Positions 1 through 64,000 of a stretch of DNA of 64,000 bases are shown piece by piece (position 1 is the stretch's first letter; each line of letters begins with the position of its first letter). The stretch is from Watersipora subatra (Eukaryota > Bryozoa > Gymnolaemata > Cheilostomatida > Watersiporidae). The DNA lies in assembly GCF_963576615.1 (NCBI RefSeq), contig NC_088716.1, positions 57,505,681 to 57,569,680 on the forward strand, read 5' to 3'. Below the pieces are notes generated by a model. It saw only the letters and a program-made list of their open reading frames with translations. It made no database searches and was not told the origin of the DNA. A program made the translations under genes and the position numbers.

Positions 1-795
1 AAAGACTATAGAAGATAAAACTATGAATTACACTTACTAATACATGTATTGAGCTTCTAGATTAATGTAGTTACTGAGTTATTTTGATTTGTTTTGCTTG
101 TATTATCAGAAAACAAAATAGTAAAAAAATTCCTTTGTTTATGCAAACGATATCATATTTTAGTGAAGTTGTACATTTCTCGTACAATAAATTAATATAA
201 TTCATGATATAATAAATTATATCAGTTTTGCCCAGCCAAATACTTGCCTGCTCCACAATGAATCTCACACAAAACTGATTTTAGGTAGAAGGAATTACAT
301 TAGAAACTATTATCTGTCCAATAAGGACTTCTCATTTTAATAAATCAAATCTACATAAATTATTTCATATGATAATTTAGGGAAGTTGTGCGTTCATAAA
401 TAATAAATTATATCTGTTTTGCTCAGCTAAACAATTCTCTGCCGCACAGTCATTTCAACCAATAAATATTAGCTATAGTTCTCCCTAAGATGAACATGAC
501 AAATCGAGCGTTCAGTATGAGTAGAAGAATGTACATGTAGATGCTGACTTGTGATCTATTAAAGTTGAGAGGTGAGAAACTGTAGCTAGTAGTGATATTG
601 TGCATAGTACAATCGACTACAAAATATTCTCTAATTATTTCTCAAGTAGTTTGTTTTACTTTTATAAAATCAGACCATGTTTTTATGCAGAATAAAATTT
701 TGTGCTACACTTTTTTAATCAAAAGATTTTTGGCCTTATAGAATACCAATTTCGTTTTTCAGATATGGTATAACACAACTATCTCAATATCTCAC
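1..795. other. Left-edge stretch without a recognised gene
   Basis: AT-rich sequence downstream of the last visible gene D donor, so presumably its next intron. An imperfect duplication (ataataaattatatcagttttgc-like, about 200-430) occurs. No exon with convincing splice sites was seen. Confidence 0.4.
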
Positions 796-929
796 CCATT
801 GCTGTATCTGCTACCCCGGTCTGCACCAATCTTTGAAAATTTTCTTTTTGTTGTGCAGAAAGGGAGTTGTATGCTGCATTTGGATCGGTCTCATTTAACG
901 GAAAGGTCGCCTTACACTTATAACACGAA
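796..929 (-). CDS. Gene D exon 5: Cys-containing juxtamembrane segment
   Basis: Acceptor atgcag, donor GTGAGA, phase 2 to 1. It encodes SCYKCKATF..., then AAYNSLSAQQKENFQ and LVQTGVADTAM. It is homologous to gene C exon 5 (ACYKCGC, AEYNQLSEGQKKMF, STGV). The shared core is CYKC, A-x-YN-x-LS-x-x-QK-x-x-F and TGV. I do not recognise a named domain. The Cys residues beside the membrane could be palmitoylated or bind metal (inference). Confidence 0.62.
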
Positions 930-2564
930 CTGCATTATAAGTGCTAATTACAACTAGCTCTACTGCTGCCGCTATTAGTTATTCAGCTGCCACTAAAAAT
1001 GCTGCTTGAGAAAACATAAGACTTGGCAAACACTTTTGTAAGATCCTGCAAAACTAGAGACACAATTTTTTTCATACAACTCTAAAGGAGCATAAAAAAA
1101 CTACTAATATTGCCATTTTCAAATATCGTAAAAGTTGGCTTTCTGAAAAAAAACTCATGTAATTATTAATAATTTTGATAGTCTTTGCTAAAATATTTTT
1201 ACCGTAGCTGCTCATGATTAGTTGAAATTACCTAATCAAAAACAATCAACCAATGAAGCAGGCTGATATTAACTACTTAATTAAAAGATTGGAATGAAAT
1301 AAAAATCTTTTACCTGCAAACATCTCTAACAATATGTTACCTTCAATGTTTACATGTTATCATCTCTAACTTGTAAACCATTGTACTTCAACTGAGCAAG
1401 TTGATTTTTTAAATAAATAAAATGGCACTTATTGATGGGCTTCATCTGCAGTGGATATTTTTTGTGCACCACCCAAGGTTATTGTTGTAATAATAGCATA
1501 CTCTGCTATAGCTTTTATTCATTTTTCTATAACTTGGCCGGATTAGTTGAAGGGGTGGTGTTAATGCGCAATTCAAATAAATTATTCTTTTGCTGGAATA
1601 ACCTTTATGAAGCAATTTCACAAATAGTTAACAAGTTTGACTATTAACTCTAAGATCAGCATGGAGATATTTTTAAAATGTTTAATATTTCAATCTTATG
1701 GTAAAGATTTGAGCTAATTTTTGAATTTTTTGTGAGCTTTTTGTTAATAAATATTATATAAGGAATTTGACTTTCAGAACTTTCAATATATCTCTGCTCA
1801 CCTTTCTGGATTCTGGTAACATTTCTTCACAAAGAAAATAATTCCAATTATTACGAAGAAGCCGACTGCGATGGAAATGTATATAACATCTGTAACAGAG
1901 TTTCACATGTCAACATCAAGGTATGTCATGAATGAGTTTTTGGTAATTGAAGCAATATTATGCTACAAACACCACTTTTCTGAAAGAAATTTAGCCTCTT
2001 TATATGCCTAGCGGTCTTTTAGCGGTGTTTATAGCTGTTTATAGCTGATGTTGCTGATAAAACTATAAATATAATTGTCTAATCACAGCTGTGTAAAATG
2101 AACTTATGGTATACTGCGTGTAATGTTAACTTGACAAAACATGCAGTGAAACTAATATATAAACCAAAAACATAAACTACTATGAATCAACTAGTTTAGA
2201 GAAGAAGACTCAATAAATTTGAGGGGCTGAAGGAAGTAATAGCTGTACTTACAGGTTACTGCACTGCCTAAAACAGAAAAAAAATGACATTGTACACATA
2301 GTTTTAATTCAGTAACAAAGGTTTGCCTGCTTATATATAGTATATATATAAGTATATATAGTATATGTAGTTTACACTGTAAAGTAAAGTGCTCAATCAT
2401 CGAGTCAATTAGAGCTGTGTATGAAGTTTATTAAAACTACAGGTTAAAATCATTACTTTTAATAATTTCATGCAATCGCGTTGCAATCTTCAGGTAGTAT
2501 GACTAAAATGTATAATGTACAAGCTATAAAATTACTTTATAAAGCTGAGGGCTCAATACTATTG

Positions 2565-2621
<57 letters not shown>

Positions 2622-5600
2622 GTATACAGCAAAGATGTAGTCAAATTATGTTATTGCGCTAATTTGGGGTTTTCTAGCGTGCCGGCATGTGCATATCAGC
2701 TCGCTTCTAGTGTTAAGACTGGCTAACTTCGGTTCGAATATGATGAAGTACTTTTCCCATAGACATAACTGGCAAGATTTTGTTGATGTGTTGTATGACA
2801 CCACTCTTTTGATGATCTTCCAGGTTATATTATAGTGAATGTCCTTGTCTTTTAAGTCCCACATGTATTTACTCAATTCTGTTTGTAGTCGTTTGGTAGG
2901 ATATTTAAAAGATGTTTTGTGGTTGGCTAATCTTGTTCTTGTCATATATATATATATATAAAAAAAATTGTTTTTCCACCCCGGTTAACCCGTATGGGTG
3001 GTAGTTTCTGCTCTAACTCGGGTCTCCTACCAGAGACCTGGGAGTTTGAGCACTCGCCTCAAGATCTTAGCTGTTCCCAATAGCGCACTTTTCTGCAACT
3101 CACCTGAGTTGATTGTTGTTGGTATTTGGGCAAGCCACATTTTATGCGCCGGTGTTATTGCGCCCAGTGCCCCAATGACTACTGGGATTACAGTTGTTCT
3201 TACATTCCAGCATTTTTCAATCTCTTCTCCAAGAGGGAGATATTTCTCTACCTTTTCTTTTTTTTTGCTGGCTATATTGTAGTCATTGGGTACTGCTATA
3301 TCTATTATAGTAGCCCTCTTGTTCTCCTTGTCTACCACTACTATATCTGGTTGGTTTGCTAGGACATGCTTGTCAGTTCGGATGTAGAAGTCCCAGAGGA
3401 TCTTAGCGCGATCATTTTCATTGACCTTACCAGGAGCTTCCCACCAGTGTTGTGGTTTATTAAGGCCATACTTATCACATAGACTTCTATACACAACACC
3501 TGCGACATGATTATGCCGGTCAGTGTATGTGTTTCCTGCTAGCTGCTTGCATCCACTGATGATGTGTTGGATGGTCTCAGATGCATCTTTGCACAGTCTG
3601 CATCTAGGATCGTCTCTAGTGTGATAGATTTTTGTTTGGAGTTGCCTTGTTGGGAGCACTTGCTCCTGGGCTGCCATGATTAGCGACTCTGTATTGGCCG
3701 TTAGGTTTCTTTTGTTCAGCCACATATATGTCTGGTGAAGATCGCCAACCTTAGATAATTGTTGGTGGTAAGCACCATGAAGAGGTTTTGTGTGCCAGTC
3801 AATTTCCTCATCATCAGGGCGTAGGTCCGTTGTAAGAGCAGCCGATTGAAATTCAGCTAGCAACTTATCTGAAATGGCCATGGAGGCTGCATATGCTTTG
3901 ATGCTTTGCTCCTTCTCTTTCACTGTCTGCTGTACACTTTTGAGTCCCCTACCGCCATCTTCCCTATCAAGATACAATCTAGTAGTATCAGATTTTGGGT
4001 GGAGTGCTCCATGCATGGTCAGCAGTTTACGATTTGCTATATCTGTTTCCTTGATGGCTTCCTCAGTCCACTTTATTATGCCTGCTGGACATCTTATTAC
4101 TGGCAGTGCGTAGGTATTTATTGCCATGACTTGGTTCTTGGCATTGAGCTGGCTCCGTAAGACCTGCCGAAGGCGTTTTTTGTATTCGGTAAAGGCTTTG
4201 TGACGTACTTCGGCTTCGTGGTTGATGCTGCTTTGCATAATCCTCAAGTACTTGTACCCTTCTTCTATATCTTTGGTGGTACCATTTGGCATTCTTAGGC
4301 CATCTGTGAACATAGAATGGCCTTTCTTAAGAATTAGCCTTCCACATTTCTCAATACCGAAGGTCATTCCAATGTCCTTGCTGTATACCTGAGTGAGGTG
4401 CATTAGTGAATCAATGTCTCTTTCTTTGTTAGCGTACAGCTTGATGTCATCCATGTAGAAGAGGTGGTTTATTTTGGTGCCACTCTTAAACTGGTACCCA
4501 TATTGAGTCTCCTCCAGCATATTGCTTAGAGAGTTTAGGCATATGCAGAAGAGCAGCGGTGATAAGGAGTCACCTTGATAGATGCCTCGCTTAATTTTTA
4601 CACTCGCCAGCTTCTTGCTATTGGCCTCCAGTTCCATCTTCCATTTGGTTATTGACATCTTGATGAAGGCCACAAGAGCAGGGTGAACATTGTACATACT
4701 GAGGCACTCAAGTATCCAACTATGGGGAATTGAGTCATAGGCCTTTTTGTAGTCAATCCAAGCCATGGCAAGATCGGTTTGCATTTTCCTGCTGTCTTGA
4801 CAGACCGTCCGATCCACCAGTAACTGATGTTTGGCTCCTCGGGTGTTGCGCCCAATTCCTTTCTGAGCACTGGTCATATAGTGACTCATGTGCTCTTTCA
4901 GTTTGTCTGCAACTATTCCTGAGAGCAGTTTCCAAGTGATGGGCAAGCATGTTATTGGTCGATAGATTTTGGGAATCGGCCCCTGCTTTGGATCTTTTAT
5001 TAGAAGTACAGTTCGTCCTTTGGTCAGCCATTCTGGATGGTCACCTTGTTTTATTAGGCATTCCATCTGCTTAGCCAATCTAGTGTGAAGTGATGTCAAT
5101 TTCTTTAACCAGAAGGCTTGAATCATGTCATGGCCAGGTGCTGCTCAGTTCTTCATACGCTGCACTCTGCACTTGATGTCCTCTTTGCTGATGGTGAGTC
5201 TTTGCTGAGCCACAGTGTGTTGATGGCTCTCTTTAAGCCTCTTCAGCCATTTTGCACTGGTGTTATGAGTAGTCTCTTTCTCCCAGATGTCCTTCCAGAA
5301 CTTTGAAGTGCTAGATCGGGGAGGCTCAGACATTGGCCTCTGCTGTTCAGCTTTGAACTGGGAATACACTCTAGATGGATTATTGATGATCAGTTTGTTC
5401 ATTCTCTTGTTATCCCGCTCTTTGGTGTACCGCTTCAGTCGTGCCGAGAGTGCTACTAGCTGCTGTTTGGCAGATTCTACAGCTTCTATTGTGGCTTCCC
5501 TTTTTGGACCCTCCAAATTGTGGTTAGATCTCTCACTGAGCCTACTAACTTTCTTGTGCAAGTCCTTGATCTTATTTTGCAGCCTCAGATGCCAGGATGG

Positions 5601-6442
5601 AATGGCTTGAAATCTTGTTGGCAGTGACTTAATATCCATCTCCTCCAAGATGATGGTTGCTGTACTGTAGATTAAGGCATTAGTCTCACTGATTGATCCA
5701 GTTGAGATCGACTCCAGTGCCAAGTTAATGTTTTCTAACAGCTTCTTAGGTATGGCCTTGCTAACTCTTTGTAGTGGTAACCTGCTTCCATAATCATTAG
5801 CAGCTGACATCTTGTTGATGGTATTTTCCGCAAGCTCTCTCACCCTTGGGTCATGGTTCAAGTGCAGGTCTTTTTCAACCTGTGAGTCAACACATGATTG
5901 TGTATGAGTGACAGTGTGTGTTGATATGCACTCCTCGTTGGTTGAGGTTACTTGGGTGAACTGTTCCCTCATTTCATCTACCTCAAGTTCCGATATGAGG
6001 TGCCGCTTGATTATGTTACTCCTCTGAGCTACAAGTTGCTTAGCAGTTAGTGGCAATTCAGGGCACATGTTTATCCACAGTTGACGCATCCTTCCCATGT
6101 AGTCCCACTTCTGAGGTTCACTCATAAAGTAGCACTGCATGAGGTCCATGTTATCAGTCATGGACCGTTTCATCCGTTTTGAACCAGTAGCCCATTTTTC
6201 ACTGCCTTGTCCTGGTTCAGCTACAGGCAGAGCGGATCTTGTTTGACCGGGCGACATCCGAGCCGGCATGGCTTTGGTTATTGCACTCATCATAGAGGTT
6301 GTAGACGTTATACAAGCAAGGGTCTTGTTTAAGGACCACCAGAAAAGTGCAGTTGTTAGGGTTTGAACCGAGGACCTAATGATCACCTTACCAACTGCGC
6401 TATCTGTCCTGTCTGTATATATATGTATACATTTGTTCTCGG

Positions 6443-6476
<34 letters not shown>

Positions 6477-9400
6477 GATATATATGTGTATTAATACTAT
6501 ATATGCATATACATAAACTTAAAATTTGTCGTCTATCATTCTCTGAAATAGCCTGTGCGTCCAACTATATATAGCTATTAAAGTGTTGTAATGAAAAGCT
6601 TACTTCATACTGGATTTGAACTCACGAAGATAGCAACCACAAGTTTCCAACCACAGCATCTAACCACAGGGTGATGCAGGAATTTCAATTTTATCACTCT
6701 AACCACATACTGTGTATATCCCCTTTGCCCGACAAGCTAAATGACGTATTAATTGATGCATTGCATCCACGGTTTACGATGCCCCTGTTATAAAATATTG
6801 TTTGCCCAAGTCTATGAAACACGATGCTTTTTCGTTCTTGTCATACTAGGGCGAATTTTTTTTCCCGCCATACAATATCAACAAAATTTTTTCTCGGATG
6901 TTAAAATTTGGCGGTTGTTGTTCTGACTACTACAAAATAACAAAAATGTTGATAAGCCAATTGCCAAAATACCTGTCACAACGCTAGCAGAAGATATACG
7001 TTGTTGCTTGCTATCTCAGTTCAGCGTTGTTCGTTATGGAAAAAAGTATTTGCAAACAGATAAGGGATAAAATTTCAGTTACAGGTTTGAAGTTCAGTAA
7101 GATACGCGCTAAAACTTCCTTTAAGTATGTGTTCAGTAAGCTAAATTCATTTGAGTTATATTCAGCGTCTTTGTTTTCTTAGGTTTGTCTGTCTCCAAGG
7201 TAAGAACTGCCCACAGTGTGTACTGCATGTTGTACATTGTAATGTTACATTTTCTTGCAGATCATAACCAATGAATGCACTAAAGCTATTGTAACTAACT
7301 ATAGCTATTAAGGTTAACATATTGTTTTCTTACTAATTTTTAGTGATGATGATTTTGATGTTTTTACCAGAAGGTGTTTGTATTAGATAATTACTATGGT
7401 TTTTTATTAACACACTATACAATATTTTCGCCTTATGATGCCAACACTAAAACGAATTAAAATCATATAACTGTATACAAAATAATTTTTTAATGTAATC
7501 GTAGCAAAACAGACTATATTTAGCCATAACTTGTTAATGATTTCACATTTACATTTAAACCCCTTTACATTTTTATTTTTCCCCTTAATTTATTTCAACG
7601 AAACAACTCTTTCATGATATGAAATTTAAAAGTTACAGTTGTTTAAAAAAGTTTGAACACCTTTACAGTTGTTTTAATTTTTCTCTTGATTCATTTGAAC
7701 TGCACAAAAAACACTTTTCTCATGATATGAAGTTTAAAAGTTAGAATGGTAAGGGTTGTATACGCTAAATAAAAATAAATATTTACAACCAATAAGCAAA
7801 TTGTTGTAAATAGACGTCGAAGATGTGGCTCCCCATCAATTTATTGTAAAATTACTGCAACCATGGTCTATACCTCTGACTTGCGTTATATAACGCAAGT
7901 CATCTGATGAGTGCAGAAGCACTAAACAGACCTGTCCGTGACCCCAGAGAAATATCAATCTAGATTTTAAGATAAGTAACCTTAACCTACTTCAACACTC
8001 TAGTTAGTTATATTTATATGTATATATATGATTTTGTGTTTGAAATCTAACAACTACTTCAATTTTTTAACTACACTGTTTCTCTGCATAAAAAGATACC
8101 GTCTAACACTATCAAGGTTCATATTAGTCATATGAGTTTATATTAGTCAATGAAAGAGGTATGTTTGTTTAAGCCAAACATTCTTGTTTACATTCTATGA
8201 CAGGACAGGCCTATAACATCTAGGATGTCAATATTTTTAGTCAACAATTAGTTTCCTCTCAGCAGTGTCACAAAACAACAGAGCTACCCATATTTTCACA
8301 GTTTGTATGTTGACCGCGATCTGCTAGTGATACGCTTCGGAGAATGTCCTTCACAGTTTGCAAAATAATTGTACGGAACTTTTTCAAGACACTTTCATTT
8401 TTTCACCCTTTTGAACTCTTCACAATGCCAAAACATATATTGAAAACTGTCTTACTCAATAGCTGCATGTATGTTAGAAACACTTTTTTGTAAAAATAGT
8501 TATTGCAGAGCAACCAAAAATTTATAGGAGAATAAGTAAGTACACATTGTTGTGATCGTGTTTCAAGGTCTTATGTAGCCGTAACTATGTCTATGGCAAT
8601 GATGAGATGCTACTAGGAGTCAAGGCCAATGATGATGTTGCAATGGTGTTAAAGCTATCAGATTAACAGTATAGGATTAACGGCTTTATTGGCTTTTCGG
8701 AACTATTGGCATATAAGCTATACGGTACCTCACAGATGCTTTTATTCTACAGTGTTGTAACCAGGTACGTATACCCGCACATTATTCAATACACATGACT
8801 AGCACATTTTAAAATGTGAAAAACTAAAAAAAAACATTCTTTTAAGGATAATGTCATGTGTTTGAAGCTTGATGTTTGACTTATAATCTACTTACCACTG
8901 GTCTGTGCAAAGACTCCTGGTAGAAGTAGAACCAGCTACAGCGAGAAATATGAGAAAGAAGTCATAAACAGTAACTAACATACTTTGGTACCTAATACTA
9001 ACACTACCTTTGGTATACAGTAAGATAGTATGTCAAAGTATGCATTCTTTTATACTAACAAGTGAATGTTTGACAAATGATGAAAATATGCAATATATTG
9101 ACTATTATTTAATCTAAATAGTAGCAAAGTTTTTATAAGACAATGGTTCCTTTTTATATGTATTGCTAGTTCATCACAGAATAAACCAAAAATTTGCTGT
9201 TTTGTGAAAGACCAATCTTTTCCATAATCTCAAACGTACCATCTCAGTCTATGTCAGTTCATGTCGGTGTTATATCGGTGTTTCAACACTATTATATCTC
9301 AACAGCGTTATATCTCAATGTATAGATTTCAACCTCTTTATCATGGTTTTCATTCAAGTATATAAAAACAAAATCTCTACAACTTTCAAACCTAAAAAAA

Positions 9401-9847
9401 CAAAGAAAAGGTAACTGATTAAAATGGTAAGTAGTTACCTAAATAATTTTTAAATACAAATCTACCAATTCGTGATCAATACTTCAGTTTTATAACTTCT
9501 TTGGCAGATCATAGACATTTGTTATGTTGTTTGAGAGACTTGAATACTTTTATCAGCTCGTATGAAGCATTTGAGACCGCAAAAGCTGTGACTCTGCAAA
9601 GCCACAGCAGATAAATCAAGCTTCGTATGTCTAGCTTTGACAAAGTCTCTTTCAATTGCATCATACATAATACAAATAGTGAAGTTTGCTAAAAAAGCTT
9701 CACAAGATTAATAGGTGCTGACGAGCATTTTTAAGTAGGTAAATACTTAAAGTAGTATAAATCAGGCAGCGGCATAGCTGCAGGGTGAATACTTACAGTG
9801 ATATAGATGCTGCTCTGTAGTCTTTCCAATGCTGAACTAAGAGCCAT
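796..9847 (-). CDS. Gene D: signal peptide-TM-Cys exon TIR-family paralog (partial gene model)
   Basis: Spliced model with exons 9797-9847, 8896-8935, 2253-2267, 1802-1889 and 796-929, continuing past the left edge. Phases join cleanly (0, 1, 1, 2, 1). The product starts MALSSALERLQSSIYIT, continues LVLLLPGVFAQTS (signal peptide, likely cut after VFA), then about ten residues, a TM helix (IYISIAVGFFVIIGIIFF), a basic/Cys stop-transfer VKKCYQNPER, and a Cys-containing segment starting SCYKC. Exon order, phases and the 17-codon first exon match gene C, which goes on to a TIR domain. A TIR domain for D is therefore inferred, not seen. Likely a type I plasma-membrane protein with hardly any ectodomain. 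The 6.6-kb third intron carries a LINE and other repeats. Confidence 0.62.
930..1801. other. Gene D intron between Cys and TM exons
   Basis: AT-rich. A plus-strand ORF at 1432-1647 has no recognisable similarity and atypical composition; I treat it as chance. Nothing else seen. Confidence 0.4.
1802..1889 (-). CDS. Gene D exon 4: transmembrane helix
   Basis: Acceptor ctgttacag, donor GTGAGC, phase 1 to 2. It encodes VIYISIAVGFFVIIGIIFF followed by VKKCYQNPER. The hydrophobic stretch of about 19 residues followed by Lys-Lys-Cys predicts a type I single-pass helix with a cytosolic C-terminus. The closing PER and both phases match the gene C TM exon. Confidence 0.68.
2253..2267 (-). CDS. Gene D exon 3: 15-nt microexon
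   Basis: Tttag acceptor and GTAAGTAC donor flank 15 nt encoding about GSAVT, phase 1 to 1. It fits exactly between exon 2 and the TM exon. Gene C has a 36-nt exon (DDSTTSLPFFQQ) with the same phases at the same position. Splicing of so short an exon needs transcript support. Confidence 0.45.
2565..2620. repeat. (TA)n microsatellite
   Basis: Uninterrupted alternating TA of about 46 bp, downstream of the Penelope-like fragment. Confidence 0.9.
2646..2945 (-). pseudogene. Penelope-like element GIY-YIG endonuclease fragment
   Basis: The minus frame encodes a 99-residue stretch with the pattern I know from the C-terminal GIY-YIG endonuclease part of Penelope-like retroelements: RLANHKTSFK, TELSKYMWDLKD, ITWKIIKR, CQLCLWEKYFII, LASLNTRSELI and CRH. 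The catalytic GIY-YIG start and the reverse transcriptase are missing. Upstream on the minus strand the frame runs into a TA microsatellite at 2944-2962, beyond which the RLE-type LINE begins. It ends at a stop after CRHARKPQISAIT. It is a 5'-truncated relic, perhaps cut by the LINE insertion. The family assignment is from memory of the motif, not a search. Confidence 0.6.
3027..6386 (-). pseudogene. LINE polyprotein: reverse transcriptase plus restriction-like endonuclease, one in-frame TGA
   Basis: One reading frame of 1120 codons is split by a TGA at 5147-5145. The upstream part (6386-5145) is a Lys/Arg-rich, largely helical N-terminal region. The downstream part (5126-3027, 699 codons) carries RT motifs: YRPITCLP (about residue 56), AWIDYKKAYDSIPH (122-135), GIYQGDSLSPLLF (181-193) and the catalytic YMDD (224-227; DNA 4446-4457). 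Near the C-terminus are a C-x2-C-x8-H-x4-C finger (CRLC...H...C) and an RLE nuclease motif PDIVVVDK...IIDIAVP. This order is diagnostic of RLE-type LINEs. The TGA lies in a KN-x-AAPG context where family members usually keep the frame open, so this copy looks recently inactivated: no frameshift is needed elsewhere. Confidence 0.85.
6359..6412 (-). repeat. tRNA-like 5' end of the LINE (pol III A and B boxes)
   Basis: On the minus strand an A-box match TAGCGCAGTTGG (6402-6391) and a B-box match GGTTCAAACCC (6369-6359) lie in tRNA order, but closer together than in a full tRNA. The first codons of the LINE ORF overlap this stretch. It could be a 5' tRNA-like promoter or a tRNA-derived repeat fused by insertion. 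Confidence 0.5.
6414..6515. repeat. TA/TG microsatellite bordering the LINE 5' end
   Basis: Alternating TATATATG-type repeats directly abut the tRNA-like end of the LINE. Confidence 0.8.
6528..7765 (-). mobile_element. Dispersed repeat family 1, copy 1 (tRNA-like domain plus unique body)
   Basis: It shares with copy 3 (19617-20576) the opening tgcgtccaactata..., a tRNA-like block with B-box GAGTTCAAATCC on the minus strand (near 6611-6622), the phrase tttacgatgcccctgtta, and a long AT-rich body containing catgatatgaaatttaaaagtta. It lacks the family end motif tagctgtgccacccgg. The composite is not a known full-length class to me. The tRNA-like head suggests pol III transcription of the minus strand. 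Confidence 0.55.
7877..7942 (+). ncRNA. Degenerate hammerhead-ribozyme-like fold
   Basis: A CTGATGA core (7904-7910) is followed by a 4-bp stem II (GTGC/GCAC, loop AGAA, 7911-7922), then TAAAC in place of GAAAC. A 4-bp stem III follows (ACAG 7926-7929, CTGT 7932-7935), then a GTC cleavage-type triplet (7934-7936) and a strand (GTGAC, 7938-7942) that pairs with GTCAT (7899-7903) as stem I. This is the type I hammerhead order. The G12-to-T change and one extra C before stem I predict loss of activity. A perfect 26-nt palindrome (7877-7902) precedes it. Hammerheads are known from Penelope-like elements and metazoan retrozymes. Confidence 0.4.
7943..8895. other. Rest of gene D intron 3
   Basis: AT-rich with no ORF or repeat that I recognise. 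Confidence 0.35.
8896..8935 (-). CDS. Gene D exon 2: signal peptide core and cleavage site
   Basis: The acceptor is tgtag before 8935 and the donor is GTAAGT after 8896. It encodes LVLLLPGVFAQTS, phase 0 to 1. Joined to exon 1 it gives a classical hydrophobic core with an A-x-A-like VFA cleavage site. Confidence 0.65.
8936..9796. other. Gene D first intron
   Basis: AT-rich intron. A short imperfect direct repeat (gtcagttcatgtcggtgttatatc, near 9240-9310) is present. Nothing else seen. Confidence 0.4.
9797..9847 (-). CDS. Gene D exon 1: start of signal peptide
   Basis: ATG at 9847-9845 follows GCCGCC, a strong start context, and a GTAAGT donor follows 9797. It encodes exactly 17 codons (MALSSALERLQSSIYIT) and ends in phase 0, the same length and phase as the first exon of gene C. 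It is the n-region and start of the hydrophobic core of a signal peptide. Confidence 0.65.
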
Positions 9848-10169
9848 GGCGGCAAAAGAGTTTCTCAGCAAATCTATCTTTCACTAGCTCCACCCGCTAA
9901 GTAGCTGTTTTGATTTGGATTTCATTGTTCGGCACTTCATTCACTGCGCTGCATACTTGCGCCTTGCACAACACTTGTTTCCCTTGCCAACCTTAAAGCT
10001 GGCTAGTTATTGTTAAAAAATCAATAAAAGAATGCGAGTGCATTGGGTTGAGCAATAGCTCTCCTTTCAAAGCGACCTTGAAATGACTTAAACAGCATTT
10101 TTACTTGGTAGTTAGAGAAAGCACATTGCTTTGACGGCTGATTTGTTCCCTAGCTTTGTTTTTAGAAAT

Positions 10170-10440
10170 TGCAACAGGAGGAGATGGAGGAATAATTTAT
10201 TTTTATTTGTTTCTAAGTGCCATGCCCTGTGAGAATGTGGGCAATCATGGTTTTCCACCACTTCCTATCCCTTGTTGTTTTCAAGAATGCTTGCTTCGAC
10301 ACCTCTGATCTCTCTCTTTTTGGTAGTTTAGCTGCCATCCATTTGCTTAAGCTTCCCAAGTAGGTCAGCCGCTGTCTGCCTTTGCTCTGTTTCCCTTTGT
10401 CTTTCTGTTACTGTCAAGTCCATGTAAAGGCAGGAGCATC
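10170..10440 (-). pseudogene. 3' end of an APE-type LINE (RTE/CR1-like), degraded
   Basis: The minus strand reads KGRQR-like, LTYLGSLSKWMAAKLPKR, then SKQAFLKTTRDRKWWKTM and IAHILTGHGT before a stop and A-rich tail. That pattern (Gly-Arg-Gln-Arg, Asp-Arg-x-x-Trp, His-Gly) is typical of the C-terminus of LINE ORF2 proteins. Only about 270 bp remain, so it is a 5'-truncated insertion between genes C and D. Confidence 0.5.
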
Positions 10441-12555
10441 CATGACAATCTAATACTCGTAGCTTGGTGCCCATAGACATCTTCCTATTTTTCATTAGCT
10501 TTCCTAATTTCTAAAAGGCATCTTTTGCTACTCCTATTCATATTTTCATTTTCTTTTTATTTTCTTTTTTATTATTTTAGTGTTTCTTTTCAGAACTTTT
10601 TTTGCCTGTTAATACTATGATTGTAGGTGCAAATCTGTATTTTTATAAAACCAATTAGACACCAAGTAAATTAGCGTTCAAGCCTAAAATCATAAACCTA
10701 AAAAAGAATAAAGACTTAGAGCCATGGATCCTACATATAAGTGAGCAATGCTGATGAATTTACCATTGTATTCAAGGCACTAAAACTGTACAAGCTCTAT
10801 TATTGTCTCATCAGCAAGTGAGAAGTGTAACTGTTAATTTTAGGAGACCAACAATAAAAACAAAACACCTATAAAATTCGTAATATTGTTTATTTTCAAT
10901 TTCTTTTACTTTTAAAAGTTTTTGAAGCTTTTCGATTCATAAACCTTGTTGTAAATAAAAAAATTTGTGTGAATTTTTAGGGGAGATAAAGTTAATAAAG
11001 CCAAAGATTGCCTTTTAGCAAAATATTTGATGACCTTATAGTGACAAGACTATAATATAGAGTAAAATTTTATTGAAAAGTTTTAATCTATTTTTATATG
11101 CAGTACTACAGAGAACCAGATCTTGTTCTCCTATTGCCCTAGACCGACTTATTTCTTGTTAGTCTGTTAGTTAACAGACAGACTTATTTCCTGCTTGTGT
11201 TTACGAACACTATAAATAAGCTAGCAGGTAAGCCGTGAAATGATTATTTCAGTGTGATTAATTCACTTCAAAGTATTAACAACATAGTGTTAAGAGATTC
11301 TTCATTGTGTTAACAACATGGTGTTATTAGGGTATTCAAAGTGTTAATGACAATAAGATGCTAATAGATTCTTCTAAGTGTTAACAACATGGAGTTAACA
11401 GATTCTTTCCATAAACACAGCTCATCAGTGCCTTTAATAATACACACTGAAATCAACAATATAATGTCATAGTTGCTTGTAAATTTTAAAGTTTCTTTGC
11501 TTTACAGACCAAATTGCTAAATTCAGAGGTTAGAATCACTTATTGATTGGTCAGTTAGGCATAACTAGACTCACTGTTCAGGTGGTATCAGTCGGAACTA
11601 CAGATGGTAGTACAAAGCAATGACAAAAGGTAAGATATTTTGTTATCAATACCTAGCTGACTAGCCACTTTTCTAACTAAAATCTTTATGCTTGATTATT
11701 TTTACCATCATTATTATTACTATTATTATTATTCTATCTTTTGTTTGAAGATGTTTTAGCAGCTTTTCGAATCAACAGAGAGGTTTACGGGTGAGTTGCA
11801 GCTACTTTAAAATCAGCATATTTATGCTGATACGTAGTCTGGGAGTCAAATAGAATTAGTTGCAGTTACACACACGCACGCTTGAAGATAACTTTATTGA
11901 ACTACAGATAGCCATAAAATTTATTTACAGGGCGCGGGTCAATCCAAACAGCACATTCCAAATGGTGGTTCAACAGTTATTTTACAAAAATTTGTCCTTA
12001 CAATATTAAAAGCTATTCACAGATTACAAGCTGTACCATTTATGGATTACCAGCTTCCAGTTATATCTTCGAATAATCCTATTAAAAGTACATCTAAAAC
12101 AAAAATACAGACCATTTTCATTCGTCTATTGTTTTAGAAAATCACTGAGAACTGAGAAAATGGTAATGAAATACATCGTGCAATGTCATGTCTGCAACTG
12201 AATGCAGCTTTCTGATTGATGTGCTGCTATTGGTTATGCCTCATCATGCAGCCTTGTCTACCGTAGTTTGGCCGCTGGTTTTGACTTTTTGTGTATTTTT
12301 TGCGGTAAAACAAAAATAATGTTTACTTGTTTGGTGTATCACAATGGGTATTCTCTAGAAAATCCTGATAACATTAAATAAAAATACAAAAGAACAAGTT
12401 GTAGTGTCATTATTTTTAGATTAGGTAAAAGATAGATTTGATTATTTATTATTTTAAGACTGAAAAATGTTGAAGAAGTAGTTTGTTCTGCATCTTTACG
12501 AGAATTTTACCTAATCTCAAAAACCCAATAATTATTATTAAACTTGCTAAGGCTA
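10441..12555. other. Intergenic stretch between genes C and D
   Basis: AT-rich. At 11230-11410 the phrase tgttaacaacatggtgtta recurs about four times with drift. A TTA/ATT triplet run lies near 11705-11735. No exon recognised. The missing last exon of gene C should lie between 9848 and 16490. Confidence 0.35.
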
Positions 12556-12559
12556 TTAG

Positions 12560-12975
12560 TTGCCTAACCCGTGACACTATATCAACCCGTGTCACTATAT
12601 TAACCCGTGACACTATATCAGCCCCTGACACTATACTAACCTGTGACACTATATCAACCCGTGTCACTATATTAACCCGTGACACTATATCAACCCGTGA
12701 CACTATATCAACCCGTGATACTATACTAACCTGTGACAAAATACTAACCTGTGACACCATAGTACCTTGTGACACTCTACCAACCTGTGACACTATACTA
12801 ACTTGGTACACTATACTAACCTGTGACACTATACTGACCTGTGATACTATACTAACCTTTGACAATATACTAACCTGTGACACCATAGTAACTTGTGACA
12901 CTCTACCAACCTGTGACACTCTACTAACCTGTGACACTATACTAACCTGTGACACTAGACCAACCTTGTACATCT
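12560..12975. repeat. 18-bp minisatellite
   Basis: Unit aacctgtgacactatact (18 bp), about 23 diverged copies. Because 18 is a multiple of three, both strands stay open over about 175 codons (hexapeptide DTISTR or VSRVDI types). These ORFs are repeat artefacts. Confidence 0.9.
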
Positions 12976-13479
12976 CTTACCAACAAATCTCACCCTGTTA
13001 TATTGCACATTTGAGAGTGCGTATCTGTTAGTCTGCGTAAACACTATGAGTTTCAGCATTTTTGCTCGATTTGGTTCAAACTTCTCAGGCACATGACTTG
13101 CATTTGCTTTCAAAGCTTCGCCAGGCTCCTGAAAACCAGCTTCTAAACACCCATCAGATTAGAGAATCAAGCATCTGCTTGACACGCAGTAAGGACCATC
13201 GCCCTCAATCCATGCATTCATGGATTGCTGTCATGAAAGTAGTCGAGCAATTCATCTGGAATATCTACGTGCGCGCCGAGAGTTATTTGGTTGAAAATAA
13301 AAGACATCTCAGACAACGCTTGGCTTACCGCTAATCTATATATTTAAATCTCAGTGTTTATTTATAGTTGGTCTTTTGTTATCTGTTCTTCATGCGTCCA
13401 GCCATAGCAATAAACATCTGGCTGTGACAAATATGCATGTCACTGGAATTTAACTTGCAACATTCATATCGCAAAACTT

Positions 13480-13950
13480 TAAACAGGCATGGTTAACCAC
13501 TGGGTTAAGCTGACCTTATCCTTTGGCGATAAGGTCAGCTTATCGATAGGTCGTTAAACAGGCACGGTTAACCACTAGATTAAGCTGACCTTATCCTTTG
13601 GCGATAAGGTCGGCTTATCGATAGGTCGTTAAACAGGCACGGTTAACCACTAGATTAAGCTGACCTTATCCTTTGGCGATAAGGTCAGCTTATCGATAAA
13701 TCGTTAAACAGGCACGGTTAACCACTAGGTTAAGCTGACCTTATCCTTTGGCGAAAAGGTCGGCTTATCGATAGGTCGTTAAACAGGCACGGTTGACCAC
13801 TAGGTTAAGCTGACCTTATTCTTTGGCGATAAGGTCAGCTTATCGGTAAGTCGTTAAACAGGCACGGTTAACCACTAGGTTAAGCTGACCTTATCCTTTG
13901 GCGATAAGGTCAGCTTATCGATAAGGTCGATAAGCCGACCTTATCGATAA
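13480..13950. repeat. 75-bp hairpin satellite, six copies
   Basis: Six copies with exact 75-bp spacing (ggcatgg/ggcacgg at 13486, 13561, 13636, 13711, 13786, 13861). Each contains a 14-bp inverted repeat aagctgaccttatc / gataaggtcagctt around a 7-nt loop, with few mismatches. The array ends in further tcgataaggtcgataagc palindromes. Confidence 0.9.
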
Positions 13951-14099
13951 TTACCTTATCTATTCTTATCGCAACTGCAGGTTGCAAGCTAAATATGTAC
14001 TTTTATCATTAATTTATAGTACATTTTCCGTTTTATTTTCCGCTGAAAGTTTTTTAAAAGCTATTTCACAATCTATTGCTTATTCTCTCTAATTTGTAG

Positions 14100-14706
14100 T
14101 TTTTCAAATGAGCCATTTCAATTTATATGTTTCGTTTCACTCTTTAAATTCCTGGTTCTTAATAAGTGCAATCTCTAAACCTGTAAAAGCTAAAATCTTT
14201 TCACATGGACTGCTGTATTTTCTTGATTAGAAATTGCTTCTGCGTTCTCTCTCTGTTTAGTTTGACAAAGTACCATCGTGCACTCCGCTGCTATATGTTT
14301 GCACCTGTATCGAGAGACACCAGTATCGTCCATCCAACCTTTGATTACAGCGAACTTTTGCTGCAACAATACCCTTTTTGTTCACACACTTCTATGTGCT
14401 AGTTATTATTTTTGATTCAACATATTTATGACTTTTATTTTGTTTTTTTTCGGTTCATATTAATTGTATCATTATCAAATCGTTTTCATTACTTGCTATC
14501 ATCTAGCCATTACTTACTAATTATTTTCCATTTAACAACTCTGCAGTAGTTTTATTTTTTCTCTTAATTTATTTGAACTGCACACACACTTTTCTCATAA
14601 TATGAAGTCAAAATTTGGAATGGTAAATGTTGTATATGGTGAACAAAATTAATTTTGTGTGCAAATACTTTTTATTAGCCTGGCAGCGCCGGGCATTTAA
14701 CTAGTC
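14100..14706 (-). mobile_element. Dispersed repeat family 1, copy 2 (body fragment)
   Basis: It shares the family body: gtatcgagagacaccagtat, ttcaacatattta, catttaacaact, catgatatgaagt-like and gaatggtaaatgttgtatatg. It ends in attagcctggcagcgccgggcatttaactagt, the diverged family terminus. The tRNA-like part is absent. ORF 14205-14402 lies inside and is not a gene. Confidence 0.55.
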
Positions 14707-16430
14707 TTCAATAACTTGACAGATGCAGTCATAGTTGCAGCGTAATCAATATGATTATCAATTACATAATCTGATGTAGTAAATATTTTACTGCTTATTG
14801 AGCAGCGAAAAACATTGCTTGAACTTTGCTCACTGTAGCTTATACAAATTTTTCTGGAAGCATATGTCTAACGATGGTTGATATATAATCTGGGTAAAAA
14901 AAGGAAAATCAACATCAAAATGGATGTCATAAACATCCTCGAATTATGTAAAAATAATAATGTATAAAAAATCAATCTCACCGAGTACTAGCACGCAATT
15001 AAATTACCTCTTTGAACATTTAAATCCTAGTCATGTAATGTTTCATTTCATTAAATTAAAAAAAACTTTGAAAATGAACATTTAGAATCCATCCGGCTTA
15101 TAATTCATCTCTAACAACTAAAGTGAAAATAAAAGAAAATGACAAAAAGATTTGAGTCGCCTGCCTCCCATTTTAGAATACTAGCCTGGCTTATCACGAA
15201 GATGTCTAGAATGTCTTTTCTGTTTCTCTCTTCTGTCGGGCAACACTTAATCTCCACCAAGATTAATTATCATCAACTGCAATCAGATATTGGAACATGG
15301 CTAATGCACTTCAGAGAATTGAAAATTTTTAATATTTTACTGTTTCATCTCCCAGTTTTATTGTTTCACTGCTAGTAATATTATTATCAGTTTACACTTG
15401 TAGTACTATGGTATAACTAGTATCACGAGCAGTACTAATAATGCAACTACTCGCGGAGTACCTCTTTTCTTGGTACTAGTGCTTCTGGTACAAATAGTAT
15501 CACTTATTATCACTGTTAGTGATAATAATAGTGGTGTTAGTTACTACTACCACTGTAGTAGTGGTACGTAGTGTATCACTACTGAATAGTAGTGATACCA
15601 GCCACGCTACTAGTAATACCATCAGTGGTGCTGAAAGTAATACTGATAGAATGACTATGAGCAGATTGAACAGTTAGAAAGACACATGAGCCTCGGTATG
15701 GGGTCAGGCACCGAGAGCTAAAAACCGAACTGTGCAATGGACTTTGCTAGTTACGGACATTTCTGGTAGTAGATAATCATAAAGCTTTTCTTGTATGTGA
15801 GATTGCTCAGAATAAATGGAATCTCTATACAAATGTAGCTAAACTTAGTAAAAATAACCTCTACTAACATTCACACACACTGATAAAGTATTTTTACGGT
15901 AAGTCATCCATAGATTTACTACTAGCTATGAGTTCCTTAAAAAGTCTGGCTATTTTTAATATTCAGGAAGTTTACGATTTTCTATGGGTTTATTACATAA
16001 AAGTTAAGTGTGACATTGTAAATGGCTTCAGAAAGTTCTCTGAGTTAGAACAGATTAAAACAAAACTTTTATTTTTATGCATACAATATTTAGAAAGGAA
16101 ATGAATAATTTATTTTATATTCGCTATGCAAGCTTTACACCTAGCCGTTGATGACTACATGAGTTATGACTAGAATAGAACAGCTATAAACATTAGCAGT
16201 GTGATGAGAATTGTAGAAAATATACTTCAATAATATGCTTAAAACGTGCTTACAGATTCACTGTTTCTATTAGTTATTATCGTTTTTAGATTCTAAAATA
16301 CGATTATGGCTAAAATATGATAGAATGAAATTTTACACAAAAGTCTACACAATGCATTCGTATACTAAAATGAGTTAATCCTTACAAACCTATGCAAGAT
16401 AATAATGTTATATATATAATTTAATTATAT
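14707..16430. other. Intergenic stretch downstream of gene C TIR exons
   Basis: AT-rich. A short-palindrome region of tagtagtgatacca-type repeats lies at 15395-15650. A possible gene C tail is an acceptor cggtttttag before 15715, giving a four-residue tail and stop, but this is weak. A TATATA block lies at 16410-16460. Confidence 0.3.
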
Positions 16431-16490
16431 ATATAATATAATTATATATATAATTATTATTTATGCAAGATAATAGTTAAAACTACTTAC

Positions 16491-16697
16491 AATCATCATC
16501 AGCGATTTTAGCATTTTTTCCTACACTTTCCATTGCTTCCAGGAAATTGTCAATATTAGCCTGATATGTCCCTTCATTTGCGAGGTCATGGAACAAGGTG
16601 TTACCTAGCAAAAAAGCGAGCCATCCGGATGGTCTGTACTTTTTCTGCATTCTTACAGGCACTAAAGTCTTTTTGATCCTGTCAGCATACTCAATCT
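16491..16697 (-). CDS. Gene C exon 9: TIR domain part 3
   Basis: Phase 1 to 1, acceptor ccttgttag, donor GTAAGT. It encodes (E)IEYADRIKKTLVPVRMQK, RPSGWLAFLLGNTLFHDL and ANIDNFLEAMESVGKN. GWLAFLLGN is the box 3 equivalent of this TIR subfamily. Since a donor follows DDD, a short tail exon must exist downstream. The acceptor is the first unit of a tandem array that copies it several times into the intron. Confidence 0.75.
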
Positions 16698-19600
16698 CTA
16701 ACAAGGAGAAAGAACAGTACATGAGAATTAGTCATTCTGTCAGTGCTGTTAATCTCTAACAAGAAGAAAGAACATTACATGAGAATTAGTCATTCTGTCA
16801 GTGCTGTTAATCTCTAACAAGAAGAAAGAACATTACATGAGAATTAGTCATTCTGTCAGTGCTGTTAATCTCTAACAAGGAGAAAGAACAGTACATGAGG
16901 ATTAGCCATCATGTCAGTGTTCACGTTCTCTAACAAGGAGAAAGAACAGTACATGAGGATTAGTCATCCTGTCAGTGCTGTTGATCTCTAACAAGGAGAA
17001 AGAACAGTACATGAGGAATAGTCATCCTGTCAGTGTTCATGTTTTCTAACAAGGAGAAAGAACAGTACATGAGAATTAGTTATTCTGTCAGTGCTGTTGA
17101 TCTCTTACAAGGATATAAGACCATAAATTCAAGGTTTTCTTGAGACTAATAGGGCAGGTATTTTATTAGGTATAGAAAAAGCTCTTTTATTAAACAGATA
17201 CTTAGCTCACATGCAAAAGTCCTCAGGTCAGCAAGTAACGAAGACCTTATCTAACATGAATTTTACATCTTAATTCACGCGTATATGTACACCTGTAAAA
17301 TATTAACCCATCTAACATCCAACAGTATTTGTAATCCTACATTCCATAGATGTCTACTCAAAGATGTCTATAAACAAAGGAGTGATGAGCAATGATAAAC
17401 CAATAGCAAAGATATATTTACTTCATAGAACTAGATAAATCTATGTTAGCCTAACACATCCTAATAACCAGGGTATGTTTTAGAATTCATCATGCGGGTG
17501 TTAGAAAAATCCAGTTAATGTAAATGCCAGGGATGGTCCTGAATAATATACAAATTAACAATCATAATAGATATAATTTTAATATAATAATTATAACATA
17601 ATGATTATAATACTAAAATTATTTGTGATATTGTATAAGTTTATTTAGAGTATGTATAAGCGTAGGTATGATGTGATGTAATCGCTTTTGACTTGATAAA
17701 TCAATTAGCCTGGATTACGATTAGCCCGTTGTATAAACATTATAACAATTTGTGCTCAAGTAGCTGTTTAACCGCATAAAAACTTTTCAAACACAACACG
17801 TTTGCATCAAACAAATAGTTGATGTAGATTTAGAAGATTTCTTTGCATTATAACAGGTTCAAGCTAAAAAGTGTCTTTATAAGTCAATGGAGTGCATTAA
17901 CAAGAAATGAATGAAAAATCTATAGGCTATATTAATACGATGATGTCTGCGTTCCTTCACTGTGGGTCACACTTTTCGGCCACGGTTACGGTTCGACATA
18001 AAGGGTTGTTTTAAACAAGCAACATTCGCATTAGTAGACCAATGCTCTATTAGTGGATCCATACGAACACTTCTTGGTGCTTGCGAAAAACCGAGCATGT
18101 GCTCAGTCTCTGCGCTTTATTGGATTTGCTAATGATTACTCCACAAACAGAGTACTAATAAAAATGTTTTTTTTTTAAATCTTTTATCGAATGAAGTAGA
18201 ACTGTTGCCCCTGACCAAGTACTCTTGAAATAGTTTTGGTTTCCAAATAGATTTCAACTCGATCTCTTTAAATGTATTGCCATCACTTTACCTTTTCTAC
18301 ATTTGCTATCTTCCTCGTACTTTTCTGTCAGCACTGGTACTATCACCGCTGCCTTATCGATAGCCTTCGCAATGGCCCCAACCCTGTCAGTGACTCCTGT
18401 AGATTAGATTAAAAAATTGCATGTGCAGAATTTCTGATTAATAAAAATCAAATCAAATATTTATTGGTTATATGTAAAACACGGACAGCTAATTACATTA
18501 TTATTGAATATTTGAAATATAACCTTCTTGAAATGAATCCATTTAACAGTAGTGTGTCAAGGGATTGTTAGCAATGCTTTATGTGCAAAAATTATGCTTT
18601 CAGAAATCAATGCTAAACCTTGGTTTCAGATTTAGTGTAACTCAACAAAGGAAGCCAGTTATGTAAGCAATAAATGATAAGGATCTTTGAAAATGAAGGA
18701 ATGTGATACAGAAATGAGGTCAGGGTGAAAATAGCTGCTCAGCTCATCAGGCACTCAGGTAAATGGTGATTTCCAATGTCAGCACTAGAGTTGCCTATGC
18801 AGTTCGGAGGCAAGCGGAAAGCAATTAGCATTAGCAAGCGGAAATCCTACTCTTACTAGAGGGCTGCAGAAAAAGAGGGAGAAAGAGGGGGAGGAAAGAG
18901 AGTGAGGGGGAGAGAGAGGGAGAGAAAGAGGGAAAGAGGAGAGGGAGAAAAAAGGAGAGAGAGAATAATGAGGGGGAGAGAGAAGAGGAGAGAGACAGGG
19001 GAGGGGGGAGAGAAGGAGAGAGAGAAGGAGGAGAAAAGAGAGAGGGAGAGGAGGAAGAGAAGGAAAAGAGGAGGGAGAGAGGGAGAGAAAAGAGGAGGGA
19101 AAAAGGGAGAGGAGAGAGGGGAGAGAGAGAAAGAGAGAAATAAATGCACAGCTGCAAGTCATACTTTCGTCAAGCTGCTCCTCGTCGAACCAAACTCTGT
19201 ATCTCTCTCTTTTTAACCTTCTCCTGAAGGTTCTCAAATCATCAAGAATACTCGGCTCATATGTGAAGAGAATGTGCTCTCGTGGTCTTTCGTTGGCTGT
19301 TGTTACAAATAATACTTTATTCAACATACTTGTAATGAAATTGAGACATTTCTGATTTTATTTCTGTTTGAATGCTGACATGTGCATCAGGATTTGCAAC
19401 TGCTCTTGCAATTCAATTTTATCATATACAGACGAAACAAAAACTTTGTGTCGACAAAGCTATAGAAAGTTAGCAGTAGTTTATCATTGGCAGATTTCAT
19501 TGAGTTATTACAGCTGTGGCATAACCAGACAGTAGCAGATTCCAAGAGTTGAATCACGTGATCAATAACATAATTTAAAAAACAACTTCTGTTTGAAATG

Positions 19601-22600
19601 AAACTCTTGCCAATAAAGCAATCTATATATTTCTCAAAGTTGGTTGTATGTGTGTATGCGTGTCCAGCTATAGCTAATAAAATCTTGAAATTGATATTCT
19701 GCGTCCTGATGGATTTGAACTCATATCATAGAGATCACTACTGTAAGTTTAAATTCCAGGCGCTCTACCACTGAGCCATACAAAGCATAAAAATTTAAGA
19801 AGTTATCATTAACCATATACCAGTAATAAGCACGCTAATTATTTTAGCAATGCACCCATGTCTTACGATGCCCCTGTTAAAAAATATTTTTGTAGGGTTC
19901 AATTACTATATTTGGGGTCAAGGCCAATTATTCTCACGAGGACAATTATATTATCTCTGGAAAAAGAACCTCGACATTCTCTCTCCGTTCGGTCAGACAA
20001 TGACAGTACGATATCTCCTTTTTACATTTGTACAAGTATCAAGAGGTACCAGTATCGAGAGGAACCAGTATCGTCATAGTCAAAATTTTGATGGATAGTC
20101 TCTGCTGGAACAGTAAACTTTTTTATACACACATTTTTATGCAAGATTTGCTATTATTAATTCAACATATTCAGATTATATTTTTGTTTTCTCATTTCAT
20201 GTTTATTGTATCATTACTAAATCATCCTTTATTGTGATCTTAGCAAAACTGACTTAATTTAGCTATTATTTGCTGATTATTTCACATTTATATCTAAACC
20301 CTTTTATAGTTGTTTAATTTTTTTAATTTACTTGACCTGCACAAAACATTTTTTCATGATATGAAGTTTGAAAGTTACAGCTGTTTGACAAAGTTTGATA
20401 AACTTTACGGTTGTTTCTATTTTCTCTTATTTTATTTCAACTACACAAAACACTTTTCTCATGAAATGTAGTTTGAAAGTTAGAATGACAAATGTTGTTA
20501 TATGTTAAATACAAATTAATTTTCTGACCAAAAACTCTTTTATTACCCGGGTAACGTCGAGTAGCAAAGCTAGTGTTGTGTTGTATAAGAGTGTTACTGG
20601 TTTTAATGCTACCAAAGCTTACCTCTAGCTTCGTCCATCATGTCTATGTGAAGGTCCTCTACTACTTGGTTAGCCCGCTCTGGAGGCTCATGCCAACCAG
20701 ACCTGTCTACATCATCTACAGTAGCTACAAAATACTCATTTAATCAAATACTGATATAATTGTACAGACGTGGCAGAACATATTTGGAACAGCCAGAAAA
20801 TTGCATCAGAGCGATTCTGACACTGACTGCCTGAATCTAACATTTAAATCATCATGATTTCACCGCACCATCATTATTATTGGTTTTATTGTAGTATAAT
20901 GCTGAGTAGCCATTATCTGTCATGGCCATAATATGATTCTGAGTAGCCATTATCTGTCATGGCCATAATATGATTCTGAGTAGCCATTATCTGTCATGAG
21001 TCATGACATGAGTCATGACCCTAATATAATACTGAGTGCCCATTATTTGCCATCACCATAATACATTACTGAGTGGCCATTATCTGTCATGGCCATAATA
21101 TGATTCTGAGTAGCCATTATCTGTCATGAGTCATGACATGAGTCATGACCCTAATATAATACTGAGTGCCCATTATTTGCCATCACCATAATACATTACT
21201 GAGTGGCCATTATCTGTCATGGCCATAATATGATTCTGAGTAGCCATTATCTGTCATGAGTCATGACATGAGTCATGACCCTAATATAATACTGAGTGCC
21301 CATTATTTGCCATCACCATAATACATTACTGAGTGGCCATTATCTGTCATGACCATAATATAATACTAAGTGGCCATCGTCTGTCTTGATCATAATATAA
21401 TACTGAGCGACCATTATCTGCCATGGCATAATATACCTAATAATTTGATGACAATTCCTGACTGCTGCAAACTCAAGGTTTTGCCACAGTAGTCCAATTC
21501 ATACAAGTATGCATGCACTCATGCAGTAGAATTAGTTATTTGGAGAAAGTTATTTGAAACTGTTCAATTGGAACTCACAGCGAAAGTTTCCGGCACCGAT
21601 CGTCACTCCCGTGCTGTCAAACATTTTTTTCTGTCCTTCAGAGAGTTGATTGTATTCTGCAGTGTTTAGGTTTCCATCATCATCAATGGCATTAGGTGGA
21701 GAAGAACAACCACACTTGTAACACGCACTAAAAAGCATTACATCATTTATACATGTAGATAGCTGATGCAAAGTTAGGTATACTATCTCAGATTTGTGCT
21801 CTAGGAAACCATTTCCTGAACTTTACAATTAATAATTATTTGTGTACAATATGCAAACAGTGTATATTATGGCTTGTTTAGCACACTATCTACTAGACCA
21901 GATAGCAGTCGGTCTCTTTTTTTTCACCATAAAGAGCAATATTGGTTCTTTAGAAAGTTAAAACATCTATGATACATGGAAGAAGAATTGGCTAAAACTA
22001 CATCTACAAAAACCGATAAAAACGGTTTAAGATGTTGCTAAAACAAGTATCTTCTAGTTTCACCAATGATTAAATTACTAAACTCTTAGCATTAGTAGCT
22101 TAAACTGATATAAAAAAAAGAAGCTTATAACAATTTATCTTTATAAAATGTGTTTCAATGTGATTCGGACCATGAAAAATTGCCAATACACCAGGTTAAA
22201 ACTTGCAGCACATCAATGTGATTTAACCATGAGAACTAGTGCTATATGACCACTTGTAACTAGCAAGTTTCACAGAACTTACCAGTATTATAGTATCCGC
22301 CTGTTTTTTTTTATATACATATGTATCTAACACTCATTTTTGTTTGGCAAATTTGAAAACTATTGTCCAAAATTTTAGTTAACTGTATATTTTGGTGCTT
22401 CAATTGGGCTTCCTATTTGTTAACTAACGTTCAGTAAGTACTGACTAATATTTTAGAGTCTCGACTATCTGCCAAATCAGCATTACTGGCTGAGTCAGCT
22501 GTATCGGCTGCCATCTGCCGATACTGGCTGGCTACCTGCCGGCTTCATTGTATATAAAAAGGTCCCAAAACTAGAGGAGGACACGACCGGTACTAAAGAA

Positions 22601-25600
22601 AGTCACGGATTAGAATCTGATTTATATAATTGTACTCCAGGTTTAAGACTATTTTATCATCAATAAATGATTTTGCGCAAGTGCACAGTTGAATAGAAAA
22701 AGTCTAGCAGTTGCATCTTCATTATAAATATAAACAAATGTAAGTACCCTTTCACTATAATATTGACACAATAGAAGTTGAATAAATGATTGAAAATGGT
22801 TAAAAAACAGATTTTCAATCAAAATGATTATTTTATAGTAAAAAAAAGCCACTCCAACTTTATTTTTATATTTATTTTACAATTTTTATCAACAATTTAT
22901 TTATTTTTATTCTCTCTGACCTTTACCCAAGTGCACAAAACACTAAATATTATAACCTGTAGACACTCTCAGAAACTAAGCTGTACAATGATGTATAGGT
23001 TGGCATGGCCGAATTTAAAGGAGATTGTATAATGGCAGTATTTAATGAGATAGTATGGTGTATATATATAGGTATAAGTTTTTATTGGCATCAGTAACTA
23101 TCAACAAAATGATGTTTTTTGTTACATACAAAAACAATGAAAAGGCAAAAATAAAGAATTATTAAGTGAGTTGAAAAAACATGTTTAAAAAGTTGATAAT
23201 CTGATAGCAGAGCGGAGGAGTCCGACTAGTAAACTGTAGGTTGTAGTAACAAAAGTTCATAAACTGAAACATACGATGGTAAATGTAGTTTGTTGGTGTC
23301 ACAGTTGTCAGTTTGACAGAATGTCAGTTTGTTGGTGGTGGTTTTGTTGGTATAGAAAATGATGTTTTCCCTATTCCATACAGTACACATATTCTATATA
23401 TTCTATATAATCTATATATTTTATAAATTCTACATACTTTATATATTCTATATATTTTATATACTCTATATATTTTATATATTCTATATATTTATTCCAT
23501 ATACTTTATATATTCTATATATTTTTATATTCTATATATTTTTTATATTCTATATATTTTATATATTCTATATATTTTATATATTCTATATATTTTATAT
23601 ATTCTATATATTTTATATATTCTATATATTTTATATATTCCATATACTTTATATATTCTATATATTTTTCTATTCTATATATTTTTTATATTCTATATAT
23701 TCTATACTTTACAGTTGCAAAATCTGTTTGTAAGTTTTTTACGGACACCCTTTCTAGTCCGCTCTCGTTAAGTACTCTGATAATATTAACATCAACAACT
23801 TTAATTTTGCATTTATGTGACCAGAAGAGCAATCATTATACTGACAGCTAATGGTGAGAATGTATGACCAGAAGAGCAATCATTATACTGACAGCTAATG
23901 GTGAGAATGTATGACCAGAAGAGCAATCATTATACTGACAGCTAATGGTGAGAATGTATGACCAGAAGAGCAATCATTATACTGACAGCTAATGGTGAGA
24001 ATGTATGACCAGAAGAGCAATCATTATACTGACAGCTAATGGTGAGAATGTATGACCAGAAGAGCAATCATTATACTGACAGCTAATGGTGAGAATGTAT
24101 GACCAGAAGAGCAATCATTATACTGACAGCTAATGGTGAGAATGTATGACCAGAAGAGCAATCATTATACTGACAGCTAATGGTGAGAATGTATGACCAG
24201 AAGAGCAATCATTATACTGACAGCTAATGGTGAGAATGTATGACCAGAAGAGCAATCATTATACTGACAGCTAATGGTGAGAATGTATGACCAGAAGAGC
24301 AATCATTATACTGACAGCTAATGGTGAGAATGTATGACCAGAAGAGCAATCATTATACTGACAGCTAATGGTGAGAATGTATGACCAGAAGAGCAATCAT
24401 TATACTGACAGCTAATGGTGAGAATGTATGACCAGAAGAGCAATCATTATACTGACAGCTAATGGTGAGAATGTATGACCAGAAGAGCAATCATTATACT
24501 GACAGCTAATGGTGAGAATGTATGACCAGAAGAGCAATCATTATACTGACAGCTAATGGTGAGAATGTATGACCAGAAGAGCAATCATTATACTGACAGC
24601 TAATGGTGAGAATGTATGACCAGAAGAGCAATCATTATACTGACAGCTAATGGTGAGAATGTATGACCAGAAGAGCAATCATTATACTGACAGCTAATGG
24701 TGAGAATGTATGACCAGAAGAGAAATCATTATACTGACAGCTAATGGTGAGAATGTATGACCAGAAGAGCAATCATTATACTGACAGCTAATGGTGAGAA
24801 TGTATGACCAGAAGAGCAATCATTATACTGACAGCTAATGGTGAGAATGTATGACCAGAAGAGCAATCATTATACTGACAGCTAATGGTGAGAATGTATG
24901 ACCAGAAGAGCAATCATTATACTGACAGCTAATGGTGAGAATGTATGACCAGAAGAGCAATCATTATACTGACAGCTAATGGTGAGAATGTATGACCAGA
25001 AGAGAAATCATTATACTGACAGCTAATGGTGAGAATGTATGACCAGAAGAGCAATCATTATACTGACAGCTAATGGTGAGAATGTATGACCAGAAGAGCA
25101 ATCATTATACTGACAGCTAATGGTGAGAATGTATGACCAGAAGAGAAATCATTATACTGACAGCTAATGGTGAGAATGTATGACCAGAAGAGCAATCATT
25201 ATACTGACAGCTAATGGTGAGAATGTATGACCAGAAGAGCAATCATTATACTGACAGCTAATGGTGAGAATGTATGACCAGAAGAGCAATCATTATACTG
25301 ACAGCTAATGGTGAGAATGTATGACCAGAAGAGCAATCATTATACTGACAGCTAATGGTGAGAATGTATGACCAGAAGAGCAATCATTATACTGACAGCT
25401 AATGGTGAGAATGTATGACCAGAAGAGCAATCATTATACTGACAGCTAATGGTGAGAATGTATGACCAGAAGAGCAATCATTATACTGACAGCTAATGGT
25501 GAGAATGTATGACCAGAAGAGCAATCATTATACTGACAGCTAATGGTGAGAATGTATGACCAGAAGAGCAATCATTATACTGACAGCTAATGGTGAGAAT

Positions 25601-28600
25601 GTATGACCAGAAGAGCAATCATTATACTGACAGCTAATGGTGAGAATGTATGACCAGAAGAGCAATCATTATACTGACAGCTAATGGTGAGAATGTATGA
25701 CCAGAAGAGCAATCATTATACTGACAGCTAATGGTGAGAATGTATGACCAGAAGAGCAATCATTATACTGACAGCTAATGGTGAGAATGTATGACCAGAA
25801 GAGAAATCATTATACTGACAGCTAATGGTGAGAATGTATGACCAGAAGAGCAATCATTATACTGACAGCTAATGGTGAGAATGTATGACCAGAAGAGCAA
25901 TCATTATACTGACAGCTAATGGTGAGAATGTATGACCAGAAGAGCAATCATTATACTGACAGCTAATGGTGAGAATGTATGACCAGAAGAGAAATCATTA
26001 TACTGACAGCTAATGGTGAGAATGTATGACCAGAAGAGCAATCATTATACTGACAGCTAATGGTGAGAATGTATGACCAGAAGAGCAATCATTATACTGA
26101 CAGCTAATGGTGAGAATGTATGACCAGAAGAGCAATCATTATACTGACAGCTAATGGTGAGAATGTATGACCAGAAGAGCAATCATTATACTGACAGCTA
26201 ATGGTGAGAATGTATGACCAGAAGAGCAATCATTATACTGACAGCTAATGGTGAGAATGTATGACCAGAAGAGCAATCATTATACTGACAGCTAATGGTG
26301 AGAATGTATGACCAGAAGAGCAATCATTATACTGACAGCTAATGGTGAGAATGTATGACCAGAAGAGCAATCATTATACTGACAGCTAATGGTGAGAATG
26401 TATGACCAGAAGAGCAATCATTATACTGACAGCTAATGGTGAGAATGTATGACCAGAAGAGAAATCATTATACTGACAGCTAATGGTGAGAATGTATGAC
26501 CAGAAGAGCAATCATTATACTGACAGCTAATGGTGAGAATGTATGACCAGAAGAGCAATCATTATACTGACAGCTAATGGTGAGAATGTATGACCAGAAG
26601 AGCAATCATTATACTGACAGCTAATGGTGAGAATGTATGACCAGAAGAGCAATCATTATACTGACAGCTAATGGTGAGAATGTATGACCAGAAGAGCAAT
26701 CATTATACTGACAGCTAATGGTGAGAATGTATGACCAGAAGAGAAATCATTATACTGACAGCTAATGGTGAGAATGTATGACCAGAAGAGCAATCATTAT
26801 ACTGACAGCTAATGGTGAGAATGACTAATAATGTAGGTAGCTGATAGATGAACTTGCACCAAATTTTAGTAGATTTCATAAGACATTATCGGTATTGTTT
26901 TATTATTTGTGATTGTTTCCTTATGTTTGAGGTGATGTGACTTCCGAGATGTTTATAGATTAGAAACGACAAAACTTTATGACAGTTGAAACCCTCATAT
27001 CATACAAAAAAAGTATTAAAGAGATCGACAGAATGAAGACGCATAACGCTTCAACTTGGACACAACAGCCAATATCAACTGAGCAACGATAGCAACTAGT
27101 GACGTTATGACTTCATGTATTTTTCTTCTGAACATTTTAACCACTGAGTTTTGTTGAACTCAATTTTGAAATTGCTGAAAATTGCGAATGATAGAAAAAT
27201 ACGGATACTTTCTGATGAAATCTAGTAAAATTTGGTGAAGTTGATCTTTTTAATAGAAAATAGCCCCAAACCGTTAGCTGGTGAAACTTGCCACTATTAT
27301 TGAGTTCAACTAGCAAAATAGTTGGGCGTCATTCAGCGGTGAAGGTATTATATAAAGCTAAAGTTTCAGTTTTACATTGAACAATGGTAAGTGAGCAATT
27401 CCAAAACATCTATATAAAGTCAATTAAGGCTTCTCAATGCGCTAGGGTCAGCATTACAAAGTACAGCACAAATACATAGAAATATATACAAAGCATGCAA
27501 GAATAAAACAATAAAATAGTATTTACCTTTCTGGAGTCATACAGAGCTTAACTATGTAAGCCCCAACACTACATAGCAGCACTCCACCAGCCACGGCTCC
27601 GATGTAGATATATGTGGCATCTAAAAATACGAAACAGAAATTTTTGCGATAGCGTTGACAACTGTGAAAGTCACACTCGAAGGTAAACTTGCACAAAATG
27701 TTAGTAGATTTTATCAGAAAGTATCAGTATTTTTTATCATTTGTGATTGTTTTTGATGTTTGAGATGATCCGACTGTCAGGATGTTTCAAGATTAAAATT
27801 GACAAAACTTGATCAAGGTTAAAACGCTCAGACTACATGAAAGTACGATTATGACATCTATAGCTGCGGAGAAGCCGAATAGAATAGAGACGCGTAATGC
27901 CACAGCTCAACTTGATGGCTTATATCAACTATAATAGCAATGATAACAACTACTGACATAATTGTATTTATTATTCTATTTCTCTTTTGAGCTTTTTGAT
28001 GACGATCAAGTTTTGTACATTTTAATCTTGAAACAATTGGCAGTCAGATTACCTAAAACAGCAGACAAAATCAGAAATTAGAAGAAAATGCTGATAGTTT
28101 ATGATAAAATTCACTACAATTTTATGTAAGTTCTTCTTTAACCTTACTGACTTCAGCTATTAGCCATCCCAATCATTACGTTTCTAAAATCACGTAAAGA
28201 TACATAGAAATATTTATGAGTATTAACATATTTAGTGCGTAATATAAATTTTTAATGCTAATCATACTTTCAAAAATGGATGGAGGATATTAATGTAAAA
28301 GTTCAAAGTTAATTGTAACCTAAAACTAAATTTGAAATTTCTTGTTTTTAAAACTTGGTTACGCAGAGCAAGCTAAAAAATAGTCTATCATCCGCGTTGT
28401 GACAGCGCTAAGCAAGTGCTCTAACTTCTCTTCACACACACTTACATTGTTGAAAGAATGGAAGACTGGTTGTAGAATCATCTGTAAAAAGACAATATAT
28501 ATACTTGTTGAATTTCCAACTTTAACAGATCGCATGTTTATTAATGACAATTACAGTTTCTACGACTAAATTGAAACTTTTTCTTTCAGAGACCTTCGTA

Positions 28601-29322
28601 GTTTAATATTACATGAAAAGAAAATATGATAGAAGGCAATGCTCTTTCAAGTTTTGCAGAATAGAAAATGATAAATCTATATAGCATCAAGATTAGGTAT
28701 AGAGTGTTTCTCACCCAGCAAAGCAGCGGTGTAACTCACCCTGTGCTTTGGCTTGATCTGCGTGTAGAATGACCTACCAAAGAGTAATGTATACGTAATA
28801 GTATTTTGTTTTGTTTAATTTCGCAGTGATCGTAAACAAAATGAAATTATTAATAAAAAAGTAAAAATACACATGTAAATATTTTATTAATTATTAGCCA
28901 TAAAAGTAGTGATTCAGATCCCAATGCACAATAGCATGACTAATCAAGGTGCTGGAGCTGAAGGTCAGCAAATGGCATAGAAACAATATAGAGCAGCATC
29001 AATATAAAGCAACATGGTAAAAGCTAGGATTATCAGTTGTACAGCCTATTGATTATAACACTTGGTTAATAGCAATTTAACCACTGATATTTCCATCCAA
29101 TAGTCTATGAGGTTTCAAGTAGCAACCTTTCACTTTTGCAGAATCTAACCTAAGCATACAAAATTAAAAACCTTTTCATTAAACCGAAGAACACTTTGAG
29201 CATATATTCATGAATGAATGCACAAAATAAATATGCCAAGACGAGAGCATCACTACCAGGGTGAGACTTACCACTAATAAAGATGACAGCATCGAGCTTA
29301 TAGCAGCGGGTTGAGCAGCCAT
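16491..29322 (-). CDS. Gene C: signal peptide-TM-Cys exon-TIR membrane protein (gene model)
   Basis: Exons 29272-29322, 28740-28773, 28446-28481, 27527-27620, 21579-21727, 20623-20724, 19165-19296, 18292-18396 and 16491-16697 join in frame (phases 0,1,1,2,1,1,1,1,1). Only a short last exon is missing. The product has a signal peptide (MAAQPAAISSMLSSLLV / VILHADQAKAQ), about 13 mature extracellular residues and a TM helix (YIYIGAVAGGVLLCSVGAYI). After these come a Cys-containing juxtamembrane segment (ACYKCGC), an acidic linker, and a TIR domain over three exons. The TIR has EHILFTYEP (box 1), RYRVWFDEEQ (BB region), AVIVPVLTEKY, KCRKE and GWLAFLLGN. It is a single-pass type I membrane protein with a cytosolic TIR; TIR domains signal by assembly and some hydrolyse NAD. 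The near absence of an ectodomain suggests a co-receptor or a membrane-anchored signalling subunit (inference). Confidence 0.72.
16680..17110. repeat. 58-bp tandem array duplicating the TIR exon 3 splice acceptor
   Basis: About seven copies of tctctaacaaggagaaagaac...cagtgctgttaa. The first unit contains the real acceptor and first exon bases (minus strand cttgttag|AGATT). Later units keep cttgttag followed by AGATTAAC or diverged bases. Confidence 0.85.
17111..18291. other. Remainder of gene C intron between TIR parts 2 and 3
   Basis: AT-rich with short ATTATA repeats near 17560-17620. No gene recognised. Confidence 0.35.
18292..18396 (-). CDS. Gene C exon 8: TIR domain part 2
   Basis: Phase 1 to 1, acceptor atctacag, donor GTAAAG. 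It encodes RVTDRVGAIAKAIDKAAVIV, PVLTEKYEEDSKCRK. The VIVPVLTEKY strand and the KCRK end match the other two paralogs. The final G joins the next exon to encode the Glu at the putative catalytic position. Confidence 0.72.
18855..19142. repeat. Purine-rich (GAGAGG)n tract
   Basis: Almost pure A/G on the plus strand, so C/U in the gene C transcript, starting close to the TIR part 1 donor. Mirror symmetry makes triplex formation possible. All ORFs over it are low-complexity artefacts. Confidence 0.92.
19165..19296 (-). CDS. Gene C exon 7: TIR domain part 1
   Basis: Phase 1 to 1, acceptor taacaacag, donor GTATGA. It encodes ANERPREHILFTYEPSI, LDDLRTFRRRLKRERYRVWF, DEEQLDE. It covers strand A (EHILFTYE), helix A and the BB region (YRVWFDEEQ). 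It aligns with gene A (HIMISYQWD, GYRVWIDMEQ) and gene B (KIVFSYQLN, GYRSWPSLD). A 300-bp purine-rich tract begins about 20 nt beyond its donor. Confidence 0.75.
19617..20576 (-). mobile_element. Dispersed repeat family 1, copy 3 (best preserved)
   Basis: Read on the minus strand it starts actagctttgctactcgacg, contains catgagaaaagtgttttgtg, and carries a tRNA-like block with A-box TGGCTCAGTGGTAGAGCGCC (ending 19759) and B-box GAGTTCAAATCC (19722-19711). It ends in actttgagaaatatatagat. It nearly fills the intron between the gene C linker and TIR part 1. Copy 4 has the same ends and order, which defines the element at about 450-960 bp. Confidence 0.65.
20623..20724 (-). CDS. Gene C exon 6: acidic linker
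   Basis: Phase 1 to 1, acceptor ttttgtag, donor GTAAGC. It encodes STVDDVDRSGWHEPPERA, NQVVEDLHIDMMDEAR. It is rich in Asp/Glu and of no known domain, and connects the juxtamembrane part to the TIR domain. An alternative acceptor 9 nt inside would keep the frame. Confidence 0.58.
20880..21425. repeat. Nested tandem array, 130-bp higher-order unit
   Basis: Short units (ctgagtagccattatctgtcatg...ccataatatgatt) are organised into three 130-bp higher-order copies (ctgtcatgag at 20991, 21121, 21251). Each contains catgagtcatgacatgagtc, which is partly palindromic. It lies in a gene C intron. Confidence 0.88.
21579..21727 (-). CDS. Gene C exon 5: Cys-containing juxtamembrane segment
   Basis: Phase 2 to 1, acceptor gctttttag, donor GTGAGT. 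It encodes SACYKCGCSSPPN, DDDGNLNTAEYNQL, SEGQKKMFDSTGV and TIGAGNFR. It is homologous to gene D exon 5 over the CYKC, YN-x-LS, QK and TGV positions. The DDDG loop resembles half an EF-hand, but it is not conserved in gene D. Confidence 0.65.
21728..23360. other. Gene C intron, unique part
   Basis: AT-rich. A run of near-repeats of ctggctg/gccgatactgg lies at 22480-22545. Short ORFs here lack any protein signature. Confidence 0.35.
23385..23712. repeat. AT-rich tandem repeat (tatattctatatatttta)
   Basis: About 320 bp of an 18-20 bp AT-only or near AT-only unit. The 124-codon ORF of Phe/Tyr/Ile is an artefact. Confidence 0.9.
23818..26823. repeat. 47-bp minisatellite, about 64 copies
   Basis: The unit begins tgaccagaagagcaatcatt and is exactly 47 bp, almost identical over 3,006 bp. 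Seven units carry a C-to-A change (agagaaatcatt) near 24720, 25005, 25145, 25803, 25991, 26461 and 26743. All are spaced by multiples of 47 bp. It lies in the gene C intron between the TM and Cys exons. Confidence 0.95.
26845..27250. mobile_element. Palindromic MITE copy 1
   Basis: The left end, aacttgcaccaaattttagtagatttcat, is repeated inverted at 27180-27250 (reverse complement aacttcaccaaattttact). Internal arms also pair (gacaaaactt / aagtttt types). There is no ORF. It shares its arms with copies at 27680 and, more weakly, 42110. Confidence 0.6.
27527..27620 (-). CDS. Gene C exon 4: transmembrane helix
   Basis: Phase 1 to 2, acceptor atttttag, donor GTAAAT. It encodes ATYIYIGAVAGGVLLCSVGAYIV... 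then KLCMTPER. The Gly-rich helix (GAVAGG) may pack against another helix. It is flanked by two palindromic MITEs in the neighbouring introns. Confidence 0.7.
27675..28145. mobile_element. Palindromic MITE copy 2
   Basis: The left arm (cttgcacaaaatgttagtagattttatc, then gacaaaacttgatca) is mirrored by the right arm ending near 28145 (reverse complement acttacataaaattgtagtgaattttatc). It is about 470 bp with no ORF. It lies in the intron just upstream of the gene C TM exon. Confidence 0.6.
28446..28481 (-). CDS. Gene C exon 3: short extracellular stalk
   Basis: 36 nt, DDSTTSLPFFQQ, phase 1 to 1, acceptor tttttacag, donor GTAAGT. It is almost the whole ectodomain. The corresponding gene D exon is only 15 nt. 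Confidence 0.58.
28740..28773 (-). CDS. Gene C exon 2: end of signal peptide
   Basis: Encodes VILHADQAKAQ, phase 0 to 1, with ttggtag acceptor and GTGAGT donor. The AKA sequence before Q is a good signal peptidase site. Confidence 0.62.
29272..29322 (-). CDS. Gene C exon 1: start of signal peptide
   Basis: Seventeen codons MAAQPAAISSMLSSLLV, then donor GTAAGT, phase 0. An in-frame ATG 20 codons upstream (29382) exists, but it would put charged residues before the hydrophobic core; the chosen ATG has AAAG before it and G after it. Length and phase equal gene D exon 1. Confidence 0.62.
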
Positions 29323-31851
29323 CTTTAAAGGTCCTTGAGCAATAGCCTGCTTAAACAACTCTATTGCATGCCAGTTATTCATTCATTGCTTGTGTAACAG
29401 GAAGCGTCTCTCTTGGCGACGTCTATACTACTGAGCTTTTTAAAGCTCTCATTGTCCGCATGAAAAATCAATACGACTAGATGTTGATCAATGCAAAATA
29501 TTGCGCAACAATAGTCTGGCTGCAGCCGGTTCATACTTGGATTGACTGAGGAATGCTGGAATCGAACAACTCGCACTGTACACGTGAACAGTGACCATCT
29601 GATTGATATTCTGTAGACTGGTCAGTTTATTTCCAATTGTATTACTATCTACACAGGCAAATGCTTGAGACCAACATGTGTGTTGATATGCTTGGTAGAC
29701 GTTTCTAATGTTCTCAAAGTTCGTTCCACCATGTTGTCATTTGATATCAGCTCAAAAGAGCAGCCTAATGATTTAAAACACCTCACCTGCAAACGACAGG
29801 TTGTGGTTTCACTTCCAAAAACACGCTGATGGTGTCAGGAATGGCATCCAACCCTAAAATTACTCTCTGCAACTAGTCATGTCTCCAAACGTTGAGATTC
29901 TCTTGCCACTGGACTCAGATGTGTTCAGCCAAGATCCCAGAACCATTGTTTATGCAACATTTCTTTTAGACAGAGCAATGTTGCACAAACAATGCACAAC
30001 CTCTGCTTGCAGTAAGCCAAGCAGTCGGCTAACCTTTGCATTATCGCATTGCTGTATGAAAAACACTATATATCTGGTATTGATGCTATATAGTTTTATT
30101 GTTTTTCTTGCGACGAATTGAACTTGAGAAAGTATTGCTTTTAATCTTGTTTTATTTTTATATAATATTAAACTTCTAAATTCTCAGAAAGAATAAAGTT
30201 ACAATTCATTTTTGAGATTTCTTGTTGTTATTATCTTAATTTTTTATAGCCTCTGCTTGCAGTAAGCTAAGCAGAAATTTAGATCTTGCGCCATCTTATA
30301 CTCACTCATATCTCACTTATATCTCACAATCGATCTTCGGGGGTTTGCTCACACATCGTATTGCCTCATATACCATCATCGCCTTCCATCGCCTGATATT
30401 GCTTATGATAAACACAATTTTAATGCATTGATAACTTACTGACAACCATAAACCCATTTTGAAAGAGTTATTTTGTGTGACTAGTATACCTTAACAGGTC
30501 AATTGTGATAAGCTTGAAGTGTCTAACCACTTTAGTCAGCTACAGCAAGATCAGAAGTTCTTAACTCGAGTTCTATCAAACTCAAGGAGTTGGTGAGTCA
30601 GCCAAAAGGATTTAATGGAGGCCAAGACACAGAAGTGGTTTCTCAAAGGTAATAGCACCCTGATTTGCAAGGATATGTCTTTATGGAAATAAATGTAATT
30701 TGTTATTGGTTCATGCATTGCATGGGTTTTGTTCTCTGAACACAGGGATGTTAATGCGCGGTTCATTTTGTGCAACAGTAAAACAAAACATCCAGAATGT
30801 AAAAACATCACCTGTTATTTTTCAATAAAGAAGGGTTTGGCAAAAATGCCCATGCAACTGGCGGGGTTCAGTACAATCGGCAAGGCTTAGAACCTCTGAG
30901 CTACATGGAAAAGTATCAAAAATAGTTCAGAAATTATTGTAGAGGAAATGCTCCCCTATATGTGCACACCTAGCAGCCCCTATAACAGTATGATGATATC
31001 CCTTGCAGAACTCCAACCAATTCTTGAGAGTAATATTCAATGAATTGTGTAAAATGACTATCTTTTCAATGCTTGCTAGTCAATGAAGTAGCTTCAAAAT
31101 CGCCGGCTTTTAATAATTTTTTCTATTTTTGGAAATTTCCATGTAACATTCTAACTTATGTGACACTCTAAGCTGCGTTGAAAACTAAAGAATCTATCGA
31201 AAAAACATCATAAAGATATGATTTATTGTCTTTAAATGCAGATGGATGTTTCTTTGTTAGGTACAGATGCTTAATAATTAGTTTCAGGTTTATTCATTGC
31301 TTCCACCAGAATATAAACAGGAACAAAGTTTGTAGCAGCTGTAGCTCGTGCAAGGAAACTGAGCTAGAATTTATTTCTTATTATTACAGATATTGTCACA
31401 ATTTTCCAAAAGAATACTCTGAAAATAATTAAACAGTATAAAAATAATAACATAAGACAACACAACAGTGTTACGCGATATCCTATGTTGGGGTTACAAA
31501 CATCAGGGTGCATTCACTCTGCTGGATCAAAGATTCAGAGCAGCTATAAGTATATAACTGTACTCTTTTCAATGTCCGTTCAGTCATGTGTATAAAAAAT
31601 ACAAGAGTGTTGTTCATGCTACAAAACTTTAGCAAAAAGTTACAAAAAGTCACCAAAACTAGCAGAAATACACATCAATTCTTATCTGAGAAGCAGCAAA
31701 GCCAGACAATATACACATACATGTAGATACACATTGAAAGTTCAGCATGACAAGAGAAGATAGTAGTGACTCATTCCTCATTTGTTTAGAAAAGTCTCAA
31801 ATATCGAATTTCTGTGCTGCGCTATTAAACATAGCAAGTGTTCTCTGATAA
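29323..31851. other. Intergenic region between genes B and C
   Basis: 2.5 kb upstream of the gene C start and downstream of the gene B stop. A duplicated phrase cctctgcttgcagtaagc occurs at about 30001 and 30250. A possible gene B poly(A) signal AATAAA (minus) lies at 31375-31370. Short ORFs here (for example 30551-30811) carry no family signature. The gene C promoter should be within this stretch, but no certain TATA box is assigned. Confidence 0.4.
31370..31375 (-). terminator. Candidate poly(A) signal of gene B
   Basis: AATAAA on the minus strand, about 480 nt past the gene B stop. In such AT-rich DNA it could be chance. Confidence 0.25.
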
Positions 31852-31931
31852 TTAAATTACAGTATTGGGATGCTGGATTTGTGGCATTGCCTCTGAGTTT
31901 ATGGGTTGCAGTGTAGGAAGGGGCGGTGGCT
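31852..31931 (-). CDS. Gene B exon 12: Pro-rich C-terminal tail with stop
   Basis: Acceptor ctattttag, phase 1 in. It encodes EPPPLPTLQPINSEAMPQIQ, HPNTVI, then TAA at 31854-31852. Its start (EPPP; tttag|AGCCACC) resembles the gene A linker exon at 63355, suggesting both derive from one ancestral exon. Confidence 0.65.
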
Positions 31932-34900
31932 CTAAAATAGAAACAGAGGATTATAGGCAAAAAAGCAAAAGGTACACAAATGTGCAATTGTTTTGAATTA
32001 CTGGGCAATAGAGAGCTCATTGCTAACAATAGTAGCTTGTAAAATGACAATCAACTGATATTCAATTTTTTAAAGTGAACTGACAACTCCCAGCATCATA
32101 ATGTTGCTACATTTTAGATATAAGAACCAAATTATAAAACTAATTAACTTAATAAGTTCCTCGAACTCGTACACATCAGCTTTAGGCTGTATACATGACA
32201 TATTGATAAATAGCTAATCATAGAGTTCCCCAGCAACTCACAAGACCTGCAGCTAGATAGAAGGGAGCTCAGGCTACATGATATATTGATAAATAGCATT
32301 TCATAGAGTTCCTCAGCAACTCACAAGACCTGCAGCTAAATAGAAGGGGGCTCAGACTACATTATATATTGATAATTAGCAATTCATAGAGTTCCTCAGC
32401 AACTCACAAGGTTCGCAGCTAAATAGAAGGGAGCTAAGGCTAAATGTTATATTTATAAATAACCATTCATAGAGTTACTCAGCAGCTTGCAACAACTGTA
32501 ACTAAAAATTATAGTTCTTGGAGCTAAGGATTTATAAAGAGACACCAAACATGTTCTTTGTTCATAGCTAGGCCATAATCAACTTGTTACAATGACTCTG
32601 TGCTCAAGTCATACATCTATGATACCGAAAACTATATGTTTATAATAAATGCATATTAGAATAGAGAATGAAAGACAAAAACAACTTTCCTCCTAGTTGT
32701 GGGTGGTTTTGATATAGTTACTATAAACCCATGAAGCAGACTTTATTTTACCAAATACCTTCTTCTTCTTCTGGTGGCATTTTGGCATCTTTTCCGATGA
32801 GCGAAATGGTGTGTAAGAAATTTGCAAACTGCTCGTCGAATGTCTCTTTTTTGCTCAAGTCGTACCAGACTCTGGTACCAAGAAGAAATCCCAGCCAGTC
32901 TTCTCCTGGTCTAAATCCACGCTCTATTCGTATCGGTATAAGTGCTTTTTTGCACTTATCGGCGAACTGAATCTCTGCAAATTCAGCAGCGAATGCTTTA
33001 TAAATTTATTACAGTTGCAACCATTTCAATACACATGACTATAACTCTTTGAAAGAATTATTCAGACTACCTGACAACTTGCTCATCTTATCTTTTCTAA
33101 TGATTTTGATACAGTTAGTTAATTACAGCCCTCGGGTGGTTTTGATAAAGATGAAAACATCATCAACTATATAAATCTCAAAGATACGAAGTCATTTTTG
33201 ATTTATCTCACCACAAAAAATAGCCGATGGCTTCTAAAAACACGCATTCCTATCATTCAGACAGTTTGTTGTACTCTGCTAAAGTTTTTGTAGAATTATG
33301 CCAATGAGTTCAAATCCTGTACAATGGAATCCTTTTTCCCAACCTTCAACATTCAGACGGATGGACGAACGGACAGACATGGCTTTTATTATAGTAAAAA
33401 TGATACTTTTGGTCAGCAATTAAAAATGGAACTTTAAAATTAGCAATTGAAGCGATGAAACAAGGAACACGTCAGTTTGTTGTCTTGGCAAGCAAAAGCC
33501 ACTGAGAAAAGAAGGATTTATTCGTGCTTACTTTAAAACTAATTTCAGCTGATCTTTTATTTCAGTAGTTAGTGATTAAAATTAGCAGAAGCACAAAATG
33601 ACTATCTGACCAAATAAAATGAAAGTTGAAAATTACTTGAATTACATTTGTGTTTAATCTACTTATCTTAAAAAATAAAACAAAATGTTTGCAAATATAT
33701 TACTACATCTGCATTAAATAACATTTAGTCCAAATCAACAAATTGATATCCAATCAACATAGACATGCCATTATTAAACTTCACTATCACCAAGAGTCGA
33801 TTTAAAGTTTTATGATGCTAGTACTGATTGTCATATAAAGGTATATTGTTCTGATGCTTATATGAATAAAACGAGACTGTTCCTTGACCTCTTACCTAAC
33901 ACGTTTAGCTAGTTGACTGTAACATAAAATATATCATAATATTTTAATATGTTTTCTGTATGAAACAATTCTAATAGACTGAAAAAAATATAAAAATTCT
34001 AAAAGGCATGATAGAAGAAAACTAGAATGTTTAGAACACACAAAATAAATTGTAATTAATAACATCAATTTACAGATTTTTACCTACCTTTCTGGCAAGC
34101 CGGACTGTTCTGGTAACTTTTGGTTAAAACTGGAACAACAAGCACAGAGCTCCTGATGGTCTTTGGTATATCTACTCCAACTAAATTCAAAGGATAAAAT
34201 GTTATTGCCAATCAAGTGAAGTAGTGTTTTGATTGGTTGACAGAAAGCTACTATATGTGAGAGCAACTAGTTTGACAGGAATTGAGTGCTGGACATTAAT
34301 TTAATTTGGTTAAGTATTCTAATTTCTACTATTATAACTACAGATATTTGATTCAAATTAACTAACAACATGATTAAGAATATAACATGAGCTTTTAAAT
34401 ATAATTTTTGAAAGTTGAAAGATTTATTTGAAAGTTTCTTAGTAAAAATAAGTTTACTTTTAAAAGCCAGACTTTGTACTTTTACTTTATTTATAAATAT
34501 TTATAGCATTTATGAGCCATTGGCTTTAGTTGAAATTCAATTAAAAAGATTAATTAATGAAACATTTTAACATCGATTAAACCATTCAATAGAAAAATTA
34601 GTGACGAAAGATAGATTATAAACACTGCAAACAACAGTTTTTAAAAAAAATATTTATAAAAATTCAAACAGATTTGGAATAACAAAAATCATTATTTGAA
34701 AAATCTCACTTTGTAAGAATTAAAAAATTGGAGTAAATTAAAAAGCGATTACTGCAGCTACTAAAGTTTTTGCATTTTGATTATTGATAGCCTTTATAAT
34801 TTACTAGTAAGCAGGCAGTCTTGCAAACCATGAAATACCATCATCTGTAATAGCTAAGTGCACAATTATTCTTAGATGTAACAGGATGGTTGAGTGGCAC

Positions 34901-37900
34901 AGATAGTGGTGTGCTTAGTTAGAAATATGAATGTCTGGGTTCAATCCTTGTACGGTGCAATATTTTTTCTCTAAGACTCTTAGTGTGGCTTTGGACAGAT
35001 GTACACCGCTCTTATTATAGTAAAGATCAGAACTGTTGATTGTAACACAGATATAGATATTGTTCACATATAAACCTCTTATTTAAACGTTAACACAAAC
35101 TTAGAGCAACTTTATCAATAATAATCTACTAAATCTTTTTTCTGCTACAAATATCAATCTTTCTAATGTAAAATTTTACCCTAGACTAAAAAATGGTATG
35201 TGAGCTTTGATTAGAGCAACCTAAACTGTACATCGAACAAGGTGGTAAAGCTATTACAGGACCACAGATTATTACACTGCACCAAAACAGCTGCAGCTAT
35301 TCTCCAGTTGTGAACTGCAAGGTTGTGTACTAAACTCATTTTTAACTTATTGGTCAACTCTGCCACCTCACCACGTATCCGTTCTGCCACCTCACCACTT
35401 ATGTGTTCTGCCACCTCACCACTTATGTGTTCTGCCACCTCATCACTTATGTGTTCTGCCACCTCACCACTTATGTGTTCTTCAACCTCACCACTTATGT
35501 GTTCTGCCACCTCACCACTTATGTGTTCTGCCACCTCACCACTTATGTGTTCTGCCACCTCACCACTTATGTGTTTTGCCACCTCACCATTTATGTGTTC
35601 TGCTGGAAACTAAAAGGTTACTGACCAGAATTTTAAAGTTTCTATAAAGTCAAAACTGCTATAGAAGCTGCAATATCTTTCTAGTGTATCTGGTAGATTA
35701 GTGAAAGCTGGTGATGACTACTAGGCACTAGTAATACAGTGTAGCAGTAAATTTCATGCACTCAGCGGTGACATGCATTGAGAGAGATATAAACACTTAT
35801 AAAGTATGGATATTTATAGATTATAGATTAGATATACATTATGTATACCTATACATAAAAAATGAGTTTGCTTCATAATATAGTTTACTGTTTTGAGTGA
35901 TGTTTTGGCAAAATGTTTAACCAAGTTAACAATAGCTGATCACTACTTAGCATAAAGGTGTGTTATCTGTATTGACATAATAGGAGTTAGCTGCTCTATT
36001 GGGAGCAGTTTACTAAATGTCTATGAGCTGCAATGAAAGCTTGAATGTTGATTGAATCCTTGTGATTGACTAAACTTGAACAACGCAGTATTATAATAGA
36101 AAGATTTGCATATTACTTACATAAAACTAAAAATTAGGTTTAATTATCCAAATAAACAGTTGTATGTTTCCTTATTTTAATAACTCAATTAGGTCAAGTG
36201 CTTCAAGGCCTTCACCTTGTTAGCGGCACACGAATAATTTTGTTATTTTACAGCAGTTAGCGATACACAAAAACTTGGTAAAATACTTGATTAGAAGTTA
36301 AAAGATAATATATATATATTAAAATATTAATATGGTGCGGTGTATGATATGATAAAAATAACTTACCCTTTCCAGCTTCCTTAGGTGAATCCAAGCTTGG
36401 CCAAGATCTGTATCCTGCTTTGAACAGTTTTTCTTGCACGAACTTAACATGGGTGTATTCATTTAGCTGGTAACTAAACACTATTTTGGGTCCATCTAAA
36501 ATAGATCATCACAAAATTATCATTGGATTCTAAAAAGTTGATTTTAGAGTAACCCAAATACTCTAAAACAGGTCGTCATCGAGTTCACTCACCTAACAAT
36601 GACATTACTGGAATGTTCCATAACGTTGCTCATACACTAATGTTCCTAGCACACGCTTTTATTATTTTCTACAAGCGTTATCTGGTGATCATTATCTCAC
36701 GACCAAACACGAGCGAAGCGATTGTTTGGGAGCTTTATGATAAATGCATATGTGCACACAACTCCTAAAAATTATCTGTCAACAGCCATAACCAGACCCT
36801 TGTACCGAAATCCCATTAAAAAATTTAACCATTTTTGTGTAGAGTCGTTTAAGTATAATAATGATACAAAAAACATATAAACCTATTTAAATATGTTACC
36901 AAGTCTTTGAAAAGTTGAGACAATATCTTAAAACTTACCCATCTCATCGGATAATATATAACTAGACAAATCAATTTGGCCTGAAATCGCTAATAAAACC
37001 TGACAAGCCTTTTTAATCAAAATTAAGACCGGCAAACAAAACGCCAATAAAGCCATGCGAGAAATAGTAGAACTATTACGCCGTGTGCATTTCACGAAAA
37101 AAACGTGCACATTTCACCAATCTATGGCATTGTCCAACTGCCGAAGGTTTCTGTAATAAACATAAAAGTACTGAAAAGTAATCATTTGTTTTTTGCCGAG
37201 TCTACCGGACTCTGACATTTTGGACACTTATAATGAGTAGGCCTACTCTGTTATTCCAACTGATGTCTAAAGCAGTGAAAGTAAAGGAAATGACGATGAT
37301 ATTTTTCTAACGATTCTTATAAGATTATTACAATATTTAATTGTGAGAATAACTATTCAATTTTAAAAGATTATTAGAAGATTTAGTGTGCAATGGTGTG
37401 CAATATGTTACTGTTATTATTTTTCTAAAGATTTTGTTGATGATGCTCCGACTGTGCCCAATATCGTGGTACTGCCAAGCCAATCTGTTTAGATTTTTTA
37501 AATTAAGCATAATTTTTTAGATATAAATACAGAAATATAGATACATATCACAACTTCTTGATATTGGTTGCTATGACCAATGGTATACAGCCCTCCAGCC
37601 TGTGTATATTACACAGCAGCTTGCCATTTTACTTCTAATATTGCATTTCTCCTATTGCAGGGGAGAGATATAAACATATAATCTTTTCCTTTCATTATTG
37701 CTGTTTGTTGTACATAATAACACCCAGTACATCACAGCTACCATTGCAGCTACCATTGCAGTTATCCTATTACACTGCAGTGCCATTTGACTGTTAATAT
37801 TGCATTTCTCAACCAGCAGTACTCTTTCTTTTTCCATTATCATTTTGGTCATAGGCTCTATGACAGGAGAATCTCTAGTTTACAAAATGTATTGTAAAAA

Positions 37901-40900
37901 TATTATCAAAACGTTTTATAGAATGTTACAGGAATAAACATTGCTAATGTTATCACAATGATGTTAGACAACATTGTGATTGATTGCTTAGCAATGTTCT
38001 GGCAAAGTTACCTTACAATGTCTGAGCATAAATGTCTTTATAAGATTGCCATGCAATGTAACTAGATCGTTATGGTGCAACATCACTGTTACTTTCAAAT
38101 GTGGCAATGTTGCAGGAAAGTTACTTTGGAATGTTGGAATGTAAACATTCATATTACATTGACTTCCAATGTAGAGGAAGCATTAAGATGGGCCATAATT
38201 TTCACCTTTAACTGAATGCCCCAGTAATGTTACATAAAAGTTATTTTTTATAATGCTCAATAAAAGTCAATGTTATGTAAATGTAAACACACATATAATA
38301 TTGGCTTGCGATGTAAAGGGAAAATTATGGTGTAAAATCCTTTGTACTCTCAAATGTCTGTTATAATGTTCTGACAATGTTTTCCTTAAAATACTCTTTA
38401 ATACCATTTTTATTATAATATTTTACTCTAGCTAGCTCTTAGCTGGCCCTTTTAAAACTTTTCATGATGACTTGATAAATACACTGGCAACAAATCTTTA
38501 AGAAATAAGTTAACTTTAGTTTTACTACTTTGGCCAAAAACGCATCATCTATTTTTTTTCTCAAATTGTTGCCCTTTGATAATGAAAGGTTATTTAAAAT
38601 TAGATAAAATGAAGCAAATTAAAATTTTATTTATTTCTTATTTTATTACAAATATAGAAAGGAGCAAAATAATGTAATAACTTTAAGGCAACAACTCCGA
38701 AGGAATCTTTGTGGAATATTTCGCGGCATTCTCCCAATATTGTGGAAATTGTGTGTTAGATCATTTTTTTTGCTGAACGTTTTAGCATACATGTTTCCCA
38801 CAACATAGGAACGTTAAAAAAGTGTCTACACATTATTTGGTGACAACGTTGCAATTAAACGTTTCCGAGATTTTTCGGAAAATTCTTGGAATGTTCTAAA
38901 AATATAAAATTTTTAGTTGGGTACCTGTGTACTCCAAGCAGTAAATCGCAAATTTGTCTATGCCTATTTAAAAGACATGTGAGGTATAATTGTTTAAGAA
39001 ACATACATGTAAGTGTTTGAGAAAAACAATAACTGTGTATAACCTACCAGTTCTTTTCTTTTTAGGTGGCTTTGGCTTGGGGGCGGGCTTAGGAGCTGAG
39101 TTTGGGGCAGCTGCAAATATTGACAGAATCTTCAAAGCATTTTTGATAACATCTGCTATTCATAGAAATATTTGCTACAAAAATAATTATCTCAAAAACA
39201 GCTAAAAGAGTAACTGTTAAGCAGTACATGCTGTAGCCATGCGAGCTACAAAAATGACTGTTATTGTAACAACTGCTACCAAAATTGCTGTTTTAACAGA
39301 ATTGGCCATAGCAATCTTACCATAATTTTACCTGCTACTGTAATGTTTTTTGCAATTACATTTAAATGACAAAAATTTGTATCCTTTAAGTTGCAGCAAA
39401 CCTGGTGATACCTGAGGTTTCTTTTATTTTCAATTTGCAGGCAGGTATTTCAGAGACTGATTCTCGGGAACAAGACAGATTTATAAGAGCAAATATTTTA
39501 GTGAGCTGGATGAAGATCACTAGCATGGTGGAAGCGTGGTGGAAGTCACTGGTGGAAGCATATGCATGCGAAATTTGAATGAAGTTGGCCAAAAAAGTAG
39601 AAAGGCATTATGAAGAGATTATGAAGACTAATGGACACACATACACACATACATACACAATGACAAGGTGAGTTTTATTAACATATAAATGATTGTCATA
39701 GTAGCCATCAGCCTCAACTTCATTTGAAAATCACCTTTCCAATGATTAGAATACTGCTTTTAAATATACTTTATAAGTCCATATAATAGTATTATAAAAA
39801 CAAATATTTTATTCATGGATTTGCAATACAGTGGCGATGTATAGGCCAATAGCATATTTGCATCGCCGTTTAAAATACAGTCATTCATTTGGTTTGAAAC
39901 ACCTTTTCTCTGTTAAAATCTTTTTTCTTATCATTTTCTTGAATTTTTTTAAAGATTTTGATCTTCTTGATTAAAGAACTAAAAACCTTAAAATTTGTAA
40001 TTAATAAATTTTGATATTATACAGACCTCGTGGTGGTGGCGAAGGTTTGACTTTTTGACACCATCCATTCTTGACTGCATGGCTAAAAAAACAACAAAGC
40101 GATGACTTCTTTGTACTAAACGTATGAAAAAAATATTTTAAAAAGTCATTCTTCGAACTTTTTTCCAAGAATGTCACAGCTTCAATAGCTTTAGTGCATT
40201 ATTATTTTCAATTAATTCCAGTTTGAGGAAAGGTTTGTCAATTATGAGAAACATTTGCCTCAAAGACTGAAAGCTAATTCAACAGCTGTGATATCTTCTC
40301 TAATCTGAATGTTATGCTCTTTTTACAAAGCAACTATAGGTGCTGCCTGACAGCGCTTGCATCTGAAAAAAAAGAACTTTTTTCATGTCAAACATCTCTA
40401 GCATAAAGGTGTACTGTAATTATGCATTAAATACTTATCTTTCAAGCAGCGAAACAAAATATCACTAATATATAATTAATGAAATAAACTGTAGGTTTAA
40501 TATGTTCTAAAATGCTTACAGAGTATTTTAAAACTGCTACAAGTTTAACAATTCATGTTTTATTATCACATAATTAAAATAACAGATTTTTTGATTGTAG
40601 TATGATACAAAGTTGGTAGTTATAAAAAGCAGTATGTGTGAAGTTGCCTGCTTTTTTACTGCAACATAGTCCGACAAATGAAATATTGTTGCACACATAA
40701 ACATCATTTTTTGGGTTTTTAAATTTTTAACATGATCTTTGATGATGAACTGAGCACGCTCTTTTCTGAATGGCCTTATTGTTTGATTTCTGATTTTTTT
40801 GCTTGCTATGAGCTGAAGTGCACGCACTCGAAACTAGCTTAATTTAAAAGTAAAAGAAGGATTACATATAATTGCTAAACTACTTTGTGAAATGTATTTA

Positions 40901-43900
40901 TAAGCAAATGTAGCTGGCTCTGAAGCAAATACTTAGACTATAGCAAACAGCATCTCTTCAGCCCTAAATTATGCTAAACATCAACACTATAGCCCTAAGT
41001 TATGCTAAACATCAACACTGTAACCCTCAGTTATGCTAAACGTCAACACTATAGCCCTAAGTTATGCTGAACATCAACGCTGTAACCCTCAATTATGCTA
41101 AACATCAACACTGTAGCCCTAAGTTATGCTAAACACCAACACTGTAACCCTCAGTTATGCTAAACATCAACACTGTAGCCCTAAGTTATGCTGAACATCA
41201 ACACTGTAACCCTCAGTTATGCTAAACATCAACACTGTAGCCCTAAGTTATGCTAAACACCAACACTGTAACCCTCAGTTATGCTAAACATCAACACTGT
41301 AGCCCTAAGTTACGCTGAACATCAACACTGTAACCCTCAGTTATGCTAAACATCAACACTGTAGCCCTATAGCAAAGTCAAAGACTAAATCACTCAGTTA
41401 TGCTATAGCGAGCATGAAAACTATAGCCTCATTTTTGCTATAGTAAACGTCAGAGTTATAGCAGGGAGTTAGGCTATAACAAACATCAACACTATTATAG
41501 CCCTTAGAATAGCACAACAGCTACACTCTGATGAAAACTATCCTTGATCGAATGGCTATGATGTTGGATTCATAATGAGATATTTGAGGCCAACTTTAAA
41601 TAGCCATGAGATACTTACTCTTTTCCTATGAGGTAGAAGAAGGGTAGTAATATCAATCTACAATACATAACACACAATCTAAAATATATGGCAAATAATC
41701 TAAAATAGATGGCACACAACCATAAATAGATAGCACACAGTCTATAAATTGGCGGACCGACAAGCGAGTCTGTTGGAAGCTGAAAAACATATCAACTTGT
41801 TTAGAATACCATCTAAAAGAGATTCATTGTTTTTCTCTTTTAGATAAGTTGGAATGCAAAGACAAAGGTTTTTACTGTTTGACTTTAGTCTTCGTAAATC
41901 TAACTACAGTCAAACATGGATAACTCGAACTTCACGGGACCGAGCAAAAGTGTTCGAATTATCAGAGCGTTCAAGTTATCAGAGCACTGTCACAAGTCCA
42001 TATATTTACTTATTTATTAGTAGATACATGTACATATACAAACTATAATATAAATCAAAAGCACAAATGGCTTGTTTCAAATTAAATGCTTCTAATGTAA
42101 AGTTTAAAACGTTTTCATGAAAAAGTATAGAGATTTTTCTATCACTTGAGATTGGTTTGTTGTTTGAGGTGATGTTATTGCCAGGACTTTTTCAGATTGA
42201 CATTGGCAAAACTTGATCGTTGTTGAAATGCTCAAAAGAAAAGACATTTTTTTCTTTTGGGGTTTTACCCACGATCAATTTTGCCGTTTTTTCTTGAAGT
42301 TTATGCAGATTACCTTACTTTACCTGGGATTCGTTAAGAGCAACACTCCGAGACAGTTCAATTAGAAGTTTTACGAGGTTTTACGGTACATTCTATATCA
42401 CTCACGCTTTTTTAATAGATACTTATTGAATGTACACACGTATTCTGTGTTTAGGTCAAACGATGAATAGTTTTTTGTAGCTCAGACAACGTATACGTTT
42501 AATTACAACATTTTTTAAGACGTTTTAAACATTCAACATTCCGACGTTGATTCAACACGGAATCAACGTCGGAAAACTATTCATCACGGGCTAGCCGGGT
42601 CACGCACTCAAGGATTTTCGCCGCGCACATACAAAACAACATGCGATTTTTGTTTTGTATGTGCGTGGCGAATATCCTTGTGTGCGTGACCCGGCTAGCC
42701 CGTGCTATTCATCGTATCGCAGTATAAATCAATTTTCACCAAACTTTTAGAAAAGTCGTTGACAAAAATATTTTGCCGATGGTGGTAATAACGACGCTTA
42801 TGAATTACGAAAAGATGAAGTTTACCTCTATGGCTTTGAATAAAGTGATTTTCTAAAGCGATAACAACCGTTTCGGTAGCCGTTGGGCAAAAAAACAGTT
42901 CGAATTAACAGTGTTGAGTTCGAGTTATCTATAGCAATTTATCATTACGTGGGAACGGACCAAAGGAAATGTTCGAATTAACCATGTGTTCGAGCTATCT
43001 GTGGACGAGTTATCCATGTTTGACTGTAGTTTAACTGTAAAAGCGAAACTTACAAAAAGAATAGGTAATAGTAGTCACTGCTGCTATTTCCTGTCTCTAC
43101 AGAAGTAGCGTTAGTCGTGGTTTCAATCAGACCTGCAATAAATAAACTTGTATGACACGCGCACTTTACCATCGGATTACATACAAAGACTCAGTACATG
43201 ATAAAAACAGTGTTATGCTTTCAGTAACTGTCACTGAATAAGTTAGGAAAAGTTGTTTTCCTTCAAATTATCTATCATCCATTCATCAATTGTGCACTGC
43301 TGGTATGATGCCTGTCAAACATCTGTTTATCAATTGTGCACTGCTGGTATGGTGCCTGTCAAACATCTGTTCATCAATTGTGCACTGCTGGTATGGTGCC
43401 TGTCAAACATCTGTTTATCAATTGTGCACTGCTGGTATGGTGCCTGTGAAACATCTGTTCATCAATTGTGCACTGCCGGTATGGTGCCTGTCAAACATCT
43501 GTTTATCAATTGTGCACTGCTGGTATGGTGCCTGTGAAACATCTGTTCATCAATTGTGCACTGCCGGTATGGTGCCTGTCAAACATCTGTTTATCACTTG
43601 TGCACTGCTGGTATGGTGCCTGTGAAACATCTGTTCATCAATTGTGCACTGCTGGTATGGTGCCTGTCAAACATCTGTTTATCAATTGTGCTCTGCTGGT
43701 ATGGTGCATATCTAGCACCTGTTTATTCCCATACTCTTACTTGCTTCTTTCCTGACTGTGATCTTATCACCACTCATCCTTACCATTATGTCTTCCAGCA
43801 TCATATTAATATCAATAGCATACCAAGAGCCAACTTAAAATTGACTCTTAGCTGTCTATGCTTTTATAGTTAGAAAAGTGGTGTTATCTACAGGTAGTAT

Positions 43901-46900
43901 AGCCTTCACTTCTCCATCCAAAGATACTCACAGGTAATAAAAGTACCCGACAATACCTACATGTTTGTATCAATACATGCAGCACCAGAACAGACCTGGA
44001 GTTAAGGACGTAGTCCAATCTAAACTGAAACCTCTATCAGTTCCTGCTCCATCAGAAATGAACCGCACAGATACCAAATTGGATTGTCCTATGATATACA
44101 ACGGAATGGAATTGTCTGTTCCACAAAGCTTAATGAGAATATTTCCTCTGTCAATTATCTACAAGTTTGACAAAGAAGGAGATGATAATTTTAGAAACTC
44201 AAAATTAAATGGCTTTGCCTAACTTTAATGTAAAACCTATTAAAAACTTATGTACACACATGCTTATAATAAGCAACAATAATTTAGCTAAGCACACAAA
44301 AGTATACAGAAGATTTCTAACTAAAATTAACGACAATCTCATGATGAAAAATCTGAAAGGGCTAGCTCAAAGATGGGCAAACTTTTCAATGTGAGAACCA
44401 CATTAGGAAAATCTACAGTTTTAGCTGCATCTAAAAAAGCACAGTTTGCAAAAAATTTTAAAATTATTAAATGTCAAACAGCTATTTATAGAGTTTCCTT
44501 TAAAAAAACGATTAGTTTTTATTAATTATCTTTAAAGTGTACAGTTCAACTGAAATACACTTATTTCACAAAATCTTATATAGACTGTATAATATAGAAA
44601 ACCAGGTAACTGCGTAATTGTTGAGTAATAGAAATAATAAATGTCAATGAAATGATGTAGCTGACCACTGTCATTCACCAGTATGTTAAAATCAGGTGTA
44701 AAAAAGTACAAGCAACTTGGCAGTTGCTTGTGCTAACTTGTAAGACTGACTAAAGATTTGAGTCAGTAAGAAATGATTTGTTCTTTGACTTCCTAATTTT
44801 CATTACAGAGAAAGTCTGCTCATAAATTTATGTTGACGCAAACAGCACAAACGTCTTTCTTGCAACTTTTTTCAGCTGTTGAAACTTTTCACAATGCACA
44901 AGAGACATAAAACTCAACCGGTGGTTTACTTTCAAACATATACTTTAAAGAGTTATCTGCATGCACCTCAATTAATTCCTTTTGTAATTTCGCAGCAGTT
45001 GTTTCAATATTACAGGCAAAAGATGAGCAGAGCAAATTATATTGCCTTTCCATTACCTTAAAATAAACAAATCTTCTGATAATATTTGTTGTAAATCCAT
45101 CAACTGACAACTGTATTCGTCTGACAGCGTTGGTGTGATATTTTGGGTTTCAAAATGAATGAAATAAACCAAGTTTTGCTCACTTAGCTGTTTGGCAAAA
45201 AGTTTAAGTTTCAGTTGAAAGCATTTTATCTTCCTGTGCAAATCATGAGCAAATACACCTTCACTTTCTAGCTTTATGTAGAGCTCATTCAGCTTTGATA
45301 TTATGTTCGAAGCAAATAAAAAATCACATCCTCATTCTTCACACTCTATTTTCTTTGGAAGTCACAAGAAATGCCTTTTATCACCAAACAATGATAGTCT
45401 CTGCTTTGAGGTATCAACTCTCTTAAGCACTCTTTCCATGCTTAGTCAGTTGACATTTGTGTGGTAAAGTACATCAGCAAATTATCCTCCATATCATCCA
45501 AACATTTTTGAATTGCCCGTGATTCAATCTCCATGCTCTTATTAAATTCACTGCAGTTATCACTGAATCCACAATAATTTATGTTTGAATTCCAAAAAAG
45601 ACTTACAAAGGCTTTCTTGATGAATGATGCAACAAAAGGAGAGAGAGCAATGCACAGTAGAAATCTTTCTTTGATTTTATCATTCATTAACTTCACTAAG
45701 CCAGAATGTTAACCAATCAGAGAAAGAGCACCATCTGTTGTATTACTTGCAAGTGTATCCATGCCTAATCCTGACCTAGTTATACTACTTATGATGTATC
45801 CATGCCTAATCCTGACCTAGTTATACTACTTATGATGTATTCATGCCTAATCCTGACCTAGTTATACTACTTATGATGTATTCATGCCTAATCCTGACCT
45901 AGTTATAGTATTCATGACATTCTCAAACAAATCTTAACCAGTAGTAGTGTCCTTCAGAGATTTCTTGGATAGCAATTCTTTAGTAATCTTAAAGCTTTCA
46001 TCAATTCCTCTGATATATATCATTAATTGGACAGTGATCAGTACTCTCATCCACAGCAATGAAAAGCTACTCAAAATGAATCCTCCATGTCAACAATTGT
46101 TCTTTGATAATGTCTGCAATTGTGCCAATGCATCGAACAATAGTTCTTTTTGACTGTGAAATGGCTTCAAGTTTAGATTGGCTTCAAGACAGACGACGCT
46201 GACAATTTTTACCATGCAGTCTTTGATGAATTCTATGTGTGTAAACAGTTTTTTTTTGCAATTTCACAAAGTCGATAGAAAATTCGCACTGGTAACACTT
46301 TTTTGTAAAGATGAGAATTTCTCAAACACACTCAATAGTTGATTAAAACTCTTTGCCAGATCAAATGCGTTCTCAGTTTTAGACTCAATAGACATTTTCC
46401 AAAGTTAGCATGGTTGGTTTAAAATTATATTCCTTAAACATGGCGACTGCGGCGTGGCAAATCAAACATACGGCTTTATCTTTAACATCGGTAAAGAAAT
46501 ACTTTTCCACCCATCCTGTGTTAAAAATATGGCATTCATCTTTAGTTTCCTGCTTCCTAGAAGCCTTCATTATAGGTGATTTTGTAATAATTTAAGCTAA
46601 GCTGAAATATTAAATAATTTATAAATAATTTGTCTTTGAGAGGCAGTTACAGTCAAGTGCTGTAACTGTTGCACGAAATAAAACATTGCAGCTTCCGGTT
46701 CAGTGGCAATGCGTTTTTGATCCACATACTTTGAGTGCGATAAGTGTGTAGAAGCCTAGAAAAGATTCTAAGCAAAAATTTTTATGATGAAATGTGTATG
46801 TACTTTAGGGCCTCAGATTAGGCATTGGCAGGCCGCATGTGGCCCGCAGGCCGCAGTTTTCCAACCCCTTGGCTAGCTTATAAAAATTATGTAGGCCATA

Positions 46901-49900
46901 CTTTGCGAGTTCCTACATACATGTGTAGGCTATTCTTTGCTAGAAAAACACATCTGTATTTAAAAAAAGGGCATACTGATGAATATTTGTATAGCATTCA
47001 CAACAGACTTGAAAGTGTAACTTACTTCCAAAGCATCATCTTCACAGTCAAATGAGTCATCGATTGCAAGGTAAGTTATGTTTATTGCCGGGTACGTGTT
47101 CTCTGTTAGTTGAATGTACCAGCTACAGTCCAAATTGTCTGCATAGAATGTGGTAGGGTAGCCTGGTGAAGAAATAGTGCCACTGCTATTGAAGTTAAAA
47201 GCTGTGCCTCCACATTCTACAACAAAATATCAACAATAATTTTAGGTAGATACCTATTAGAAGCCAAGTCTTTAAGCTAAGCTATTAGAAGTCCCAAGGA
47301 GGTTGAACAACGATGACTCCCATGCAAACTGTTTGCAAACAGTCAGCAATCGAAAACATTCTAGCATCTTAGAACCTGCTTTTTTACAGGAATATACTAA
47401 AGTCATAAAATGTCACATCCGAAATAGATGTAGGTATAGATAGATATATATAGGCCTATCTATATAGATTAATACTGTTGTATCTTCTTCTTCAAGTTGG
47501 AATATACCTCAAAACTAATACAAGATTTGCCTCTCTTGGTCAGCTTGTGCCTTGGGAGCTGATGAAACGTTAGCGATGACATATTTTAATATGCAGACTA
47601 CAAAATCTTACAACTATGTGTCTTCTGCAAAAAAAAACTAAAAACTTGGGCTGTTTTTATATGTTTGGCAATGCTTAACATATAAAAGCAGCTCAAGTTT
47701 TTATATGTTAAGCATTGCTAAACATATAAAAACTTGAGCTGTTTTTATATGTTAAAGCATTGCAAAAAATACAAACTTTTCATGTGCTGTTTAGTACTGT
47801 CTAAATAAGTTTGAAAAAGTCAAAAAATAAACTTTTGGAAGATTAAATTTTGCTTACTTTTAAGCTGTTGCAATAGTATTAATAATCATTAATAACAAAT
47901 AGGTTTTAAAAAATAAATTATTGATACTATAATAATAGTTAATACTATTTTCTGTAGCAAATTTTGGGCCATGTTAAATAAAGTTCTTCAAAAGATTTCT
48001 GTTGCCTAAAAAAGTATATTCTTTAAGCTAGAGTCAAGTGGACAGCAGGCTATATATTTGTAACAATAGACTCTGTATTTGTAGCCATCATGAGCAACTG
48101 CTAAGGTAAAATCATGCCAAACAGTTATAAATTGCTTTGCAAAGAAACTACCCTTGACGGAAGAGAAAGTCTCTGCCTGTTACAATTTTCGCAAATTTTT
48201 AAACTTTTCCACAATCAAGCTTCCTTTAAAACCTTGAGTAAGGTTTGCAGACTTTATTAAGTATGTAACATTTAGCTTTAGCGTCTTACAAAGTGTAAAA
48301 AGACTGAGAATTGCTTTCTCACCCCCTACTCTCGTAATTGTATAAACAAAATGTCCACTTTTATTTGAGATGTATAGGGTGGGCAACAGAGACGTCGACG
48401 CCTGTCATTCAGGTAGTCTCATCAAGCAAATTGAGACCCACTTATCAAACATCTGAATTGTGCAGTTGTTAGGATTATGTTTAAAATGACGGCTCATGTA
48501 GGTTTACAGAACAATGAGGTAATACGATATAAAGTGTTGCCTACATTCTTATTGATAGCTAAAGCTTGAGTGGACAATTTTCAGTGTGTTACTAATTGTA
48601 TTTGCTAAAAAGCAATTTAGCAGACAGTCTTTTACTAAAGTGACATTTACAGTACACACAACTACAATAGAATCATAAGCATATTATTGAAATACTTAGC
48701 ATGAGATCTTCATGATTGTTGCTCTAATTATCGCTTTTCTGATTTTGACTTCCGGCAACGACAAGCTAGAATGCTTTTAGTTTAATTTAATTGGCAAGAT
48801 TTTACATAACTAAGTTTTAGACTTAGTCCTTATCTCAAGCTTCGAACCGGCTTTGCAAAGACTCAGCTTTGTAACGCAAATTACTACTAACACAAAAATA
48901 TTAAAGCATAATATTAAAATTAGAAAACCTACTGTCAAAACTCGTAAAACCTTTTTTACAAGTTAGTTTATTAGACGACCAGCGTGGTAGTCTAAACGAT
49001 GTAATAATTAATATTATTTTTAGAATATTTAAAAACATATCTGATTTCTAATTTATTACGTAAAGATTACATTTAGATTACCAAAATGTGCTACTCAGGT
49101 TGCTATCAAACCATAATAGAAGATGGAATTAACTTTAAAGCAAATATGAAGTCATAAATCGCATAGAATTAAATGTCGCATCTGACCCCAATCACCAGAG
49201 TGCACTAAGTATGCCGACACTGACCAGGAGAGTAGGCTCAGTAATGACAACAGATATACACGCAGGACTATGAAAACATCAAATCAATATCTCTGTGAGA
49301 AACAAACTACTACCAACATCTACTAGGTGTGAACTAATGACACACAGCATACATGTATACTGTGTCCTATTGCATGGATATGTGTGCTATATCATAATTC
49401 TACAACCTCATCGCACACTGTATACAGTGTGTATGTACTATACCATATATATTCTAGCTCATCACGCACATCGTATGGTCTTAGGTGTATGGTGTATCAC
49501 ATATATACTAACTCATAACACACAGCGTATAATATTTGAAGTTTACTGTATCATATATATCCTAACTCATCACATGCAGTGTATATGATATTAGATGTGT
49601 ACTATATCATATATGTTCTTACTCCTCACACAAAGTGTATGATATTAGATGTGTACTGTATCATATATGTTCTTACTTCTGACACAAAGTGTATGATGTT
49701 AGATATGTACTATATCATATATGTTCTTACTCCTCACACAAAGTGTATGATATTAGATGTGTACTATATCATATATGTTCTTACTTCTGACACAAAGTGT
49801 ATGATGTTAGATATGTACTATATCATATATGTTCTTACTCCTCACACAAAGTGTATGATATTAGATGTGTAATATATCATATATGTTCTAGCTCATCACA

Positions 49901-52548
49901 CAAAGTGTATGATGTTAGATATGTACTATATCATATATGTTCTCACTCCTCACATGAAGTGTATGATATTAAATGTGTACTATATCATATATGTTCTAGC
50001 TCATCACATGAAGTGTATGATATTAGATGTGTACTATATCATATATGTTCTCACTCCTCACATGAAGTGTATGATATTAAATGTGTACTATATCATATAT
50101 GTTCTAGCTCATCACATGAAGTGTATGATATGAGGTGTGTACTGTATCATATATAATAATGGAAACTGTTTTAAGTGCATTTAATTATTCTTCAACTTGT
50201 GATAACTTACGCTCGACAAATAGCAAGAATAGCCAACTTCAATATGGCCAAACATGCGTCAGTCTGTGCGCCTATGCTATGTGTTTGATTCAATCTTTTT
50301 TTAGCTAAAATCACCAACTACTGTTAATAACAGAATAATATGTGAACTAGTAGAATAGGCTAAATTTAGAGCTTTTTCAAGCAGGTCAAACATGTATGTA
50401 TATGTACATGAATGTACATATACATGTATATGTACATGCAGTGCTATGACAGTGTATATGTACATACAAGTACATATAGATGTATGTATACCTACATGTA
50501 TATGTACATGTATATTTACATATATATTTACATGTATATGTACATACATGTACATATACATGTATATGTACATACATGTACATATACATATATATGTACA
50601 TAGATGTACATATATCATGTATATATATGTACAGTATCATCAAAAGAGCCTGTGAGTCATGCACTCAGTTACATGCTGCCAACTGAAAAATATATGTTCT
50701 TGTTTTCAACTATAGATACGCCAAAATGTGGTTGCATTTTGGTGTATCTATAGTGTAGCCAAAATGTGGTTACATTTTGACAGTTTTAAACACTAACTAG
50801 CACTGCAAGCATTATGAAAAGCAATTGCCTACCTGAAGCTGTAGATTCTGGAATGATTTGAGAGCTTATCTACAACAGAGGAAAATGCAATTTGAAAATG
50901 TATAACAAATGACTGTCTCTTAGAGCTGCTCTTATACTATTTTTGTTCCGTTAGTCTCAAGCTACAACTAGGCTGACTCTGCACCTGATAGTAGGATATA
51001 AGCTAGTAATAAATACTTCCATACAAACTTTTTAAGATTGGCAGGACGTTTGCTAGTTGATGAATAGTCCACCATTTTCTTGGTGCTGGTTTGTAGCTAC
51101 CCATATAGTAATATAGTTATTAGCTGTGAAAGTACACAAAAAATAGTTATTCTCCACGATAGCTAATTATCTAAATTGTAGCACGTTTTTATTAAATACA
51201 ACGCTCTGTGACTAGTCACCTGCCCATCGCTACAGATCCCTACTTAATTAATCTGTCGATGACCAAAGTTTCAGTGTAAGTCATATTCTCACTACAAGGT
51301 TTCAGTGTAAGTCATATTCTCACTACAAGGTTTCAGTGTAACTCATATTCTCACTACAAGGTTTCAGTGTAAGTCATATTCTCACTACAAGGTTTCAGTG
51401 TAAGTCATATTCTCACTACAAGGTTTCAGTGTAAGTCATATTCTCACTACAAGGTTTCAGTGTAAGTCATATTCTCACTACAAGGTTTCAGTGTAAGTCA
51501 TATTCTCACTACAAGGTTTCAGTGTAACTCATATTCTCACTACAAAGTTTCAGTGTAACTCATATTCTCACTACAAGGTTTTAGTGTAACTCATATTCTC
51601 ACTACAAGGTTTCAGTGTAAGTCATATTCTCACTACAAGGTTTCAGTGTAAGTCATGTTCTCACTACAAGGTTTCAGTGTAAGTCATATTCTCACTACAA
51701 GGTTTCAGTGTAACTCATATTCTCACTACAAGGTTTCAGTGTAACTCATATTCTCACTACAAGGTTTCAGTGACACATGAGTTGAGTCTCATCCCACAGT
51801 AATTTTACAAAAATGTTTAATTCAGGTTTAAAAGTTCATTTCAAAGATAAAGTTTTAGCAGTGCGCAAGGTCAATTAGAGGTTAAATCAGCAGGCCCCAT
51901 GTAGTGACTTCCCATTTATGAGCATTATTAAATTACATTACCATTGGTTGACCAACTTCGGATGTTCGATCTGCAGCTAAGCTTTACCTAGAAACTTTTT
52001 TTATACAAGAGCTAAGCTAGCTGCATCCTTAATCTTATTTTCAAGATCATCTGACATCTCTTAAACTCACACCTTTTCTACAAATTTACTTCCACTAATA
52101 CTCATTTTTACCTCTAAGTAAAGTTTTACTTATCTGCTCAACTTCTTAGCAATGATAACAAACAAATAAGCTATGAAATATATTAGTGAGTAGTGTATCC
52201 TCCTTTGAGAAAGAACTGGTTTTGAGCTTGAACATTCAAAGGATATTTTGAGTCAATTGATTCGCGACTTTGAGTTGCAGTTGCCATTGATAGAAGCAAA
52301 GGTCAAAGTTTAATTATTTCCGACTTGCAATTTTAGAGCGATATCCATTTCTACTGATATCTTTCAGCATGTCAACATTTCCTAAACACTGACTATACAC
52401 TTAGTATAACAACTTCAAAATCAACCCATGTGTTACCTAGTTGTTGATAATGTACGCTGAGTTGGTAACACCTTAAAGTTTTATTCCTTACCTCTATCAA
52501 CACGAATATCCTTAAAAATCGGTGAAAAACTTTATAAGTTATGAGCAT
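31852..52548 (-). CDS. Gene B: CUB-transmembrane-TIR receptor (gene model)
   Basis: Exons 52492-52548 (candidate), 50833-50869, 47029-47216, 43996-44158, 43054-43132, 41619-41657, 40027-40082, 39048-39110, 36367-36495, 34088-34180, 32759-32974 and 31852-31931 join without a frame break, ending in TAA. The order is signal peptide (candidate), one complete CUB domain with four Cys (ECGG, LDCSW, FDCED, KLCG), Ser/Thr stalk, TM helix (YYYLFFLLILLPFFYLI), Pro/Lys-rich cytosolic linker, TIR domain and a 26-residue Pro-rich tail. CUB domains bind proteins or glycans outside the cell; TIR domains signal inside. I know of no standard animal receptor with exactly CUB-TM-TIR. Introns hold an hAT element and a Tigger-like MITE. 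Weak points are the first exon and two GTCTGT donors. Confidence 0.72.
32165..32480. repeat. About 80-bp tandem repeat, four copies
   Basis: Diverged copies of catagagttcctcagcaactcacaagacctgcagct with spacer, in the gene B intron between the tail exon and TIR part 3. Confidence 0.8.
32759..32974 (-). CDS. Gene B exon 11: TIR domain part 3
   Basis: Acceptor atttgcag, donor GTATTT, phase 1 to 1. It encodes (E)IQFADKCKKALIPIRIE, GEDWLGFLLGTRVWYDL, EQFANFLHTISLIGKD and PPEEE. DWLGFLLGT is the box 3 equivalent. Confidence 0.76.
33285..33420 (+). mobile_element. tRNA-derived SINE family 2, copy 1 (degraded)
   Basis: B-box-like gagttcaaatcctgtaca, then tttttcccaacc, acggacagacatggct and tttattatagtaaaaatgat. 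The tail matches copy 2 at 34885-35060. The A-box region is worn. Confidence 0.5.
34088..34180 (-). CDS. Gene B exon 10: TIR domain part 2
   Basis: Phase 1 to 1. The acceptor is tttag before 34180, or ggag before 34174; both keep the frame. The donor is GTAGGT. It encodes VGVDIPKTIRSSVLVVPVLT, KSYQNSPACQK. The last G joins the next exon as Glu. Confidence 0.7.
34885..35045 (+). mobile_element. tRNA-derived SINE family 2, copy 2
   Basis: The tRNA-like head ggttgagtggcacagatagt ... gggttcaatccttgtacgg is followed by tttggacagatgtac and cttattatagtaaagatcag, the same tail as copy 1. It lies in gene B intron 10 on the opposite strand to the gene. Confidence 0.55.
35345..35605. repeat. 24-bp minisatellite
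   Basis: About 11 copies of ctcaccacttatgtgttctgccac. The unit is a multiple of three, so it gives open octapeptide frames (minus: AEHISGEV; plus: SATSPLMC). It lies inside gene B intron 9 and is not counted as coding. Confidence 0.9.
36367..36495 (-). CDS. Gene B exon 9: TIR domain part 1
   Basis: Acceptor ctattttag, donor GTAAGT, phase 1 to 1. It encodes DGPKIVFSYQLNEYTHVKF, VQEKLFKAGYRSWPSLDSP, KEAGK. KIVFSYQ is box 1 and GYRSWPSLDSP the BB region. It diverges most from A and C in the BB loop (Pro-Ser-Leu-Asp). Confidence 0.75.
36496..39047. other. Gene B intron between linker 2 and TIR part 1
   Basis: AT-rich. From about 37900 to 38900 it is full of drifting aatgtta / gcaatgttac phrases, ending in aatgttctaaaaatataaaatttt, perhaps an old non-autonomous transposon. 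No exon recognised. Confidence 0.35.
39048..39110 (-). CDS. Gene B exon 8: Pro/Lys-rich linker 2
   Basis: Acceptor atttgcag, donor GTAGGT, phase 1 to 1. It encodes APNSAPKPAPKPKPPKKKRT, a flexible basic linker that may bind acidic lipids or SH3 domains (inference). Confidence 0.6.
39111..40026. other. Gene B intron between linkers
   Basis: AT-rich; no recognisable gene or repeat apart from a short cacacatacacacatacata run near 39635. Confidence 0.35.
40027..40082 (-). CDS. Gene B exon 7: cytosolic linker 1
   Basis: Acceptor tttttttag, donor GTCTGT, phase 2 to 1. It encodes HAVKNGWCQKVKPSPPPR. Basic and proline-rich, as expected just inside the membrane. The donor has the same unusual GTCTGT as exon 4. 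Confidence 0.55.
40960..41372. repeat. 31-bp tandem repeat with alternating units
   Basis: About 13 copies of ttatgctaaacatcaacactgta, alternating between gtagccctaag and gtaaccctcag, so the true period is 62 bp. It lies in the gene B intron beside the TM exon. Confidence 0.9.
41619..41657 (-). CDS. Gene B exon 6: transmembrane helix core
   Basis: 39 nt, acceptor attgtag, donor GTAAGT, phase 2 to 2. It encodes LLILLPFFYLIGK. Joined to YYYLFF it makes a helix of about 18 hydrophobic residues followed by Lys. Confidence 0.66.
41907..43026. mobile_element. Tigger/pogo-like non-autonomous DNA transposon (MITE)
   Basis: Terminal inverted repeats cagtcaaacatggataactcg (left) and its complement ending 43026, flanked by TA (41905-41906 and 43027-43028). 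Subterminal tgttcgaattatcagag / gttcgaattaac phrases repeat on both sides. This TIR style (CAGTC...TAACTCGAA) is typical of Tigger/pogo elements, which duplicate TA. No transposase ORF. It fills most of the gene B intron between stalk and TM exons and contains other nested repeats. Confidence 0.75.
42585..42704. repeat. Nested 55-bp inverted repeat inside the MITE
   Basis: Arms 42585-42639 and 42650-42704 (cacgggctagccgggtcacg ... ) pair with only a few mismatches around a 10-nt loop. A second hairpin (ccgacgttgatt / aatcaacgtcgg) lies at 42541-42572. The arms are GC-rich against an AT-rich background. Confidence 0.85.
43054..43132 (-). CDS. Gene B exon 5: Ser/Thr stalk and start of TM
   Basis: Acceptor ttattgcag, donor GTAAGT, phase 1 to 2. 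It encodes GLIETTTNATSVETGNSSSD, then YYYLFF. The Thr/Ser-rich stalk has N-glycosylation motifs (NAT, NSS) and leads straight into the hydrophobic helix. Confidence 0.68.
43265..43712. repeat. 44-bp tandem repeat
   Basis: About ten copies of caattgtgcactgctggtat... spaced by 44 bp. Because 44 is not a multiple of three and the unit has no stop in any plus frame, three overlapping ORFs appear; they are not genes. It lies in the gene B intron between CUB and stalk exons. Confidence 0.9.
43996..44158 (-). CDS. Gene B exon 4: CUB domain, second half
   Basis: Acceptor aacttgtag, donor GTCTGT, phase 0 to 1. It encodes IIDRGNILIKLCGTDNSIPL, YIIGQSNLVSVRFISDGAGT, DRGFSLDWTTSLTP. KLCGT (fourth Cys), the V-x-V-x-F-x-SD strand and RGF-x-L-x-W complete the fold. 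The two halves, separated by a 2.9-kb intron that houses an hAT element, give a CUB of normal length. Confidence 0.76.
44890..46570 (-). pseudogene. Broken hAT transposase (ZBED-related)
   Basis: The minus strand starts with KQETKDECHIFNTGWVEKYF and DVKDKAVCLICHAAVAMFKE (BED-type zinc finger start, 46570-46385). Later fragments are MEIESRAIQKCLDDMEDN (near 45500) and FQLKLKLFAKQLSEQN ... YFIHFETQN ... DLQQILSEDL (45241-45060). These match the layout of hAT transposases related to ZBED/GTF2IRD2-type domesticated genes. Several stops and frameshifts separate the pieces, and an internal 41-bp tandem repeat interrupts the frame. Inactive. Confidence 0.65.
45745..45905. repeat. 41-bp tandem repeat in the hAT transposase
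   Basis: Four copies of gatgtatccatgcctaatcc...tactactta at 41-bp spacing. An expansion after insertion breaks the transposase frame. Confidence 0.85.
47029..47216 (-). CDS. Gene B exon 3: CUB domain, first half
   Basis: Acceptor ttttgttgtag, donor GTAAGT, phase 1 to 0. It encodes (E)CGGTAFNFNSSGTISSPGYP, FYADNLDCSWYIQL and SFDCEDDALE. It has three of the four CUB Cys, the G-x-I-x-SPGYP signature, Cys-x-Trp and the acidic C-x-DD calcium-site region. N-glycosylation motifs NSS and NIT are present. Confidence 0.78.
47217..49430. other. Gene B intron 2, unique part
   Basis: A long inverted repeat at 47640-47765 (gagctgtttttatatgtt / aacatataaaaacttgagc types) can fold on itself. The rest is AT-rich without recognised features. 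Confidence 0.5.
49430..50155. repeat. 54-bp tandem repeat
   Basis: About 13 copies of gtgtatgatattagatgtgt...cctcacacaaa at 54-bp spacing, more degenerate at the left. The period is a multiple of three, so long overlapping ORFs arise; not genes. Confidence 0.9.
50390..50640. repeat. Palindromic (ACATGTATATGT)n simple repeat
   Basis: About 250 bp of self-complementary tacatgtatatgtacat repeats. ORFs on both strands are artefacts. Confidence 0.92.
50833..50869 (-). CDS. Gene B exon 2: N-terminal ectodomain linker
   Basis: 37 nt, acceptor ctgttgtag, donor GTAGGC, phase 0 to 1. It encodes ISSQIIPESTAS; the final G joins the CUB exon to give Glu before the first CUB Cys. Confidence 0.5.
50970..51075 (-). 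CDS. Alternative gene B first exon with strong signal-peptide-like ORF
   Basis: ATG in good context (AAAATGG). It reads MVDYSSTSKRPANLKKF, VWKYLLLAYILLSGAESA, then stop. It looks like a signal peptide. The only usable donors (G|GTGCAG, phase 1; TA|GTTGTA, phase 2) would need an internal acceptor in the next exon. It may be an alternative first exon or a coincidence. Confidence 0.25.
51285..51775. repeat. 31-bp minisatellite
   Basis: About 16 copies of aaggtttcagtgtaagtcat attctcactac, highly uniform, varying mainly between gtaagtc and gtaactc. It lies between the two alternative gene B first exons. Confidence 0.95.
52492..52548 (-). CDS. Gene B candidate exon 1: signal peptide start
   Basis: ATG at 52548-52546, 19 codons MLITYKVFHRFLRIFVLIE, then a strong donor GTAAGG in phase 0, as required by the next exon. 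The basic start and hydrophobic FLRIFVLI suit a signal peptide but the core is short. The alternative at 50970-51075 has a better signal sequence but poorer splice phase. Confidence 0.4.
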
Positions 52549-54253
52549 GTTTAACCAGCGGTACCAGTGAGTAAGCGACTGCCCATCGTCAACTAGAGAC
52601 TGGGACTACTGAGCAATGAAAAGGCTGTTGTGAAGTTGCTAGGCTATGTAAATCAATCAACTGTTTGCTTTTATGAAAAGCCATTCAAAAGGCTGGATCC
52701 TTTGTCAACTTGCCTCGACTAAGCTCCACTCATCGTTTGTAACAGTTGCACTGCAAAATGTGTCTTGGGATCTTATTTATTTATCACCATCAATTCATAA
52801 CAAATTAGGTAGGTGTTGTTTGTGAACTAAGACTCAAGACTTGAAGCTGCGATTACAAGAAATCCTAGCAAAATTTTGCAAACCTTTAAAATGTTTAAAA
52901 ATTTGTAATAGCTTTTTCTAAGGCTGCTCTGAATAATATCTAGAAAGTGATTAGAGCTTTTCTACTTACAGTGAGACTCAATAAATGAGAGCTGCAAAAA
53001 GCAACAAATTTTGTTTTCATTGTTTTCATATTCGAAATGTTTTCTTTTGATGAAAGTAAATTTTTACCAAGGAGTAACCAATAATTGACAATTAAATGTG
53101 ATACGATTTCTTATAAATTCTACAAAAGGAATCACTGGAAGCTACTAATTGTTGTGAACTTAGATCATTTTATGACTAAAAATGCTGTAGAAGTTACATA
53201 TTGGTTAACATTACACAGCTAGTAAATTTGTCTCAGCCACACAAATTCTGAGTTGTTCTCTTTGTTAGAAAGCTACTTATAAATTTTATGGAAGTAATCG
53301 CTAAGAGCTATAATCTGTTAAGAGTTTACTTTAGTTTATTACAGAAGAGTGCTGTAAATGTTACATAATAGTTAACGTTACACAGAGAATAAATTTTATT
53401 TCATGAAAAGATGACATCTCAGATTCGCTTAACAATCTCAGAGTTGTCTCAAGTAACAGTGCTAATGGTATACATGTAAAAATCAATGCTGTAAAATAAA
53501 CTTATCTAGAAAGCATGTCAGATGTTTTAATGAAAATGCATTTGAGATCTGAAATAAAATACACAGTTTTAAAAACTGAGCCATTTTGGCACGCTTGAGC
53601 ATTAGTTCTAGACAACTATTATTGCGCTATTATAAATATAAAACAAAGTATTTGCACAAACAATGCAAAAAATTAATATGCTTGTTTACAATTATAAAAA
53701 TGATAAATAATATTTTCTACATATACTGAAGCAGGCACTTTAGTTTGTATTAAACGGCTCAGAGTTAAAGCCTAGTACCTGTACATGTGTATCTATATTG
53801 CAATCATGATGCAAATACGTTAATTCTGGTTTGCAGTACTTCCACAACTGGAAAACATTGCAAAAAAGCTTTATGATGTAAACAAATAAAATCTCCATTT
53901 ACAGTAAAAGCATCTTGGAAGTATTGAGAGGTCATTTTGGTCAATAATCTTTCAATGTATTAGTGCATCTCAGTATTACATATTGATCTACATGTATGTA
54001 TACGTGATTATTGTATATGGATTAGTACCAACCCTACTGGTACTAGCAGTTAAACAAAAATCAACATTTTCAATGACCTGTTGACCTTTGGTTGAAATAA
54101 GGTAATTATTTTTTTCTGCAGAAGACATATGCGGCAGCAATTTTTTTCAGCATCACAACAGCAAGATTTCTTATAAATCGAAATGCTGCTTTGATGGCGC
54201 TTCTGTAGTGCATCATGAGAGATGATGTAGCTCTCTAAACACTATGGACTGAA
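52549..54253. other. Intergenic region between genes A and B
   Basis: 1.7 kb. At 53080-53420 two diverged copies of a stretch containing acaaattctgagttgt / taaattttatggaagtaatcgc occur. No exon or clear promoter element could be fixed. Confidence 0.35.
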
Positions 54254-54297
54254 TCAGACTCCGGTTGTCTGGCGATGGAAGACATTGTATTCACTTC
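54254..54297 (-). CDS. Gene A candidate last exon
   Basis: Acceptor tatgttgttgtag in the required phase gives GSEYNVFHRQTTGV and a TGA at 54256-54254. Good polypyrimidine tract, but the exon is short and has no counterpart in gene B. Confidence 0.42.
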
Positions 54298-57200
54298 CTA
54301 CAACAACATATAGAAAATGTTAAATTGATTGCGCTATAACATTTAGACAGTAGCAACAGATTAAGAAGCAATCAGAATATATACAATGTTCAACAAATTT
54401 TGGATATCGGAAAAAATGTGTTGATTCATTCTTTTACCAAAAATCACCTTTAAATTTTCAAATAAAGTATTTTTAATAAAAACCTCAAAAAATTATAAAA
54501 TTTACTTTAAAGATTTTATGTTAACTTTTGTAAAGGTTTTGTGCCACCCTTACTTTTCTCCACTAGTACAAGACTTGGTGCATGAGTTTATACCTATATT
54601 TCTGCTTAATTCGTAAGAGTACAAGAATAATCAAGCACAGGCAATGAACAGGCCCAGAAAAGCTCTGCTCTCTAGCGCAAATGTTCAAGCTTATATTATT
54701 AGCGGGTAGGCCCCCCTCTCGTTCCACTTGGCTAGGCTTGACCCGCTCGACTTTGGCTTAGCTTGGCTCTACTCAGCTCGGCTTGGCTTGGCTCTACTCA
54801 GGTCGGCTCTGACTGGCTTAACTCTCACCTCGTTACGCTGCCTGACTGAGCACAGCCTGGCTTGGCTTAGCTCAGCCCTAGGCTCAGCCCTAGGCTCAGC
54901 TCTCAGTGGATCATATTCCACAACACTTTTAAGACTTTTAAGATTTTTAAGACTTAATAATTAAAAATTAAGACTTTTGAGATTTAAAGTTACTTTAAAA
55001 GTAGTATGCGTTTATCTATTGTATAGTTTTAAAATGATTTTATAATTTCAATAGTTAAAGCTATTTCAATAGTTAAACAACATTTCCGTGAAAATGTTGA
55101 AAGTAACCCTTCCATTCATCATACCTATTATCACTGATATGTTTAACAGAATATTGATATGTTTAACATAATATTGATTGATGGCTGTTTTCCTTCGACA
55201 AGGAAGCAAGCATGGGTTACTCGATTGTTCAAAGAAAGAGATAATATTAACTCAACTCAGTACTCCATTTTTTATATAAGTTTTTAAAAAGCCCTTAAAT
55301 ATCCACATCTACTCTCATTTGTCCAAACACGATATTTTACATCTTTGTCAAAATGGTTTCAGGAAAAGCCACTCAGACGCTGATACTGTTCAAAAATTGA
55401 TCTCAGACTGTTTCGATCTTAAAACAAAGAATGAAAGGTTTGCTTAATGTTTTTGAATTTCAGCAAAGCTTTGACTATGTCAATCCCAAAATATTAGCTC
55501 AAAACCTGGAAGTTGCTGGTTTTAGAAGTAAATCTCTGCAAATACTCTAATCTTATTTTCACAAAAAGCATCAAAATGTTGTCTTGAATGACAAAAAATT
55601 TTTGATGCAAAAACAGATGTCAGTGCTCTTCACGATCTCTTATTGCTCCTATATAATTTTCAATATATAAATATGCTAAACACTTTATATGCTAAACACT
55701 TTATATGCTAAACAATTTATATACAAAACACTTTATATATGCTAAACACTTTATATACACTAAACACTTTATATGCTAAACAATTTATATACTAAACATT
55801 TTATATGCTAAACAATTTATATAGTAAACACTTTATATACTAAACAACTTATATACTAAACACCTAAAACCCAGCATTTTGACTAGGATTTAAATGGAAT
55901 GGCTATCAGATCTTCTTCCTTATAAAATGCAAGACCTCTTGTTGAGAAGATTTAAGTTCTGAGAGGAGTTGCTAGAGCAAGCACTTTGATAATAGCTTCT
56001 TGTCAGCTATATTGTGCTTAGCAAACTTTGCATCAGCTGAAGTATATTGCAGAACTTTTTCCGAGAATAAAATAACGTATGTCCATCAGAGTTACCTTCT
56101 CCTGCTTCCATTAGAGCAGCGCTTCCACTGTTTGCCACTTCTCCAAGAAAGTTGATAAACTGCTGTTCATATGTTTTCAAGTCGCTTAAGTTGTGGATAG
56201 TGGTGTTTCCTAGCAACTCAATTAACCAATCGTCTTTGGGGTCGAATGACTGCTCCATTTTGACTGGAACGATGGGTTTATGGCACATGGCAGCAAACTG
56301 GATTTCTAAACAAACAGAAAGGTCGGCGAAAGTTTAGGTATGAAAAAACACACGTGGCTTGACAATAATAATTTTTAGTGAGCAGTGACTATTTGTCTAT
56401 AATCTTTTGTAATATTACTATATGTTTGCTCTAATACTAAAAGTGAACAGTTACCTTTTTACTAAATGGGAATTTGTTTTTGCCAAATAGTTTAACAAAT
56501 ATATTGGTTAATCGTGAGAAAATTGCTGTAATCTAATAACAAGATTTAGCAACAAATTTCATCTGACTCGGATGCATTAAAATACCGTCCAATCATTTGA
56601 TTTTAAGCAAACCCTCACATCACTGGATTGTTTCACGGGATTTATGGAGCGAGATTGAAAAATTTTGTTGATAGACCAAAGCAAGCTGAAAACAGCAAGA
56701 TTTAGAAAATTAAAGAAAGTTAATGTTGGTTAACCAGTTAATGTTTGTTAACCAGTTATTACAGTAAATTTTTTAAAGTTGAAATATTGTTGATAGCTTA
56801 TCAAATCAGTTTTACGGACATGCATAAAACTTCAAAAATGCAATAAAATACTTGGCAGCAGATCACAATTCTAATAAAATACTTGGCAGCAGATCACAAT
56901 TCTAATAAAATACTTGGCAGCAGATCACAATTCTAATGAAATACTGAGTAGTACTTATTTGATTCAACAGTCTATTTACTTAACGTAACACAATAATAAA
57001 AAGTTAGTCAAGTGTAATGCAGTATTTATCAAGTGTAATTCAGTATTTATCAAGTGTAATGCAGTATTTATCAAGTGTAATTCAGTATTTATCAAGTGTA
57101 ATGCAGTGTTTACCAAGTGTAATTCAGTAATTATCAAATGTAATGCAGTGTTTACCAAGTGTAATGCAGTATTTATTAATTGTCAATGCAGCATATATAA

Positions 57201-60200
57201 AGCATCATGCAGTATTCATCAATTTTAATGCAGTATTTATCAAACAATTTTAATGCAGTATTTATCATGTGTAATAGAGTATCTTTGAAGTTTTACTCGA
57301 AATCAAACTAGCCCATGCAATACTTATCTAGTGTTGTACAATACATATCCTATCCTATCTCATTAAGCACTGATATTAGATCAACTCAATTAAAGCATTG
57401 AGTTGATCAAAGCTCCACTGACAAAGCGGTGGAGCTTGTTAATCGTGTGACTCTGCACTTTTATAAGACAAGCCAAAGATATTCAGAGAGGTATCTGTGC
57501 CAGCCATAGACCTATTAACTATATTATATATTAAGTACAGTCGATCTTGCCAGCCCATCTAATGTGAAAACTCATTATTACTTGATCACACATTGTTACA
57601 ATTATTAATTACTACAATTATTAATTAAGCACTTATACATTATATATGAACTAATTTATTTTATCAGTCCTTTTGGCCTTATAGACAAAGGGATTTAAAA
57701 TCGTAAAAAATATTTAACACATGCAGATAAAGTTACAGACAACAAAAACATAAACACATATAAACAATGTCATTCGGTACTGTTTTCGTAATAAATAGAT
57801 TTTGTTTCCACAATCTTTTACGCTAATGTGGTGTGGGTAAACAAACCCAATAATAATAAAAATAATAATAATTATTATTGTTGTAATAATAATTGAAAAA
57901 AAGTTTCATCAAAGTGATAACCCTTTAGCTTTAAGCTAAAGTCTGGGCTCACTTATTACCAACCACATGGTTGTGAAGACAGTTTCTATAATAATAGAAT
58001 ATTAATAATAATAGTAGTGATAATTATAACAATAAGGATAACAATAATAATACAATGTACATCGCCAGCAGACAAACTTACCTTTTTTACAATTCTCACT
58101 AGTTGGATATTTGTTTGTTAGAACCGGTACAACTACAGAAGCTTGTCTCACGGCAACAGCCATTGCTTCATAAGTTGTCTCACCTATAAAACATGTGTTA
58201 GAAATCAGTGCAGCTAAAATGTAATTTTAGAATAATAAAAATTAACCCAATTAAAGTGTACTAATGTAATAGTTGTTGGCTAGTATTATGCTTATAATAA
58301 GCGCTATAGAACACCTCCTTGAACATACTAGCTGATGTCTCAATCATAATTGAGTGTACATGTCTATCACTATGTTTCCATGATGCGCAGTGCTTCGATG
58401 CAGCCCTCTCCAAAGTTGAGGGGATAGTATGTTTACATGCTGCGCACTGGTTTTCAGCACATTAGGCAGAGAAGAGAAATTGTATAAATTGGATCGCTGG
58501 ATGGATACATGGCATCGATCATGGATACCAAACGTCAGAAACGGTCTTTTTATGCTTCTGTCATCATTATACTTTTACTTACAATACACATTCACAAGGT
58601 TTTACAAACCTTAACACAAGTTTTACAAAGCAATATATTTTTAATAAATATTTATTTAAGTAATAGATTATTTAAATGTTACTTTCGGACTTGCCACCTA
58701 TTTTTTGAAAAGTGTAGGTATCGATAACAAAGTCCAGGGAAGTAATCATTTCATCATCCTCGTAGGAGCAGACCATAAGTAAATTTAAGTGAAAAAATAT
58801 CGGAAGGATAGCAAAAACAAGACAAGTGGGATAACTTTTGTACTAGTTTATGGCGCTCGAAGAATCTGTCTCCATGGCATGAGAGCAGTGTCTGAAGTAG
58901 AGAGACTCTTGGGGGTTCTCTCTGTCATGCCAGGAGGGTAGTGTCCAGGGCCAACAGCCCTGCTCGCCACTTACAGGGTGAGCCTGCGAGGGGCGCTGCA
59001 CCCTCTCAGTAGAGGGGGGTCCGGGGGTACTCCCCCGAAATTTTTTTTAGCATGAATGCCCCTAAATTATGGTGTTTTCCATAACTTAAAACCCTGAGTT
59101 GTGTTCAGTAAGAAATTAAAAGTGGGCTTAGCTGCACAACCTGTGTACTCTATGACTATGGAGACTCCTGGTTGTGATGTGAGTGAGTCAAAAAACCCTA
59201 TAGACAGTCCACACAGACCCCAGACACAAAACAGTTCCATCTCCAAGCCACCATGAATATTATTAAATGATAAGCTCAGCCACCCACTATTTTTTTAAAT
59301 ACAGACTCTAAATTCATGACAGTCACTAATTCTTACTCACCTTTAAAGAAGTTATCTATTGGCCCATGCTGTTTCATTATGAATTGATAGAAAACTGATC
59401 GGTTCTCAGGTTTTAATAAAACAATCTAGTTGATCGGCTAAAATAGCAAAAAACTGACTGAAGAAATTAAAGATCAGTAGCGTAATTCTCTCATCCCGAA
59501 CACGCGCACTGTTTTCAGTGTAACGAACTCGAGCTAATATAAGTTCAGGAAGAAAAGGACAAAACGCGTGAATATTTCACTTCATTCCGGTTTTACCGCA
59601 TTTAATAAGATACTAGCTGTGCCACCCGGCGTTGCCCGTGTAATAGAAAAGTATTTGGACAGAAAATTGATTTGTATTTAACATATTTCAACATTTGCCA
59701 TTCTAACTTTCAAACTACATATCATGAGAAAAGTTTTTTGTCTTATAAACAATGAGAAGTAGTGAGAGTTTTGCTATTAGGCAGCGAGCGAACAGGTGAG
59801 CGAACAGCTTCTCGTGACGTTATGCTATGACCCGCGTCATACGTAAAGCAGTTAGGTATGCGCTGATATAATGCCTTATATTGGGATCTAGCAATTTGAC
59901 TTCCATAGTCCAGTGGGCTAGGCGTAAGACTAGTGAACGGCTTGGTCCGAGATCGAATCCACTTCCGTACGGAATATGTGATTCAAGATTTTAAGATCTA
60001 TAGTTGAAAAACCGACATATACCGGTATACGATACGACGACATACTTTGAGAAATATATATAGATGGGCAACCTTATATGAGGGGGTACGCGTCCTAGGG
60101 AGTACCCCCATTAATTCTTCTTAGGGGTACGCCGTACCCCTGCGTACCCCCCCCATTTTGAACACTGCGTGAGAGCTATGCGCAGTCGCTGCGAATTTGC

Positions 60201-63200
60201 ACTGGCTTCGCACTGATTAGTGCGCAGTGATTTCAGTGCAAAGACACCGTTTTCATGATTCGGAGAGAGCGCAACTCCGAAGTACTGCGCATCATGGAAG
60301 CATAGTGTATGACTGAAAACTGGAAAAGTAAACTCTTCAATGTGTGACAGCGAGTGAGGATTTGTGATTGTACTAATAGTGTAACTTTGCATATATATTA
60401 TATCGGAAGCTGACTGAATTTACAGATGAGAGAAGTGATCTTCTATTTAATCCAAACCTATGTCTATAATTGCTGATGAAGTGAATAATTATTGAATGTT
60501 TAGCACTGAGTTCTAGACGTTGTTTTTGCATTAAAGTTATATCTTTTTCCTGATGGTATATGCAGTTACTTACTTCAGCAGAAAAAAACATTAACTATAG
60601 TATTTTTTCATATATAATTCTGAAGCATTTTATTAATTTAAGCTTAAAAAATTTTATGAAATAAAAATAACTCATTTTTTGGAATTATTTAAAACACAAA
60701 AACTTATTATTTAGTTAAAATGGAGGCTACTTTTGGAGTATAAGTAACACAAGTAACATTCTTATTTTATTTAAAAGTTGGTAAACAACTATATTTTACA
60801 GTTTTTGCAGACAATCCATAAATGATTAGGATATAGCATGCCAACAAAACATGTGATTTAATCAACTGAATAGAATGTTAGATTTTAAACAAAGTAAAAG
60901 TGAAGAAAATATAGCTATTCGCATAAATAAAATGTTTTCGTGACAACGAATCATAAAAGTAAACAACGAGGCACTGTTTTGACTGCTGAAATGTCATTAT
61001 AAGATAAAACTATCCTTTTCAAAAGCATTAGCAGTACCTAAAACATTAAATCAGCATCAAGTAACCAAACAACAAATAATTGTTATTTCAAACCTTTGAA
61101 AGGCAGAACACCTTACCAGAGAAACAAGTTAAAGTGAGATTTTATTGACGTAAGAATTTTGATCTATGACAATTAATTTCCTGTAGTTGGGACCAGTAAA
61201 CCAAATCATGAATTTTAGCTAATATAAATCAAAAACCAAAAAAACTCCCTTTCCTGTATCAAACAAGTATCTCAAAACGCCTAGTAGATAGAACTAGCTA
61301 GGGTACTTAACTCTCGCAACTTGCCAGCGTGAAAAAGTGAATTTGATGTGGTATATCATTTGCGGAACTTCAAAAACTCCTCAATGAGAGTTATTTTAAA
61401 ATTGCCAGAACAAAGTGAATTTCTAATAAACCTGGAATCTTTTAAATGAAAATTGTAAGCAAAAATAAAACAACAGAGAGATTATTTTAAAAGCTCATAA
61501 ACTAAAGTAATTAGTCATTGCTGGTTAATGGTAGAGCTCTACATCACTTTCACTACTAATACTACAAGAGTTCTACATCACTTTCACTACTGATACTAGT
61601 AGAGCTCTACATCCCTTTCACCACTGATACTAGTAGAGCTCTACATCACTTTCACTACCGATACTAGTAGAACTCTACATCACTTTCACTACTAATACTA
61701 GTAGAACTCTACATCACTTTCACTACTGATACTAGTGGAGCTCTACATCACTTTCACTACTGATACTAGTAGAGCTCTACATCACCTTCACTACTGATAC
61801 TAGTAAAGCTCTACATCACTTTCACTACTGATACTAGTAAAGCTCTACCTCACCTTCACTACTGATACTAGTAGAGCTCTACATCACCTTCACTACTAAT
61901 ACTAGTAGAACTCTACATCACTTTCATTACTGATACTGGTAGAGCTCTACATCACCTTCACTACTGATACTAGTAGAGCTTTACATCACTTTCACTACTA
62001 ATACTAAGACGTCCACTCACTTTTATGCATCTGTTCCATATCTATCCAAACCCGATATCCTTCTCTATGCAATCTCTCCCTAAACTGGAGGACTTTACTC
62101 TGTACATCCCACTGGTAGCTGATCATAATATGCAGTGGACCTGAATAAATAACAAATCTACACATTGAAATATCAGTGTTTGTAATCTTGTTATCTCTAT
62201 GTACAGCAATAAGAAATAAAATCAAGCACTAAAAATTTTGCTTGTCGCTGGGTTTCATCTCAGAACCTCAGATCGAGAGGTGGCGATCTTATTCATTAGG
62301 CTACACTACACAAGGTAACACATTTATTACATCGGTTAATATAATCATGCTTCAAGCGCTTAGCGCCATTAATTAGCACTGTTAACAGTTAAGCGTAACG
62401 TAACTGTTATTAAGCTGTTTGCAAAGCGGCAATTGATTTAGTAAAGGCAAGCCTACTTTTTTTAGATGAGTTTATTAAATTCATTGAGGTAATTTTCTCA
62501 GTACCTTTTCAATGCCAGATATTTGGCAAGTAAATCTTTATAAATATTACAGTTTGTCAGTAGGCGTGTCCAGTTTTAGTGATGAAGTTTTAAGATTGGA
62601 AAGTTTGCTGCTCACTTAATTTGAACCCTGAGCCTCCAGTCCTGCAGACAACATTCATCCAATACTCTACACTTTTCAACTGGCTGTTCTATGGAGCTAA
62701 TCACTTCCATGATTATTACACCTGCCAATCATTTACAGCTTAAAGCTAAACACTTGAGATAGCATTACGCTTGGAACCATATCGGAAATAAATATGTGAC
62801 AATATTTGCCCTTAAACTCCGATGGCCAACAGGATGATTGCAACCAGTATTGATTTGTAGTAGGCTCTGTAGCTGGTACAGAATGAGCTACGTAGAAATA
62901 ACACATTACAAAAAATAAATAAAACCCTTCATTTGAAAGTTAAAATGGTAAAAGTTGCATATGTTGATTAAAAGTAAGTTCTCTGTTCAAAAAACCTTTT
63001 TATTACCAGTACAACTCCTGGCATTCACCTAGTTGAATCATATTTACTGTTAAGTTCATGCTTTAAAAAGTTCTCTCTTTTCATATTTAGGCATCTAAAT
63101 TTTCCAAGTCTATACATGGGTACCAGAGTTTTTATGGTTTTCGATTTCATCATCAACTTGTTCTCTTTTAATTAAGCGTATACAATAACACAAAAACTTT

Positions 63201-63355
63201 AATTTAAATAATACAAAAACCACATCTGTAAGCAGTGCCAATATTTCTGTACTTAGACTGAATTTTATGACTCAAACCTGATTCCTGTTTGGGAGGTTCT
63301 GGAGAGGGTGCTGTGGCTTCTCTCGTTTCATATCTCTGGTACGGCGGAGGTGGCT
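54254..63355 (-). CDS. Gene A: TIR-domain paralog, 3' part (gene model)
   Basis: Exons 63278-63355, 62021-62140, 58082-58183, 56096-56305 and candidate last exon 54254-54297. All internal exons are phase 1-1 and translate without stops. After a Pro-rich linker comes the best-conserved TIR of the window: HIMISYQWD, GYRVWIDMEQM, TYEAMAVAVRQASVVVPVLT, NCKKE, KPIVPVKM, DDWLIELLGN. By analogy with B and C, the upstream exons right of the window should encode signal peptide, ectodomain and TM. It could alternatively have a second TIR upstream, since its linker resembles the exon that follows the TIR in gene B. Introns carry two family 1 repeats and several tandem arrays. Confidence 0.68.
54715..54905. 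repeat. GGCTTGGCT-type simple repeat
   Basis: Diverged repeats of ggcttggctctactcagctc; GC-richer than its surroundings. The plus ORF over it is an artefact. Confidence 0.8.
55335..55650 (+). pseudogene. CR1/jockey-like LINE reverse transcriptase fragment
   Basis: The plus strand reads QNGFRKSHSDADTVQKLIS, then LNFSKAFDYVNPKILAQNLE and VAGFRSKSLQ with several stops and frameshifts. QNGFR and F-x-KAFD-x-V are RT motifs of APE-type LINEs. Old, truncated, in a gene A intron. Confidence 0.6.
55670..55870. repeat. Tandem repeat tatatgctaaacacttta
   Basis: About 12 diverged copies of 16-20 bp, AT-rich, following the LINE fragment. Confidence 0.88.
56096..56305 (-). CDS. Gene A TIR domain part 3
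   Basis: Acceptor gtttgtttag, donor GTAACT, phase 1 to 1. It encodes (E)IQFAAMCHKPIVPVKMEQ, FDPKDDWLIELLGNTTIHNL, YEQQFINFLGEVANSG and LMEAGE. DDWLIELLGN is the box 3 equivalent. Confidence 0.8.
56840..56945. repeat. 31-bp tandem repeat, three copies
   Basis: aataaaatacttggcagcag atcacaattct repeated at 31-bp spacing. Confidence 0.85.
57000..57275. repeat. 21-bp minisatellite
   Basis: About 12 copies of tcaagtgtaatgcagtattta, alternating between gtaatgcag and gtaattcag, i.e. a partial 42-bp higher-order pattern. A minus ORF over it is an artefact. Confidence 0.88.
57276..58081. other. Gene A intron, remaining part
   Basis: AT-rich with an ATA/ATT triplet microsatellite at 57850-58060. Nothing else recognised. 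Confidence 0.4.
58082..58183 (-). CDS. Gene A TIR domain part 2
   Basis: Acceptor gttttatag, donor GTAAGT, phase 1 to 1. It encodes SETTYEAMAVAVRQASVVVP, VLTNKYPTSENCKK. It aligns over its length with the equivalent exons of B and C. Confidence 0.8.
58850..59060. repeat. GC-rich island, probable transposon fragment
   Basis: A sharp GC-rich block with ggggggtccgggggtactcc followed by cgaaatttttttta, a phrase I associate with invertebrate repeat consensus sequences. Family unknown. No ORF with signature. Confidence 0.4.
59614..60070 (+). mobile_element. Dispersed repeat family 1, copy 4 (short, ends intact)
   Basis: Starts actagctgtgccacccggcg, then tttggacagaaaattgattt, tttcaacatttgccattcta, and tcatgagaaaagttttttgt. 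It has a tRNA-like block (A-box TAGTCCAGTGGGCTAGGCG near 59916; B-box GATCGAATCC near 59962) and ends tactttgagaaatatatata. Same order as copy 3 but about half its length, so it is probably a deletion derivative. It is opposite to gene A. Confidence 0.65.
60075..60165. repeat. GGGGTAC inverted-repeat cluster
   Basis: gggggtacgcgtcctaggga gtaccccc and aggggtacgccgtacccct form two adjacent near-palindromes, followed by gcgtaccccccccattttga. Probably the end of an unrecognised DNA transposon that continues rightwards. Confidence 0.5.
60600..61500. other. Gene A intron, AT-rich part
   Basis: No gene or repeat recognised. ORFs at 60111-60591 just left of it belong to the preceding repeat and have no family signature. 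Confidence 0.35.
61525..62010. repeat. 34-bp tandem repeat abutting the gene A TIR exon
   Basis: About 14 copies of ctctacatcactttcactac tgatactagtagag at 34-bp spacing. The array ends about 10 bp before the 5' splice site of TIR part 1 (62020). Confidence 0.93.
62021..62140 (-). CDS. Gene A TIR domain part 1
   Basis: Acceptor atttattcag, donor GTGAGT, phase 1 to 1. It encodes GPLHIMISYQWDVQSKVLQF, RERLHREGYRVWIDMEQMHK. HIMISYQWD is the canonical start of this metazoan TIR subfamily and GYRVWIDMEQM its BB region. A 34-bp tandem array begins about 10 nt beyond the donor. Confidence 0.82.
62560..63041 (-). mobile_element. Dispersed repeat family 1, copy 5 (worn)
   Basis: gcgtgtccagttttag and a worn tRNA-like block with B-box ggttcaaatt (minus) at 62615-62635, then the family body end tgaaagttaaaatggtaaaag and ttattaccagtacaactcctggcattcacctagt. 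Another tRNA-like stretch (gggtttcatctcagaacctc) lies just outside at 62248-62315. It lies in a gene A intron. Confidence 0.5.
63278..63355 (-). CDS. Gene A linker exon (Pro-rich)
   Basis: Acceptor tgattattag, donor GTTTGA, phase 1 to 1. It encodes EPPPPYQRYETREATAPSPE, PPKQES. The start resembles the gene B tail exon. Confidence 0.6.
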
Positions 63356-64000
63356 CTAATAATCAGAAGAGAAGTAACTGTCTTCAAACCTCACAGGTTT
63401 TAACAAGTTGATAAAAAAGTTCACCAACAGCTACTTTTGTTTGAGTCAATGATCAATAAATATTTTTTACAAAATTTTCAGCGTTGACTAAGCACTGTAG
63501 ATGTGACAATGGCCTTTTAGTAATATTAGCTTTCTAGTTGACGATTGATGCAATTTCACAACATGAACCATGTAAAATAGTAACTTTTGAAATATAATAA
63601 ATATATATTTATAAACTTTAATACTACTGAATAATGCTGTTCAAAGCAACTTCTATCATGAGACACAAAATAAAAAAATATAGGATAGTTAAATTATGAC
63701 TATGAAAAGAAAAAGCTCTTTTTTGTGTAAGGCTGTTCTAAAATAAGGTGGTGGTGCCTGGTATATGGTGTAGTAGATTTTATAGAGAAGTAGGAATGTA
63801 ATGGATCATCAAGCAGATAGGAAATGAAACCTGAGTATTTCAGACAGCAAATATCTAATAAGGCTGTTAGCTCATCAGCATTGACAAGTCTTATTGTTTT
63901 TCTTTCCATGCCTTATAAATTGCCAGTACAATCTGTTTCCTTGTTTAAAGCTCTTCATGGCAGGCTGCTGAATATAATCATCACTCATGTACAGGGGGGG
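63356..64000. other. Right-edge stretch without a recognised exon
   Basis: Upstream intron of gene A. The minus ORF 63700-63909 has no TIR, TM or Cys-exon similarity and no clear splice sites. The window ends in a G-run. Confidence 0.35.

Follow-up and report, generated by a model that had tools for sequence, protein, structure and literature searches.

A recurrent CUB-transmembrane-TIR architecture encoded in a tandem gene array of the bryozoan Watersipora subatra

CUB modules are otherwise found in complement proteases and in endocytic or guidance receptors. Neuropilin and cubilin are membrane proteins with a CUB ectodomain, a layout that they share with the gene described here (gene B), and we know of no TIR domain in these or similar membrane CUB proteins. 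Toll-like receptors (TLRs) resemble gene B in being single-pass proteins with a C-terminal TIR domain, but their ectodomain consists of LRRs and their TIR domain belongs to PF01582, whereas in gene B and its neighbours C and E the Pfam search gave no LRR or Ig family at E 0.1 and PF01582 stayed below its cut-off. IL-1R-type and Hydra TRR receptors are likewise transmembrane (TM) receptors with an intracellular TIR domain; their ectodomain is Ig-like according to the accessible text of PMC6321704, while that of gene B is a CUB domain.

A preliminary description of this locus, made from the DNA alone, had stated that known animal TIR receptors use LRR or Ig ectodomains. This was too narrow, as a ctenophore TIR2 protein carries extracellular FN3 repeats (PMC11797021, available portion), and a TIR domain with a non-LRR, non-Ig extracellular module is therefore known in kind. 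Compared by description, that protein and gene B both combine TIR_2 with such a module, FN3 there and CUB here. The further suggestion that the architecture is possibly undescribed may hold for the exact combination only: open-access literature yielded no paper for the term CUB-TIR, and the accessible text of PMC6321704, PMC8609888, PMC12902671, PMC5094078, PMC11797021 and PMC8260672 describes no CUB-TIR protein. Among bryozoans, a TLR survey reports none in the Bugula neritina transcriptome and six in Membranipora membranacea (PMC8609888, in the portion available), and this patchiness suggests that alternative TIR receptors could matter for bryozoan microbe sensing.

The window, a stretch of 64,000 nucleotides, corresponds to C9:57505681-57569680 of Watersipora subatra, a cheilostome bryozoan with a published assembly of 783.70 Mb (PMC12902671, available text); the genome searched here comprised 783.7 Mb in 239 contigs. 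The region analysed spans 264 kb, i.e. the window plus 70 kb to its left and 130 kb to its right. Gene B was assembled from the following exons (window coordinates; P0003 is its NCBI model):

52548-52437, minus strand: rival first exon, with the start at 52548 chosen in the preliminary description
50985..51075, minus strand: possible first coding exon (uncertain), MVDYSSTSKRPANLKKFVWKYLLLAYILLS, signal-peptide-like, phase-1 donor gtgcag
47026..47216, minus strand: CUB exon 1 (Cys1-3), phase 1>0; PF00431 at 6.5e-10 in a single frame
43996..44158, minus strand: CUB exon 2 (Cys4, LCG), phase 0>1; the phase-0 join completes the C-terminal half
43054..43132, minus strand: Ser/Thr stalk and first TM half (ends YYYLFF), phase 1>2; in-phase join
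41619..41657, minus strand: second TM half, 39 bases, LILLPFFYLIGK, phase 2>2; present in P0003
40327..40362, minus strand: candidate cytoplasmic exon, perhaps optional (CKRCQAAPIVA), phase 2>2; absent from P0003
40027..40082, minus strand: cytoplasmic linker exon, phase 2>1; present in P0003
39048..39110, minus strand: proline/lysine-rich linker exon, AAPNSAPKPAPKPKPPKKKRT, phase 1>1; present in P0003
36367..36495, minus strand: TIR exon 1, phase 1>1; profile match and P0003
34088..34180, minus strand: TIR exon 2, phase 1>1; profile match and P0003
32759..32974, minus strand: TIR exon 3 with the conserved Glu in KEIQFADK, phase 1>1; profile match and P0003
31852..31931, minus strand: last coding exon, stop at 31854-31852; P0003

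From both candidate starts, at 52548 and at ATG 51075, the reading frame extends to a phase-1 donor, with scores of 6.5 and 5.4, respectively, and all introns of the model start with GT, end with AG and have matching phases. When spliced with the uncertain first exon, gene B gives 399 amino acids with matches to CUB (PF00431; 1.5e-16, 61.1 bits versus a cut-off of 21.4, positions 1-109 of 110) and to TIR_2 (PF13676; 5.8e-13, 49.8 bits versus a cut-off of 28, positions 2-119 of 122). These phases and matches bear out the early reading of a four-Cys CUB domain joined in phase through a Ser/Thr stalk and a TM helix to a TIR domain. The CUB exon first placed at 47029-47216 is real, with its splice border at 47026 instead of 47029, and the gene end proposed at 31852 coincides exactly with the stop of the last exon. 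A hydrophobic frame at 39327-39220 had been considered as the TM segment; the exons 43132-43054 and 41657-41619 were preferred because these are in phase, are split as in genes C to F and have their second half in P0003. An earlier model of gene B with the optional exon 40362-40327, a longer exon at 39152-39048 and a stop at 32748 was corrected by P0003. The intron between the two CUB exons contains a transposon-like degenerate stretch (44892-46870, minus strand) with a BED/zinc-finger-like frame, hAT-like by eye, for which the strongest Pfam match was a weak zf-C2H2_12 (0.0038).

Across the 264 kb, three TIR-exon profiles revealed seven genes with a TIR domain, named from left to right Z and A to F and all located on the minus strand. 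With CUB-half profiles, CUB pairs were detected upstream of the gene's own TIR and TM exons in 5/7 of them (B to F), namely one CUB in B and C and two each in D, E and F, while genes A and Z gave no CUB with these profiles in the same region. The placed features of C, A and Z are as follows:

72635-72442 and 71575-71413, minus strand, beyond the window end: gene C CUB; its stalk and TM also lie beyond the window
62021..62140, minus strand: gene C TIR exon 1, in NCBI model P0002
58082..58183, minus strand: gene C TIR exon 2, profile and NCBI model P0002
56096..56305, minus strand: gene C TIR exon 3, donor read off the sequence
27527..27620, minus strand: gene A transmembrane exon, phase 1>2
16490..19291, minus strand: TIR exons of gene A, running downward from about 19291, 18397 and 16698 with approximate borders; TIR-exon profiles
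797..1887, minus strand: gene Z TM and CxxC exons, NCBI P0004; TIR exons left of the window

The exon structure recurs along with the domains. All assembled CUBs of C, E and F share the phases of B (1>0, 0>1), and downstream of them lie an exon for a stalk or juxtamembrane segment (1>2) and then a second TM exon (2>2); the assembled exons of D fit the same pattern, and gene C has the same Ser/Thr stalk/TM exon type as gene B. A TM segment is predicted between CUB and TIR in every case, with 19-residue hydropathy values of 1.70 (B), 2.75 (C), 2.04 (D), 2.83 (E), 2.44 (F) and 2.77 in P0025, a relative on another chromosome (see below). Of the eight second CUB halves, two, those of the first CUB in E and F, matched the pooled profile weakly (E 3.2 and 0.0077) and were accepted because their phases fit and the two match each other (E to F, 2.6e-8). 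As a chance control, five dinucleotide-shuffled versions of the 264 kb were searched with the two CUB-half and three TIR-exon profiles; the best E over all profiles ranged from 0.0076 to 0.85, with CUB halves reaching 0.023 at best. On the real DNA, the second CUB of gene F, which was absent from profile building, was recovered at 4.7e-13 and 1.7e-18.

Exon lengths of E and F are identical in 8/9 compared exons, the exception being TIR exon 3 (237 versus 255). Between these genes, dN/dS was 0.20 for the first CUB, 0.14 for the second CUB, 0.27 for the juxtamembrane/TM part and 0.17 for the TIR, values which are rough because dS is high (0.76 to 2.02). The low ratios show that the CUB exons evolve under coding constraint; between B and C, saturation prevented an estimate. 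In gene D a TAA lies in TIR exon 1 (82060-81880, window frame, beyond the window end), and its second CUB shows a frame break in the first exon (85610-85370, also beyond the window end) and no Cys4. Gene D looks decayed and was counted for architecture only.

Outside the array, a profile of E, F and C found P0025, an NCBI-annotated W. subatra protein of 404 amino acids with the order CUB, Ser/Thr stalk, TM and TIR (CUB 2.0e-12, TIR_2 6.8e-19, TM between them), whose exons lie in order at C10:2733709-2749601 (plus strand). Since P0025 was annotated by NCBI, the architecture does not depend on our own splicing alone. P0025 and gene B both have a CUB, Ser/Thr stalk, TM, linker and TIR_2 domain with equal exon order; P0025 differs in its intact WIDVEQM motif, its location on another chromosome and, by eye, its linker. 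Structure prediction of P0025 from 14 sequences gave TIR blocks of which most reach pLDDT 88-97 and two only 68 and 73, and a low-confidence helix at residues 158-177; no CUB model was obtained, residues 1-158 scoring under 50. A second locus at C10:765447-754033 (minus strand) contains CUB and TIR matches in the order of P0025, with no stalk or TM match in the P0025 mapping.

The CUB-TM-TIR architecture is thus real and recurrent in W. subatra: domain order, exon phases, recurrence in paralogues and one annotated CUB-TM-TIR paralogue were all observed. The matching phases, the neighbouring paralogues and P0025 also uphold the original assignment of these exons to one gene. Gene B very probably belongs with its paralogues to a small family of bryozoan CUB-TM-TIR receptors of the single-pass type I form, a function that we infer from this layout. 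Such a receptor would have a secreted N-terminus, one CUB (two in D to F) and a short Ser/Thr-rich stalk (B, C), followed after one TM helix by a disordered linker rich in proline and basic residues and, at the C-terminus, by a TIR_2-type TIR domain.

By sequence, the nearest TIR domains are those of SARM1 and animal ARM-TIR proteins, with an aligned conserved Glu. The family match is TIR_2, the nearest PDB sequence is SARM1 (E 1.2e-4), and in the sequence search 15 SARM1-type sequences (E 1.2e-4 to 0.0029) ranked above the sole TLR (0.006) of the 16. Among the 24 hits of a protein-profile search, several of the nearest animal proteins combine ARM repeats with TIR_2 (P0005, P0007, P0009, P0010). 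The conserved Glu column is invariant in 12/12 aligned TIRs and aligns with the SARM1 KEI motif, whose Glu we take to be the catalytic one. SARM1 and the ARM-TIR proteins differ from the bryozoan genes in being cytosolic and in carrying ARM repeats (SARM1 also SAM); neither ARM nor SAM domains were matched by Pfam in B, C, E or P0025. In the TIR tree, A and Z are joined (99/98) and the bryozoan TIRs stand apart from four outgroup TIRs (100/100), with no supported order among B to F and P0025.

Two modes of signalling can be considered for this domain. The chances are about even that the TIR of the CUB-TIR family is an adaptor-type signalling domain with MyD88-like contacts and not an enzyme. 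The fold scores are consistent with this, since the TIR domains of Hydra TRR-2, IL-1RAcPb and MyD88 are equal or close to SARM1 and TRR-2 is a top match, and the conserved Glu position occurs in many non-enzymatic TLR TIRs. Against it stand the ranking of SARM1-type sequences above the only TLR, the assignment to TIR_2 (PF01582 did not reach its threshold in any of B, C and E), and the ARM repeats of several nearest animal proteins. A more speculative proposal, which we put forward tentatively, is that these are surface CUB receptors with an NAD+-hydrolase TIR that would link ligand binding to NAD+ breakdown without LRR, Ig or MyD88, in a family that is diversifying, with zero to two CUBs reshuffled within one array. 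The conserved Glu offers a simple test of whether an animal receptor TIR is an enzyme.

The NCBI models P0003 (gene B), P0002 (gene C) and P0001 (gene E) lack a CUB, which raises the question of which product gene B makes. P0003 has 229 amino acids; it reads the CUB1 exon out of frame, joins it directly to the second TM exon and continues into the TIR. Its MMLWK start equals the last 14 bases of the CUB1 exon, the sole source with a GT donor in the 264 kb. P0003 thereby connects the CUB1 exon with the transcription unit of the TIR, and it also means that CUB2 and the stalk are left out of one annotated transcript or more. Accordingly, the main product of gene B might be this CUB-less, membrane-anchored TIR protein, with CUB2 and stalk skipped or rare and the CUB form a minor isoform or relic. 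Such a reading is in keeping with the TIR of B, which is the most divergent of the family, and with paralogue Z, whose model P0004 runs from a start resembling a signal peptide through a very short, CUB-free ectodomain to a TM and a TIR. We nevertheless regard it as rather unlikely: CUB1, CUB2 and stalk of gene B are open and in phase and form a full CUB, and P0025 retains its CUB. Moreover, P0002 begins inside the second TM exon of C, and P0001 begins at the juxtamembrane exon of E and holds both TM exons where we had placed them; as these models likewise start mid-gene at internal Met codons, it seems that the first exon was generally missed in the annotation. For gene B itself, a CUB-bearing product is predicted from its exon sequences. 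If CUB forms are made, automatic gene models miss the ectodomains of three array genes.

It is highly improbable that the CUB-TM exons form one gene and the TIR exons a separate neighbour, in phase by chance: although no transcript was seen in which an array gene on C9 has its CUB joined in frame to its own TIR, and the introns are long, one of them with a transposon-like stretch, the CUB-TM-TIR order recurs on one strand in all five genes from B to F, each TM helix is split with its first half riding on the post-CUB exon and its second half on the next, the NCBI model of E has both TM exons and the TIR, and P0025 is annotated as a single protein.

The receptor reading of gene B is further supported by ectodomain queries against the genome. 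With the gene C ectodomain as query, 14 matches were listed, of which three are C itself, the next two best are the CUB exons of B (4.3e-8, 8.7e-7) and nine elsewhere are weaker (6.9e-5 to 0.041). For the gene E ectodomain, 11/11 listed matches fall in the C9 array. Both results indicate that there is no close free-standing CUB copy among the scored candidates. The PF00431 genome search returned the CUB1 exon of B (C9:57552670-57552894, 7.4e-7) among the 150 candidates scored out of 325. The corresponding TIR searches listed 19 matches for PF01582, none of which lies on C9, and 16 for PF13676, one of them on C9 in gene E; the TIR exons of gene B are missing from these lists because the score of one exon by itself is too low. 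Related TIR exons form a second cluster at C1:53370687-53461579, and no CUB was found at C1:53.37-53.46 Mb among the matches listed for PF00431, P0025 and the C and E ectodomain queries.

The search for proteins combining CUB and TIR, proposed at the outset, yielded by Pfam labels only P0025 of W. subatra among the 24 and 3 protein-profile hits listed. The first of these searches used an alignment from the earlier gene B model, and its 24 hits, several of which are CUB proteins without TIR (two of CSMD2 type), did not include P0025 despite a length in range; the E/F/C profile gave three hits including P0025. Absence from these protein searches is therefore weak evidence. A protein search with the CUB part gave nothing at E 0.001 among 2215 candidates.

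The four Cys columns are invariant in the four aligned CUBs (B, C, second of E, first of D; the second of D was left out). The CUB of B is nearest to the CUBs of cubilin (E 5e-35), PCPE-1, neuropilin (neuropilin-2, E 3.2e-15) and MASP. Three positions (Glu, Asp, Asp), an acidic triad, bind calcium in calcium-binding CUBs; in an alignment to cubilin, PCPE-1 and MASP they read E, D, D in C and D, D, D in B, and in the second CUB of both E and F the first two of these acidic residues are missing. Because all three are acidic in B and C, calcium is proposed for their CUB. The ligand of the CUB would be a protein or a glycan, bound in B and C probably with the help of calcium, and ligand-driven clustering would gather the TIR domains, which would then signal by TIR-TIR adaptor contacts or NAD+ hydrolysis. 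If the receptors work in this way, a CUB ectodomain can drive animal TIR signalling.

Several further features of the array were noted. Genes Z (797-931) and A (21579-21727) have in common an exon bearing the cysteine pair CYKC between their TM and TIR parts; the profile did not find this exon in the other array genes, and in gene B it is perhaps reduced to the CKRC of 40362-40327. Upstream of gene Z lies a non-LTR-type retrotransposon with a reverse transcriptase (3030-6518, minus strand; PF00078 1.2e-26). The gene A intron between the TM and CxxC exons contains a 47-base tandem repeat with 64 copies and 99% matches (window 23818-26823). Two other tandem repeats, of 58 bases (16693-17113) and 34 bases (61531-62006), have units that resemble the intron edge beside the TIR exons of A and C and look by eye as if splice-site flanks had been duplicated many times.
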